Positions 1 through 46,121 of a DNA stretch of 46,121 nt are shown here, piece by piece. The translations under genes were made by a program, and so were the position numbers. The stretch lies in IMG/VR virus record IMGVR_UViG_3300033153_005115, positions 1 to 46,121 of that record; one strand, written 5' to 3'. The DNA comes from a virus. The notes beneath the pieces are model-generated. The model was not told the DNA's origin and searched no databases. It was given only the letters and a program-made list of their open reading frames with translations. How positions within the stretch are numbered: the stretch's first letter is position 1; each line of letters starts with the position of its first letter.

Positions 1-114
1 GTGAGCAGTAGATAGGTAGGTGAGCAGTAGATAGGTAGGTGAGCAGTAGATAGGTAGGTGAGCAGTAGATAGGTAGGTGAGCAGTAGATAGGTAGGTGAG
101 CAGTAGATAGGTAG
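1..114. repeat. Six perfect 19-bp tandem repeats
   Basis: The unit gtgagcagtagataggtag is repeated six times without a mismatch (starts at 1, 20, 39, 58, 77 and 96), and the array begins at the first base of the window. It is non-coding. If the genome is circular or permuted, the array lies about 240 bp upstream of the small terminase gene, where cos or pac recognition repeats are often found. It could equally be a terminal-repeat or assembly-edge effect, because the array may continue beyond the window. Confidence 0.97.
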
Positions 115-118
115 ATAA

Positions 119-147
119 GTAGCTATGATCCTTTAAGTCATAGCTAC
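119..147. terminator. Hairpin downstream of the leftward small-gene cluster
   Basis: A perfect 10-bp inverted repeat (gtagctatga / tcatagctac) is separated by a 9-nt loop. It lies about 70 bp past the stop of the last leftward gene (216-944). No clean T tract follows it on the minus strand, so termination is inferred from position and stem strength. It could instead be a protein-binding palindrome next to the 19-bp repeats. Confidence 0.5.
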
Positions 148-215
148 AGTTTAATTATACATATGTAAAGATCAGATAAATTATACCCATAATAACAAAG
201 GTAAAATAATTAAAA

Positions 216-944
216 TCATACATAATTTAATTCATTCGGTACTATTTTTTCTAATTCAGATCTTAATAAAATTGGATCAAGATTGTTGTAATACTTTATT
301 ACTTCATTAATAAATATTTCTTTTTGATCTTCATCATAGTATAGATACATCCCGTCCAATTCTTCATTGTAATACTCTTCATCGTTGATAGTTATTCGTG
401 CAATTATCGGACTATCATAAAAATAATGTTTAATCTCTTCTGTTAATGAATCAAGATCTATTGTATCACATCCCCATGCCTTACAAAAGATGTCACTTAA
501 TACAATTATACTTGCTTGATCCCCTTGACTATAGCCGGTTATGTTAATAACATCATATAACTTTTTATACTTAATATCAGAACTTAAAATAAGACAATAA
601 AGATCATTAATATCATTGAATTCTAAATGATCGTTACACATATCACGAATTGATAGATCTTTTATATCAGAATAAATATAACCTAATTCATTTATGATAT
701 GTTTCATAAATTTGATTTTATTAACACGTGTTTCATCAAATTTATAAAGATCATCAATATCTATTTTTTTTGGGTCATAGCCTAATTTATAAGATAAATT
801 ATCATAGTCAACATATACAAAAAAATCTTTAAAGTTGTTAGATCTTACTATATTTTCATTAAAATTAGTTTGACTTCCGAATATATCATAACTTAAATTT
901 AGATCTATGTTTAAGCCGGTACTTGATTGATTGTAATTATTCAT
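216..944 (-). CDS. Hypothetical acidic protein, 242 aa
   Basis: I do not recognise this protein. It is 242 residues long, rich in Asp, Glu, Ile, Asn and Tyr, and has no signal peptide, membrane segment or clear motif. The start is supported by AAAGGAAAGTAAAATGA, the same leader found before the next gene upstream (start 1217), so the two initiation regions look duplicated. It is the last gene of a leftward run of eight closely packed small genes and ends about 70 bp before a hairpin. Its large size and acidity in a cluster of small accessory genes would suit a host-takeover or counter-defence role, but nothing in the sequence shows that. Confidence 0.85.
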   Translation of the reverse strand: MNNYNQSSTGLNIDLNLSYDIFGSQTNFNENIVRSNNFKDFFVYVDYDNLSYKLGYDPKKIDIDDLYKFDETRVNKIKFMKHIINELGYIYSDIKDLSIRDMCNDHLEFNDINDLYCLILSSDIKYKKLYDVINITGYSQGDQASIIVLSDIFCKAWGCDTIDLDSLTEEIKHYFYDSPIIARITINDEEYYNEELDGMYLYYDEDQKEIFINEVIKYYNNLDPILLRSELEKIVPNELNYV

Positions 945-956
945 TTTACTTTCCTT

Positions 957-1217
957 TTATAAGTGGTTCAATATTTCTTTTATTAAAAATAAAGTCTCTT
1001 CATTTTTACCTCTATAGTCTATCTCATTTAATCTCTCTTCACCTCTAAATACTATGTTGTTTTCGTATTCGCTTAACCCTACTTGATAAGCGATAGTATC
1101 ACAACATTTTAAATGTGACTTTCCTATCTCTTCTAGGTAAGTATCATATGATTTTTCAATATCTTCTAACTGTTTAACTTCATTTAACACTTCTTTTAAT
1201 TGATTAAATTTTGTCAT
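957..1217 (-). CDS. Hypothetical protein, 86 aa
   Basis: Unrecognised 86-residue protein. The first 30 residues are strongly helical and charged (KEVLNEVKQLEDIEKSYDTY), probably a coiled coil, followed by a short segment with a Cys pair (CC near residue 38). The ribosome binding site AAAGGAAAGTAAAATG is strong. It starts 1 bp after the stop of the 77-aa gene upstream and ends 12 bp before the next start, so translation is probably coupled within the leftward cluster. Confidence 0.82.
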   Translation of the reverse strand: MTKFNQLKEVLNEVKQLEDIEKSYDTYLEEIGKSHLKCCDTIAYQVGLSEYENNIVFRGEERLNEIDYRGKNEETLFLIKEILNHL

Positions 1218-1218
1218 T

Positions 1219-1452
1219 TTACTTTCCTTTACTTATTGTTAGATTGGTATAACCTACATCATGCAACATCTTTATGCCCTGTGAAGTCTCTTCACTATTA
1301 CATTGATCTAAGTCACTTATTAGATCAATACTAGCATTTCCATGTTGTCCAATTCCCATATAAGATAATATAAAACCATCCTCTTTGATATTTGGAAATA
1401 AAGCAATGATCTGACCATCTTCATACTTTCTAAATATAACTATTGTTTGCAT
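1219..1452 (-). CDS. Small conserved protein of the MQTIVIFRK type, 77 aa
   Basis: I place the start at the ATG at 1452, not further upstream, because GGAAGGA precedes it at good spacing and the ATG follows the stop of the upstream gene by one base (TAA-A-ATG). The product begins MQTIVIFRKYEDGQIIALFP and continues with SYMGIGQHGNA. From memory, this IIALFP...SYM.VGQHG pattern belongs to a small family of unknown function found widely in phages and mobile elements. It has no catalytic signature and is probably a small alpha/beta fold. Family membership is recollection, not a search result. Confidence 0.85.
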   Translation of the reverse strand: MQTIVIFRKYEDGQIIALFPNIKEDGFILSYMGIGQHGNASIDLISDLDQCNSEETSQGIKMLHDVGYTNLTISKGK

Positions 1453-1453
1453 T

Positions 1454-1657
1454 TTAGCATCCTTCCAATTCTTCAAAATCAAATTGTATTTCTTCTTTAG
1501 TTTCATTAAAAAACAACACTATCTTTTTAGTATCATTAAAGATATGTTTGACAGTTCCAACCATATTATAAATACTTATTTCTTGATTAATATAAAATAA
1601 TTTTTCTTTACCCATATTAGTATAAGATACCACTCTTCTATTTTTTTTATTTTCCAT
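1454..1657 (-). CDS. Hypothetical protein, 67 aa
   Basis: Unrecognised 67-residue protein with a basic N-terminus (ENKKNRRVV), then alternating hydrophobic residues that suggest a small beta-barrel (SH3- or KOW-like), and an acidic end (EEIQFDFEELEGC). The ribosome binding site GGAAGGAAATAAAAATG is good. It sits 2 bp from the upstream gene and 1 bp from the downstream start, as expected for a coupled operon. Confidence 0.8.
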   Translation of the reverse strand: MENKKNRRVVSYTNMGKEKLFYINQEISIYNMVGTVKHIFNDTKKIVLFFNETKEEIQFDFEELEGC

Positions 1658-1659
1658 TT

Positions 1660-1875
1660 TTATTTCCTTCCTTTATAATAATCTGTAAAAGCAAAAGGTA
1701 TTTCATACATTGCCTTATTGTCAATCTGACTTATAAAAGTAGTCACATTACATTTAAATTCATATTGATCTATTATCTCTTTTGTTTCATCTGTTACATA
1801 AATATATAAATCGCTACAATAGTTAAAATATTCAATATTATTATCTTTTACATATTGTAAAATATTAGTTAACAT
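1660..1875 (-). CDS. Hypothetical protein, 71 aa
   Basis: Unrecognised 71-residue protein rich in Tyr, Asn and Ile, with pattern LQYVKDNNIEYF then LYIYVTDET. Its start overlaps the stop of the 211-aa gene (ATGTTAA), so it is probably translated by re-initiation. It may be a small alpha/beta domain; no function can be inferred. Confidence 0.8.
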   Translation of the reverse strand: MLTNILQYVKDNNIEYFNYCSDLYIYVTDETKEIIDQYEFKCNVTTFISQIDNKAMYEIPFAFTDYYKGRK

Positions 1876-2504
1876 AATGTTTCCTTTGTATCATGTACAC
1901 ATAACCCTTTATTTATCACTTTTAAATCTGTAAAACTCCCATTTAATTTATTATTAACAAATTTAATAATATTTTCTTTTGTGTATTCAAAAAATAAGCC
2001 CGTTTCATGTTTTCTTATCTCTGACTTTTGATTACACCCCTCTTTCACATCATCATAAAAACAGTGTGTTATATGTGAACTAAAGTGTAAATGTTGCACG
2101 TATGTACTCATATTTTTACTAACCTTAGTCCCGCTCATTTCTAAATAAATAGGCCTGTTATCATCATTTAAAAATCGTGTTCTTATTCTACAATTTCCGA
2201 CACCGTTATTTTCTGCTATATCCCATCCCGCACCCTCAAAAACTAATGTTTTATTCATCGGTGCTTTTTTATTTCCTTCAATATTTTTAAACCCTTCTCT
2301 GATTTTCGCTAACATCTTATTGATGCCTACAAATAATTTTTCACATGGTAAGTTATAATCATATACATATTTATATGGGTTAATTGTCCCGAATAAAGAA
2401 AAGTAATATTTGTCTAAAGCATTGATCATGGGTTTTTTTCTGTGACCCGTTATGAGTTGTAATTCCCGTAACATAGTTGCCTCTTTTATATTTGTATTTA
2501 ACAT
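1869..2504 (-). CDS. Hypothetical protein, 211 aa
   Basis: Unrecognised 211-residue protein. A second Met at residue 11 (MLRELQLITGH) has its own AGAGG site, but AAGGTGG lies before the first ATG, so either start is possible. The middle holds a run of beta strands (KTLVFEGAGWDI, CRIRTRFLNDD, RPIYLEMSGTK) and a His-rich stretch (YVQHLHFSSHITHCF, near residues 138-152) that could bind metal. It is encoded directly downstream of a 35-aa membrane peptide and upstream of the 71-aa gene, with overlap on that side. Confidence 0.83.
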   Translation of the reverse strand: MLNTNIKEATMLRELQLITGHRKKPMINALDKYYFSLFGTINPYKYVYDYNLPCEKLFVGINKMLAKIREGFKNIEGNKKAPMNKTLVFEGAGWDIAENNGVGNCRIRTRFLNDDNRPIYLEMSGTKVSKNMSTYVQHLHFSSHITHCFYDDVKEGCNQKSEIRKHETGLFFEYTKENIIKFVNNKLNGSFTDLKVINKGLCVHDTKETLC

Positions 2505-2505
2505 C

Positions 2506-2613
2506 TTAAACCACCTTACTTACTGCTATTACAAAAGTAATAAATATTGATAGACTTATGATCCATTTAAAATCAAGTTCTTTTTTAATTGTCGTATGTT
2601 TATAAATTTTCAT
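2506..2613 (-). CDS. Small membrane peptide, 35 aa
   Basis: A 35-codon reading frame runs from ATG at 2613 to TAA at 2506. It has a strong ribosome binding site (GAGAGGGTATAAAATG) and starts one base after the stop of the 79-aa gene. The N-terminal half is charged (KIYKHTTIKKELDFK) and the rest is one membrane helix (WIISLSIFITFVIAV). It ends 1 bp before the start of the next gene, whose AAGGTGG site lies inside its last codons. The tight packing argues that it is real. Function unknown; a small inner-membrane effector is possible. Confidence 0.72.
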   Translation of the reverse strand: MKIYKHTTIKKELDFKWIISLSIFITFVIAVSKVV

Positions 2614-2614
2614 T

Positions 2615-2854
2615 TTATACCCTCTCTATTTTAAAGTGTTTTTCTGTAGATGTAAAATCACTGTATATTATTAAAGTATCACCTTCTAATATCATGCTTA
2701 TTGAGTCTGTTATATCCTCTCTCTTAGGTGGATTCACTAAAAGTAATTTAAATATACTATTAGCATTATTAAGATAAGTTTTTTTAAAATACTCCCTCTT
2801 ATTAGCAAGTAATAGCTCTAAATAGTTAATAACCTCATTTGGAAGAGTGTTCAT
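2615..2854 (-). CDS. Hypothetical protein, 79 aa, first gene of the left cluster
   Basis: Unrecognised 79-residue protein with a helical N-terminal half (NEVINYLELLLANKREYFKKTYL) and a beta-rich C-terminal half (ISMILEGDTLIIYSDF). The ribosome binding site AAGGATCAACATG is strong. It is the promoter-proximal gene of the leftward cluster 216-2854; the region upstream holds an extended -10 and a palindrome that could control all eight genes. Confidence 0.82.
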   Translation of the reverse strand: MNTLPNEVINYLELLLANKREYFKKTYLNNANSIFKLLLVNPPKREDITDSISMILEGDTLIIYSDFTSTEKHFKIERV

Positions 2855-2956
2855 GTTGATCCTTTTAATCTTTATTTGTAACGCTATTAATATTACCTAT
2901 TTGTCAAGGGTAAAACCTAGTAAAAAAGTAATATTTAAGAAATATTTAAAGTAAAT

Positions 2957-2980
2957 GTTACTTATAGTAACGTTATATCA
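2957..2980 (-). promoter_or_regulatory. Candidate leftward promoter with operator-like palindrome
   Basis: On the minus strand the extended -10 TGATATAAC lies at 2980-2972. The palindrome GTTACT-tat-AGTAAC (2957-2971) lies immediately downstream, where it would cover the transcription start. A TTGACA at 2907-2902 is an alternative -35 but has no convincing -10. The site is about 100 bp upstream of the 79-aa gene and would drive the cluster 2854 to 216. Confidence 0.4.
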
Positions 2981-3018
2981 AAATTTACCTACTTTTATTT
3001 ATGATCTAACAGCGTATC

Positions 3019-3033
3019 AGACAAATTTTGTCT
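3019..3033. promoter_or_regulatory. 15-bp palindrome agacaaattttgtct
   Basis: A 7-bp perfect inverted repeat around a single central base, in non-coding DNA between the left cluster and the 61-bp repeats. Its size and symmetry fit a repressor operator. No T tract supports a terminator. Confidence 0.4.
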
Positions 3034-3042
3034 CATTTAACT

Positions 3043-3061
3043 TCATATTATTTAATATAAT
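3043..3061. promoter_or_regulatory. Copy of the late-promoter palindrome, without a matching -10
   Basis: The 19-mer tcatattatttaatataat is identical to 40469-40487, where it forms the spacer of a good leftward promoter. Its core ATATTA-TT-TAATAT is palindromic. Here the bases at the -10 position are AGTTAA instead of TATAAT, so the site may bind the same regulator without being a strong promoter. Confidence 0.45.
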
Positions 3062-3067
3062 TGTCAC

Positions 3068-3128
3068 ATTTGGGTTTTTTTGATGAGTTGCCTTAATAGA
3101 GAGTTGATAGAAGTCGGGGGGATTTTTT
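3068..3128. repeat. 61-bp direct repeat, copy 1
   Basis: Identical over 61 bp to 3196-3256, 128 bp apart. The unit begins atttgggttttttt, contains agttgccttaatagagagtt, and ends in a G6 run followed by a T tract. It is non-coding on both strands apart from short open frames. Two such long identical copies in a small phage genome imply a recent duplication or a functional site. Confidence 0.95.
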
Positions 3129-3136
3129 TTATTTTT

Positions 3137-3195
3137 CAAGCCAACCTCACCGACCGACCGGCGACCGGCAGGGGGCGGACAGCAACGGCGTAGCG
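3137..3195. other. GC-rich island between the two 61-bp repeats
   Basis: About 59 bp of strongly GC-rich sequence (for example cgaccgaccggcgaccgg and cagggggcggacagc) in an otherwise AT-rich, non-coding region. It contains repeated CGACCG units and the small inverted repeat CCGG-cga-CCGG. GC-rich cohesive-end sites are common in phages with GpA-type terminases, so a cos site is one possibility; a replication origin or recently acquired DNA are others. No gene is supported here. Confidence 0.75.
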
Positions 3196-3256
3196 ATTTG
3201 GGTTTTTTTGATGAGTTGCCTTAATAGAGAGTTGATAGAAGTCGGGGGGATTTTTT
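3196..3256. repeat. 61-bp direct repeat, copy 2
   Basis: Second copy of the unit at 3068-3128, with no mismatch over 61 bp; the copies diverge only in the length of the terminal T run. It lies just downstream of the GC-rich island and about 48 bp before the end of the 123-aa leftward gene. The remaining sequence 3257-3303 shows nothing further. Confidence 0.95.
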
Positions 3257-3303
3257 ATTTTATGTTAACTGTATAGTGACACGCTACCACCCACGCACCA
3301 CAC

Positions 3304-3675
3304 TCACTCAACAGCACTGTACTCAGCGAGGAGATCATCAGTGTCCATGTCATATATCTTCAATCTATCCTTAGTGGATCGTGAGATCTTAACACCCACT
3401 AAAGAACATGAATCCATATCAGGATAAGGAAAACAAAAACACCCTAACCTTCTATGTTGTATTCTATCAAACAATAAACCCCCATCTATATCTAATTCAA
3501 CACCACCATCACTTAGCATCCACATAGGAACATGATTATATCTTAAAACCATTAGGTCAGTGACTTCAGATGGTTCTAATTCATTAAAGGTTGTCCTAAC
3601 ACGTATGGCCGGTTGCGGATAATCATCAGAATCATATTGATCATCAGGCTGTAACCCATATTGGGTGTGTTTCAT
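3304..3675 (-). CDS. Hypothetical protein, 123 aa
   Basis: Unrecognised 123-residue acidic protein with a polar N-terminus (DDQYDSDDYPQP), then a mixed region (MVLRYNHVPMWML) and Cys-rich CFCFPYPDMDSC near residues 79-90. The start is supported by AAGGAGTTATTTATG. It is the last gene of the leftward group 7557-3304, but is separated from the gpZ-like gene by 268 bp of repeated AT-rich DNA, so it probably has its own promoter in 3697-3737. Confidence 0.82.
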   Translation of the reverse strand: MKHTQYGLQPDDQYDSDDYPQPAIRVRTTFNELEPSEVTDLMVLRYNHVPMWMLSDGGVELDIDGGLLFDRIQHRRLGCFCFPYPDMDSCSLVGVKISRSTKDRLKIYDMDTDDLLAEYSAVE

Positions 3676-3696
3676 AAATAACTCCTTATATAAAAG

Positions 3697-3737
3697 AAGT
3701 TTACCCCACTAATACTAAAGTTTACCTTAATTATACT
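3697..3737. promoter_or_regulatory. Tandem 20-bp operator or promoter repeats
   Basis: Two copies of AAGTTTACC-N6-ATACT start at 3697 and 3718, exactly 21 bp or two helical turns apart, upstream of the 123-aa leftward gene. A third copy (AAGTTTATC-N6-ATACT) lies at 42244-42263 in front of the rightward methyltransferase. The end of copy 2 reads as a -10 in both directions (TATACT rightward, TATAAT leftward at 3736-3731). The periodic spacing favours a regulator-binding site. Confidence 0.5.
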
Positions 3738-3768
3738 ATGTATTAAAACTCTCCTCATATGTTTTTTC

Positions 3769-3857
3769 ACCCACTTTTTCGCCCACTTTTTCGCCCATTT
3801 TTAATGCCTATTTTTTAAGCACTTTTTTTAAGGCATTTTTTAAGGCATTTTTTAAGG
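3769..3857. repeat. Degenerate short tandem repeats, T-rich
   Basis: Non-coding stretch between 3676 and 3943. It contains three near copies of cccactttttcg, then three near copies of a 13-bp unit with core ttaaggcattttt. A similar array (agggtaattttt, twice, then ttaaggctattttt) follows at 3910-3952 and runs into the 3' end of the gpZ-like gene. It looks like slippage-driven expansion and could include weak rho-independent termination signals for either strand. A 20-codon minus-strand frame made of GEKV repeats is present but not convincing. Confidence 0.75.
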
Positions 3858-3943
3858 AGTATTCTACGTATAATCATACTCACAATTTACCCCTATATTT
3901 TTCCCCCATTTTTTAGGGTAATTTTTAGGGTAATTTTTTAAGG

Positions 3944-4489
3944 CTATTTTTCAAGGATCGCTCTAATCTGAGATAAATATTCTTTCTTAAACCCTCTTCT
4001 ACCACTCTTACCAAACCAAAATGTTTTTACAAACTCTTCCTCTGCTTTAACCTGAGTGAACATATATGATGGAGTGATTGAGAAGTGTGGTATGAGTGGG
4101 TATCTTTCTTTACCCTCTCGTCTAAGGACAAACTTATTTCTACCCCCGCCTTGAATAAAAGCACTCTTCAGTTTGTTTCGTTTCTTTTGAATTTTATATG
4201 ATACCCCTGTTTTGATTGGACTAGCATGAAACTCAAAGAGGTTGATTGGTGTTGAGTGCATATGGAAAGTGTACACAGATTTCCCCACATTTGCCGGTGT
4301 AATTTTAACCTTCTTTTTAAGGTCTTTGGCTCTTAAATTCCATGACTTCCTCACTTTGGCAAGGGATGCTGTTGTAGCCACACGCCCTGCCTTGTTCATA
4401 GCACGTGATATTATCAATGGGTGCTGTTGATGGAACTTAGTATATTTCTTTAATAGTTTGGTAACACCGGTTACTTTGTAGGTAAGCAT
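3944..4489 (-). CDS. Tail completion protein Z-like (lambda gpZ family)
   Basis: The 181-aa protein is very basic and has the pattern of prophage minor tail protein Z. An N-terminal helix with an AMNKAGRVATTASLAKVRK segment (residues 30-48) is followed by W-NLRAKDLKKKVKIT, then beta strands around PINLFEF and GVSYKIQKKR, and a C-terminal FVLRREGKERYPLIPHFSITPSYMF. In lambda, gpZ is needed to complete the tail so that it joins the head. The start has a good GTAAGGACACGTTATG site and overlaps the upstream 63-aa gene by 19 bp. It is oddly placed: other head and tail genes are at 20-46 kb, and the lambda position for Z (between FII and U) is empty here. Confidence 0.68.
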   Translation of the reverse strand: MLTYKVTGVTKLLKKYTKFHQQHPLIISRAMNKAGRVATTASLAKVRKSWNLRAKDLKKKVKITPANVGKSVYTFHMHSTPINLFEFHASPIKTGVSYKIQKKRNKLKSAFIQGGGRNKFVLRREGKERYPLIPHFSITPSYMFTQVKAEEEFVKTFWFGKSGRRGFKKEYLSQIRAILEK

Positions 4490-4662
4490 AACGTGTCCTT
4501 ACATGATGCCACAGTGACCTCACCATACCCCTCAGAACTCCAATCTTCTAGTTGTGCTTGATAATATGTGTATGTGACCTTCTCTGTCTTTTTAATCCAT
4601 TTTAAGACACCAATCATCTGATCAACCGTTAACTCTTCCTCAATTTCTGTAAACCTACTCAT
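4471..4662 (-). CDS. Hypothetical protein, 63 aa
   Basis: Unrecognised 63-residue protein. It is mostly helical at the N-terminus (EIEEELTVDQMIGVLKWIKKTEKV), then has YTYYQAQLEDW and a small Cys-containing end. The start is supported by AAAAGGATCAGGTATG. Its 3' end overlaps the gpZ-like gene by 19 bp. It may be a partner of gpZ or an unrelated early protein. Confidence 0.75.
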   Translation of the reverse strand: MSRFTEIEEELTVDQMIGVLKWIKKTEKVTYTYYQAQLEDWSSEGYGEVTVASCKDTLCLPTK

Positions 4663-4680
4663 ACCTGATCCTTTTGCATA

Positions 4681-4689
4681 ATTATAGCA
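4681..4689 (-). promoter_or_regulatory. Extended -10 before the 63-aa gene and gpZ
   Basis: On the minus strand TGCTATAAT (an extended -10, TGnTATAAT) lies just 3' of the 94-aa gene and about 20 bp upstream of the 63-aa start. No good -35 is visible, but extended -10 promoters often lack one. It could give the gpZ-like gene separate expression from the upstream replication genes. Confidence 0.4.
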
Positions 4690-4691
4690 TT

Positions 4692-4976
4692 TTATCTTTT
4701 TTTAATAAACACCCATTGTTTACCACAACCTGTCTTTCTAAATTTATGTTCACCATAACCTGTTTTAGAGGTGTGATCAAAAGCTGTTGGTGCTAAAAAC
4801 GTACCATCTACATATGCAAATGTGATAGGGGCAACTACTTGACTAACTAAGTCTAATATTTTAACACCCTCTTTAATTTCACCATCACAATTTACCTCAT
4901 ATTTTTCTGTTTTAAGGTCGCTTAATTTTTTAGGGGCTTTAAATTTACCCATTCTGTTTAATTCTCTGTTAGTCAT
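4692..4976 (-). CDS. Hypothetical protein, 94 aa
   Basis: Unrecognised 94-residue basic protein with a Lys-rich N-terminal third (RMGKFKAPKKLSDLKTEKYEV), a hydrophobic middle (ILDLVSQVVAPITFAYVDGTF) and a basic end with one Cys (KTGCGKQWVFIKKR). The ribosome binding site AAAGGTGGGTTAAAATG lies inside the end of the upstream frame and the start overlaps its stop (ATGA). Small DNA-associated proteins of this sort are common beside phage primases, but no domain is recognised. Confidence 0.78.
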   Translation of the reverse strand: MTNRELNRMGKFKAPKKLSDLKTEKYEVNCDGEIKEGVKILDLVSQVVAPITFAYVDGTFLAPTAFDHTSKTGYGEHKFRKTGCGKQWVFIKKR

Positions 4977-5233
4977 TTTAACCCACCTTTAACTTTTAAC
5001 ACCCATTTAAATCTGACCTTCTTACCCCTGACAAATACCCCATTTCCCCGCCCCCTTTTACAGGGGTAGTAAGGGTAGAGTACGCAAGGGGGTCTTATAT
5101 AAATAGCAGTTATATTTCTTACTAACGCTCTCACCGAGCCTAAATCATATATTCGTATAAATACCCTTCTTACCCTCTCTACCCCTATATATAGCACCAT
5201 GGGAAACGGGGTATTATGTTTTTTCTCAAACAT
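4973..5233 (-). CDS. Questionable basic protein, 86 aa
   Basis: The frame starts inside the last codons of the primase-helicase (ATGTTTGA) and ends with an ATGA overlap onto the 94-aa gene, so it is positioned as a coupled gene. The composition is odd for this phage: rich in Arg, Val, Pro and Tyr (RALVRNITAIYIRPPCVL; RGRGNGVFVRGKKVRFKW). The DNA is rich in C runs and has a long-range inverted repeat (arms 5034-5048 and 5201-5215). No ribosome binding site precedes it. It could be a real small basic protein or a structured non-coding spacer that happens to be open. Confidence 0.5.
   Translation of the reverse strand: MFEKKHNTPFPMVLYIGVERVRRVFIRIYDLGSVRALVRNITAIYIRPPCVLYPYYPCKRGRGNGVFVRGKKVRFKWVLKVKGGLK
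5034..5215. repeat. Long-range inverted repeat, C-rich region
   Basis: Left arm aataccccatttccc (5034-5048) pairs with right arm gggaaacggggtatt (5201-5215) at 14 of 15 positions. The interval contains further complementary tracts (ggggtagtaagggtagag against acccttcttaccctctcta). It would allow a large folded transcript immediately downstream of the primase-helicase gene. Confidence 0.5.
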
Positions 5234-7145
5234 CTGTTTTTTTAACTAGGGCATATATAAGAGGTCTTCTGCCCTTATGGACACTATTTTCACTCACCTC
5301 TCTAATCCACTCTTTATCTAAATAATCAAGTAAAATACGTCTACTTTTCTTATGGTTCATTCCATACTCACTACTGCACTTACCGCTAACCATACTCTCA
5401 GAAGCCTCTACATTGCCATTACTGTCACGGTCTATACTTGCTATTACTTCCCTTACAACATTTATATCTAAGGCATCCTTATCGTGTTTTTTATCATCTT
5501 CCTTCTTATTCTCATTCTTATCAGAGAGGTTTATCATATCCTTAGATATTTTCATAGAAGTTAAAGCAGTGTATAAATACTTATAACCATCACCTCTTGG
5601 TTTACTTTTAAAAGTAACACCCTCACAGGCAAACCTACATCTACCTGCTTTTGATATGGTCAACACAACTTCTTTTGAAAACTCATCAACTGCACGATCT
5701 ATTCTCAGCAATGCTTCACTATCCTGTTCGATCTCTGCTGTTCCTGATTGCTTCATACCGTCTTTGTTGGTGTGACCCAATGAAATGACCGTAGCACCTA
5801 AATTTGTAAGCTCCTTGATGTAGTGGAGAGCTTTCTTATTCGCATTTTTATCATTCACGTTAGCAGTAACAAACTTGAACGTATCAATCACTATAATAAT
5901 GTCACCCATATCCTCGCCCTTGCTAATAGCAGTGTCGTAGTAATTATAATAATCTTCAGACGTACTCGCCACCGACAACTGCAACCTCGTAGAATCAGCA
6001 TAATCATAAATACTCTGCTCATGATTCTGTGAAGCATCAAAACTCCAAAAGTGACACACCATGTTTGGGAAACGGTCTAAAACATCTAACACTATCCAAG
6101 CCATAACTGTTGTTTTGTTTGAACCTGCTTCACCAAAGAGGAATGAGTGCATACCCTTAGTAATAACAGAAGGGAACAAAGTTATCTGATCGCCACGCTC
6201 CCTTATCATATCCTGATTAAGCGTGTTTGGTAACGTTAGAAGTGAAAAACCCTTGTCACGTTCCTTTTTCTTTTTGGCTTTCTTCTTTTTTTCTTTCTTA
6301 GTCATGTTAAAGACCGATCCCTGTTCTTTCTTAAAACCCTCAACAGGATCAACCTTTTCACCATAAGCCATGTGCAACAGCGTACCTACTGTAACATCAC
6401 CACTAGCGTTCTTTCCATAGTCTTCCCACTTGTCTTTCGTAGTACCGTCATACGACTTACCTTTACTACTCCATTTATCATAGAGCTTAAAGCCTTTTTT
6501 TGGACACCAATCATAAAGAGCAAACCCAACATTCAACCACTCAACATACTCCATGTTTGGGTCTAATTTTTTAAGGGCTTTTTTAACATCACCCTTACTA
6601 ATATCAGAATGTTTCTCTTTGAGCTTTACCTTCTTAGGTGCTTTCATATCAGGGGCTTTCCAAACCTTCCCTTTGTTAAACACAGTCAACTCAACACCCT
6701 CTTCACCCATAGGGTTAGTATTCTGAACTACAGAGGCAAGTGATTTATCTGTTAAGTCAATATTATGTTCAGCTAAGAAGTTGTAATACTGCAACTTATA
6801 GGCATCATAGTTCTGAGAAACATTGGTAATTGGGATGAGGTAGTGCCATTTATAGGGATTCTTTTTGTGTGAGGTGGAAGGTTTCTTGATATACATCACT
6901 TTCTTTAAAGCTTTGTCTATCTTCTTAGCTTCCCCTTTAACGTCAACGTCAAGCCTGATCCATTCGTAGATCTCTGTAACATTGTTTCGCAGTCTGTGTC
7001 CATCCTCGATAGAGCATGGTATAATTGCATGGGTGTTAATATACTCTATAACCTCATCAATCTTTTTAGTTTCAAAGTCTTTGTAGTTAAACGTAGCAGA
7101 TTTTGATTTAGGTATCTTACTTGTACCACTTAATTTAAACTTCAT
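5226..7145 (-). CDS. Primase-helicase fusion (AEP-like primase, PriCT-2, RecA-like ATPase)
   Basis: A 639-aa replication protein with three parts. Residues 1-165 resemble an archaeo-eukaryotic primase core: a DxD at D66/D68 (IRLDVDVK) and a His in YKWHYLIPI (H101) fit AEP motifs I and II. Residues 185-262 look like a PriCT-2 linker domain (LDPNMEYVEWLNVGFALYDW to VGTLLHMA). After a Lys-rich stretch (282-298), residues 300-520 form a RepA/DnaB-type ATPase with P-loop GEAGSNKTT (338-346), Walker B DIIIVID (415-421) and GHTNKDG (457-463). The P-loop has Asn where Gly normally precedes Lys. The C-terminus (about 560-639) looks like a winged helix. Its likely role is to prime and unwind DNA for the phage polymerase. 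Domain names are inferred from motifs. Confidence 0.82.
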   Translation of the reverse strand: MKFKLSGTSKIPKSKSATFNYKDFETKKIDEVIEYINTHAIIPCSIEDGHRLRNNVTEIYEWIRLDVDVKGEAKKIDKALKKVMYIKKPSTSHKKNPYKWHYLIPITNVSQNYDAYKLQYYNFLAEHNIDLTDKSLASVVQNTNPMGEEGVELTVFNKGKVWKAPDMKAPKKVKLKEKHSDISKGDVKKALKKLDPNMEYVEWLNVGFALYDWCPKKGFKLYDKWSSKGKSYDGTTKDKWEDYGKNASGDVTVGTLLHMAYGEKVDPVEGFKKEQGSVFNMTKKEKKKKAKKKKERDKGFSLLTLPNTLNQDMIRERGDQITLFPSVITKGMHSFLFGEAGSNKTTVMAWIVLDVLDRFPNMVCHFWSFDASQNHEQSIYDYADSTRLQLSVASTSEDYYNYYDTAISKGEDMGDIIIVIDTFKFVTANVNDKNANKKALHYIKELTNLGATVISLGHTNKDGMKQSGTAEIEQDSEALLRIDRAVDEFSKEVVLTISKAGRCRFACEGVTFKSKPRGDGYKYLYTALTSMKISKDMINLSDKNENKKEDDKKHDKDALDINVVREVIASIDRDSNGNVEASESMVSGKCSSEYGMNHKKSRRILLDYLDKEWIREVSENSVHKGRRPLIYALVKKTDV

Positions 7146-7181
7146 TTTTAATAACTCCTACTTGGTATTGGATTATTTGTT

Positions 7182-7355
7182 TCATAATAACCACCATATT
7201 AAAGCTATCCAAACAAGGCATACAACAAGTGTCCAAAAATCAAAAAGATCAAACTCTTCAGTACAATAACTGCTGTGCTTTTTCTCTTCTTCACTACATG
7301 ACACAAATGGTAATGCTAAAAGAAATATTGTTAATGCTATCTTTATATATATCAT
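7182..7355 (-). CDS. Small lipoprotein-like membrane protein, 57 aa
   Basis: I prefer the ATG at 7355, directly after the stop of the regulator gene (TAG-T-ATG), over one 21 bp upstream that has no ribosome binding site. The product starts with a hydrophobic leader ending FVSC (residues 1-20, a possible lipobox), then a short charged loop (SEEEKKHSSYCTEEFDLF), then a second membrane helix (FWTLVVCLVWIALIWWLL). It may be a lipoprotein, or a two-helix membrane protein if the leader is not cleaved. Early phage lipoproteins sometimes block superinfection; that is only a possibility here. Confidence 0.65.
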   Translation of the reverse strand: MIYIKIALTIFLLALPFVSCSEEEKKHSSYCTEEFDLFDFWTLVVCLVWIALIWWLL

Positions 7356-7356
7356 A

Positions 7357-7557
7357 CTAATCACCACTTGCTTCATCAGTGAAGGACTCTTCTTTTAAAA
7401 CCTTAACCATGCTTTCCTCTATTGCCACCCTGATAAAAGCACTGAGCTTCCAATCACGATCTCTACAAAAATTCTTTATCTGTTCTGACTTTTCATCACT
7501 CACCTTAAACATAATCTTTGCTGTCTTTGGTGCTTCATTTGCTAAACTTTCATTCAT
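7357..7557 (-). CDS. Ribbon-helix-helix (Arc/CopG-like) regulator, 66 aa
   Basis: The 66-aa protein has the ribbon-helix-helix layout: a beta strand KIMFKVSDEK (residues 14-23), helix SEQIKNFCRDRD, then helix LSAFIRVAIEESMVKVLKEE. Such dimers bind short operator repeats. The start has AAAGGGTTACAAATG. It is the first leftward gene at a divergent junction with the replication genes, and the 64-bp spacer contains paired AGTGTTA repeats and a TTGTAAC/GTTACAA inverted repeat. It therefore probably regulates itself and the rightward early promoter. Confidence 0.82.
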   Translation of the reverse strand: MNESLANEAPKTAKIMFKVSDEKSEQIKNFCRDRDWKLSAFIRVAIEESMVKVLKEESFTDEASGD

Positions 7558-7599
7558 TTGTAACCCTTTAGTGTTATTTAAGTGTTACAATGATATACT
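7558..7599. promoter_or_regulatory. Divergent control region: early rightward promoter and operator repeats
   Basis: Rightward extended -10 TGATATACT at 7591-7599. Direct repeats AGTGTTA start at 7570 and 7581, 11 bp apart, matching one helical turn. An inverted repeat TTGTAAC (7558-7564) and GTTACAA (7584-7590) overlaps them. It lies between a ribbon-helix-helix gene and the first replication-block gene, so autoregulation is likely. Confidence 0.55.
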
Positions 7600-7621
7600 T
7601 TTTAAACTTAAAGGAGAATGA

Positions 7622-8095
7622 ATGAGGAAGTTATTAATGCACCCACTTAAAATAGCAGGGGATTATGTACCCATACCTGACAAAGTAGAAGAGGTTGTTA
7701 AACTATATGAGCCTGAGAAGCAAAAAAAGAAACGTGCTATGAATAAGTTAAACATACTTGCAAATAGTTTAGGTTTGTCTGATATGTACTTCTATCATTA
7801 TAACACACGTAAAAGAAACAAGTGTGTTTTTATTTTAGGTCGAGGTGATCCGGTTAAGGGTTATCATCGTTTTCAATATTGGAAAAAGAAAACTGAGCAA
7901 GACTTTTTAGAAATGGCTAAGGAAATAAAAAGAGACAGGAGTGCTTCTAAGTTTAGTGAATGGTCTAATAAAGACTCTTCCCACTTTTCAAAGAGCTATC
8001 ATAGAGTTAAGCGTGATGGTATTAGAGGATATTCACATATGATGTTTATCCATAATATCATTAAACAGTATGAGAGATTCCTCAATGAAGCTTAG
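7622..8095 (+). CDS. Hypothetical early protein, 157 aa
   Basis: Unrecognised 157-residue, strongly basic protein and the first gene of the rightward block. The start follows AAGGAG at normal spacing. The N-terminal part (YVPIPDKVEEVVKLYEP) is followed by Lys-rich helices; the middle has FYHYNTRKRNKCVFILGRGD and HRFQYWKKK. It overlaps the helicase gene by 11 bp. Its charge and position suggest nucleic-acid binding or help to the helicase, but no domain is recognised. Confidence 0.82.
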   Translation: MRKLLMHPLKIAGDYVPIPDKVEEVVKLYEPEKQKKKRAMNKLNILANSLGLSDMYFYHYNTRKRNKCVFILGRGDPVKGYHRFQYWKKKTEQDFLEMAKEIKRDRSASKFSEWSNKDSSHFSKSYHRVKRDGIRGYSHMMFIHNIIKQYERFLNEA

Positions 8096-9596
8096 ACCGC
8101 ATCAAAAGAAAGATTTTAAAAAGATAAAGAAGCTATCAAAAGAGTATCAACATATTCTTTTAGGCGGTGCTACCGGATATGGTAAGTCTGCCCTAATATA
8201 TCATATAGTAAAGAAAGCTGTAAAGAATAACCAAACAATCTTGGTGATCGCTCCACGTAGGAAGCTTATAAAACAATTAGCCATAACACTACAAGAGTTT
8301 ATTCCGTCTATTGTCATGGGTGCTGATACAAATGTGTATGATGGTTGTCAAGTTTACATTGCATCAACGGCAACTATGCACAACAAATTAAAGAAACACG
8401 GTAAGAGTTACTTTGGCAGTCTTGATAAGATACTAATTGATGAGGTTCATATCAATTTTGGCAGTGCCTCAATGAGTGAGCTTGATAAGATATATTGGGA
8501 AACATCACAGTGGTTGGGGTTAAGTGCAACTCCTATTGATGAGCGTGGGTATCGCTTAGAAGGTTGGGATTATACACACTATAAATACCAAACCCAAAAA
8601 CTCATTGAAATGGGATGGTTAACACCCGTCAAAGTTATGGTGGAAGATGCACCCAAAGGGTTAGATGATCTTAAAATGACCGGTGGTGACTATAATGAGA
8701 AAGACCTTGCTTCATTCATGCTTGATGGCGGTAGGGTTTCAAATGTATATAAAATATGGAAAAAATATGCACGTAATCGTAAAACAATGATATTTGCAGT
8801 GACCATCAACCATGCCAATATCATATACAATGACTTCATAGAGAAGGGCGTTAAAGCTTCAGTAGTACACAGTGATATGGATGAAGCGTTTGAAGAACAA
8901 TCATTGATAGACTTTAAATATGGTGAGGTTGATGTGATCATAAATGTAGGTAAGCTCACTACCGGTTACGATGAAACCTCTGTTGACTGTCTGATAATTG
9001 CAAGACCTACCAAATCACTCAGACTTTTTATTCAAATAGTAGGGCGTGGGTTACGTTTACATGAAGGTAAAAAAGAATGTCTGATCCTTGATGTTGCAGG
9101 GGTCATAGAAGAACATGGTTATCCAACAATGTATCGTGATTTTAACAAAGTAAAACCTGAGCCTAAAGAAAAGAAAGATGTAGAGTTTCTTGAAATGACC
9201 TGCCCCAACTGTGACTACTCAACACAGATTAAAAACTGTAGGAGAGTGATCACTGAAAAGAAACATATCACTAAAACAGAGTGGTTCTGTCCTAACTGCA
9301 ATGAAGTGTTAAAAGAGAATGTTGTAGATAACAGAGAAGTGAAGAGACTCAAAGAGATAAAAGACTACACTGATGTTTCAAAAATCAAGAATGATGATGT
9401 ATCTGATATGGTCAGAGAGGTTCAAAAAGAGAATGGTTATATGGATGGATGGGTGATGTACATTGCAAAAGACTATAAAAAGCATCCTGAATTTAAACGA
9501 TCCATGAAAATTCTATGTAATAAGTATAGGTTAGATATGATAAATATAGATACAGTTTTAAGAAACATCAATAAATTAAGGGATGATTATGCCTAA
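8085..9596 (+). CDS. SF2 DEAD/DEAH-type helicase with C-terminal zinc finger
   Basis: A 503-aa helicase if started at ATG 8085, which has GAGAG upstream; an in-frame ATG 15 bp earlier has no site. Motifs in order: LRPHQ near the start, Walker A GATGYGKS (28-35), IAPRRKL (motif Ia), DEVH (119-122), LSATP (motif III, about 146-150), TTGYD and QIVGRGLR (motifs V and VI). Near residue 370 onward are two CPNC pairs about 30 residues apart, a probable zinc ribbon, followed by a helical tail. It resembles the UvsW/RadD-like helicases that phages encode next to VRR-NUC nucleases. It probably remodels forks or initiates replication. Confidence 0.9.
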   Translation: MKLRPHQKKDFKKIKKLSKEYQHILLGGATGYGKSALIYHIVKKAVKNNQTILVIAPRRKLIKQLAITLQEFIPSIVMGADTNVYDGCQVYIASTATMHNKLKKHGKSYFGSLDKILIDEVHINFGSASMSELDKIYWETSQWLGLSATPIDERGYRLEGWDYTHYKYQTQKLIEMGWLTPVKVMVEDAPKGLDDLKMTGGDYNEKDLASFMLDGGRVSNVYKIWKKYARNRKTMIFAVTINHANIIYNDFIEKGVKASVVHSDMDEAFEEQSLIDFKYGEVDVIINVGKLTTGYDETSVDCLIIARPTKSLRLFIQIVGRGLRLHEGKKECLILDVAGVIEEHGYPTMYRDFNKVKPEPKEKKDVEFLEMTCPNCDYSTQIKNCRRVITEKKHITKTEWFCPNCNEVLKENVVDNREVKRLKEIKDYTDVSKIKNDDVSDMVREVQKENGYMDGWVMYIAKDYKKHPEFKRSMKILCNKYRLDMINIDTVLRNINKLRDDYA

Positions 9597-9960
9597 AAAA
9601 CAACCTGAACAATTACTTGCAAGTCGGGTAGCTAACTTTATAAGGGAAGATTACCCATACCAACCATTTAGGTTTGACCTCTCTGCTGACATGCCGTTAC
9701 CAATAGGGTTAGCTAAAAGAGCTAAGGAACTACATGGTGAAATATGGAACAGAAAGTACCCTGATCTCTTTATACCTAAAGTCACTAAGAAATATGGTGG
9801 TTTATATTTAGAATTAAAAGCAGGTCTTAAAGTGCCTAATACGCCTCATACAAGAGGACAGGCAGTGTACCATCAAGTGCTACGAAACCTTGGCTACAAG
9901 TGTATGTTCTGTTGTGGGTATGCTGATTGTATAAAGAAAATAAAGAAATATCTAAAATAA
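9589..9960 (+). CDS. VRR-NUC domain nuclease
   Basis: A 123-aa PD-(D/E)xK nuclease of the VRR-NUC type. The catalytic pattern is YPDLFIP (residues 58-64) then LYLELKAG (73-80), followed by the family's C-terminal helix pair (GQAVYHQVLRNLGY) and FCCGYADCIKKIKKYL. Of two nearby ATGs I choose 9589, because AAGGG lies 6 bp before it; the gene overlaps the helicase end by 8 bp. VRR-NUC proteins cut branched DNA, and phages often encode them beside an SF2 helicase, so the pair probably processes replication or recombination intermediates before packaging. Confidence 0.88.
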   Translation: MPKKQPEQLLASRVANFIREDYPYQPFRFDLSADMPLPIGLAKRAKELHGEIWNRKYPDLFIPKVTKKYGGLYLELKAGLKVPNTPHTRGQAVYHQVLRNLGYKCMFCCGYADCIKKIKKYLK

Positions 9961-9972
9961 ACTAAGTTTTAT

Positions 9973-10000
9973 TTTACTTTAAGCAAACTTATCCTATACT
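9973..10000 (+). promoter_or_regulatory. Rightward promoter before the structured region
   Basis: A -10 TATACT at 9995-10000 with a -35-like TTTACT at 9973-9978 (16-bp spacer), placed 12 bp after the nuclease stop. It would transcribe the structured segment 10045-10212 and the next genes. The same TATACT -10 occurs at 7594 and 42258. Confidence 0.45.
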
Positions 10001-10044
10001 ACGTTCAGAAGATGAGTTTGACTTCTAGGTTTTTTAACTTATAA

Positions 10045-10212
10045 TTGTTAAGAAAGAGCTTTTATGTGTGTCATGAGCCACGAACTATGATAAGTGGTAC
10101 GTCATAGCGTTGATTAAAAATCATGGCACTCACAAGAGCTTTTATATGAGCCACATAGTTTTAATATTCTTAACTTCCTTCCTTTGTAATATTATCCCCT
10201 TCTGTGTGGCTC
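10045..10212 (+). ncRNA. Candidate structured RNA or 5' leader
   Basis: The 280-bp gap 9961-10240 has no gene but much internal pairing: gagccaca (10148-10155) with tgtggctc (10205-10212); ctatga (10085-10090) with tcatag (10102-10107); a tgatt-aaa-aatca hairpin near 10111-10123; and gttaagaa (10048-10055) with ttcttaac (10167-10174). A unit AGAGCTTTTAT followed by ATGAGCCAC occurs twice, 80 bp apart. A promoter lies upstream and the ribosome binding site of the next gene lies just downstream. It may be a regulatory leader or a small RNA. A replication origin is an alternative. Confidence 0.4.
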
Positions 10213-10240
10213 TTGTAAAAACTTAAAAAAGGACAAGCAA

Positions 10241-10579
10241 ATGAGTACACGTAAAAAATTAAAAAAACTGTTAGGAAAAGAACTTAGTTACACAGGTATT
10301 ATTGGTAATATTTGTGATAATCGAGTCTGTATAGAAGCAGTTTGCCATAGTGGTAAGGAAGTGACGGATCATGTTTGGGTTGGTATGGTTCACAGTCTCA
10401 AAACACATGAGAGAGGAACTAGGGTTAAATTTAAAGGTAAAGCATATACATACACAGACACCAAAGGTGAACGTAAACACGGTCTACATTATTGCAAAAT
10501 GTTTGTGGTTTCAAATGAAACGTATGACGAGGTGGTTAATGTTGAACGTAAAAATTTACAACAAAGGAAAAGATCATGA
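10241..10579 (+). CDS. Hypothetical small beta-rich protein, 112 aa
   Basis: The 112-aa protein starts with a basic stretch (STRKKLKKLLGKELSY) and then alternates beta strands: YTGIIGNICDNRVCIEAVC, VWVGMVHSL, GTRVKFKGKAYTYTDTKG, and YCKMFVVS. The GTRVKFKGKAYTY segment is typical of small OB-like phage proteins, but I do not recognise a named family. The start has AAAGGACAAGCAAATG. It follows the long structured leader, so its expression may be controlled by that region, and it is coupled to the 56-aa gene by an ATGA overlap. Confidence 0.78.
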   Translation: MSTRKKLKKLLGKELSYTGIIGNICDNRVCIEAVCHSGKEVTDHVWVGMVHSLKTHERGTRVKFKGKAYTYTDTKGERKHGLHYCKMFVVSNETYDEVVNVERKNLQQRKRS

Positions 10580-10746
10580 TGCAACAATTTAAAGAGAACA
10601 TACTCAAAGGTTATTACCGTGATCATAATAAAGGTGCAGAACTTTTAGATATTGACATGGAAGTGGTTTTGGAGAATGAAGTTGAAAATTTAAAAAAAGA
10701 GATTGTCTTATTGCTTAAAAGATTAGACGAGAAAAAAAAGAAGTAA
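10576..10746 (+). CDS. Small coiled-coil protein, 56 aa
   Basis: A 56-codon frame from ATG 10576 to TAA 10746, overlapping the upstream stop (ATGA). AAAGGAAAAGATC lies before it at good spacing. The N-terminal half is polar (FKENILKGYYRDHNKGAELL) and the C-terminal half is a charged helix (VENLKKEIVLLLKRLDEKKK). Function unknown. A short hairpin (ttagc / gctaa, near 10754-10770) lies between it and the next gene. Confidence 0.7.
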   Translation: MMQQFKENILKGYYRDHNKGAELLDIDMEVVLENEVENLKKEIVLLLKRLDEKKKK

Positions 10747-10807
10747 CAAACATCATGCTTTAGCAGGATTAGCTAATAAATTATTAAACAATTTTAAAGG
10801 ACTCATT

Positions 10808-11185
10808 ATGAGTAAAAACAGAGAACATTTCGTAGCATCAATGAAAAGAAAAAATATTAAAGCGTTAGGTGCAATCATCCTAAGAGAAATATTTGGTGAA
10901 GGTGATAAAGCAAATGAGCTTGAAGAGGCAAGTAGACTAACTCCTGCACTGATTGATCGTACTTGTTTGGAAACTAAACCTGTAGTTGAAGAACCACCTG
11001 CTGAAGCACCTGCTGAAACACCTGCTGAAACAAAACCAAAAGGTGATGATGGTTTCAATGATGTGCGTAAAGCGATCAAAAAAGGCAAAGGTAAGAAAGC
11101 ACTAAAGCTTATCAAAGCACATAAAGACAATGGTTCAAGAGGTTCAGTTTTAACAGGTCTTAAAAATCAAGCGTTGGATATGTAA
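10808..11185 (+). CDS. Hypothetical protein with Pro/Ala/Glu linker, 125 aa
   Basis: The 125-aa protein has a helical N-terminal domain (residues 1-55, with KRKNIKALGAIILREIFGEGDKANELEE), a flexible linker of repeated PAE(A/T) units (59-75) and a basic helical C-terminal part (NDVRKAIKKGKGKKALKLIKAHKDN). The start follows AAAGGACTCATTATG. It overlaps the ssDNA-binding protein gene by one base (TAATG), so the two are probably made together; a helper or loader for the ssDNA-binding protein is a reasonable guess, not shown by sequence. Confidence 0.78.
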   Translation: MSKNREHFVASMKRKNIKALGAIILREIFGEGDKANELEEASRLTPALIDRTCLETKPVVEEPPAEAPAETPAETKPKGDDGFNDVRKAIKKGKGKKALKLIKAHKDNGSRGSVLTGLKNQALDM

Positions 11186-11799
11186 TGAGTGAAAAGTTAA
11201 CGGTAGTAGTACCTAATGAAGACAAGTTTGATCCTGCTGAGATACCTTTTGGTGTTGTAACAGGTGAGGGTGTAGACAACTTTGATGGTGATGGTAAGGT
11301 TTACTCATCATCACTCTTGCTTGGTAAAAAAGAAGCAAAGTTCTTTAGAAAAGAAGTGATGGATTTTTGGGAAGACAATAAACCTAAACATGGTGGTGAT
11401 GAGCCTGATAATTGGGATAACATTGTACGCAAGGCTGACAGTGGTGGTTATATTCTTTATGCTAAAACCAACGTTGATTTTGACGGGAAACAAAACATCA
11501 TTGCAATAGTTAACCATGAAGGAACAAAGCTTGATCCTGAAGAGTATGGAACTATGGGTAAAGGTACTAAAGGTAGATTGGCAGTCACTTTCTCTGTATA
11601 TACTCAGGGTAAAAAGAAGTCAGGTGTTTCTATTTTCCTATCAGCAGTGAAGCTCACTGAACATGAACCATATGTTGCAAGTGGCGGTGCAGGTGCATTT
11701 GGATCAGATGATAAAGGGAGTGTGTCAGGCAAAGGTGGCTTTAAAAAAGAGAAGAAAGCTAAAAAAAAAAGAAAAAAAAGTAACAACTCCTCATTATAG
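11185..11799 (+). CDS. Single-stranded DNA-binding protein (DUF2815-like OB fold)
   Basis: The zero-frame product is 204 aa. It has the layout of phage ssDNA-binding proteins of the T7 gp2.5/DUF2815 type: an N-terminal segment ending GDGKVYSSSLLLGKKEAK, a helix with a conserved-looking W-D (MDFWEDNK; DNWDNIVRK), then strands YILYAKTNVDF, NIIAIVN and GRLAVTFSVYTQ...GVSIFLSAVKL, and a Gly/Lys-rich tail. The zero frame ends in Lys/Arg and NNSSL, which is unusual, since these proteins normally end in acidic residues. Shifting frame at the A10 or A8 run (11761-11779) gives an acidic end instead (see the next entry). It probably coats ssDNA for the polymerase and helicase. Confidence 0.8.
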   Translation: MSEKLTVVVPNEDKFDPAEIPFGVVTGEGVDNFDGDGKVYSSSLLLGKKEAKFFRKEVMDFWEDNKPKHGGDEPDNWDNIVRKADSGGYILYAKTNVDFDGKQNIIAIVNHEGTKLDPEEYGTMGKGTKGRLAVTFSVYTQGKKKSGVSIFLSAVKLTEHEPYVASGGAGAFGSDDKGSVSGKGGFKKEKKAKKKRKKSNNSSL

Positions 11800-11848
11800 T
11801 GATAGGTCTATCCCTGAAATAGATGATGAAGACGACATAGCGTTTTAA
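11761..11848 (+). other. Probable +1 frameshift or slippage region giving the SSB acidic tip
   Basis: A10-G-A8 at 11761-11779 lies in the Lys-rich tail of the SSB gene. In the zero frame a stop follows after SNNSSL. In the +1 frame the reading continues through TTPHYSDRSIPEIDDEDDIAF to TAA at 11846-11848, giving a 220-aa protein. The end DDEDDIAF closely matches the acidic tip of bacterial SSBs (DDDIPF type), which recruits partner proteins. Either transcription slippage or ribosomal frameshifting makes the long form, or one A is a sequencing error in a homopolymer. Confidence 0.75.
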
Positions 11849-11856
11849 GTTTCGTG

Positions 11857-11895
11857 AGTCACATTCAGGTGTGACTTGCCAAGCATATGACTTGG
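11857..11895 (+). terminator. Two short hairpins after the SSB tail
   Basis: AGTCACA-ttcagg-TGTGACT (11857-11876) is a perfect 7-bp stem, and CCAAG-catatga-CTTGG (11879-11895) a 5-bp stem. They fill the 60 bp between the end of the extended SSB frame and the next start. Neither has a T tract, so they may act as an RNA stability or attenuation element rather than a full terminator. Confidence 0.45.
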
Positions 11896-11908
11896 AAAAG
11901 GATTAATT

Positions 11909-12286
11909 ATGACAGATAATCAAAAAGCAGTGGTTGCATATCTCACTTCCATTATTAAAGATATTGAAGCAGGTGTGTTGGAAATAGATGGGATTACTGA
12001 AGATAGAGACTATATTGAACATATCAGCACTGAATGTGGTTCAATGGTTGATGGTAGGTTTTTGGCAGGAGAAGGTACGGTAAGGTTACATTGTAAAGCT
12101 ATCCCTAAAAAAACATACAAATCACAGAGTAAAATTTATAAAGAGTTGTATGAGCGTCATTATGACCAAGCATTGTCATGTTTAAGACACTTCACAAAAG
12201 AAGAAAAAGAGCTTGTCATTCGTCAAGCTAATAAGGATGCAGTTAAAAATACAGTAAGAGTTTGGAAGGATCAATATGACACATAG
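11909..12286 (+). CDS. Hypothetical protein, 125 aa
   Basis: Unrecognised 125-residue protein, mostly helical. The N-terminal half contains DIEAGVLEIDGITEDRDY and a short beta region (GTVRLHCKAIPKK); the C-terminal half is charged (IYKELYERHYDQALSCLRHFTKEEKELVIRQANKDAVK). The start follows GGAAAAGGATTAATTATG. It overlaps the next gene by 11 bp. It lies between the SSB and DNA polymerase genes, so a replication role is possible. Confidence 0.8.
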   Translation: MTDNQKAVVAYLTSIIKDIEAGVLEIDGITEDRDYIEHISTECGSMVDGRFLAGEGTVRLHCKAIPKKTYKSQSKIYKELYERHYDQALSCLRHFTKEEKELVIRQANKDAVKNTVRVWKDQYDT

Positions 12287-12503
12287 TACAAGAGAGCTTT
12301 ACAACTGCTCACCACTTTGGTTTATCTTCATACCTTATCTTTTGGCTATATATTTTAAACGACACATGGCTAACAGAAATATGAAGCGTTTGGTGAAGTT
12401 ATCATGGCATTGTCCATGTGATTATAGTGTAGAATTAAATCAATACAACGCTTCTAAGAAAGCAAGAGCGTTTAATGAAAAACTAATAAGAGAGGTGTGG
12501 TAA
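12276..12503 (+). CDS. Small protein with one hydrophobic segment, 75 aa
   Basis: The 75-aa protein has a hydrophobic stretch LWFIFIPYLLAIYF (residues 14-27), then a basic, Cys-containing tail (RHMANRNMKRLVKLSWHCPCDYS). AAGGATCAATATG gives a good start, overlapping the upstream gene by 11 bp. It is probably a single-span membrane protein with a positive cytoplasmic tail; the Cys pair (CPC) could bind metal. Function unknown. Confidence 0.72.
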   Translation: MTHSTRELYNCSPLWFIFIPYLLAIYFKRHMANRNMKRLVKLSWHCPCDYSVELNQYNASKKARAFNEKLIREVW

Positions 12504-12531
12504 TGGTTAAGTTTATAGAAGGTGAAAAATA

Positions 12532-12750
12532 ATGATTGAACATCAAGCAATTAAATGTGGGATGCAGTATGCTATTAGTCAAACAAAGCCAAGCACGATG
12601 TATCGTGTAAAGGGTAGTTATTCAATAGAACAGGCTAAATTAGTAATTGAGTTATGTGATAGGATCACTGATCTTGAAAAGAAGTTAGCTGAAAAACCTA
12701 AGACTAAAAAGATTATTCGTTATGTAGAAAGAAGAGATAAACGATGTTAA
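12532..12750 (+). CDS. Hypothetical protein, 72 aa
   Basis: Unrecognised 72-residue basic protein. It has an N-terminal part (EHQAIKCGMQYAISQ), a beta turn region (MYRVKGSYSIEQ), then a coiled-coil-like helix (AKLVIELCDRITDLEKKLAEK) and a basic end (RYVERRDKRC). AAGGTGAAAAATAATG precedes it. The phrase GMQYA recurs near the start of the next protein (LGMQYATENS), hinting that the two N-termini are related. Confidence 0.75.
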   Translation: MIEHQAIKCGMQYAISQTKPSTMYRVKGSYSIEQAKLVIELCDRITDLEKKLAEKPKTKKIIRYVERRDKRC

Positions 12751-12929
12751 TCTTCATTAAAGAATTAGGTATGCAATATGCTACTGAAAATTCTAAGCAT
12801 AAAAGAAAAATGGCTATATATGAATGTTCAGGGTGTGGTAAAAGAAAGAAACGCCCAATGAGTGTTATAAAAGCAGGTTATACGAATTGGTGCGTTGAAT
12901 GTGGAAATAAAGCAAAGAGGGGTAAGTAA
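12744..12929 (+). CDS. Zinc-ribbon protein, 61 aa
   Basis: The 61-aa protein has two CxxC knuckles, CSGC (residues 28-31) and CVEC (50-53), separated by a basic turn (GKRKKRPMSVIKAGYTNW). This is the zinc-binding half seen at the N-terminus of some phage HNH and homing endonucleases, but no HNH part follows. Met-23 (MAIYECSGCG) is an alternative start that would give a minimal ribbon. It overlaps the polymerase start (TAATG) by one base, so it may be a polymerase partner or a remnant of an endonuclease. Confidence 0.75.
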   Translation: MLIFIKELGMQYATENSKHKRKMAIYECSGCGKRKKRPMSVIKAGYTNWCVECGNKAKRGK

Positions 12930-14749
12930 TGAAAATAACAGAGTATGATATTGAAACTGCACCTAATCGTTGTATGGTTGGTTTCAAGGATCTCAAAACA
13001 GGCAAAATAAAGCAGTTTCAGTACAATGAAGGTAAGAGGATAGCCAAGTACATAAAGAAGCGTATTTTGGTTGGTTTCAACATACTAAACTATGATAACA
13101 TACTTCTTACAGGTATGTTACGTGGTAAAAATATGAATTGGCTATATACAACTTCAGTTGATCTTGTAGAAGGTGAAGGTAAACGGTGGGATTACCCAAG
13201 TGATATTAGAAATTCAATAGATTTAATTGAAGTTGCACAGGGTAAAGCATCATTGAAACTATATGGTTCAAGGCTCAATACAAAGAAACTTCAAGACCTT
13301 CCTTATGATCCACATAAAAAGCACACTAAGAAGATGTGGAAAAATGTAATGATATACAATGCAAATGACTTACAAATGACTGAGGAGTTGTACAATGAGT
13401 TGAAACCACAACTTGATATACGTGCTGATATTGGTAAGACATATGGTATTGATGTTATGAGTCGGTCTGATGCTCAGGTTGCAGAAGATGTATTTAAAAA
13501 GAAACTTGGTATTGCAAAGAAGCCTAAGATTGATAAACCTAAAGAGGTAAGATATGAAGCCCCTGCGTATATCAAATTTAAAAGCAAGGAACTGACTAAA
13601 CTAAAAGAAAAGTTTGAAAGCTCTGTTTATAAAATAGATCATAATACAGGTAAATTTAAACCACAGGAATGGTTGAAAGAGAAGATAATAATCGGTGGTG
13701 TTACATACACTATTGGTTATGGTGGTCTACACTCTAATGAAAAATCAATGGTGGTTAAAGGTGATCTTAAAAATGCTGATATTGCAAGTATGTACCCGTC
13801 ATTGATTATCAATTCAGGTAAGTTTCCAATACAGCTTGGTGCTGAATGGTTGAAGTTTTATAAACAGTTTCGTGATGAACGAATGAAAATAAAACACATT
13901 GACAAAGACTTGTCTGCCATGCTTAAAATTTTCCTCAACGGATCATATGGAAAACTCAACAGTGTTTACAGCATCTTGTATGCACCACATTTACTGCTTG
14001 ATACTACCATTACCGGTCAGCTAAGTTTGCTCATGGTGATTGAGAAGTTGACCGATGCAAAAATCAAAGTTGTGTCAGCTAACACAGATGGTGTTGAATA
14101 TGTTGATAAAACTAACAAAGGTATGAAGATCATTGATAAGCTTGGTAAGAAAATGAATCTTGAATGGGAACACGCTTCATATAAGGCATTATATGCCCGT
14201 GATGTTAACTCATACATTGCCATTTATGATGATCATGCTAAGAGCAAGGGTTTCTATTCAGAGCCAAAAATTGACAAGAATAATGAGTATCAGATAGTCA
14301 TAGAAGCAATACGTGAGTTCTTACTTAATGGTAAGTCTATGAAGAAAACGATTAAGAAGTGTAAAGATCCTGCAAAGTTCTGTGTTTCCCGTCAAGTGAC
14401 AGGTGGTGCATTGTGGAGTCCTGAAACATACCCTGATACTGAAGAGTATGAGAACTATATAAAACGTGTGCCATTTAAACAAAACAAGGCACTTGAAAAA
14501 CGTAACGATGATTACAAAAAGCAGTTTGTATTAGCAGAATCAGATAAGTGGTACGTTGGTAAAGTTGTGAGGTATTACTACGCTAAAGATGGTAAGCCGA
14601 TGTTCTATAAGAAGTCAGGTAACAGAGTGCCAAAGTCAGATGGGTGTCACCCTATGATGCAGTTAACCGAAACACTACCAAAGGATATTGATTATAAAAA
14701 ATACATATCTTTGGCAGAAATACATTTAAAGGAGTTAGGTTATGAGTGA
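12929..14749 (+). CDS. Family B-like DNA polymerase with 3'-5' exonuclease
   Basis: A 606-aa polymerase. Exonuclease motifs: EYDIET (D7, E9), FNILNYDN (50-57) and YNANDLQM (143-150). Polymerase motifs: ADIASMYPSLI (motif A, D284), KIFLNGSYGK (motif B, K333 to Y340) and SANTDGVEY (motif C, D387). Motif C has TDG in place of the usual DTDS, and the exonuclease part is short. It lacks an obvious terminal-protein-priming insertion, and the presence of a phage primase-helicase argues for RNA- or DNA-primed synthesis. AGGGGTAAGTAATG gives the start. It is the core replicase, acting with the SSB, the helicases and the nearby nucleases. Confidence 0.88.
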   Translation: MKITEYDIETAPNRCMVGFKDLKTGKIKQFQYNEGKRIAKYIKKRILVGFNILNYDNILLTGMLRGKNMNWLYTTSVDLVEGEGKRWDYPSDIRNSIDLIEVAQGKASLKLYGSRLNTKKLQDLPYDPHKKHTKKMWKNVMIYNANDLQMTEELYNELKPQLDIRADIGKTYGIDVMSRSDAQVAEDVFKKKLGIAKKPKIDKPKEVRYEAPAYIKFKSKELTKLKEKFESSVYKIDHNTGKFKPQEWLKEKIIIGGVTYTIGYGGLHSNEKSMVVKGDLKNADIASMYPSLIINSGKFPIQLGAEWLKFYKQFRDERMKIKHIDKDLSAMLKIFLNGSYGKLNSVYSILYAPHLLLDTTITGQLSLLMVIEKLTDAKIKVVSANTDGVEYVDKTNKGMKIIDKLGKKMNLEWEHASYKALYARDVNSYIAIYDDHAKSKGFYSEPKIDKNNEYQIVIEAIREFLLNGKSMKKTIKKCKDPAKFCVSRQVTGGALWSPETYPDTEEYENYIKRVPFKQNKALEKRNDDYKKQFVLAESDKWYVGKVVRYYYAKDGKPMFYKKSGNRVPKSDGCHPMMQLTETLPKDIDYKKYISLAEIHLKELGYE

Positions 14750-14852
14750 AGGTGAGTTTATAGTTTCTTGGATTGTTGGATCAATAGTGATCTTAGGTGT
14801 GAGTAAAATAATATTAGTAATTAGTGATTGGAGAAAATCATGTTTCAAATAG
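14742..14852 (+). CDS. Small membrane protein, 36 aa
   Basis: A 36-codon frame overlaps the end of the polymerase gene by 8 bp and the next gene by 13 bp. A strong AAAGGAGTTAGGTTATG precedes the start. A short acidic N-terminus (MSEGEF) is followed by one membrane helix (IVSWIVGSIVILGVSKIILVI) and a basic tail (DWRKSCFK). Function unknown; small membrane peptides in early operons are common and poorly understood. Confidence 0.7.
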   Translation: MSEGEFIVSWIVGSIVILGVSKIILVISDWRKSCFK

Positions 14853-15070
14853 CAATAAACGGTATCATAGTGAGTAATCTTAAACCTGTTAAAAAGGTGA
14901 GAACCATATCAATAAAAACAGGTGGTGGTTATTTAATACTGCCTAGAAAACAAGCACAGAACATAGTTGATTATATTTTTAAAGCTGTTCAAAAATGCAA
15001 AGGTGCGATTATTTTCAATGGTGTTATAGTTGAAAAGAAGAGTGTTAAATACATGAATTTAGGAGTGTAG
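14840..15070 (+). CDS. Hypothetical protein, 76 aa
   Basis: Start chosen at ATG 14840, which has TGGAG at good spacing; a TTG 12 bp upstream would lie inside that site. The 76-aa protein is basic and beta-rich (MFQIAINGIIVSNLKPVKKVRTISIKTG, then GGYLILPRK), with a helix (KQAQNIVDYIFKAVQKCKG) and a last beta pair (AIIFNGVIVEKKS). It ends one base before the start of the exonuclease gene. No family is recognised. Confidence 0.78.
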   Translation: MFQIAINGIIVSNLKPVKKVRTISIKTGGGYLILPRKQAQNIVDYIFKAVQKCKGAIIFNGVIVEKKSVKYMNLGV

Positions 15071-15071
15071 T

Positions 15072-15635
15072 ATGAAGTTTTTATATTTAGATTGTGAAAC
15101 AACGGGGCTTGATCCTGACATTCATGGAGTGTTACAGGTAGCGTGTATAGTGACTGAAGGTGAGACAATAACAAAAGCAAAAGAGATTGGTAGGTTAGAT
15201 GTTCTTTTTAATCCAAAGTCTATTGGTTGTAAGATTGATAAGGGTGCATTAGAGATCAATGGTCATAAGAAAAAGGCTATTAAAAAGTACCCTAAACATA
15301 CGTTTAAAACACTACTTAGTTTCTTTAGAAAGCACATCAACCCTTATGATAAAGAAGATAAGTTTATTGTAGTTGGTCAGAACGTTAAGTTTGATGTAGA
15401 GTTTTTACATGGTTGGGCTAAACGTGAAGGGTTTGAATTTATGGGGTCATACGTTGATTGGAGAGTTATTGACACATTGGTACTTGCAAGGTTAGAGTAC
15501 GCTCTTGGTAACATCAACCCACCTGATTTTAAACTTGGTACATTGTGTATGGAGTATGGGATTGATGAGCCTGATCACAATGCAATGACAGACATTATTG
15601 CTACTAAAAAACTGTTAATGAAGATGTTAAAGTAA
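15072..15635 (+). CDS. DEDDh 3'-5' exonuclease (DnaQ-like)
   Basis: A 187-aa exonuclease of the DnaQ/epsilon type. ExoI is LDCETTGLD (D7, E9), ExoII QNVKFDVEFL (D108), and ExoIII-epsilon DHNAMTD (H169, D174), so all four acidic residues and the His are present. The start follows TTAGGAGTGTAGTATG. As the polymerase already has its own exonuclease motifs, this stand-alone enzyme may degrade ssDNA ends, work in recombination or scavenge host DNA, rather than proofread. It is followed by a short AT-rich spacer with a promoter. Confidence 0.9.
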   Translation: MKFLYLDCETTGLDPDIHGVLQVACIVTEGETITKAKEIGRLDVLFNPKSIGCKIDKGALEINGHKKKAIKKYPKHTFKTLLSFFRKHINPYDKEDKFIVVGQNVKFDVEFLHGWAKREGFEFMGSYVDWRVIDTLVLARLEYALGNINPPDFKLGTLCMEYGIDEPDHNAMTDIIATKKLLMKMLK

Positions 15636-15639
15636 ATTT

Positions 15640-15658
15640 AAGTTTATTTAACTATAAT
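15640..15658 (+). promoter_or_regulatory. Internal rightward promoter
   Basis: AAGTTTATTTAACTATAAT contains a perfect -10 TATAAT at 15653-15658. It resembles the AAGTTTAYC-N6-ATACT element at 3697, 3718 and 42244. It lies in the only spacer (45 bp) between the exonuclease and the 85-aa gene and would boost the distal part of the early block. Confidence 0.45.
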
Positions 15659-15680
15659 TTTAATTATAAAGGATTCAAAA

Positions 15681-15938
15681 ATGAGTTGGTATATCAGTAA
15701 AGATGAAATAGACGATGGAACTGCTGTTGGTCAATGGCAGGGTGATGAATATACATTGGAAGAATGTAAAGAGAATTGTTCCATTGCTTTCAGAATGTTG
15801 GATGATGATAGGGAAATTTATTATCATGGTAAAAGCTCAGATTCAAGCTCTTTTGATCCATTAGATAATTTTGGTACACCAAATGCAGGGTGTACTGAGA
15901 TTCAATACTATGAGTCAGGTAAGTGGGTGACGTTATGA
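15681..15938 (+). CDS. Hypothetical acidic protein, 85 aa
   Basis: Unrecognised 85-residue protein, acidic and rich in Asp, Ser and Tyr. It begins SWYISKDEIDDGTAVGQWQG and later has a beta-rich part (IYYHGKSSDSS; TEIQYYESGKWVTL). Two Cys (CKENC, residues 29-33) may form a disulfide or bind metal. AAAGGATTCAAAAATG gives a strong start. Its stop overlaps the next start (ATGA). The acidic, Trp-rich look is consistent with a DNA-mimic or inhibitor protein, but this is speculative. Confidence 0.8.
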   Translation: MSWYISKDEIDDGTAVGQWQGDEYTLEECKENCSIAFRMLDDDREIYYHGKSSDSSSFDPLDNFGTPNAGCTEIQYYESGKWVTL

Positions 15939-16774
15939 GTAAAAAAAGAATGATTGCACATGATGCTGACTACCTTATCTTTATGTGTACTGAAAGTAAA
16001 GCGGTTAAAACAGGTGGGTTTAAAGCAGAGGGTGGTGGTAGTGTTAAAGGTAAAAAATACAAAGAACCACTAAAACCATACAAAAATAAACTTAAACGTT
16101 TGATACAAGATGTTGAGGATTCATTCTCTGCAACTTTTGTTGGTCAGGTTAAAGGCATTAAACCAATTTTTTCTGATCCAAACGGCAACTTCCGATATGA
16201 TATATACCCTGAATATAAAGGTGAGCGTCCTGAACGTACAAAACTGTTTTATAGGTTGCGTAAATGGGCTTTAAAAAAATATGGTTATGTTAAAGGTGTT
16301 GAAGCAGATGATGAGGTTGCGTACCTTGTAGGTGTAAAAGGGTGGTTCGGTGCTTCAATGGATAAAGATTTGTGGAGAGGCGTTGCAGGTGATTGGTTAA
16401 ATGTCCATTATATGAGTATGAGTTTTGTCAACACTTCAGAAGGTGAAGCGAGAAACTTCAACCTCATTCAAACATTGATGGGTGATCCCACTGATAACAT
16501 TAAAGCCCTTCCAAAAAAAGATGGTGATCCAATGATACCTGTAGCCAATTTACCAAAAGGGCAAAGACAACCGTTTAAGGTGACTGAGAAGATTGCTATT
16601 GAACTGTTGGATAAGTTTGGTTGGAGTGATGAGGGCGTACTTGCAGTTTTTAAAAGCAAGGGTTTTGGTGAGAAAGAAAGAACCCTTAATCGTAGATTGA
16701 TTGGTATGGATCAGTACCATCCAAAAAAAGGAGTACGTTTATGGACTCCAAAAAATAAAAAGGACATGAAATGA
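15935..16774 (+). CDS. 5'-3' exonuclease / flap endonuclease (T7 gp6-like)
   Basis: Start placed at ATG 15935, overlapping the upstream stop (ATGA); an in-frame GTG 12 bp earlier is less likely. The 279-aa protein has the 5' nuclease metal-binding pattern: HDADYL (D10, D12), a helical arch with YPEYKGERPERTK, VEADDEVA (E123, D125, D126), SMDKDL (D143, D145) and LMGDPTDNI (D184, D187). The C-terminal helix-hairpin region is short. It probably removes RNA primers and processes DNA ends beside the polymerase. Confidence 0.88.
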   Translation: MSKKRMIAHDADYLIFMCTESKAVKTGGFKAEGGGSVKGKKYKEPLKPYKNKLKRLIQDVEDSFSATFVGQVKGIKPIFSDPNGNFRYDIYPEYKGERPERTKLFYRLRKWALKKYGYVKGVEADDEVAYLVGVKGWFGASMDKDLWRGVAGDWLNVHYMSMSFVNTSEGEARNFNLIQTLMGDPTDNIKALPKKDGDPMIPVANLPKGQRQPFKVTEKIAIELLDKFGWSDEGVLAVFKSKGFGEKERTLNRRLIGMDQYHPKKGVRLWTPKNKKDMK

Positions 16775-17037
16775 GAAAAGAGTTGGGTGACGAAATATTT
16801 GGGGTGATTTTTATCATCATTGTAGGTGTTGGGTTAACTGTGTTTTCATACACACAACGATATGTTGAAAACACATACACCAATACAGCAAAAAAAGGCA
16901 TCATTTGGACTAGAAGTATTGATTTAAAACAATACAAGGTGATAGGTGATGGATCAGGGTTATTTGGTGAGTATACGTTGGTCACACGATCAATGACTCA
17001 GGGTAAAGATGAAGCAACAACAATATATAAGGATTAA
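16771..17037 (+). CDS. Membrane protein, 88 aa
   Basis: The 88-aa protein starts with a short basic segment (MRKELGDE) followed by one membrane helix (IFGVIFIIIVGVGLTVFSY, residues 9-27). A soluble domain follows, rich in Thr and Tyr (QRYVENTYTNTAKKG...YKVIGDGSGLFGEYTLVTRS). The start overlaps the nuclease stop (ATGA), so it is translationally coupled. A periplasmic domain anchored in the inner membrane is likely. Function unknown. Confidence 0.78.
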   Translation: MRKELGDEIFGVIFIIIVGVGLTVFSYTQRYVENTYTNTAKKGIIWTRSIDLKQYKVIGDGSGLFGEYTLVTRSMTQGKDEATTIYKD

Positions 17038-17040
17038 ATT

Positions 17041-17853
17041 ATGAAGAAAAAGTACATATTGATCGGTCATAAGAAAAAACAGGGTAAAGATACATTTGCA
17101 AAGATGTTGAAAGAACATTTAGGTGATGCTGAGATCTTCTCTTTCGCTGACCCAATGCGTGAGATATTTGCTCAAATGTTAGGCACTACTGTAGAAAAGC
17201 TCAAAGAAGCTTACAACAAAGATGAAGACCTGCGTGATGCACTTAAAGCATTGGGTAACGGTAAGATGATTGAGTATTTTGGTGAGCAGGTTTGGAGAGA
17301 TATTCTTATTAAACGTGCTGAAGCTTCCGATGCTGAATATATTATCATGCCTGACTTCAGATTTTTGAGAGAACATATCAAAGGTGCTACTACAATCAAT
17401 GTGGTTAGGGATAATAATACTACAGACACGCACCAATCTGAAACAGAACTTGATGACTATGATTATGACATTAGAGTGCTTAATGATTCAAGTTTAGAGT
17501 CATTACATAAAAGTGCTTTAGAAATATGTGGGTATATTACAGCTAAAGAGAAAACACTATCCCATGCGTTTGATACATATTCTTACGCATTGGGTGGTTT
17601 CATGGATATATTTAAAAACATGGCAAATCAACCTGATAATGGTTATGCAAGAGGTGGTTTTATAAACGAACATGATGCTATGTTAGATCGTAGCGATCTC
17701 GATGAGTTTTTAAAAGAGGGTGATGAAAGTTATGAGAACCTTCTCAAAGATGATGAGCATCAAGAGAACATAGATAAGTTACATCATGGCGATAAACTAA
17801 TATGTAATGTGTTTATTGATGGTGAATTTGTTGGCAAAGTTAAACTAAATTAA
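17041..17853 (+). CDS. Deoxynucleoside monophosphate kinase-like protein with C-terminal extension
   Basis: The N-terminal 170 residues match the phage dNMP kinase family (T4 gp1-like): a P-loop GHKKKQGKDT (9-18), then FADPMREIFAQMLG, a YFGEQVWRD motif (about 80-88), MPDFRFLREH and INVVRDN (nucleotide and substrate contacts). This enzyme makes dNDPs from dNMPs for DNA synthesis. Residues about 170-270 have no match I know; they include DNGYARGGFINEHDAML and an acidic DLDEFLKEGDESYENLLKDDE, and end IDGEFVGKVKLN. The extension could be a fused second domain or a binding tail. The 3-bp spacing from the upstream gene keeps it in the early operon. Confidence 0.83.
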   Translation: MKKKYILIGHKKKQGKDTFAKMLKEHLGDAEIFSFADPMREIFAQMLGTTVEKLKEAYNKDEDLRDALKALGNGKMIEYFGEQVWRDILIKRAEASDAEYIIMPDFRFLREHIKGATTINVVRDNNTTDTHQSETELDDYDYDIRVLNDSSLESLHKSALEICGYITAKEKTLSHAFDTYSYALGGFMDIFKNMANQPDNGYARGGFINEHDAMLDRSDLDEFLKEGDESYENLLKDDEHQENIDKLHHGDKLICNVFIDGEFVGKVKLN

Positions 17854-17863
17854 AGGAGTAATT

Positions 17864-18016
17864 ATGGCTGAGACAAAGAAAAAAGCAGTAGTGCCAAAGA
17901 TGATCAGTATTCGTGAGGATCAGTATGACCGTCTTGTGGTAATAGCAAGGAAAGAGGATCGTAGTATAAGAGGTGTGCTTCAACGTATGCTTGATATGTA
18001 TGAAGGTAAGAAGTAA
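17864..18016 (+). CDS. Ribbon-helix-helix protein, 50 aa
   Basis: A 50-codon frame from ATG 17864 with AAAGGAGTAATTATG, ending in TAATG overlap with the next gene. After a basic tail (ETKKKAVVPK) come a strand MISIREDQ, helix YDRLVVIARKED and helix RSIRGVLQRMLDMYEGKK, the ribbon-helix-helix (Arc/MetJ/CopG) layout. As a second such regulator, near the end of the early block, it is a candidate switch to late transcription and a possible binder of the palindromes in the late promoters. The binding assignment is inference. Confidence 0.78.
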   Translation: MAETKKKAVVPKMISIREDQYDRLVVIARKEDRSIRGVLQRMLDMYEGKK

Positions 18017-18285
18017 TGTGTGAAGTATTAGATGAAATACTCATCATTGCTAAAAAAGCATTAGCCACAGCAGAAAGTGAGGTGGTTGATGCTAAGGTTG
18101 AAACTATAAACAAAGGCTTCATCAGTATTGGTGGTAGTCTTGATAGTATCATTCTGTTGTGTGAGGACAAGAAAGTTGATCCTCACAAGGATAATATGGA
18201 TAGGGGGGGAAGACACTCCATTGCAGGTCACATGAATGATCCATCAGAAACACAAAAAGATGCGTTTGATGCTGAATCTGATTAA
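18016..18285 (+). CDS. Hypothetical protein, 89 aa
   Basis: The 89-aa protein has a helical N-terminal half (MCEVLDEILIIAKKALATAESEVVDAKVETINKGF), then a short Gly-rich, hydrophobic part (ISIGGSLDSIILLCED), and a polar C-terminal tail with several His and Asp. AAGGTAAGAAGTAATG is the start site, in the end of the regulator gene. Function unknown. Confidence 0.77.
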   Translation: MCEVLDEILIIAKKALATAESEVVDAKVETINKGFISIGGSLDSIILLCEDKKVDPHKDNMDRGGRHSIAGHMNDPSETQKDAFDAESD

Positions 18286-18382
18286 GTGGTTATTTAGACC
18301 AAAACACAACTACACACCACCACCTATGATTAAAGCACACGGTGGTGGTATATATGGATATAAGTTTTATATAGGTGATTAA
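18269..18382 (+). CDS. Small basic protein, 37 aa
   Basis: A 37-codon frame from ATG 18269 to TAA 18382, overlapping the upstream gene by 17 bp and ending just before the next start. The sequence begins MLNLIKWLFRPKHNYT, then PPP and GGG runs whose codons form a 9-bp inverted repeat, and ends IYGYKFYIGD. The ribosome binding site is weak. It fills an otherwise empty 98-bp gap, which supports it; it remains uncertain. Confidence 0.5.
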   Translation: MLNLIKWLFRPKHNYTPPPMIKAHGGGIYGYKFYIGD

Positions 18383-18383
18383 A

Positions 18384-18656
18384 ATGACTACTAGAGAAGA
18401 GATATTAGAGTTAGTTGATAATTGTTTCCATGCCTATGCTTCATCATATAGAAACGATGCTAGAGAGTATGCAATAGAATTAATGGATGGTGTTGAAAGT
18501 AGAACATGTGATAATTGTGTAAATTATCATACATCAGAGGCTATTACCTTAGCTGATGGTGAGGCTTTTTGCTATGCTGATGTTGAAAGTACGGATATTG
18601 GTACAGTCCTCGCAACTTTTGGGTGTAATAAATTTAAAATGAAACACGGTTCTTAA
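18384..18656 (+). CDS. Cys-rich (putative zinc-binding) protein, 90 aa
   Basis: I choose ATG 18384 (preceded by AGGTGATTAAAATG) over a GTG 9 bp upstream. The 90-aa protein has a helical N-terminal part (REEILELVDNCFHAYASSYRNDAREYAIELM) and a Cys cluster: CDNCVNYH (residues 44-51), a further Cys at about 66 and CNKF near the end. The spacing suggests a small zinc knuckle. It is the last rightward gene and its 3' end overlaps the converging endolysin gene by 23 bp, so transcription must collide or terminate here. Confidence 0.77.
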   Translation: MTTREEILELVDNCFHAYASSYRNDAREYAIELMDGVESRTCDNCVNYHTSEAITLADGEAFCYADVESTDIGTVLATFGCNKFKMKHGS

Positions 18657-19182
18657 ACCAACCAAACATAAACCTCTCATCCTTCTCTCTTCTCTCTGCA
18701 AGTGTTACATAAAAAGCACCTTGTAGAGAGTTTAACATATTAAATAAAACCTCTTCACCGTCACCACCCCTAACATAAAAATAAGAAGTCAGTGCCTTGA
18801 TTGTTTTAGAACCTATCTGTCCATCAACAACCACATCACCATAATAATTCTGACGGTTATTTAAAACATTCAAAGATCTTTGTAAGAATCTACCGGCACG
18901 TCCTGTTCCCATATTTACACCTGTATCAGCTAACTCTTCAGCTACCCTCTCTGATAGATCTTCTATATCATCAAGTTTTAATTTATCCCAATACATTTTT
19001 GAATAGATCATATAAGCATAGTCTTTGGTTAGATTTTTAATCTTACCTTTGAAACCATAAACCCTTGCAGTGTTTTTAGTGATACCATATTTAGTTTCAC
19101 CACCTGAATCAGAAGGATCATTTACATATCCACCCTCAATTCTTATTATCTCTTTAATTATTTTTTTCTTTAATTCACTCAT
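18634..19182 (-). CDS. Endolysin, GH108 N-acetylmuramidase
   Basis: The 182-aa protein carries the GH108 motif EGGYVNDPSDSGGETKYGIT (residues 16-35; catalytic E16). This is followed by helices to residue 105 and a C-terminal peptidoglycan-binding-3-type part (VVVDGQIGSKTIKAL, about 118-132; FYVTLAERREKDERF). It cleaves the glycan backbone of peptidoglycan. There is no signal peptide, so it needs the holin for release. AGGAGTTTTCAAGATG is a strong start. It is the last gene of the leftward late operon, after holin and spanins. Confidence 0.92.
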   Translation of the reverse strand: MSELKKKIIKEIIRIEGGYVNDPSDSGGETKYGITKNTARVYGFKGKIKNLTKDYAYMIYSKMYWDKLKLDDIEDLSERVAEELADTGVNMGTGRAGRFLQRSLNVLNNRQNYYGDVVVDGQIGSKTIKALTSYFYVRGGDGEEVLFNMLNSLQGAFYVTLAERREKDERFMFGWFKNRVSF

Positions 19183-19466
19183 CTTGAAAACTCCTCATTG
19201 AATTTCTCATTTTGCTTTTCATAAAAGGTTATGTTGTGTATTCTTTTCTGAGAAGCCTTAGATGCCCCGTGAAGCTCTTTTTTGTTCACTTTGTAGTATG
19301 TGTTGTCTAAAGTGCTAAAGTCTTTGATTTCGTATGGTTCTATGTGGTAGAGAGTCTTTAATCGTGGTACTTTTGATTTAACATACACTTTCTTAGGTTC
19401 ACATGGTTCAGGATCACTACAAGCATTAAAAAATAAGCTTATCGCTAACAATAGTGTTATTCGCAT
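19179..19466 (-). CDS. o-spanin-like outer-membrane lipoprotein (Rz1 role)
   Basis: Start set at ATG 19466, which has AAAGGAATTGCAG before it. The 95-aa product has a short hydrophobic signal (MRITLLLAISLFFNAC) with Cys-16 as the likely lipidation site, followed by SDPEPCEPKKV and a polar domain. The gene overlaps the i-spanin gene by 41 bp in another frame, the arrangement of Rz/Rz1 pairs. At lysis, o-spanin and i-spanin join to fuse the inner and outer membranes. At 95 aa it is longer than most Rz1 proteins. The assignment rests on lipobox and overlap. Confidence 0.75.
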   Translation of the reverse strand: MRITLLLAISLFFNACSDPEPCEPKKVYVKSKVPRLKTLYHIEPYEIKDFSTLDNTYYKVNKKELHGASKASQKRIHNITFYEKQNEKFNEEFSR

Positions 19467-19707
19467 CTGCAATTCCTTTAAAGTATGATTCAAACCCTGT
19501 TATCCTATTATCTTCCATGAGTTGTACTATCTGAACGCTAAGATTATTAATAGTTATTTCTTTGGCTTTGTTATCGTGCCGTGCTGTTTTCAACTGTTTT
19601 TCTAAATTATCAATAACATGATAATGCCAACTATACAAACTATAAGAGAATAAACTAACCACACACAATGTAACCCCTGCATATAAATATCCTTTAACCC
19701 CTAACAT
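19426..19707 (-). CDS. i-spanin-like protein (Rz role)
   Basis: Start set at ATG 19707 (AGGTGGGAATTATG). The 93-aa protein has an N-terminal membrane helix (LYAGVTLCVVSLFSYSLYSW, residues 8-27) and a periplasmic coiled coil (NLEKQLKTARHDNKAKEITINNLSVQIVQLMED, about 35-67). This matches inner-membrane spanins. It overlaps the lipoprotein gene downstream and lies between holin and endolysin in the leftward cassette. Confidence 0.75.
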   Translation of the reverse strand: MLGVKGYLYAGVTLCVVSLFSYSLYSWHYHVIDNLEKQLKTARHDNKAKEITINNLSVQIVQLMEDNRITGFESYFKGIADANNTIVSDKLIF

Positions 19708-19774
19708 AATTCCCACCTATAACCACCTGCCGTTTTCCTTTTTTCGTTCTCTTGTATTTTAAATATTTTGTCAT
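19694..19774 (-). CDS. Possible basic peptide, 26 aa
   Basis: A 26-codon frame overlaps the stop of the 31-aa membrane gene (ATGA) and runs 14 bp into the i-spanin gene. It is strikingly basic (KYLKYKRTKKGKRQVV). It has no ribosome binding site of its own and would need re-initiation. Its only other support is that it fills the gap exactly. It may be the untranslated leader of the spanin gene. Confidence 0.3.
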   Translation of the reverse strand: MTKYLKYKRTKKGKRQVVIGGNYVRG

Positions 19775-19866
19775 GGAACAACACATCTTGCAAAATCTTC
19801 ACCAAATAAATATAATGCCATGAACGCTGTAAACACTACACCAACTATAAAATTATTCCACATCAT
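19771..19866 (-). CDS. Small membrane protein in lysis cassette, 31 aa
   Basis: A 31-codon frame with an excellent start (AAAGGAGAACATGATG) overlapping the holin gene end by 14 bp. It encodes MMWNN, one membrane helix (FIVGVVFTAFMALYLFG) and a short tail (EDFARCVVP). Its place between holin and spanins suggests a second holin-like or antiholin peptide. No family is recognised. Confidence 0.62.
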   Translation of the reverse strand: MMWNNFIVGVVFTAFMALYLFGEDFARCVVP

Positions 19867-20086
19867 GTTCTCCTTTATTGATTCTTGCTCCATGCTCATA
19901 TGATTTACCTGCAATGTAAGCTGTGAACCCAACCATCAATATTGCGGATAATTCTTTAATATAAATATCTTTAATCACTATATTAAAAAAATTTCCATCT
20001 AACACAGCAAGTACGCTAATAAATAAAGTAAGCCACACAATTAAACTTGGTCTAATAAACCTACTCAATCTATTATCAGGTTTCAT
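19853..20086 (-). CDS. Holin (3TM-holin-like)
   Basis: The 77-aa protein begins MKPDNRLSRFIRPSLIVWL, the typical start of the phage 3TM holin family (RxSRFxRPxL). Hydrophobic segments follow at about residues 14-32 (SLIVWLTLFISVLAVLDG) and 46-61 (LSAILMVGFTAYIAGKS), and it ends with a short charged tail (YEHGARINKGEHDVE). It would form membrane lesions that release the muramidase. GAGGATTATCACAAATG supports the start; the gene overlaps its neighbours by 4 and 14 bp. Confidence 0.85.
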   Translation of the reverse strand: MKPDNRLSRFIRPSLIVWLTLFISVLAVLDGNFFNIVIKDIYIKELSAILMVGFTAYIAGKSYEHGARINKGEHDVE

Positions 20087-20430
20087 TTGTGATAATCCTC
20101 ACATATTTTAATATCTAAAAGAGTGTCGTCACAATCTTTTCTTAATAGCCTGACCTCTATCCCTAAACTATACATAACATCGGTTAACTCATTCATACGC
20201 TTATCTTGTTTGTTTGAGTTATCAGTGATCACTTTATTTGTGCGAATAGATGCCATAGTGAGTTTATCAATGTTTGAATTTAGGTTTGTAAACTCTGTAA
20301 TAGCCCTTGCTTTAAGTGCAGGTATCTCTGTTGTTGTAACACCGATCCAACCAAACACTCCGGTTAATGTAAATATTAATAAAGCAGTTATAATTGCACC
20401 TGATCCAAATTTCTTTACATCTTGACCCAT
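20083..20430 (-). CDS. Membrane-anchored coiled-coil protein, 115 aa
   Basis: Start at ATG 20430 (TGATG overlap with the upstream stop; AAAGG nearby). The 115-aa protein has an N-terminal membrane helix (GAIITALLIFTLTGVFGWIGV, about residues 10-30) and a long coiled-coil region (ALKARAITEFTNLNSNIDKL to NKQDKRMNELTDVMYSLGIEVRLLRKD), then a short Cys-containing end. It precedes the holin and may be a lysis regulator or an additional spanin-like protein. Function uncertain. Confidence 0.75.
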   Translation of the reverse strand: MGQDVKKFGSGAIITALLIFTLTGVFGWIGVTTTEIPALKARAITEFTNLNSNIDKLTMASIRTNKVITDNSNKQDKRMNELTDVMYSLGIEVRLLRKDCDDTLLDIKICEDYHK

Positions 20431-20759
20431 CACGTAGCCTTTGTCGTTTCATAAGTTAATTCATACTGAGCAACGGGAACTCTTATATCAGCATTGCCTG
20501 TATCTGTTTGATAAATTAGCAATAAGTATTCCCCTAACCAATCTGTTGTGTCACCATGAGGGATAGTGAATGTGAATGAAAGATCATCACCACTCCTAAC
20601 TAGATCACCTGAAGAAACCTCATTGTTATCAGGATCAGTTACCACAAAAGATAACTCTTCAGTAGCCCCCCACACTGTCTCATCTTCATGCCCTAAAGTC
20701 TCAGTGAAACTTGTTCCTTGATATAGTGTGGCAACATCTTCTCTTTTAACATACAACAT
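20430..20759 (-). CDS. Hypothetical virion-associated protein, 109 aa
   Basis: Start at ATG 20759. The 109-aa protein is acidic and beta-rich, in the style of an Ig-like or jelly-roll domain (LYVKREDVATLYQGTSFTETLG; LSFVVTDPDNNEVSSGDLVRSGDDLSFTFTIP; GEYLLLIYQTD; VPVAQYELTY). It is the last gene before the lysis cassette and overlaps the preceding gene by 14 bp. It may be a small tail or fibre subunit; no named family is recognised. Confidence 0.75.
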   Translation of the reverse strand: MLYVKREDVATLYQGTSFTETLGHEDETVWGATEELSFVVTDPDNNEVSSGDLVRSGDDLSFTFTIPHGDTTDWLGEYLLLIYQTDTGNADIRVPVAQYELTYETTKAT

Positions 20760-20997
20760 CAACTAACCCTCTCTTTCTTACTATTATAGCAGTAGTTTCA
20801 CTCACTCTTGATATTTTAACAACATCTTTCCGTTTTATGGTGCTGATGGTTGATATTTGTTTTATCTCGGTAACACCTTTAGAAGTTATCTTTTTAATGT
20901 CACTATAAATAACAACCTCACCACCACCCACGCTAAGACAAAGATATTCTCTAAGAGTAGAAACACCTGCTTCACATATCTTTTCTCTTATGGTCAT
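20746..20997 (-). CDS. Hypothetical protein, 83 aa
   Basis: Start at ATG 20997, overlapping the stop of the 369-aa gene (ATGA). The 83-aa protein has a helical N-terminus (TIREKICEAGVSTLREYLCLS) then repeating beta strands rich in Ile, Val and Thr with Lys/Arg (KKITSKGVTEIKQISTIST; KDVVKISRVSETTAIIVRKRG). It sits between a tail protein and the 109-aa protein. No function is recognised; a small tail-tip component is possible. Confidence 0.73.
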   Translation of the reverse strand: MTIREKICEAGVSTLREYLCLSVGGGEVVIYSDIKKITSKGVTEIKQISTISTIKRKDVVKISRVSETTAIIVRKRGLVDVVC

Positions 20998-22103
20998 GGA
21001 CAACCACTCTCAGCATCCAACACTGCTTGACCAATAGCATATGGGTTGTTAAGCCCTTTTACATCAAGGATAACGTTAGCACCGCCATTATTAACAACTT
21101 CACCATTACCACTAATTATAAAAGTACCCTCAGTACATGAGGCATCAATAATAAACACGCCACCTAAAATGCCAACACCAATTTCATTTTCAGCGTTAGT
21201 GCTGTTTTCAATCGTAATGATGCCTGTCCATTCTGTCATGATCACATCTTGGTGTCCACTTGCCAAATCAATAATAGGTAAGCTATGATGATTTCCAATA
21301 GTACACCCATGTATTTTTATTGGTTCAATACCACTTGATGTTATTCGACCTGTTAATGATGAGTAGCTTATAGTGCCACTAAAATACTCTATATCACCTA
21401 CAATACAATCGTCAACAGAACTATTGCCATCAAAGACACCAATGATAAATAAATCTCTAAAACGTGTTTCAACACATACTGCTTCAGTTTCAATATTGAG
21501 TACAGTCATTCCTGAGTCTATACCCTTTACTTCCAAGTATGATACATCATCACCTGCACCCAATGTTAAATCCTTAATAGTCATGATCGTACTAAGACCA
21601 TTCCTACTTGCTATTTCTACAGCTTGTGGTATATTCCCTGATGGATGCCCTAAAGTTCCAATAGGGGTAACAACACCACTTTGCCCTTTAATAACATCAA
21701 CAACAACTCTATCCATATAAGCCATAGCCAATAAGGTAGAAAGATCCTGTAGACCTGCTGAGTTGTTTGGTCTAATTGAAACACCATTTACTGCTGAGTA
21801 GTTGTGAATATTTGTATTTGCACCATCAAAGAGAACTGCGTAAGAACCTGCTTCAAACACTACAGAATAATCCCAATAGTTGATGAGGATGGTTTTACCT
21901 AAGATAACATCACCTGTGTCAATGGTTGGGTAATACGTTGCTATTTCGGGGTAGGATAACCCTTCCCCTTGAAGCCATGTTAATTCCCAACACTGCTTTA
22001 AAAAATCAAAGAGGTCAAGTTTGTATTTATCAGGCGACAAGTAGACTAGATCTGCTTGTGGCACTGTTATAACACCAGACTCCCAATCTACTTGATACGC
22101 CAT
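20994..22103 (-). CDS. Tail-tip or tail-fibre-associated protein, 369 aa
   Basis: The 369-aa protein opens MAYQVDWESGVITVPQADL followed by YKLDLFDFLKQCWELTWLQGEGL. From memory this N-terminus is shared by a group of phage tail-region proteins (MAYEVDW-type). The rest is a series of short beta strands with many Gly and Asn (for example EAGSYAVLFDGANTNIHNYS; GVSIRPNNSAGLQDLS), as in a beta-helix. It lies in the cluster of large beta-rich proteins downstream of the tail hub, so it is probably part of the host-recognition apparatus. Confidence 0.78.
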   Translation of the reverse strand: MAYQVDWESGVITVPQADLVYLSPDKYKLDLFDFLKQCWELTWLQGEGLSYPEIATYYPTIDTGDVILGKTILINYWDYSVVFEAGSYAVLFDGANTNIHNYSAVNGVSIRPNNSAGLQDLSTLLAMAYMDRVVVDVIKGQSGVVTPIGTLGHPSGNIPQAVEIASRNGLSTIMTIKDLTLGAGDDVSYLEVKGIDSGMTVLNIETEAVCVETRFRDLFIIGVFDGNSSVDDCIVGDIEYFSGTISYSSLTGRITSSGIEPIKIHGCTIGNHHSLPIIDLASGHQDVIMTEWTGIITIENSTNAENEIGVGILGGVFIIDASCTEGTFIISGNGEVVNNGGANVILDVKGLNNPYAIGQAVLDAESGCP

Positions 22104-22107
22104 ATTA

Positions 22108-23844
22108 TTAACCTGCTCTTGAAAGATTCACCGTAAATGCAAATCCACCTGACCCAATAGTACCTGCGATAATTTGGAAGGTGTCGGGTGCGGTTGGATC
22201 ACCTTGTCTAGCCCATCCATACACATCAATAGGGGTAGATTGATAAATCAATGAACTTGATAATGACTTAGCAGTACCACCACCTGTAGGTGATTGATAG
22301 AAAAACGCAACGTGAGCAGGGTCAGAAGCAGTGATATCACCTGATATTGTGCCTGTCAACGTAAATCTTACACCACTCCATGAAGAGTATTCATAATATT
22401 CTCTTGAAGTCTCTCCTGTTCTAAGAACACCAACCCAACCTGTTTGTGGAACATCTGCTGAAATAGCATCAACATCTATGAAGGCATCACTTGCAGTACC
22501 ACCTGCACAAGAATAAGTGTCGAACTCAATCGCAGACACCCCTGCCTTTTTAAGTGCCAAGATCACATGAGGATCATCACCTGCATCAACTGCATTAATT
22601 GTACCTGTAATTGGTACGTTGTTTGGTGGAATAACTGCATTACCATCAAGGTCTTTAAATGAATCGGCAGAAGTAACTTGTGCAGGTTCAAAACCAATAC
22701 CATCAGCACCAATCCATGCACCTGTAAATGTACCTGTGTGGTTAGGGTTTGTTGAAATTAAGACAGGTGTGCCTGAAACATCAACTGTACCTGTACCTGC
22801 ACCGGTGACTGTTAAAGTATCGGCAGGGAACACACCTGTATTTAAATGGAGAATCAATCTCGCTGTGAGTGTGCCATCTGTATCATCAACTGCCACCAAG
22901 TTACCTGTACCTGCTGTAGCCCCTGTACCCCAAGAAAGAGTTTCATTTTGTACTAATGTACCTGTACCTGCATCAATTACACAATCATAAAGTCTACCTG
23001 TCCAAAGTTCACCATCAACCCCATAAAGAGTATCAGTCGTATCTTCACATAATGTAGCTTTTACAAACTCATAAACTGCTTTTTTAGTAGCTTGTGTACC
23101 CCAATGCCATTTACCAATATAAGGCTTATCACCATTACCGTCAAGGTCAATCAAATTGTACCCATCAGTATTTGAAACATCATATGCTCTTACTGTTGCA
23201 ATAAGTGCTGTTGTATTCTGAGGATCATCATTTGATGTAACAGATGCAACTTTCTCCCCAAGACCCATAGTAGTTCCCCAAATAACAAATTCATATAGCC
23301 ATTTGTTGAGTTTTACATGAACCAAACTATTGTCTGTCTCAACTCCACCGTCTATGATTTTAATCATAATCCTTGCAAGTGTGTTTGAATCAGTAGAGTT
23401 TTTACCGTTACCCCAATGAGAAGTAAGCAATACATTGTTTTGAAGAACATTAATTGGAACAGAACCATCTGTCTTACCAAGTATTTGTAATCCACCCCAA
23501 ACATCATCACCATCATTTTGAGATACAGAACCTCCAAAGTGATATTCAATAACCTCTGCTGTTACGTTGTAGTTTACACCAAACTCTGTAGTGTGATCAT
23601 ACAACGTAATAATTTGATTTTGTGCTTCAGCTTTTGATGGGTTTGGAAACGAAAGGTTAATTTCATCATCACCACTAATTGCAAAATCATAAGCTATTTT
23701 TTGTAAAGCTCTATCAAGCCATTGAACGTGAAATGTGTCTCCACCTGAAACGTAAGTTATTGCTCCACCTGAAGCCACTTTAAATTGTGCCAACCAAGCC
23801 GTCACTGCTGTGGTTGCATTTGCATCTGAATCATATATTGCCAT
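22108..23844 (-). CDS. Large beta-rich virion protein, 578 aa (tail fibre/tip)
   Basis: The 578-aa protein has a short N-terminal domain (residues 1-70, NATTAVTAWLAQFKVASGG), a long middle of mixed strands and helices, Gly/Thr-rich repeats (GTGTLVQNETLSWGTGATAG; TLTVTGAGTGTVDVSG, around 300-370), and a C-terminal part with GWARQGDPT and GTIGSGGFAFTVNLS. That last segment is shared with the neighbouring 534-aa protein. AAAGGATATTAGATG supports the start. It probably forms a fibre or tail decoration. No enzyme motif is visible. Confidence 0.77.
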   Translation of the reverse strand: MAIYDSDANATTAVTAWLAQFKVASGGAITYVSGGDTFHVQWLDRALQKIAYDFAISGDDEINLSFPNPSKAEAQNQIITLYDHTTEFGVNYNVTAEVIEYHFGGSVSQNDGDDVWGGLQILGKTDGSVPINVLQNNVLLTSHWGNGKNSTDSNTLARIMIKIIDGGVETDNSLVHVKLNKWLYEFVIWGTTMGLGEKVASVTSNDDPQNTTALIATVRAYDVSNTDGYNLIDLDGNGDKPYIGKWHWGTQATKKAVYEFVKATLCEDTTDTLYGVDGELWTGRLYDCVIDAGTGTLVQNETLSWGTGATAGTGNLVAVDDTDGTLTARLILHLNTGVFPADTLTVTGAGTGTVDVSGTPVLISTNPNHTGTFTGAWIGADGIGFEPAQVTSADSFKDLDGNAVIPPNNVPITGTINAVDAGDDPHVILALKKAGVSAIEFDTYSCAGGTASDAFIDVDAISADVPQTGWVGVLRTGETSREYYEYSSWSGVRFTLTGTISGDITASDPAHVAFFYQSPTGGGTAKSLSSSLIYQSTPIDVYGWARQGDPTAPDTFQIIAGTIGSGGFAFTVNLSRAG

Positions 23845-23858
23845 CTAATATCCTTTTT

Positions 23859-25463
23859 TTATCTTGGTTCAAGAGAAACTTGTATATCTACACCTGTTGA
23901 AGATATTGTTCCACTAAAATCTTTTTGAACATAATCAATTCCTGTTAAGTCCATTTGTCTAGCCCACCCTATAAAAGCTACTCCATTATAGGTTGATGCA
24001 ACGGATTCGGCATAATCACCATCACCATTTGTAGTTCCACTAATAATTGTGGCTTTAGTGTCGTCACGCAATATCATCACGTTTGCATCAGGGATTCCAA
24101 GCCCACTTTGAGCATCTTTAACTGAAATTGTAATAGGCAAAAGACCTGCAACTACATTCACTATTGCACCATCTGATTTTATGGATGGAGTTGTAGCTCC
24201 TGAAGCGACTGAAATAGTTACCGTTCCTGTAGTGGCACTTATATAAATATCTTCATTACCTGTGCTTGTAGGAGTCACAGGACTTCCTGAAACACCTGCA
24301 TCGTAATCGTGTGTAACAACATTCCAATCCATTGTTCCATCACCCACAGTAGTAAGCTCTGTGGCATGGTTAGAACCATCTGAATAGAATTCTGTATCGT
24401 CTAGCTCTGCCAAATCTGTAACAACTGTAGATACAGCATCAGGGCAATTAGAGAATTTAGCTCCTGTAAATACACCACCACCTAAAGTAACTAAACCACA
24501 TCTTGTAAAGTTAAAAGTTAAACAAGTAGCATTGCTTTGAAATATAAATGTACCTAAATCATTAAATGTAAAATTATCCCATGTTAGTGTGGCATTATCA
24601 ACCATTTCAAAATCACCCTTTGAAATTGGTGCTGAACCTGTAATTGAAGTTTTAACTCCATTGATTGTAATACCCGATAATGTTAATGCTGAGTCTGCAT
24701 GATTTATCTCAATTTTATTGAACCCACTTGCAATTCTAGGCGTATCTACCAAGTTAATTACAACATCAGAATCAGTCATTGTAATCGCTGAACCTGTCAA
24801 CCCTAAAGACATTAACCCCTTCCAAGCGTAAGAGTTACCTTTTAATTCAAACAACCCCCACCTTGCAGTAACAGCATCGTTTGCTAGAGCCATCCCATTA
24901 AAAGTACACCCTGTTCCTGATACTTGTATCTCACCCCTACCATATCGAATCGCATCTATGACATGAGGAGAACCTTTAGATATTTTTGCTCTCATGTTTG
25001 GCATTGAACCAAATAACCTATAACTCCCTGCAACAGGACTACCATCAGTTTGATCAGCACTTAATTCAGGATCAATAGCTGTGTTTTGCCAACCACCTGA
25101 AGGATAATTCCCAAAATCATCACCAAGTGCGTTCCAATAATTCATATTTCCCGATGTTGAACCGATACCTATCCTCATTCCACCTGCTGACCATGAATAG
25201 ATATTCGTTCCGGCATCAAACTTTTGCCAAACAAAAAAAGCCCAACCGCTTGTCCATGTTACATCTGCACCGTTATCCCATTGAACACCACAAGTTTGAT
25301 TTAATGCCTGTGCTGTTGCTTGATCTATTGCAATACTGTTGTGATAATAATTTTCAGTAGTTTCAGAAGGTGCTGAACCTGTAGTATGACCAATTAACTC
25401 AACCCAATCTGCATCACTATCTGCCAAGTTAAATGTTTGCAGGTCTGTTGCATATGTAGCCAT
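23859..25463 (-). CDS. Beta-helix-like virion protein, 534 aa, with carboxypeptidase-regulatory-like domain
   Basis: Residues 1-200 form a jelly-roll-like head (ATYATDLQTFNLADSDADWVEL; WTSGWAFFVWQKFDAG). The middle (about 200-370) is a run of short beta rungs typical of a right-handed beta-helix. Residues about 445-534 look like a carboxypeptidase-regulatory or Ig-like domain (TISVKDAQSGLGIPDANVMI, SGTTNGDGDYAESV), ending YNGVAFIGWARQ and GTISSTGVDIQVSL. This end is related to that of the 578-aa protein. A likely receptor-binding or tail-decorating protein. An extended -10 lies upstream at 25490-25498. Confidence 0.78.
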   Translation of the reverse strand: MATYATDLQTFNLADSDADWVELIGHTTGSAPSETTENYYHNSIAIDQATAQALNQTCGVQWDNGADVTWTSGWAFFVWQKFDAGTNIYSWSAGGMRIGIGSTSGNMNYWNALGDDFGNYPSGGWQNTAIDPELSADQTDGSPVAGSYRLFGSMPNMRAKISKGSPHVIDAIRYGRGEIQVSGTGCTFNGMALANDAVTARWGLFELKGNSYAWKGLMSLGLTGSAITMTDSDVVINLVDTPRIASGFNKIEINHADSALTLSGITINGVKTSITGSAPISKGDFEMVDNATLTWDNFTFNDLGTFIFQSNATCLTFNFTRCGLVTLGGGVFTGAKFSNCPDAVSTVVTDLAELDDTEFYSDGSNHATELTTVGDGTMDWNVVTHDYDAGVSGSPVTPTSTGNEDIYISATTGTVTISVASGATTPSIKSDGAIVNVVAGLLPITISVKDAQSGLGIPDANVMILRDDTKATIISGTTNGDGDYAESVASTYNGVAFIGWARQMDLTGIDYVQKDFSGTISSTGVDIQVSLEPR

Positions 25464-25489
25464 AGAAGTCCTTTTACTTAATTGTTCAT

Positions 25490-25498
25490 ATTATAACA
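25490..25498 (-). promoter_or_regulatory. Extended -10 before the 534-aa gene
   Basis: On the minus strand TGTTATAAT (TGnTATAAT) lies 27 bp upstream of the start in a 41-bp spacer. It is preceded by CATAATTAATATG, a partial version of the palindrome seen in other late promoters. No good -35. Confidence 0.45.
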
Positions 25499-25504
25499 TA
25501 TTAA

Positions 25505-27124
25505 TTATGGAAATATAATAGGTCTTGTAGCAATCTTTTCATCATCCATATTAAACTCTTGGTCTATAATGATCATGTTGCCTTGTGCATCTGCTGTTGG
25601 TGTTTCAATAGGCACTAAACATCTATTCCCCACAATAGCACTTGGTATTCCATATAATGACGGCATTTCTTCAATGATATAACCAAAGTCTTTACTTATT
25701 GCAACAGTACCCATTGAATACCAATTATCAGCAACTTGTACTTTTTTTGTATTTTCAGGTATAAATGGTGCTAAATAAAATGATTTACCTTCTGTTGTAG
25801 ATGCTGTTCCAACCAAATATCTGTATGATCGCACATAAAAATCGTCCTGATAATACCAAGAACATTCAACATACCCCCCTGTTCTATTTTCCCAATAATA
25901 AGCAACAGAATCACCATTACCACCATCTACAAAATAACCATCACCAAACGCAATTCCTTCTCTAACATTCAAGAAAGCACTGCCCAAATTAACTTCTGAT
26001 GGCATTGTTAATAATTCACCTCTTGCACCAAGTGGACTTTGCCCACTCCATGACGTAGCACCTGCATTATAAGGTGTTCTTGGTAACACACTTGTTACCC
26101 CTGTGAAATGATTTAACCCCTCTGTTAATTCTTCTGCACCACTTGTGATGTTTTTTGAAATTGTGCTATACCCACCCTCTTGCCTACTCACCGTTCCTGA
26201 AAAATCAAAATACCCTGTTAGTAATGTCCATGTACTCCACACCCAATGATTTTGTCCATCATGCCAATAATATTCCCAATACCCTAAATCATACACTTCT
26301 GTTAAATCAGCATCATATCCCCAACCGTCCACACAAAGTTCATTTTTAGCACTCTCTACCGTTCCAAAATCATCAGGGTATAAATCATCCCATTCATCAA
26401 TATTTGAAGGTTCATCTCCTGTTAATGTGAACCAAGGGCGGTACATATATCTTTTAGATTGCACCAAATCATCAAATGGATGGGAGTGATAAGTACCATC
26501 CCATTCTGTGCCTGTTGTCCAATATGTATCTTCTGTATATGCAAAGGGGTGTGATAAAGCACTTGCATCTGTAACGACTGATATTTCTTCTAAGATTATT
26601 GAGCTAATATACACCACTTCATCAGTTGATACAATAGCAATGTTCTTTAATCCACTTGTTGTATCAAATGCTTCTAAAGAACAATCATTAATATCTAAAT
26701 TACCATCACTAAACGCATCTAAATTTGTGTACACACCAACACTTATGAGATTGCTTATATCCCCACTTGATGCTGAACTGTAATTAATAATTGCTATTAC
26801 AGGTCTTTCGCTTCCGTTTGGTGGTGTGTACCACCCAAGCACGATTAAATCAAGTTGTCCATGATTTATAATATCCCTTATTTTGCTAAAACCTTTAACA
26901 TACAAAGTAGGTGGTGGTGGTAACTCTATTGCATCCCTATCATCCACACACCTAACCACAAAACATGAATCATTATAATCATCACTTGTGGTTATTGAAA
27001 AACAATCTTTATCTTGTGTAGATACTGAAAAACATTCACCTGTTATATTTGATGATGGACAACCACTATATGATGCTTTAGCTATCGGCACACCCTCATT
27101 CCAAATGTCTTTAACCTCTGTCAT
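25505..27124 (-). CDS. Hypothetical tail-region protein, 539 aa
   Basis: The 539-aa protein is acidic, Trp- and Tyr-rich, with a Cys-rich N-terminal segment (SGCPSSNITGECFSVSTQDK, CFSITTSDDYNDSCFVVRC), a PPPP stretch near 71-75 and a domain with DLIVLGWYTPPNGSERPVIAI. The middle is full of Trp (YWEYYWHDGQNHWVWSTW). Later parts (NVREGIAFGDGYFVDGGNGD; GGYVECSWYYQDDFYVRSYR) look like a ligand-binding domain. The start overlaps the previous stop (ATGA). Position between the hub-like protein and the fibre genes suggests a tail-tip component. No family is recognised and no reverse transcriptase is present, so a diversity-generating target is not supported. Confidence 0.77.
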   Translation of the reverse strand: MTEVKDIWNEGVPIAKASYSGCPSSNITGECFSVSTQDKDCFSITTSDDYNDSCFVVRCVDDRDAIELPPPPTLYVKGFSKIRDIINHGQLDLIVLGWYTPPNGSERPVIAIINYSSASSGDISNLISVGVYTNLDAFSDGNLDINDCSLEAFDTTSGLKNIAIVSTDEVVYISSIILEEISVVTDASALSHPFAYTEDTYWTTGTEWDGTYHSHPFDDLVQSKRYMYRPWFTLTGDEPSNIDEWDDLYPDDFGTVESAKNELCVDGWGYDADLTEVYDLGYWEYYWHDGQNHWVWSTWTLLTGYFDFSGTVSRQEGGYSTISKNITSGAEELTEGLNHFTGVTSVLPRTPYNAGATSWSGQSPLGARGELLTMPSEVNLGSAFLNVREGIAFGDGYFVDGGNGDSVAYYWENRTGGYVECSWYYQDDFYVRSYRYLVGTASTTEGKSFYLAPFIPENTKKVQVADNWYSMGTVAISKDFGYIIEEMPSLYGIPSAIVGNRCLVPIETPTADAQGNMIIIDQEFNMDDEKIATRPIIFP

Positions 27125-27273
27125 AATGAAAAAGGTGCAATTACGACTATTGGTATATCTCGCACAAAACTCGCTATTTTAGTACCACTTGCTTTTTTAC
27201 CCTTTGCAATAGATGTCGTTGCCAACACCATTTTAGTGATAGTTGTTTTCAAATCCTCATTTTTACTGCTCAT
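27121..27273 (-). CDS. Small tail-region protein, 50 aa
   Basis: Start chosen at the ATG at 27273 (GAGGGATTAGATATG), giving 50 residues beginning MSSKNEDLKTTITKMV; a longer frame upstream would lie within the end of the 113-aa gene. It is basic in the middle (SIAKGKKASGTKIASF) and hydrophobic at the end (IPIVVIAPFSL). Coupled on both sides: overlap of 11 bp upstream, ATGA downstream. Function unknown. Confidence 0.68.
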   Translation of the reverse strand: MSSKNEDLKTTITKMVLATTSIAKGKKASGTKIASFVRDIPIVVIAPFSL

Positions 27274-27604
27274 ATCTAATCCCTCGTATTGTGGTCTTAA
27301 CTGAAACTTTATCAATAGCAGAAGATATACTTTTCACTAAGTATGGCAATGCTCTTACATTGATGATTTCATTTTTTGTGAAGTCTGTTTTATGTGTGCC
27401 AAACCTCACTTCTCTCATCTTATACGAACTCTTTAAAAATTCACTATTAGCTCTTTCCAATGCACGATCATAAGAGTCAAGCAATGGATCAGATATAACA
27501 ACTTCTCCTGTATTCCCATTTGATATTTGGAACTTCCATTCTATTAATGGTACTAATTCAGCTTTTGTATCTTCTGTAATTGTTTGTGATGTAATTTGAA
27601 ACAT
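27263..27604 (-). CDS. Hypothetical tail protein, 113 aa
   Basis: The 113-aa protein begins FQITSQTITEDTKAELVPLI, a beta-rich start, then has NGNTGEVVISDPLLDSYDRA, a helix (LERANSEFLKSSYKMREV) and an ending with strands (NEIINVRALPYLVKSI, VSVKTTIRGIRYEQ). AGGAGCTTAAAATG is a strong start. It directly follows the 586-aa hub-like gene and may sit with it at the tail tip. No family is recognised. Confidence 0.76.
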   Translation of the reverse strand: MFQITSQTITEDTKAELVPLIEWKFQISNGNTGEVVISDPLLDSYDRALERANSEFLKSSYKMREVRFGTHKTDFTKNEIINVRALPYLVKSISSAIDKVSVKTTIRGIRYEQ

Positions 27605-27605
27605 T

Positions 27606-29366
27606 TTAAGCTCCTGTTGTATTTACTGACAACACAACGTGTGTCTTACTCTTTAGTGACGATGTGTCGATTATGTAGTCACCATCCATTGTTACATATA
27701 TTTTTATGAACCCAAATGCGTCCACCGTTGCACTATCTTCATCTAAATCAGGAAATAAATAATCCAAAGATACCCCGATAGTCTTAACAACTTCTAAACC
27801 AAGTTCTGTTGCAATATCCACATAAATATATTGATCTAAAACACAGGGTATTTTATACTCTAAATCATATTCACAAGTTTCCCCTGTGTTTTCATTTGTA
27901 ACAACCATTATGATCTCGCTGTATGGAATATGATCAAACTCTATATGATGTTTGGTTGCCAACACTTCATAAGAAATCCTTACTTTAGGAAAATACTCTG
28001 TAAATTCAAAGTAATGATCATCACCATCAACTGAAGTGGTATATGCAATATCAACCCCTGCACTTCTAGCACCCAATGATGTTTCAATATCATACCGTGT
28101 TTTATACTTGTATGTACCATCACCAACGGCTTCGAGTGTTACATCTTCAACCGATATATAGTTTTCTGCTGTGCTTGTTTCGTTCCTGAGTATTTGTTCA
28201 TTCTTATTATAGAAGGTAAACTTAGGTACGCCCCCAATAGTCCATAAATCAAAACCTTCATTATAATACATATTGTTAGGTGCAATGCAAGTCATGTCAC
28301 CATCTGTTGCCACATTACTACAATCAGAAGATAAAAAGCCTTGAAACTTTACCACCTGATCCAAATAGTAAATATCAAAACTTACAAATCTACCTATTGG
28401 AGTTACTTTAATATTTGCATACCCTTTATGACAATAAGCGTTGTATACAATTTCCAATGTTCCTCTTTTAAGAGTAGTAAACCATAACGGATTATGCCCT
28501 TGTTCAAAGTTGTAATCATCAATATTTATACCATTTAATGTAATAGTCTTAATGCTTTCAATCGCACCGTTTAGAGTTATCGCATCTTCATCTAACACAT
28601 CATAATTCTCTTTACGCTCAACTACTAATGCACTCAATGGAGAAAGCCCAACTGTGTGTTCAGTAGTTCCATTTGGATTAGGAAAAACAAAGACTTCACC
28701 TGAACATTCATCTACTTCTGTATAGATTTTATTGAGTGAAATTATGTCTGTTGAAGTGTCACCACCATTTTGAATTGTGACATATCCGATACCTTTATTG
28801 TAAACCGAACTAGAATCGCCTACAAAGTCAAAAATATCCTTTTCGTATATTTCTGTGCCTTCATTGTCAATCGCCTTATTTGGCACGATATTGACTGTTC
28901 CACCATCATCATAATACTCTGCTCCGGTAACACTTGCAATATTCAACAAAGCATTAAGCATAGTACCACTTCTCTCGTAACTCCCACCAAAATCTAAGTT
29001 CTCTGCCGTGATGGTTATTGGTATTCCGCTATTAGTTGCATATAAAGCACATAGTTCATGGGAGGTTGTAGCTTCATCAACTACTGTTTCATAAGGGGAG
29101 TATGGCTCTGTGAGTTTTGCTGAATATGTACGAGCTTCAACTCGTATGGAGTTTTTACCAACTTTTGATGTTGAATAAATAAACCCCGTAAAAGTCTTTG
29201 ATCCATAATTAATAACAACTTCTTTTTCTTCAATTATATTTGCTTTGTTATCCATTGTAAAAATAGCAACGTCATAGATGCGATTCATTTCTTCCGATAT
29301 GTTACCTTTATCAAACCTGCTTGTCACATCTGTACCATCTATGCTTATATTAAATAATTGTGTCAA
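27606..29366 (-). CDS. Putative tail hub / baseplate-like protein, 586 aa
   Basis: The gene starts at TTG (29366) with AAGGACAAACTC upstream, overlapping the LamG gene stop (TTGA). Residues 1-190 have the pattern of gp27/late-control-D-type hub domains: FNISIDGTDVTSRFDKGNIS, VVINYGSKTFTGFIYST, RVEARTYSAKLTEPYSPYE, then SGTMLNALLNIASVTGAEYY. The rest is beta-rich with no enzyme motif. Such hubs form the ring at the tail tip below the tape measure and carry the fibres. Position, after the tape measure genes and before fibre genes, agrees. The family call is inferred from the N-terminal pattern. Confidence 0.68.
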   Translation of the reverse strand: MTQLFNISIDGTDVTSRFDKGNISEEMNRIYDVAIFTMDNKANIIEEKEVVINYGSKTFTGFIYSTSKVGKNSIRVEARTYSAKLTEPYSPYETVVDEATTSHELCALYATNSGIPITITAENLDFGGSYERSGTMLNALLNIASVTGAEYYDDGGTVNIVPNKAIDNEGTEIYEKDIFDFVGDSSSVYNKGIGYVTIQNGGDTSTDIISLNKIYTEVDECSGEVFVFPNPNGTTEHTVGLSPLSALVVERKENYDVLDEDAITLNGAIESIKTITLNGINIDDYNFEQGHNPLWFTTLKRGTLEIVYNAYCHKGYANIKVTPIGRFVSFDIYYLDQVVKFQGFLSSDCSNVATDGDMTCIAPNNMYYNEGFDLWTIGGVPKFTFYNKNEQILRNETSTAENYISVEDVTLEAVGDGTYKYKTRYDIETSLGARSAGVDIAYTTSVDGDDHYFEFTEYFPKVRISYEVLATKHHIEFDHIPYSEIIMVVTNENTGETCEYDLEYKIPCVLDQYIYVDIATELGLEVVKTIGVSLDYLFPDLDEDSATVDAFGFIKIYVTMDGDYIIDTSSLKSKTHVVLSVNTTGA

Positions 29367-31189
29367 GAGTTTGTCCTTTTAATAATAGTTGTCGTTTTAG
29401 GTTGCTCTATACTTTGAACAAAACTAAATTTGGTTTCTGCCTGTGCTGATTGTATACTTTGCACGAAAGAGAATAACTTTGTATCTGCAAGGGATAACCC
29501 ACCAACACCTGTTGCAAGTAATTCCAATATTGCATCTGCTCTTGGAGTATTGTGGATAGTAGGGTATGCTGTTGCCAACAATTCAAGAATGGCATCTGCT
29601 CTCGCACCTTCTAAAAGAGTTTCATACAGCTCAATGATCGCTTGTTCTTCTGTGCTTAAACTTCTATTATATTTCCGTACATTTCTAAGAGTACAATTAT
29701 CAAAACCGTTTAAGTCTGCTTCTGTAGTTGTAGTTGAAAATACATCATCTTTCCAATACCATGCTTCAACAAAACCTGTTGCACTTGGAAACGCTATGTC
29801 GTCACCTGTTGGAATGGTTGCTTTCTCACCATCATAAGAAACTCCTGCACTATCGGTTGCATCATACTCATTGTAATAATTGTCTTTTGAGTTGTTTTTA
29901 AGTGGGTAAAACGCTACAAGTCCATCATCAATGTCTATTGAACGGAAGTTATTTTCGTAGTTATAAATATCTTCTCTTTCTTGTGCATCTAATGCTTCAT
30001 CATAAATTCTAACATTCCAAAAGAACCCCTTTAGTTCTCTACCTACATCGTGATTCCATGTACACATTCGCATGTTTGTTTCGACTGATGGACAACCACT
30101 AAATGCCACTGAACCCTCTGCATTGGTGTTTATAAACAGCTTTAAATCTACCCCGTCATAAGTAATAACACAATGCTGTGCTGTATATGTTAAAGATGTT
30201 GTAGAAGATAAAATTAGTGAGCCACCTGAATAAAAGGCTAACTTATCTAATGCTTCTGTTACTGCCCAACCGTTTGCACCGCTACCCCCATCTGATTTAT
30301 CTATAAACCTTTGATAATCGTCACCTGCTAAATCTATCCCAGCCCAAAAAGATATGGAAAAATTACCTGTAAGTTGGAATGGGTGAGCTGTATTAATAGT
30401 TCCTAATTCAATATAATCATTATCTCCATCTGGGTAGCCAATAGAACCACGAACTCCACTTAAATAATAACCCATACCATTTGTTTCAACGCCATCATAC
30501 CCACCAACAATATCCTCTGCTGTACCTGTGAGTGGGTAATGTGCAATTAAGTTTGTTGTGGTTGGTGCTGTGAGTGGTTTTGGATAGTACCCCTCATCGT
30601 ATATTTCTGTTCTAGCTGTTGCATCTTTTGCATCTGTATATACTCTAACATTTGACATAACGCCATCTATATAGTGTTCTGCCAAAGCACCTGAATATCT
30701 AGTACCAAAGTTTAATACCTCTGTACCCAAGTCATAAGTAAGTGTTCCGCTTGCAACACTACTTCCATTATTGATGTAGATATTTGCACTTTTATTATCA
30801 ACTACAATTTGTATATTGTAAAGGGTGTCTGTTGTAATTAACCCTGTGGCACTTCCTACAAGTGTACCCCAATCTGAACCATTACCCACATAAAGCTTTA
30901 TATCCCCTGCTGAGTACACCGTAACGGTCAAATGCTTATCTTCTGCACTTGAACCTAATGGTGTGGAGTAAGTGCCTATTGTATTAAACTTAACCCAAAA
31001 ACTTAATGTGTATGTATGTCCAAGAGCTATAACAGGTGTCTGAATCATATTGGTGCTTGTATCATCAAAGTTTGCAACATCACCTTTAAAGGTTGCACCA
31101 AAATATGCTACTGCATCATAAGAACCATGACAATCATCTGTATTATTATTCAGTAAATAATGGGCTACGAGGTTATCAGTTAATGCCAT
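29363..31189 (-). CDS. LamG-domain receptor-binding protein, 608 aa
   Basis: Two clear concanavalin/LamG-type jelly rolls, about residues 5-205 (LVAHYLLNNNTDDCHGSYDA; TYTLSFWVKFNTIG; NVRVYTDAKDATARTEIYDE) and 215-410 (LIAHYPLTGTAEDIVGGYDG; FSISFWAGIDLAG; NVRIYDEALDAQEREDIYN), plus a shortened third copy at about 420-525 (LVAFYPLKNNSKDNYYNEYD). The tail (530-608) has two tandem duplications: RADAILELLAT twice and FSFVQSI twice. LamG domains bind sugars, so this is a likely fibre or adhesin. It overlaps its neighbours at both ends. Confidence 0.85.
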   Translation of the reverse strand: MALTDNLVAHYLLNNNTDDCHGSYDAVAYFGATFKGDVANFDDTSTNMIQTPVIALGHTYTLSFWVKFNTIGTYSTPLGSSAEDKHLTVTVYSAGDIKLYVGNGSDWGTLVGSATGLITTDTLYNIQIVVDNKSANIYINNGSSVASGTLTYDLGTEVLNFGTRYSGALAEHYIDGVMSNVRVYTDAKDATARTEIYDEGYYPKPLTAPTTTNLIAHYPLTGTAEDIVGGYDGVETNGMGYYLSGVRGSIGYPDGDNDYIELGTINTAHPFQLTGNFSISFWAGIDLAGDDYQRFIDKSDGGSGANGWAVTEALDKLAFYSGGSLILSSTTSLTYTAQHCVITYDGVDLKLFINTNAEGSVAFSGCPSVETNMRMCTWNHDVGRELKGFFWNVRIYDEALDAQEREDIYNYENNFRSIDIDDGLVAFYPLKNNSKDNYYNEYDATDSAGVSYDGEKATIPTGDDIAFPSATGFVEAWYWKDDVFSTTTTEADLNGFDNCTLRNVRKYNRSLSTEEQAIIELYETLLEGARADAILELLATAYPTIHNTPRADAILELLATGVGGLSLADTKLFSFVQSIQSAQAETKFSFVQSIEQPKTTTIIKRTNS

Positions 31190-31593
31190 TACTTAGCCGT
31201 TACAGTTAATGATCCTATTTCCCATGTAAACGCTTGGGTGTCTAGGTTTGTGATAGGAGAACCCAATGCGACAACAACTTCCATGTCAGCAACGCCCTCA
31301 ACATCTGCTAACATATACCCAATATGAGTTACAGGAAGCCAATCCCCTGATGCTGTGTCATGGGTTAATGTTGCCGTGTTTGATGTGACTCCATCCGTTC
31401 CTGTGTTTGCTGAAAATATGTCTGTAAGCAATGCTCTTGCATATCCATTTCCTGATAGTTCATTTGTAACCAACCCTGCATCTGTTGGATCTGCTGAAAA
31501 TAGTGCAATGCTCATAGTTGCAGATAAATCACTCGTAACCCCTGTTACTGCATCGAGTTCTCGATTTTCATGTGCGTTAGTCATGTTTGACAT
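31189..31593 (-). CDS. Tail fibre-type small protein, 134 aa
   Basis: The 134-aa protein has the layout of a common phage structural family: MSIALFSADPTDAGLVTNELSGNGYARALL (residues 27-56), then TSNTATLTHDTASGDWLPVTHIGYML and an ending with short strands (QAFTWEIGSLTVTAK). From memory this is the Gp80-like family often found beside tail fibres. AAGGATTTAATATG supports the start. It lies between two small tail genes and the LamG gene. Confidence 0.75.
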   Translation of the reverse strand: MSNMTNAHENRELDAVTGVTSDLSATMSIALFSADPTDAGLVTNELSGNGYARALLTDIFSANTGTDGVTSNTATLTHDTASGDWLPVTHIGYMLADVEGVADMEVVVALGSPITNLDTQAFTWEIGSLTVTAK

Positions 31594-31602
31594 ATTAAAT
31601 CC

Positions 31603-32004
31603 TTAATAAATTGTTTTAACATCAGCACGATTGTATGCTTCTGTTTTTGTTGAAGATGTTGGAACATCAACCTGAACCCAAAACGACTTGTGTCCACTTG
31701 CAGGGATAACAACGGCTATTGGACTTTCATCTACCTCTGAACCTGTAAGATCACCAACCACCTGTGCATCACCTGTACTTTCAAACAAGATTGATGTAAA
31801 CACCGTTGAAGTGCTTAATGACAATGATGAAATAGCCACATCCGTTGCACCTGAATTTGCGATGTAAAACTTCCGTGAAATAGTTGCACCGGAACTTTGG
31901 TTCGCCAAACTTATTTCAGGTAATACTTCATTTACCACACCTGATGATATTTCATCACCAATCGCACCACCAAGATCGCTTACTGCTTTATGATATGTAA
32001 TCAT
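31603..32004 (-). CDS. Hypothetical tail protein, Ig-like, 133 aa
   Basis: The 133-aa protein looks like one beta-sandwich: ISRKFYIANSGATDVAISSLSLS (44-66), FTSILFESTGDAQVVGDL and SPIAVVIPASGHKSFWVQVDVP (96-117). This resembles Ig-like or CARDB-type domains that decorate tails. It starts one base after the stop of the 123-aa gene (AAGGTTTCATAAATG). Exact function unknown. Confidence 0.75.
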   Translation of the reverse strand: MITYHKAVSDLGGAIGDEISSGVVNEVLPEISLANQSSGATISRKFYIANSGATDVAISSLSLSTSTVFTSILFESTGDAQVVGDLTGSEVDESPIAVVIPASGHKSFWVQVDVPTSSTKTEAYNRADVKTIY

Positions 32005-32376
32005 TTATGAAACCTTCGCTAGTGGTATTATAACATTATAATAACAAGCACCTAAAGACGTTTCAGCATAAACGGGTTGTTTCTCATGTGCCGTCCTTAC
32101 TGTATCAGTAGTATCATCATCATATGTAATTGTTATAGAGGTTATATCACCCCAAATAGCCTTTAAAGCACTCACATTAGCCTCATTAAGCCAACCGCTG
32201 TCTGAACGTGTTTCAAGCGTTATATACGGTGTGTGTATGTCTGCTGAATATGCAATGTGCGTACCATCAGCACTCATTATCATTTCACCCATTAATTCAT
32301 TAGGTTCATTGAATTCTTTTACAAACAATGGTTTATAAAGAACAATGTCACCAATCTTTTTAACTTTTTTAGTCAT
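32005..32376 (-). CDS. Hypothetical tail protein following the tape measure, 123 aa
   Basis: The 123-aa protein directly follows the tape measure gene (stop TAA then ATG) with GGGGGTGA as start site. It is beta-rich: DIVLYKPLFVKEFNEPNELMG, HIAYSADIHTPYITLETRSD, ITSITITYDDDTTDTVRT, CYYNVIIPLAKVS. Proteins at this position (lambda gpM/distal tail) cap or complete the tail tip, so a distal tail protein is possible, but its length and sequence do not identify it. Confidence 0.75.
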   Translation of the reverse strand: MTKKVKKIGDIVLYKPLFVKEFNEPNELMGEMIMSADGTHIAYSADIHTPYITLETRSDSGWLNEANVSALKAIWGDITSITITYDDDTTDTVRTAHEKQPVYAETSLGACYYNVIIPLAKVS

Positions 32377-35300
32377 TTATTCACCCCCATAAGTATTTAA
32401 ACCCATTTGCAATGCTTCCATTACTTGCTCAGGAGACATTTGAGCAGAAACACTACTACCCCCAAAGTTAATGGTCACAGGTTGCATTTGTAATTGCGGT
32501 GCTATGTTTGAAACAGATGCACCAACCCGACCACCATCAGCATAACCCATTGGTTTTTGATATTTCATGCTATTTATAGCATATAGTAAACCTGCACCAT
32601 AAGCATCAACTGCTTCACGCTTAACAACAAACTCACCACCGGTTAATTTAGCGTTCACACTGTCGCTGTCAGTTGGATCATAACCGGCAACCATGCCTGA
32701 ACCAACAAATGAACCACCCCCTGCTAAATGCTGAGGTATATAACCACCACCTGAAGCATGATAGTTGGTGTAAACATCAATACTTGCTGATTGTTGATTA
32801 ATCCAAGATACTATATTATTTACAGAAACAACAACGGGGTCTGTGTTTGAATCTGTATCAAACTCAGGTGTTTGGCTTTCTGTATAATTAACCACATCAT
32901 TTACAGATACTTTAGCGTTTTCTGTAGTTACCATCATGTCCGCTGTGATAATTTCTTTTTCAAGTTTCAGTTTTAACTGATCAATCTTATCTAGTTTTGG
33001 CTCATACTCAACCTCTGCCGTTATATCTTTGTTTTCAATCTCTTTTTCAGTATCTTTTAATGAATCACCATCAACTTCTACTTTTGCTTTAAAGGTTGGA
33101 ACATATCTATCTTCCATTGCTTTAATTTGAGCTTCAAAGTCACTTGTTTCAGGTGCTTCAATCTTTGCTTTAATGTTTATCTCAGCACCACTTGCTTCAG
33201 CTATGAGATCACGTAGTTGTTTTTTAGCTGTATCAAAAACTTTAATGCTGTCAAAATCCCCAATCTTACCTGCCCAAACCTTAGCCATGTTTTCTATAGA
33301 CTTAGCCAACGCTTCCTGTGACTCAATTTGAGCTAAGACAGCTTTCAACTCCATCTGAACAAACTTCATTTTTTCAGCATTTGCTTCAATTTCAGCTTGT
33401 TTTTTCTTCTCTAACACAGCCCCTTCACCGGCTTTAGTTAATTTATAGATCTTCTCAGCTTCAGTAAATGTCTGCTTAGAAGAGGCTAAGACTTTTTTAT
33501 TATCACCAACTACTTCGTTTGCAAAAGAAGATGAGAATCCCCCCATTTCTCTAAACGTATTCTTAGTGGCATCTTTCTTTTTCTTCTCTTGTTCAATGAC
33601 AGTTCCGGCAAAGGACGTAGCTAACGATTTAGCTTCACCATAATACCTACTTGCCTCATCAATATTACCTTTTTCCAATGCTTGATTAGCTTTTGTTATT
33701 AACTCTGTGGCTCTTTGTTTATCAGCTAAGTATTTTTCATGTTCGCCCAAATCTTTTGTGCGTGCATTGTAAAGTAATTTGTCATATTCTTCATTTAAAC
33801 TTGCTCTTTTATCAGCATAGTCTTTAAAAATATCAAGTTTGTCTTGTTCTAACGTTTTAACTTTATCACGTAACTTTTCTTCTTTTTTCTCTAACTTGTC
33901 AATAACTTTAGCAACTGCACTATATCTTTTTTGAGCAAAGGTTTCAAACTTACCATAATTTTTTAAAGCATCTTCAGTTACTTCATTGAGAACAATCTGT
34001 TTGTTTGTTATTTCCTCTATGAGTTTGGATTCTTTTTCCCAAGACCCCCCGATCTTAACTAATTGTGCATCCAATGATTCAATTTGCATACGCAAGGTTT
34101 CTTTTTTATCAGCAAACTGTTGAGTAGTTAATGACCCTTGTTTTAAAACCCTTTCCTCTTCACGTAACTTTGATAAAACACTCGCCACACTTGATGCTAA
34201 TCTAGCTCTTTCATAATTTGATTTACCAATAGCACCGGTTTCACGATCTGTCGCATCTACTATTAAATTAACTGTTTTTGAAAAACTTTTACCACGCTCT
34301 GTTTCTAATTCTAGTTGTTTCTTAATTGCCCTGCTTTGATTTTCAATGGCATCTGTGTAGAAAAGTGTTAAAGCAATGACACCCGCTAAACCTGCATAAA
34401 CAGGGTTCATCATCAATGTTGCAAACATTGCCCGTAATTCTTTACCCATCAACTTTAATGCAACACCCAATATACCAACACCTTTAGCAAGGTTTTGATT
34501 ATCTTGTAACATACCAACTGAAACACTAGCTAAAGAACTCATCACCGATGTTAGGGTGGTTATTGATTCAACAACAAACCCAATACTCTCAGCAAAGTCA
34601 TAAATAGCATCGTCATCCATCCCTCTTACCATTTCAGTCCATGAACCCAACATTGTCCGTAAAGCCGGTGTAAGCTCACTCATTATCTTGATTGCAAGAC
34701 CTTCCAATGCTGAAGTGAGGTTTTTATATGACCCAATTAAGGTATCAACCATTTCTTTTGCAGAAGTTGTAGCAAAGTCATTAACCATAGCTGTTTCAAT
34801 TTCTTTGATCTTTTCAAGCAATTTATCGTAATTATTGGTAAGTGCAATGGCGGATGCGGATGCCTCAGAACCAAATATTTGTGAGAGCTTAATGTTTCGT
34901 GCTTTCTCACTCATGCCTGAAAGCCTCTCACTAACTATTGACAACTGCTTTGTAAATGGTAAGAGGTTATTATTTGCATCATACATACTAATACCAAGCT
35001 CATCAAGGTATTTGAGTGCTTCCTTGTTACCTGCCAAACGTTGCATTACAATTTTAAGTTGAGTACCGGCTTCTGTTCCACGCCTACCTGCATCGGCTAG
35101 AATACCTAACGCACCCGCTGTTTGAGCAAGGGTTACGTTATAAGCATTTGCCACTTGACCAACTTTAGAGAGTGCTTGACCCAACTGAGTAACATTCGTT
35201 GCAGATATTGTTGAAGCTTTCGCCAAAGCATCTGTAATATCACCAATATCTTTAGATTCGAGATTAAACGCTTTCATAGAAGTAACAGCAAAATCAGATG

Positions 35301-35778
35301 CCGTTTTAAGATCTAACATACCCACTTGTGCAAGGTTTAAAATGTCACCAATACCATCGAGCATTTCACCGGATTTAAGACCGGCAAGAGCCATTTCATT
35401 CATCCCTTCAGCTACTTGTGATGCTGAGAATACTGTTGATTCACCCAACTCTTTAGCTTTGGTTTCAAGTTCCTCTAGTTCTACTGCTGTAGTTCCTGAA
35501 AAAACACCAAGCTTCTTAATTGATTCTTCAAATTTGGCTGTAATAACTGTGCTTGTGAGTAAAGTGTGAAATGATCCATAGATCAATGCTAATTTGGAAA
35601 CGTGTGCAGTAAGTGACTTAAAACTACGTGTCATTTGACCAACTTGACCAACATTGGCACGACCACCCCTAGCGATAGTCTTATTCATTTTGTCAATGTC
35701 ACGGGTGAGTTTTTTTATTTCCCTTGAAGCATCTGCTGAGACAGCATCAATTTTTATCTGAATATCAGTATCAGTCAT
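32377..35778 (-). CDS. Tail tape measure protein, 1133 aa
   Basis: The 1133-aa protein has an N-terminal coiled coil (residues 1-70). The TP901-type tape measure core follows at about 85-310, with STVFSASQVAEGMNEMALAG, LNLAQVGMLDLKTASDFAV, ITDALAKASTISATNVTQLG and ADAGRRGTEAGTQLKIVMQR. After it comes a hydrophobic stretch (VYAGLAGVIALTLFY, about 455-470), long charged coiled coils (500-860) and a Gly-rich C-terminal part (ASGGGYIPQHLAGGGSF). It sets tail length and helps DNA pass the membrane. At roughly 1.5 angstrom per residue it predicts a tail near 170 nm, an estimate only. AAGGTGGATTATG gives a strong start. Confidence 0.93.
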   Translation of the reverse strand: MTDTDIQIKIDAVSADASREIKKLTRDIDKMNKTIARGGRANVGQVGQMTRSFKSLTAHVSKLALIYGSFHTLLTSTVITAKFEESIKKLGVFSGTTAVELEELETKAKELGESTVFSASQVAEGMNEMALAGLKSGEMLDGIGDILNLAQVGMLDLKTASDFAVTSMKAFNLESKDIGDITDALAKASTISATNVTQLGQALSKVGQVANAYNVTLAQTAGALGILADAGRRGTEAGTQLKIVMQRLAGNKEALKYLDELGISMYDANNNLLPFTKQLSIVSERLSGMSEKARNIKLSQIFGSEASASAIALTNNYDKLLEKIKEIETAMVNDFATTSAKEMVDTLIGSYKNLTSALEGLAIKIMSELTPALRTMLGSWTEMVRGMDDDAIYDFAESIGFVVESITTLTSVMSSLASVSVGMLQDNQNLAKGVGILGVALKLMGKELRAMFATLMMNPVYAGLAGVIALTLFYTDAIENQSRAIKKQLELETERGKSFSKTVNLIVDATDRETGAIGKSNYERARLASSVASVLSKLREEERVLKQGSLTTQQFADKKETLRMQIESLDAQLVKIGGSWEKESKLIEEITNKQIVLNEVTEDALKNYGKFETFAQKRYSAVAKVIDKLEKKEEKLRDKVKTLEQDKLDIFKDYADKRASLNEEYDKLLYNARTKDLGEHEKYLADKQRATELITKANQALEKGNIDEASRYYGEAKSLATSFAGTVIEQEKKKKDATKNTFREMGGFSSSFANEVVGDNKKVLASSKQTFTEAEKIYKLTKAGEGAVLEKKKQAEIEANAEKMKFVQMELKAVLAQIESQEALAKSIENMAKVWAGKIGDFDSIKVFDTAKKQLRDLIAEASGAEINIKAKIEAPETSDFEAQIKAMEDRYVPTFKAKVEVDGDSLKDTEKEIENKDITAEVEYEPKLDKIDQLKLKLEKEIITADMMVTTENAKVSVNDVVNYTESQTPEFDTDSNTDPVVVSVNNIVSWINQQSASIDVYTNYHASGGGYIPQHLAGGGSFVGSGMVAGYDPTDSDSVNAKLTGGEFVVKREAVDAYGAGLLYAINSMKYQKPMGYADGGRVGASVSNIAPQLQMQPVTINFGGSSVSAQMSPEQVMEALQMGLNTYGGE

Positions 35779-35805
35779 AATCCACCTTTTTCAATATTAA
35801 TCAAT

Positions 35806-35814
35806 ATTATATCA
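35806..35814 (-). promoter_or_regulatory. Extended -10 before the tape measure gene
   Basis: TGATATAAT on the minus strand, 28 bp upstream of the tape measure start and overlapping the end of the chaperone frame. The same TGATATAAT occurs at 40463 and 42192. No good -35, but an ATTAATATT half-site follows. Confidence 0.45.
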
Positions 35815-36383
35815 TAGTTTCTTACTTAACATAGCAAGATTGGATTCGTGGTCACTGACCTTATCTTGTTTCTTCTTTTTATCAAAGAGCTTTAAAAACT
35901 CTTCAAGCTTCTCTGATTTTGACCCTCTTGTAGCAATGGCATTGTGTTGGATGGCTTCACGCTTCTCATCTTCTATCTGTTCAAGTGCTATGTAGAAGAA
36001 TGACACACCATACGTGTATGCCTCAGAATGTCCGTGTTTTATAAGCGTTGCAACATCACTTAGGAGTTTTTTTTTGACTCTTCTATCTCTTCTTTGGTTG
36101 GTTCTTTATATGTGCCGTCTTTTATAAGTTTTTCCAACTCTTCCCTTGCATTTGGATAGGTCAGATCAATCACCTCTTCATAAAGAGCAGTGACGGTGTT
36201 TTGACCAAGCTTATTGATCTGTTCTTGTGTGAGTCCGGCATTGAGTAACCCATTCATAGGAGTATCATATAATTGATCCTCATTACATTCTACTCGATAT
36301 TCTTGTGTCAATTCAGTGATTGTTATCTCACCACCCAACGCTTCAACATCAACAGTCATTTTCTTTATAGGAAACTTTTTCAA
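35812..36383 (-). CDS. Tail assembly chaperone frameshift product (G-T type), 190 aa
   Basis: A -1 frameshift at the A9 run (36067-36075) joins the 107-aa G-like protein to a second frame. That frame is open from the slip site (KLLSDVATLIKHGHSEAYTY) through FFYIALEQIEDEKREAIQHN to a Lys-rich end, stopping at 35812. The fusion is 190 aa. The arrangement, with tail tube upstream and tape measure downstream, is that of lambda gpG/gpGT, where the fusion binds both tape measure and tube subunits. The lower frame has no ribosome binding site of its own, so the stretch 35812-36006 should not be read as a separate gene. Confidence 0.85.
36060..36383 (-). CDS. Tail assembly chaperone, G-like, 107 aa
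   Basis: The zero-frame product. I keep the TTG start at 36383, since AAAGG precedes it at good spacing; an ATG 24 bp later (MTVDVEALGGE) is the alternative. The protein is acidic and helical (EYRVECNEDQLYDTPMNGLL; TQEQINKLGQNTVTALYEEVIDL) and ends in EEIEESKKNS at a slippery A9 run. Made in excess over the fusion, it would coat the tape measure during tail assembly. Confidence 0.83.
   Translation of the reverse strand: MKKFPIKKMTVDVEALGGEITITELTQEYRVECNEDQLYDTPMNGLLNAGLTQEQINKLGQNTVTALYEEVIDLTYPNAREELEKLIKDGTYKEPTKEEIEESKKNS
36067..36075 (-). other. Slippery A9 run for -1 frameshift
   Basis: The minus strand reads GAG TCA AAA AAA AAC TCC TAA in the zero frame. An A-only slippery heptamer lets tRNA-Lys re-pair in the -1 frame, and the stop two codons later is bypassed. 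The same slip could occur during transcription. Confidence 0.8.
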
Positions 36384-36413
36384 CTTAATACCTTTATAAT
36401 AAATTCAAGAAGT

Positions 36414-36433
36414 CTCCCTCAATAAAGAGGGAG
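36414..36433 (-). terminator. Hairpin after the tail tube gene
   Basis: CTCCCTC-tttatt-GAGGGAG on the minus strand, a perfect 7-bp GC-rich stem just after the tail tube stop, followed by ACTTCTTGAATTTATT. It may partly terminate transcription, or protect the 3' end of the abundant tube mRNA. Confidence 0.6.
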
Positions 36434-36440
36434 TTTGGAA

Positions 36441-37226
36441 TTAACACTCAGAAGAGTCTAATTCAACAATGTCAAGATAATCTGACATTACACCGTTATC
36501 AACAGAGTCAACCATAGCTGAACCTGAGAATGACAGTTTACCGATTTCTTCACCTTTAAGCATGAACTCACCGTCTTGTGTAACAGATACATTTTTAAAG
36601 ATGTATTTGTAGTTGTTACCTGTCTGTGAGCTTGTGATCACAACAAATCTACCTAGCAATGCTGAATTTTTCATTGTTGCTGAAGTATTCATTGTAATAG
36701 CCGGTGCAGTTACAGTTAAGTGAAGAATATCACCTGTTGTAATAGCCCCACCGTCAGCCAATGGAATGATCGTAATATACCCCGATTTAGCATCGAAAGT
36801 GTAATCATCACCCAAGACATATTCTATTGCGTCTGTCTCATCTTCAACTACAAGGATTGTTGTATTATAATAACCACAATCAACAATAGATCCTTCTTTA
36901 ACCAACGCACCTGCAACTACTATTGCTTCTGCTGTAGCAATAATTTGATCAGTAGCTATAACATTACCTAAGAACGCTTTGTTTTGCATTTCAAGCGTGA
37001 TCTCAGAGGTGTCAAATTTGATCTCTGCTGACTTTTTAGAAGGATATTTTGCATCCAAAAGTGGAGTACAACCCTCAGAGTTAAAATGCTCTTTCCATTC
37101 TACTGTTGTAGCAAAGGAAATACCATCAGTCTTACCAAAATACATGATTGGTTCATAAGAGCCATCACCATTTAGCTTTTGGTAGTAAAGTTTACCACCA
37201 CCTGTAAAAATACTAGATTTAGCCAT
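36441..37226 (-). CDS. Major tail tube protein, 261 aa
   Basis: The 261-aa protein fits a major tail protein in position and composition: N-terminal FTGGGKLYYQKLNGDGSYEPIMYFGKTDGIS, then EWKEHFNSEGCTPLLDAKYP and AEIKFDTSEITLEMQN. A domain insertion at about 95-185 (DCGYYNTTILVVEDETDAIE...GDILHLTVTAP) may be an Ig-like decoration, and it ends KNVSVTQDGEFMLKGEEIGKL. It forms the tube through which DNA passes. GAAGGTATAGAATTATG supports the start, and a hairpin follows. Confidence 0.85.
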   Translation of the reverse strand: MAKSSIFTGGGKLYYQKLNGDGSYEPIMYFGKTDGISFATTVEWKEHFNSEGCTPLLDAKYPSKKSAEIKFDTSEITLEMQNKAFLGNVIATDQIIATAEAIVVAGALVKEGSIVDCGYYNTTILVVEDETDAIEYVLGDDYTFDAKSGYITIIPLADGGAITTGDILHLTVTAPAITMNTSATMKNSALLGRFVVITSSQTGNNYKYIFKNVSVTQDGEFMLKGEEIGKLSFSGSAMVDSVDNGVMSDYLDIVELDSSEC

Positions 37227-37230
37227 AATT

Positions 37231-37548
37231 CTATACCTTCATTAAATTTGGGGAAATGTCTGCTTCAACAAAGATATAATCAACTGCAAAATTCCCATCT
37301 TGAATATTAATGTCTGACTTTAGAAACCTAAATGCCATACCATCCATAGACGATGCTTTGATAACCTTATTGATAAGTGCTTCATTGCCCTCTTTTGTTT
37401 GGATCACAAATGTGACCTGTCTCTGTAAAGATCGTGATTTCTGTTCTCTAAAAGCCACAAAAACAAAAGGTGCTTCATCGGTTTCTTTTGCAAGTCCTAA
37501 CAATATCTCTTTTACTTCTGCTTCTGTACAGTACATCGTGTCACTCAT
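37231..37548 (-). CDS. Putative tail terminator (U-like), 105 aa
   Basis: The 105-aa protein lies directly before the tail tube gene, the lambda gpU position. It has a helical N-terminal segment (CTEAEVKEILLGLAKE) and strands FVFVAFREQKSR, VTFVIQTK and FAVDYIFVEADIS. Sequence alone does not identify it as gpU; the order of genes does most of the work. A tail terminator caps the tube and joins the head. AGGTAAAGAAATG starts it. Confidence 0.6.
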   Translation of the reverse strand: MSDTMYCTEAEVKEILLGLAKETDEAPFVFVAFREQKSRSLQRQVTFVIQTKEGNEALINKVIKASSMDGMAFRFLKSDINIQDGNFAVDYIFVEADISPNLMKV

Positions 37549-37552
37549 TTCT

Positions 37553-37855
37553 TTACCTCATCGCTTTCTGTAATATGACTTGCATAAGCAAGTTCTCTTC
37601 ATCCGGTCTAAAATCAATGATACCATATTTTATAGTATCAATCAAGAAAGAACCATCTTTTGAGATATTTGGAAGATCCTCTTTTTTAAAAATTATCTTC
37701 CTCATCATTGAATCACCAAGCTCACTCTCTTGATCAAAAAATTGAACAGTGACTTTAGTTGACCTTGTACCAAGATAATATTTCACCTCTTGTGCAAATT
37801 CATCAGTATTAAAGAACACTTCTAAATCTGCTTTAATGTGTTCTTTAAAATTCAT
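37553..37855 (-). CDS. Head-tail joining protein (FII-like), 100 aa
   Basis: The 100-aa protein has the small beta-barrel look of lambda gpFII and related attachment proteins: helix FKEHIKADLEVFFNTDEFAQEV, strands KVTVQFFDQ, RKIIFKKEDLP, IDTIKYGIIDFRPDEENLLMQVILQ. It is in the expected place between head and tail genes. There is no strong ribosome binding site. It joins the neck to the tail. Confidence 0.65.
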   Translation of the reverse strand: MNFKEHIKADLEVFFNTDEFAQEVKYYLGTRSTKVTVQFFDQESELGDSMMRKIIFKKEDLPNISKDGSFLIDTIKYGIIDFRPDEENLLMQVILQKAMR

Positions 37856-37861
37856 ATGTCA

Positions 37862-38056
37862 CTACTTTTTTGTTTCTTTTTTAGCTTTAGGCTTTTTCTT
37901 TACTTCAGCTTTCTTCACGGTGGGTGTAGGACTCTCAACAGAACTAAGCCTTTGTAACTCCTTTGCTTCTTCATCTGAGAACAGATTAGAAGTATCACCC
38001 TTCCCGAAACGACCTTTGCTTGTGAGCGTAGTTGCAATAAACTTAACTTTAGCCAT
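37862..38056 (-). CDS. Small head-region protein, 64 aa (FI-like position)
   Basis: The 64-aa protein starts AKVKFIATTLTSKGRFGKGD, then has a short acidic segment (LFSDEEAKELQRL) and a basic Lys-rich tail (KKAEVKKKPKAKKETKK). TAGGAGCATAAGATG is a good start. It sits after the decoration-like protein, where lambda has FI. A similar short N-terminal pattern occurs in small phage head proteins, but no family is certain. The basic tail could contact DNA. Confidence 0.65.
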   Translation of the reverse strand: MAKVKFIATTLTSKGRFGKGDTSNLFSDEEAKELQRLSSVESPTPTVKKAEVKKKPKAKKETKK

Positions 38057-38057
38057 C

Positions 38058-38396
38058 TTATGCTCCTAGTTTTACGTTTACTGTTCCTGCTACTGCACCT
38101 GCTTTTTCTGTTACCGCATAACCGATAATTTGGTTATCCGTTAAAGTGGTTGTAGCTTCAATACCACCGACATTATCAAGATAGATTTTATCACCAAGTG
38201 CGATTGTATTCGCTGTTACTGCTGTGAACTGAAACACACCTTCAATTTGAAGTGCTACATCACCACCTGAAACAACGTCTGCTGATGCAATACCAACTCT
38301 TACACCGAAATCAATCGGATCACCTACATTATAGTCTGCATCTGCAACGATATTTACAACGTCACCTAATTGAACTTTAACTGCTGTTTTAGCCAT
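38058..38396 (-). CDS. Capsid decoration protein, DUF2190-like, 112 aa
   Basis: The 112-aa protein fits DUF2190 capsid-decorating proteins: KVQLGDVVNIVADADYNVGD (residues 7-26), then DPIDFGVRVGIASADVVSGGDVALQIEG split over the next strands, FQFTAVTANTIALGDKIYLD and IIGYAVTEKAGAVAGTVNVKL. All of it is short beta strands with alternating Val, Gly and Ala. It would trimerise on the capsid surface, as lambda gpD does. It lies directly after the major capsid gene. Confidence 0.82.
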   Translation of the reverse strand: MAKTAVKVQLGDVVNIVADADYNVGDPIDFGVRVGIASADVVSGGDVALQIEGVFQFTAVTANTIALGDKIYLDNVGGIEATTTLTDNQIIGYAVTEKAGAVAGTVNVKLGA

Positions 38397-38426
38397 TTTT
38401 TATCCTTTTAAAAATATATTTAAGAA

Positions 38427-38442
38427 TGAGTCAAAAGACTCA
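38427..38442 (-). terminator. Hairpin after the major capsid gene
   Basis: TGAGTC-tttt-GACTCA on the minus strand, a perfect 6-bp stem followed by TTCTTAAATATATTTTTA. Placed just 8 bp after the capsid stop, it may partly terminate transcription or stabilise the capsid mRNA. Confidence 0.55.
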
Positions 38443-38449
38443 CTCAAAC

Positions 38450-39850
38450 TTACACGTTACCTTGATAGATACCACGATAGTCTTGTGCCATAACACCAAA
38501 GTCAAAGATACCTTCAAATGAAGTGTTTGACAATGCGTTTCTGTCAACTTGAAGTAATGGTCTACGACCTGTACCTGCAAGATAACCTGCCTTGATAGTT
38601 CTTTTGTTTGCAGTTAAATACCATTCCGTACCTGTAAGCTCACCTGAAACAATCGGTTGAACGATGTTTGCATATGGGTTAACCACACCTGAGTTTTTCT
38701 CAGAAACCGTACTTGACATAGATCCAAGTAACACTCTTGCTTTTTTAGCAAGTTCAACAGGAATATGTAAGTATGCCGGAGAGATATTCGCTCTTGTATT
38801 AGCATTTGCTAACAAGTGACTACCCATAGCAAGAATACCTGCTTCTAGTGCCGAACCTGCTTCATCAAACGCATCTGTTGCAAGGTTGCTGTGATCTGCG
38901 TGAAGGATTGATTTCCCATCAGCCATTAAGTAACCTGCACCTGACCCTTGTTTTCTAAGTAGGTCATAAACCATACCGTTTGCCAAGTTTCCTGAACGCT
39001 CTGTAAGGTTATTGATCATACCTGTAAACGCATTTAAATCGTCATTGATAATCATCTTACGAGTGACTGTAAACTTGTTACCGTAAGTATCAATAAACCA
39101 TCTTTCAGCACCTTCACCGATTTCAACTTCTTTTAACTCGCCATTTTCAAGCACTTTGTCAAGTTTACCACCTGCTGTCTGTGTTGTAATGTCTGTGTTT
39201 TCTCTGAAGTCTCTAACGTCTTCCTCTTGAATCCATTGCTTATATGTATGTTCTTCAGCATCAAAGTCTGCAATGATTTTTCTGTTACCTGCTTCTAGTA
39301 ATAGAAGTGGGAAGTCAGATGTACTCATAGCTCTGTTTGCAACATCCATAGTTGACATAGCATAGTTTGCTGTATCACCTGTAATTGCTCTTGCAATATC
39401 AGAGAAACCTGCTGATCTAAATTTATTATCTTTAAGGTCAACTGCAACACCCATTCTACTTGCAACTACATCTTCAAGTTGACGCACCATAGCTTCTCTG
39501 TTTGGAGTAGTGCCAACTCTGATAGACTCAGTTTCTTTTGCCTTAGCATCAAGTATCGCTCTTGCAAAGGTGTGAGCCGTTTGTGTTTTATCACCAACTG
39601 CTAAATCACGAACCTCATCACTAGCACTGTAAAGTGTAGCCATGTCTTTGATCTCTGCAACTCTTTTAAGCTCTGCATTTTCAGTTTTCATCAGTTCAAA
39701 AGCTTTTCTATCAGCTTCATCTTTGTCTGCTCTGAGCTTATCTTCTTTAGCAATGTCAGCACGTACTTGTGTAAGGTCTGATTCTTGCTCTACCGTTCTC
39801 TTCTCTTTAGCAATCGCTTCAAGCTTTGCTAATCTCTCTTTTAGTGTCAT
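38450..39850 (-). CDS. Major capsid protein (HK97-fold, gpT-like), 466 aa
   Basis: The 466-aa protein has an N-terminal coiled coil of about 70 residues (TLKERLAKLEAIAKEKRTVE to AELKRVAEI). This probably acts as a built-in scaffold (delta domain) removed by the S78 protease. The mature part is of the Mu gpT / HK97-fold type: FSDIARAITGD, STSDFPLLLLEAGNRK, EEHTYKQWIQEEDVRDFREN, FTVTRKMIINDDLNAFTGM, KSILHADHSNLA and TGTEWYLTANKRT. CAAGGAGTAGAACATG starts it. No separate scaffold gene is seen, which agrees with a fused one. Confidence 0.88.
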   Translation of the reverse strand: MTLKERLAKLEAIAKEKRTVEQESDLTQVRADIAKEDKLRADKDEADRKAFELMKTENAELKRVAEIKDMATLYSASDEVRDLAVGDKTQTAHTFARAILDAKAKETESIRVGTTPNREAMVRQLEDVVASRMGVAVDLKDNKFRSAGFSDIARAITGDTANYAMSTMDVANRAMSTSDFPLLLLEAGNRKIIADFDAEEHTYKQWIQEEDVRDFRENTDITTQTAGGKLDKVLENGELKEVEIGEGAERWFIDTYGNKFTVTRKMIINDDLNAFTGMINNLTERSGNLANGMVYDLLRKQGSGAGYLMADGKSILHADHSNLATDAFDEAGSALEAGILAMGSHLLANANTRANISPAYLHIPVELAKKARVLLGSMSSTVSEKNSGVVNPYANIVQPIVSGELTGTEWYLTANKRTIKAGYLAGTGRRPLLQVDRNALSNTSFEGIFDFGVMAQDYRGIYQGNV

Positions 39851-39853
39851 GTT

Positions 39854-40444
39854 CTACTCCTTGTGTGAAATACCATAAAAGGCTTCAAGTTCTTCAACTC
39901 TTGCCAACACTTCTGATTCATCTTCTAAGAAGATCACCTCACGCTTCTTTGCACCCTTATCGAAACCTATACCAACTGCTGATAATTCAAAAATTTCATA
40001 GTCAATAATGGTAACGAGATCCGGTTCACCGTCACGTTCTTCCACCTCGTATTTGTTAATCTGATAACCAATAGATACATCTGTGAGAATATTCTCTGTA
40101 TATTTACGATAGATATTTTGCTCATCTACCCCTGATCCAAACCAAACATCACTCACGATAGTGCCACCATCCACACGTGTTTCTTCAATCCGACCAATGG
40201 CACTATCTATATCACGATTGTGATTTTTGAAGAATGTTCTAAGGCTTTCAAATGAAGCACCTTCAATGCTAAGTTCCTCAACATAGGACTCACCGGAATA
40301 CCAATCATAACGCATACCACCGTTATCTTCTGAAACAATAGTAAATGTGTGGGTATTTGGTTTATCTTCTGTAGATGGATTCTTCAACCTAACAGTTGCC
40401 TGTCTGTAATGAACCTCACCTAAGAGGGCATTTCGCTTTTCCAT
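39854..40444 (-). CDS. Prohead maturation protease (S78-like)
   Basis: The 196-aa protein has the S78 pattern: LRTFFKNHNRDIDSAIGRIE with catalytic-like H75, and TDVSIGYQINKYEVEE with S124, in an alpha/beta domain that begins LGEVHYRQATVRL. It would cut the delta domain of the capsid protein during head maturation. It sits directly before the capsid gene and has its own leftward promoter at 40463-40490. TAGGAGTAAAGGAATATTATG is a strong start. Confidence 0.85.
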   Translation of the reverse strand: MEKRNALLGEVHYRQATVRLKNPSTEDKPNTHTFTIVSEDNGGMRYDWYSGESYVEELSIEGASFESLRTFFKNHNRDIDSAIGRIEETRVDGGTIVSDVWFGSGVDEQNIYRKYTENILTDVSIGYQINKYEVEERDGEPDLVTIIDYEIFELSAVGIGFDKGAKKREVIFLEDESEVLARVEELEAFYGISHKE

Positions 40445-40462
40445 AATATTCCTTTACTCCTA

Positions 40463-40490
40463 ATTATATCATATTATTTAATATAATCAA
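40463..40490 (-). promoter_or_regulatory. Leftward late promoter with palindromic spacer (protease/capsid)
   Basis: On the minus strand, TTGATT (40490-40485), 16-bp spacer ATATTAAATAATATGA, TATAAT (40468-40463), with TG-n before the -10. The spacer contains the palindrome ATATTA-aa-TAATAT. The start of the protease gene is 19 bp downstream. Its -35 overlaps the end of the portal gene. Confidence 0.72.
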
Positions 40491-41944
40491 GACTGTCTAT
40501 TTTGAGCTTCTAATTGTTCAAGCCTCTCACCAAGTTCTTCTATCATGATTCTAGCATCTGCCATATCCTGAGTAGGAGAGGTATTATCTTTAGTTTCCGG
40601 TTCAACCCACAATCCATGTTCTTTCAATAGTTCCATTTCATGTTTCTTCTGCAATAAGATCTCTTCAAAGTCTTTACCCTGAGCCATTGCCTCATCCGTT
40701 TGAGTAGTGAGGTTCATAGCAATCTCTTTTTCAGTGGCTAATAGGTCTTTAAGAGGGTCAACCCATGAACGTTTAGGTTTAATCCATTTTTGTTTTAAGA
40801 ACTCTGTCTTATCTGTCATGAATTTAACAGCCGGTATTTTAATCATCCCTCTTAATATCTCAACTTCTAACCAAGTAGAGTAAATATCATTAAGAACATA
40901 CGATATAAAATGTTTTTGTTCAGCATCAAAACGATAGTTGTCTTGAATCAAAGAGGCTCTTGATGAAGCAAAGTTCACTTTAGAGTAATCTTTAAACGCC
41001 AATTCATATGACACCCTACGTGCTGTAGCGATTAACCGGATAGTGGTTTCTGTAAAAGCTTTATAATCATCAGATGCCCCTTGCGGTGCTTGTTTATCAA
41101 TGGATTCACCCTTTTGTAGATAATACACCATCAAGCCGTTGATCTCTTGTAATTTCAAGTCCTCTTTAGTAACACCGGTAGATGAAGGATCAAGGTCTGC
41201 TTTGACTGTGTATGCAATGGAAGCTCTTGCCCTTGCACCCATGATGGTTGCTGATTGGAAGCCTGAGAAATTCTTTATATCAATAATAGATTGTTTATAC
41301 TCACTAACACCACGATCTTGTGAAAATCTCTCTGTTTTATAGTAGTTTATAATGTATTCAGCCGGTATTGACATAGTTTGGCTTGTATAATTACCATTTT
41401 CATCAGCCACTTTAAAGCGATATGCCTTGATTTTACCATCAGGAGTTTTCTCTACACCGTTATCTTCACCACCATCTAAGGCATCGGCTTCAATAACCTG
41501 TAACTGCAACCCTTCCTTAGTGAATCGTTTGTAAATATAAACCTCACCATCAACCATACGAGTACCTAAAAGCACACGCTGAATATCAGCAAAGTTCATT
41601 TTACCCATGCTGTCACATAAGAGTTTATCCTCTGACCATATTTTCCAACGTCTTTCTATATCATCATCAAGTTTCTTCTTACCAATCCTACTTTGCAGTG
41701 TGATACCTTGACCAATAACATTGTCAACAATAGCACCGTCAATATTAGCCATGATTGGGTTATTTGCAAAGAGCCATCTTGCCCTTGCCCTAAGTGTGTC
41801 TCTATCTACTGTAGCTGTTTGTTCAAAACTGCTGTTAGCGTTCCAAAAATCACGGTTGGCATCTGTCTTTTTACCACCTTCATAGAAAGCCCGTGTTTTT
41901 GGTTGAGGAAAAAACCAATCTTTTATTCTTTGTAATCTACCCAA
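40487..41944 (-). CDS. Portal protein, lambda type
   Basis: A 485-aa lambda-type portal (Phage_portal_2 family). Typical segments are RARWLFANNPIMANIDGAIV, VDNVIGQGITLQSRIG, FADIQRVLLGTRMVDGEVYI, LQVIEADALD, IPAEYIINYYKTER, DRGVSEYKQSII and SYELAFKDYSKVNFASSRAS. It forms the dodecameric channel at the packaging vertex. The start is TTG at 41944 after GGAGTAAGTT, overlapping the gpW-like gene by 8 bp. The C-terminus ends in a coiled coil (MIEELGERLEQLEAQ). Confidence 0.92.
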   Translation of the reverse strand: MGRLQRIKDWFFPQPKTRAFYEGGKKTDANRDFWNANSSFEQTATVDRDTLRARARWLFANNPIMANIDGAIVDNVIGQGITLQSRIGKKKLDDDIERRWKIWSEDKLLCDSMGKMNFADIQRVLLGTRMVDGEVYIYKRFTKEGLQLQVIEADALDGGEDNGVEKTPDGKIKAYRFKVADENGNYTSQTMSIPAEYIINYYKTERFSQDRGVSEYKQSIIDIKNFSGFQSATIMGARARASIAYTVKADLDPSSTGVTKEDLKLQEINGLMVYYLQKGESIDKQAPQGASDDYKAFTETTIRLIATARRVSYELAFKDYSKVNFASSRASLIQDNYRFDAEQKHFISYVLNDIYSTWLEVEILRGMIKIPAVKFMTDKTEFLKQKWIKPKRSWVDPLKDLLATEKEIAMNLTTQTDEAMAQGKDFEEILLQKKHEMELLKEHGLWVEPETKDNTSPTQDMADARIMIEELGERLEQLEAQNRQS

Positions 41945-42173
41945 AACTTACTCCAAATGCTCTACCTGTACGTGCTGTCCTATTAGGAAGAACATCACCA
42001 TACTTATCTAAATTAGCTTGTGCATCTTTCTCCATGCCACGTAGCTGTTCAAGGTCTGCTCTCCAAAAGACACGCCCACCTAATTCATAGCGTTGACCAC
42101 CTTCCATAATAGTTGTTATACCTGTTTGTATCTGAGCTAATTTCTCACCATACGTTAATAACTGCACTGCCAT
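41937..42173 (-). CDS. gpW-like head-tail joining protein, 78 aa
   Basis: The 78-aa protein has a typical gpW pattern: LAQIQTGITTIMEGGQRYEL (residues 11-30), GGRVFWRADLEQLRGMEKDA and a basic tail. In lambda, gpW seals the packaged head below the portal. Its place before the portal gene agrees. AAAAGGATTTCTATG is the start site and a strong leftward promoter lies 19 bp upstream. Confidence 0.82.
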   Translation of the reverse strand: MAVQLLTYGEKLAQIQTGITTIMEGGQRYELGGRVFWRADLEQLRGMEKDAQANLDKYGDVLPNRTARTGRAFGVSFG

Positions 42174-42191
42174 AGAAATCCTTTTAGCACT

Positions 42192-42219
42192 ATTATATCA
42201 TATTAATTAATATATTCAA
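42192..42219 (-). promoter_or_regulatory. Leftward late promoter with palindromic spacer (gpW/portal)
   Basis: On the minus strand, TTGAAT (42219-42214), 16-bp spacer, TATAAT (42197-42192) with TG-n before it. The spacer holds the perfect palindrome ATATTAATTAATAT. It gives a separate transcript for head genes downstream of the methyltransferase cassette, which reads the other way. Confidence 0.75.
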
Positions 42220-42243
42220 TGGTGATGGTTTTAAGATATATTA

Positions 42244-42263
42244 AAGTTTATCTTAGTTATACT
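42244..42263 (+). promoter_or_regulatory. Rightward promoter of the methyltransferase cassette
   Basis: AAGTTTATC-N6-ATACT with -10 TATACT at 42258-42263, 22 bp before the start. It is the third copy of the element at 3697 and 3718, and stands back to back with the leftward gpW promoter, 24 bp apart. Confidence 0.55.
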
Positions 42264-42285
42264 TTTAAAAATTAAAGGAGTTAAA

Positions 42286-43302
42286 ATGAACAATAGTAAA
42301 AAATACATACAACATCTTGGTAAAACATTCACAACAACACACCACCAATCAGATTTAAGCGATAAAAAGTGTAAAAAAATTCGTAAAATGTTTTTCAAAA
42401 AAGGTGACATTGAAGATGTTAAAAAAGAAATGGTTAGGTTATATGAAAAAAACGGTCTTAAAATACCAAACACATACAATTATTTTTTTTATGAACTAAT
42501 GGCAGAATGTAAACTATCAACACAGTCATGGAGTATTAAGGAATTTATACAAAGTAATGATTTAATTAGGTTTGCATATGCTAAGATGAAAGCTTTTCCA
42601 AAAGTTTTCCCAACACACTACACAGATATTAAAAATATTAAAGCTGTGTTCAGGCTAAGTCCTTCAGGAACAGCATCAAAACTATCAAACTTCCCCTACA
42701 AAGAAGCAAAGTTAATTATTGACAAATACAACACCAATGATAATTATTTTGATTTTTCATGTGGTTGGGGGGTTAGATTATTGGCATCTTTAAGCAATGA
42801 CGTTAATTATTTTGGAGTTGACCCAAACAAACCGTTGGTTAAAAAACTAAATAAGATGTCTAAACTATACAAAGAAAATACAGAATGTACATCTACTGTT
42901 GATATAAGGAATCAAGGAAGTGAGGTGTATGTAAAAGAATGGAAAAATACGATGGGTTTAGCATTTAGCTCCCCACCATATTTCACATTAGAAAAATATG
43001 GCATTGCAGGTGATGGTCAATCAATATCTAACAACACTACTTATGAGGAATGGTTAGAACATTATTGGAAACCCACTGTTAAAAATATTAAAAAGTATTT
43101 AGTTAAAGATGGTAACTTCCTACTCAATATTAAAAACATAAAAGGGTACGCACTGTTGGATGATATGCAGTTAATTATTGAGCATGAAGGTTTTGTCCAT
43201 ATTGACAGCTTTTCTCTTAAGAATATTAACCGCATTATACTGATACAAAATAATAAAAACACCGATGAACAGGTGCTTGTTTTTAAAAAAAAGGATATGT
43301 AA
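42286..43302 (+). CDS. DNA methyltransferase (SAM-dependent, SPPY motif)
   Basis: The 338-aa protein has a class I SAM-binding motif FDFSCGWGVRLLASL (155-169), an acidic residue after the second strand (FGVDPNK, D179), and a catalytic SSPPYF (228-233) of the N4/N6 amino-methyltransferase type. A long N-terminal helical part (1-120) may select the target. ATTAAAGGAGTTAAAATG gives a very strong start. The gene reads against the morphogenesis genes and has its own promoter, as expected for a moron. It probably protects phage DNA from restriction. The DNA site is unknown; no partner nuclease is seen. Confidence 0.83.
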   Translation: MNNSKKYIQHLGKTFTTTHHQSDLSDKKCKKIRKMFFKKGDIEDVKKEMVRLYEKNGLKIPNTYNYFFYELMAECKLSTQSWSIKEFIQSNDLIRFAYAKMKAFPKVFPTHYTDIKNIKAVFRLSPSGTASKLSNFPYKEAKLIIDKYNTNDNYFDFSCGWGVRLLASLSNDVNYFGVDPNKPLVKKLNKMSKLYKENTECTSTVDIRNQGSEVYVKEWKNTMGLAFSSPPYFTLEKYGIAGDGQSISNNTTYEEWLEHYWKPTVKNIKKYLVKDGNFLLNIKNIKGYALLDDMQLIIEHEGFVHIDSFSLKNINRIILIQNNKNTDEQVLVFKKKDM

Positions 43303-43541
43303 TGAATGAAGTAGTACAGAAAATATGTGACTTAGATGAAGTGTTCCCTAATGTTTATAAAGTGTTTTTTTATGGAAACGAAAAGACACCTTCTCAACCT
43401 GACGGTGAGAGTAGATATTTTGAAAACCCCGAAGATGCAGTGGCATTTAAAGACAGGTATATAAAACATTGTGCATCAGTGGATATTGCAGAGTATTGTT
43501 GTGATACTGATAAATTCCTAACCTATATTGGTGACAGTTAA
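43302..43541 (+). CDS. Hypothetical protein in methyltransferase cassette, 79 aa
   Basis: The start overlaps the methyltransferase stop (TAATG), so the two are co-translated. The 79-aa protein is acidic, with MNEVVQKICDLDEVFPNVYK, a beta segment KVFFYGNEKT and the phrase RYFENPEDAVAFKDRYIK, then a Cys-rich end (AEYCCDTDKF). The ENPEDAVAF phrase is typical of small DUF-type proteins that bind a partner. It could modulate the methyltransferase or act independently. Its end overlaps the terminase gene by 4 bp on the opposite strand. Confidence 0.75.
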   Translation: MNEVVQKICDLDEVFPNVYKVFFYGNEKTPSQPDGESRYFENPEDAVAFKDRYIKHCASVDIAEYCCDTDKFLTYIGDS

Positions 43542-45382
43542 TATTCATCTAACCACTTATCTCTTGCTTGTGGTTTCTTGTTTTCAACTTGCTTAGGTTT
43601 TAGATGTTCACCTATATACAATATTGGTTTAGATATTTCATCAACCTTAATGTCCAATATAGTGAGGGTGGCAATAGCATATACCATACAGTCAATCGCC
43701 TCATTCCTTGTTCTCACTTTTATATACTTACCTTTTTCATCACGCTTCTCTGCTGTCAACATCTTAAAAAACTTATCATCAATTATGTCAAGCGTAGGAA
43801 AATGGACATAGTTATAACCACGTTCAGTAATCCCCAATCGTGCATAGAAATCATCTTTAATTGTCGTAGTTCCTATGATGAAAAGGTTGCTGTCATTCAT
43901 TGTAAGGTTCTTTAACTGCTTGTTCACTACAGGTGCGTTTAGTGTTGATGCCCCCTTGATCCCAAAGATCTTATTAGGCAGTCTGTGCTTAACATATTCA
44001 TAAACAGCCTTAGTCCTGTGACCACCGGTGTCTATTGATGAACCAAGCACTTTCATCTTAAAGCCGTCAACCCTAGTGTAAACCCTGTTGACAAGATAGT
44101 TGTCAAGTTCTTTTTTAGTTGCATCGTATTGAAAATCCCCTGCAATCACCTTGTAGTCTATCACAAAGAGGTTTCCGTTATGACCATGACCTAAGACCAA
44201 AACCTCAACTCTGTCATCCTGAGTGTCAATACCTGCTGTCAATAACATAACCTCATCAGGCACTTCAGCACCATACTCTTCAATTCTCTCACTTGGATTA
44301 GTAATGTCAACACCATCTAACTGAACCATGAATGGTCGTGCCTGTCTTGTGTTAACCCATGTTTGCATCATGCGTGAATCACCACGCTTCATGATCTTTG
44401 TTGCCTTTAGGAACTCTCTTGCAATGTCACCCCACGATAACCATCCGACAGGAGACAAGAAGGAAGGTATCAAATAACCTCTATGTATGTGACCCTCATT
44501 CTGAGGAATCCACATAGCACCGTTCTCTTCTTTCATCATCCATGTTTTCTTATACTCCGGTATCAATGTACCACAGTGTTTACAACTATACTTGACAACA
44601 CTTGTCAACTCGTAGTTGACATGAGTAAATTCAAAGTTTTCCCACTCAAAGTTTATAAGCTCATTACATTCAGGGCATGGCATAAAATATTCTCTTTGAT
44701 CACTGTCCTCATACTCTTTTTCTATATTAGAGTTACCTTCAATAGTTGGGGTTGAGTTTATAAATATCATTTTGTTGGAGAACGCATCGGATCTTGCTTT
44801 ACCAAGAGTCATTACATTACCCTCACCAAACTCACCAAACCCGTCAACATCATCTAATATGACCACCCTTGCAGAGAATGATCTAAATGATGAGGTTGAG
44901 TTTGACCATCCTAGTGTTACACCGCCACCGGCAACGTTCTTAGTAAACATATTACCTATTTCATCCTTACTCTTACCGCCCAACACCTTTGCTCTTAAAT
45001 GTGGTATGGCTCTAATGGCAGGGGTGAAACGTCTTGTGCTTGTACCTTTGGCAAGTGTTTCTGTTGGTACTATGTAGAGGATAGGGCATGGGTACAGATC
45101 GAGATATGTCAACATGATGTTGTCACCTACTGTTGACATGGCTATCTGTGTACCCTTCATCACCTTTACTTGGTTGCATGGTGACATTGGTGAACATGAG
45201 TCCATTATCTCTCTTGCATAGGGTGTACGTGAAGTCCGGTACTTACCTGCTTCTGCTGATGCTTCAGTGGTTAAGATACGATTAGCATCTGACCACTCTG
45301 AAACACTCTGTCTTGGATCAGGTTTAAGGGCGTTCATAATACCGGCAATGAGAGGGTTGATCATCCTGACCACTTTACTCAT
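43538..45382 (-). CDS. terL: Terminase large subunit (GpA family)
   Basis: Start set at ATG 45382 (AAAAGGTTTTGTATG), giving 614 aa; a GTG 15 bp upstream is less likely. GpA-family hallmarks: SEWSDANRILTTEASAEAGK (about 28-47), RTPYAREIMD, QVKVMKGTQIAMST (degenerate Walker A, 71-84), ARVVILDDVD (Walker B, 171-180), INSTPTIEG, a zinc ribbon CPEC/CKHC (236-270) and a nuclease domain with TAGIDTQDDRVEV and SSIDTGGH. It cuts and pumps DNA into the head. GpA-type enzymes usually use a cos site. It overlaps the small subunit gene by 8 bp. Confidence 0.95.
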   Translation of the reverse strand: MSKVVRMINPLIAGIMNALKPDPRQSVSEWSDANRILTTEASAEAGKYRTSRTPYAREIMDSCSPMSPCNQVKVMKGTQIAMSTVGDNIMLTYLDLYPCPILYIVPTETLAKGTSTRRFTPAIRAIPHLRAKVLGGKSKDEIGNMFTKNVAGGGVTLGWSNSTSSFRSFSARVVILDDVDGFGEFGEGNVMTLGKARSDAFSNKMIFINSTPTIEGNSNIEKEYEDSDQREYFMPCPECNELINFEWENFEFTHVNYELTSVVKYSCKHCGTLIPEYKKTWMMKEENGAMWIPQNEGHIHRGYLIPSFLSPVGWLSWGDIAREFLKATKIMKRGDSRMMQTWVNTRQARPFMVQLDGVDITNPSERIEEYGAEVPDEVMLLTAGIDTQDDRVEVLVLGHGHNGNLFVIDYKVIAGDFQYDATKKELDNYLVNRVYTRVDGFKMKVLGSSIDTGGHRTKAVYEYVKHRLPNKIFGIKGASTLNAPVVNKQLKNLTMNDSNLFIIGTTTIKDDFYARLGITERGYNYVHFPTLDIIDDKFFKMLTAEKRDEKGKYIKVRTRNEAIDCMVYAIATLTILDIKVDEISKPILYIGEHLKPKQVENKKPQARDKWLDEY

Positions 45383-45881
45383 ACAAAACCTTTTCACTAC
45401 TTAAATATTCCAACACTTGATTCAACTCTTTGTAAAAAAGTTCCTTACCCTCTTTAACATTTGCACTACCCATTATCTCTGCTGTTATTCTCTCAGGCAT
45501 TGCTAACAACTGATCACGTAAAACTCTAACTACAGTGAAAGCTTTTCTTTCAACCTCATCACGATATACCAATAGACCGGCTTCAATGTCAAACTTCTGT
45601 TTGGCGTTCATTCCTTGATATTCTTGGAGAAACACTTTAGTGGAATTGATCGTCTTAACCTTGCCATCTTTATCAACGGGGTTGTACTTATCACCGTTTG
45701 GCATCTTCTGATTCAACTCTGCTAATGCTTTCTTTACTTCTTTGAATTTGAACATCTTTTTACCATCAATTTCAACATATGGTAACTTACCTTCCGATGC
45801 TAATCGGGATAGGTATGGTCGGGATGATTTTATAACACCCTTTTTAGTAAGTTTTGCGTGTAGCTCAGTTATAGTGTACAT
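45375..45881 (-). CDS. terS: Terminase small subunit (Nu1-like)
   Basis: The 168-aa protein has an N-terminal winged-helix or MerR-like DNA-binding region (MYTITELHAKLTKKGVIKSS...YLSRLASEGKLPYVEIDGKK, residues 1-43), a linker, and a C-terminal helical part (FDIEAGLLVYRDEVERKAF). This is the Nu1-type layout; it recognises the packaging site and recruits the large subunit. AGAAGGAATTGAATG is the start. Its upstream region carries a promoter and several inverted repeats that could include the packaging site. Confidence 0.85.
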   Translation of the reverse strand: MYTITELHAKLTKKGVIKSSRPYLSRLASEGKLPYVEIDGKKMFKFKEVKKALAELNQKMPNGDKYNPVDKDGKVKTINSTKVFLQEYQGMNAKQKFDIEAGLLVYRDEVERKAFTVVRVLRDQLLAMPERITAEIMGSANVKEGKELFYKELNQVLEYLSSEKVLYE

Positions 45882-45896
45882 TCAATTCCTTCTTAT

Positions 45897-45926
45897 ATTA
45901 TAGTGATTAATTTTTAATCACCTCAA
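45897..45926 (-). promoter_or_regulatory. Leftward late promoter with palindromic spacer (terminase)
   Basis: On the minus strand, TTGAGG (45926-45921), 18-bp spacer and TATAAT (45902-45897). The spacer plus one base forms the perfect palindrome GTGATTAA-aaa-TTAATCAC (45903-45921). It is 16 bp from the terminase small subunit start. It is the same architecture as 40463 and 42192. Confidence 0.72.
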
Positions 45927-46121
45927 TTAGCACGTAACCATTATAACATACTTAGTTACGGATTACAATAACCCTCTAGGATGCGATATTAGCAGTGGTA
46001 TATATAATGTAAGTTCAGGGGTCTAAAATCTTTTTAAACCTGCTGTTGCAAAGCACAGCTATATCGCTAGTGTGTAACCAACCTTAAAATTTCAAAACCA
46101 AGCGTTTTATGGGCTGTTGCC
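45927..46121. other. Non-coding end region with inverted repeats (candidate packaging region)
   Basis: No gene is supported. Visible structures: CGTAAC (45933-45938) with GTTACG (45955-45960); GCGATAT (45983-45989) with ATATCGC (46061-46067); and a bulged hairpin GCTGTTGC-aaa-GCACAGC at 46042-46059. In a circular or permuted molecule this continues into the 19-bp repeat array at 1-114. It would be the natural site for terminase recognition, but no sequence match proves it. Confidence 0.5.

Follow-up and report, generated by a model that had tools for sequence, protein, structure and literature searches.

How does the single-stranded DNA-binding protein (SSB) of this phage come to have an acidic C-terminal tip in a reading frame other than its own? 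The window, the whole stretch of 46,121 bases analysed here (an IMG/VR record), is a tailed-phage genome or a large fragment of one. The zero frame of its SSB gene ends in the basic sequence KKKRKKSNNSSL and is without an acidic C-terminal tail, which only the shifted frame supplies: the +1 frame across an A10-G-A8 tract is open as far as 11848 and ends in VTTPHYSDRSIPEIDDEDDIAF, the final residues being EIDDEDDIAF. Both ends had been noted in the original prediction and both are confirmed. The features of the locus are as follows.

11185-11799, plus strand: predicted gp2.5-type ssDNA-binding protein, zero frame, 204 residues, with the lysine-rich C-terminus KKEKKAKKKRKKSNNSSL
11761-11779, plus strand: A10-G-A8 tract (A10 at 11761-11770, G at 11771, A8 at 11772-11779)
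11774-11780, plus strand: A_AAA_AAG heptamer with TAA (11781-11783) directly after it, one base out of phase as assembled
11780-11848, plus strand: frameshifted tail resembling a bacterial SSB C-terminal tip (SSB-Ct), VTTPHYSDRSIPEIDDEDDIAF and a stop, homologous to the -1 frame tail of the relative L037
11788-11832, plus strand: weak stem-loop, 7-10 nt past the heptamer (-8.8 kcal/mol, z -0.6, alone not significant)
11854-11879, plus strand: hairpin GTGAGTCACATTCAGGTGTGACTTGC just 3' of the tail stop, with a near-identical copy after the SSB gene of the relative G002
Tail peptide of the shifted SSB frame: SIPEIDDEDDIAF

The gene at 11185-11799 is assigned to the gp2.5-type SSBs by profile searches and a structural model. 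The protein alone found no match in Pfam; it matches the profile of phrog_112 (Gp2.5-like SSB) with an E-value of 8e-8, and a profile of the window SSB with its relatives (alignment A7) matches T7 gp2.5 (1je5) in the PDB with an E-value of 9.8e-9. The OB-fold core of the AlphaFold2 model (mean pLDDT 66) matches 4jg2, 1je5, 5odj and 4klk in Foldseek (E-values of 3e-6 to 2e-5, with TM-scores of only about 0.4), the partners being T7 gp2.5, the Enc34 SSB and DUF2815 proteins.

The A10 at 11761-11770 is the longest homopolymer of the window. Lysine codons in the window favour AAA (396, versus 216 AAG), so that the A10-G-A8 run is by itself unremarkable. The tip is not. The six frames of the window contain 2,490 segments that end in a stop and have ten or more residues, and the tip alone among them combines a final Phe with six or more acidic residues in its last ten positions; the same pattern occurred in none of the approximately 185,000 segments of 60 Markov-simulated windows. 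The acidic tip is therefore coding sequence, present or very recent, and not a product of chance. A separate small gene for the +1 open reading frame (11663-11848) was considered and rejected: its first 39 codons are the SSB gene read out of frame.

Three relatives of the SSB locus were compared. G002 (47,727 bases) was reached through the window capsid protein (72% identical) and L035 and L037 through profile searches; single-sequence searches with the polymerase and helicase gave no relatives, with the tail alone as query, tblastn found nothing among phages and no near-identical copy of the SSB region was found among the phages or viral contigs searched. In all three the SSB gene lies among the replication-region genes that surround it in the window, the SSBs are 34-39% identical to the window protein (L037 about 36%) and a lysine-rich stretch ends the zero frame. 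The original prediction had the shift restoring an acidic tip; the lysine-tailed zero frames of L037 and G002 instead make the basic end the conserved zero-frame end.

In L037 (DAOVWR010000024.1, one metagenomic contig with about ninefold coverage) the zero frame ends in KKSKKDKKKKKKK at AAG AAA AAA AAG TAA (A8-G-TAA), and the -1 frame continues as VKRPYEKVYSGMRHNPIPEIDIDEDEIPF to a stop, its terminal part being NPIPEIDIDEDEIPF. The shifted frames thus both close with an SSB-Ct-type end, an acidic stretch followed by hydrophobic-x-F at the C-terminus (EIDDEDDIAF in the window, EIDIDEDEIPF in L037). As BLASTP did not align the two short tails, they were compared by Smith-Waterman alignment against shuffled sequences, and their score of 43 was reached by none of 5000 shuffles. 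The 13 alignable codons contain five substitutions, four of them at third positions when read in the tail frame, and the tails differ in length by 3 and 18 nt. This third-position bias and these triplet-length indels, though a small sample, imply selection on the translated tail frame in both lineages.

Among the sequences compared, only these two have an out-of-frame acidic tail. G002 has A_AAA_AAG-TAG in its zero frame and no acidic tip in its -1 frame, which gives only VGRYPYH and a stop, with a possible remnant, DMNTIPC and a stop, beyond. As to conservation of the run among homologues, a point raised by the original prediction, L037 and G002 share the heptamer in the zero frame. L035 has no out-of-frame tip; its acidic stretch is internal and is followed by the lysine-rich zero-frame end. 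Twelve more distant SSB relatives (L009-L020) have C-terminal regions that are mostly acidic, lie in the zero frame and often end in PRL, and none of the twelve has an out-of-frame tip. One of them (L018, 3550-3690) has two tandem copies of IDEGEELDLSSATPIPDTAEDDV at its SSB C-terminus, so that the acidic tail is internally duplicated. Separately, the 26-nt hairpin beyond the SSB gene, GTGAGTCACATT[C/G]AGGTGTGACTTGC, is nearly identical at window positions 11854-11879 and after the SSB gene of G002 (L030, 2097-2122), although the two SSB proteins are only about 38% identical; it is present as a single copy within the window and an Rfam search gave no match.

The sequence at which the frames part is a known one. 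dnaX shifts at A_AAA_AAG, one of the sequences most prone to shifting in Escherichia coli (PMC5009743), and at bacterial -1 sites the stimulatory structures generally begin 5-8 nt downstream (PMC4066793). The stem-loop of L037 starts 5 nt after the heptamer with a z-score of -5.9, and it exceeds in stability every other window among the 940 sampled on the L037 locus. Because it unites A_AAA_AAG, an immediate zero-frame stop, a 5-nt spacer and a strong stem-loop, the L037 signal is, judged by its anatomy, a canonical -1 programmed ribosomal frameshift signal. In G002 a hairpin of moderate strength starts 6 nt after the heptamer, where the tract is only A6. The weak stem-loop of the window occupies the same place as the very stable stem of L037; a two-sequence RNAalifold prediction on a hand alignment did not recover the long stem, and covariation is not claimed. 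No upstream Shine-Dalgarno-like stimulator was seen.

The window differs from its relatives in phase. The sequence G-A8-GTAA is common to the window and L037, and the distance from the GCT codon (the last non-lysine codon) to GTA is 19 nt in the window versus 20 nt in both L037 and G002. Because its tract is one base shorter than this spacing, a -1 shift on the assembled window sequence ends immediately, and the tail can be reached only by a +1 or -2 shift or by RNA-polymerase slippage. Where the original prediction suspected one A too many, L037 and G002 point to a -1 shift at A_AAA_AAG and to a window tract that is one A short; from the phase of the relatives, one A too few is the likeliest discrepancy. 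Three readings of the tract remain: an assembly undercount by one, a genuine A10 with polymerase slippage, or length variation in the population. An independent contig reproduces A8-A9 runs from other parts of the window exactly, which speaks for good homopolymer accuracy, the A10 itself lying outside that comparison.

Our preferred explanation is recoding at the 3' end of the SSB gene, in L037 by a canonical -1 ribosomal frameshift, which probably adds a host-mimicking tip to part of the SSB. Against this stand the window phase, one base off that of L037 and G002, the poor z-score of the window stem (-0.6), the lack of an acidic tip in G002, the small number of out-of-frame acidic tails (two, with L037 a single contig of about ninefold coverage) and the failure to see an upstream Shine-Dalgarno-like stimulator. 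The first two are what transcriptional slippage alone would accommodate without postulating an error: RNA polymerase would gain or lose an A on the A10 and A8 runs, and the mixed mRNAs would yield a basic end, a K-stop end and a tipped end with no need for a ribosomal signal. Both runs are within slippage range (An with n>7 is cited, and dnaX uses either mechanism; PMC3711429). Yet A8 is short for efficient slippage, the G002 heptamer is in phase with only A6 and L037 has a near-ideal, correctly spaced ribosomal signal, so that we regard slippage as the sole source of these products as rather unlikely.

The original prediction offered a single homopolymer error as its alternative, with a true gene having one A fewer and a continuous frame that runs through the basic stretch into the acidic tip. 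Indels are indeed likeliest at homopolymers of ten. As an account of the whole arrangement this serves poorly, since L037, from another sample and another assembly, also needs a frameshift, and in a different direction, so that two different errors would be required. The 20-nt spacing of L037 and G002 is farther from continuity (18 nt) than the 19 nt of the window, and the A8-A9 runs elsewhere in the window that an independent contig reproduces also speak against it. Of the readings, a continuous frame with one A fewer fits the relatives least well, and we consider such an error improbable. It is very improbable that the tail survives as a relic, the tip having once been continuous until a frameshift severed it in this lineage and its synthesis ceased. 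The apparently decayed, non-acidic version in the same frame of G002 (VGRYPYH, stop, DMNTIPC, stop) and the zero-frame acidic tails of more distant relatives would suit such a history. The third-position bias and triplet-length indels between the window and L037 speak against it, as they imply that the frame of the tail is under selection in each lineage, and the tip still closely matches host tips.

These probable host tips are those of the Campylobacterota, whose SSB ends are commonly IPEIDIDEDEIPF-like (for example IPSIDIDDEEIPF, VPVIDINDEEIPF and IPEINIDDDEIPF). The last 13 residues of the L037 tail, IPEIDIDEDEIPF, are identical to the SSB end of one Campylobacterota (L061) and close to most of the 29 Campylobacterota SSB ends compared. 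The window tip, IPEIDDEDDIAF, is close to the same motif, with Ala replacing the usual Pro before the last Phe. The description of the tip as bacterial-type is thus borne out in the exact motif, but not in acidity as such, an acidic C-terminus being characteristic of T7-type phage SSBs as well (PMC5686142). Capsid relatives of the window, 30-40% identical, were present in five of 397 Campylobacterota genomes. On the strength of the tip matches and these capsid relatives, a Campylobacterota host is likely for both the window phage and the L037 phage. The bin that holds L037 is assigned to the Mycoplasmatota; a host there is doubted, as the bin's own SSB ends in TPTIDVAEDDLPF, unlike the tail, and the contig may be misbinned in this Mycoplasmatota MAG.

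Under the recoding that we favour, some ribosomes would terminate after the lysine-rich tail, while others would switch frame on the A-tract and add approximately 22-29 residues, acidic and ending in Phe, that copy the SSB tip of a Campylobacterota host. In the window this could be the same -1 shift, acting on molecules with one extra A (owing to an undercount, to tract variation or to RNA-polymerase slippage); alternatively, slippage could drop one A. The two isoforms of the original prediction, one with the basic end and one with the basic stretch plus the acidic tip, are still the best reading, and the L037 tail is conserved out of frame; the shifting itself, its rate, the expression of both forms and their functions are what we infer. 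The untipped form would coat ssDNA and, with its basic tail, would be expected to bind DNA more strongly and less selectively, because removal of the Enc34 tail allowed that SSB to bind dsDNA (PMC5686142). The tipped form would bind DNA non-specifically more weakly and would recruit the replication and repair proteins of the host that bind SSB; many partners are recruited by bacterial SSB tips (PMC7145534). That programmed frameshifting sets the ratio of basic-tailed SSB to the host-mimicking form, and so draws host proteins to phage ssDNA, is a proposal that we hold at about even chances.

Other A-runs of the window resemble frameshift sites. A probable tail-chaperone G/GT frameshift lies on the minus strand (36383-35780), with an A9 at 36075-36067: the zero frame of the gene at 36383-36060 ends ESKKNS just after the A9, and the -1 frame goes on as KKKLLSDVATL (KKKLLSDVATLIKHGHSEAYTYGVSFFYIA). 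The site is upstream of the tape measure gene, a position and layout as in G/GT frameshifts, and its A9 is reproduced in an independent contig; the window phage thus seems also to use A9 slippage in this candidate tail-chaperone gene. The contig IMGVR_UViG_3300033155_000933 aligns to window positions 29179-45898 with three mismatches; a single gap leaves it 18 nt shorter, so that the two nearly identical phages differ by a small indel of triplet length. An A8 run also lies close to the end of a putative DNA methyltransferase gene (42286-43302, with a weak match to PF01555), in which an in-phase A_AAA_AAG precedes the stop by 16 nt.

Taken singly, frameshifting, T7-type SSBs and SSB tips are known; their combination was not found in the literature searched: no published report of a frameshifted phage SSB was found, and the main text of a survey of recoded prokaryotic genes (PMC3711429) does not mention SSB. 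Engineered tail mutants are the usual means of studying how the number and stoichiometry of SSB tails control the recruitment of partners; if the proposal is right, a gene whose one mRNA yields both tipped and untipped SSB would be a ready natural system for this question. The SSB would then join dnaX as a second replication protein with forms set by an A-tract frameshift, and the phage would have taken over a docking motif of its host, placed on another family of SSB. As such SSB genes are annotated at present, the tip is missed.

Several known systems share parts of this arrangement. T7 gp2.5 and Enc34 ORF6 have the same fold and sequence family and an acidic C-terminus, but known T7-type SSBs encode it in the zero frame (PMC5686142), which in the window ends in the lysine tail, the tip being out of frame. 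The Campylobacterota SSB-Ct is matched by L037, exactly in the case of one SSB, and closely by the window, whereas the phage tip is placed on a gp2.5-type SSB and out of frame. The tail assembly chaperones G/GT of tailed phages are likewise phage proteins extended by a -1 frameshift, apparently also in the window phage at the A9, but theirs is a structural gene with another role and no docking motif. In dnaX of Thermus and Chlorobium an A-tract of similar length (A9-A10) gives two forms (PMC3711429) by a transcriptional mechanism, which for the window SSB is only a possibility. E. coli dnaX has the same heptamer, a close stop and a downstream stem, which in L037 and G002 lies 5-6 nt on, and yields two C-terminal forms of a replication protein. 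It differs in having a Shine-Dalgarno-like stimulator, of which none was seen in the SSB genes, and in phase, the window being one base out as assembled; and the dnaX shift gives a shorter product, whereas the SSB shift would give a longer one with a docking tip.
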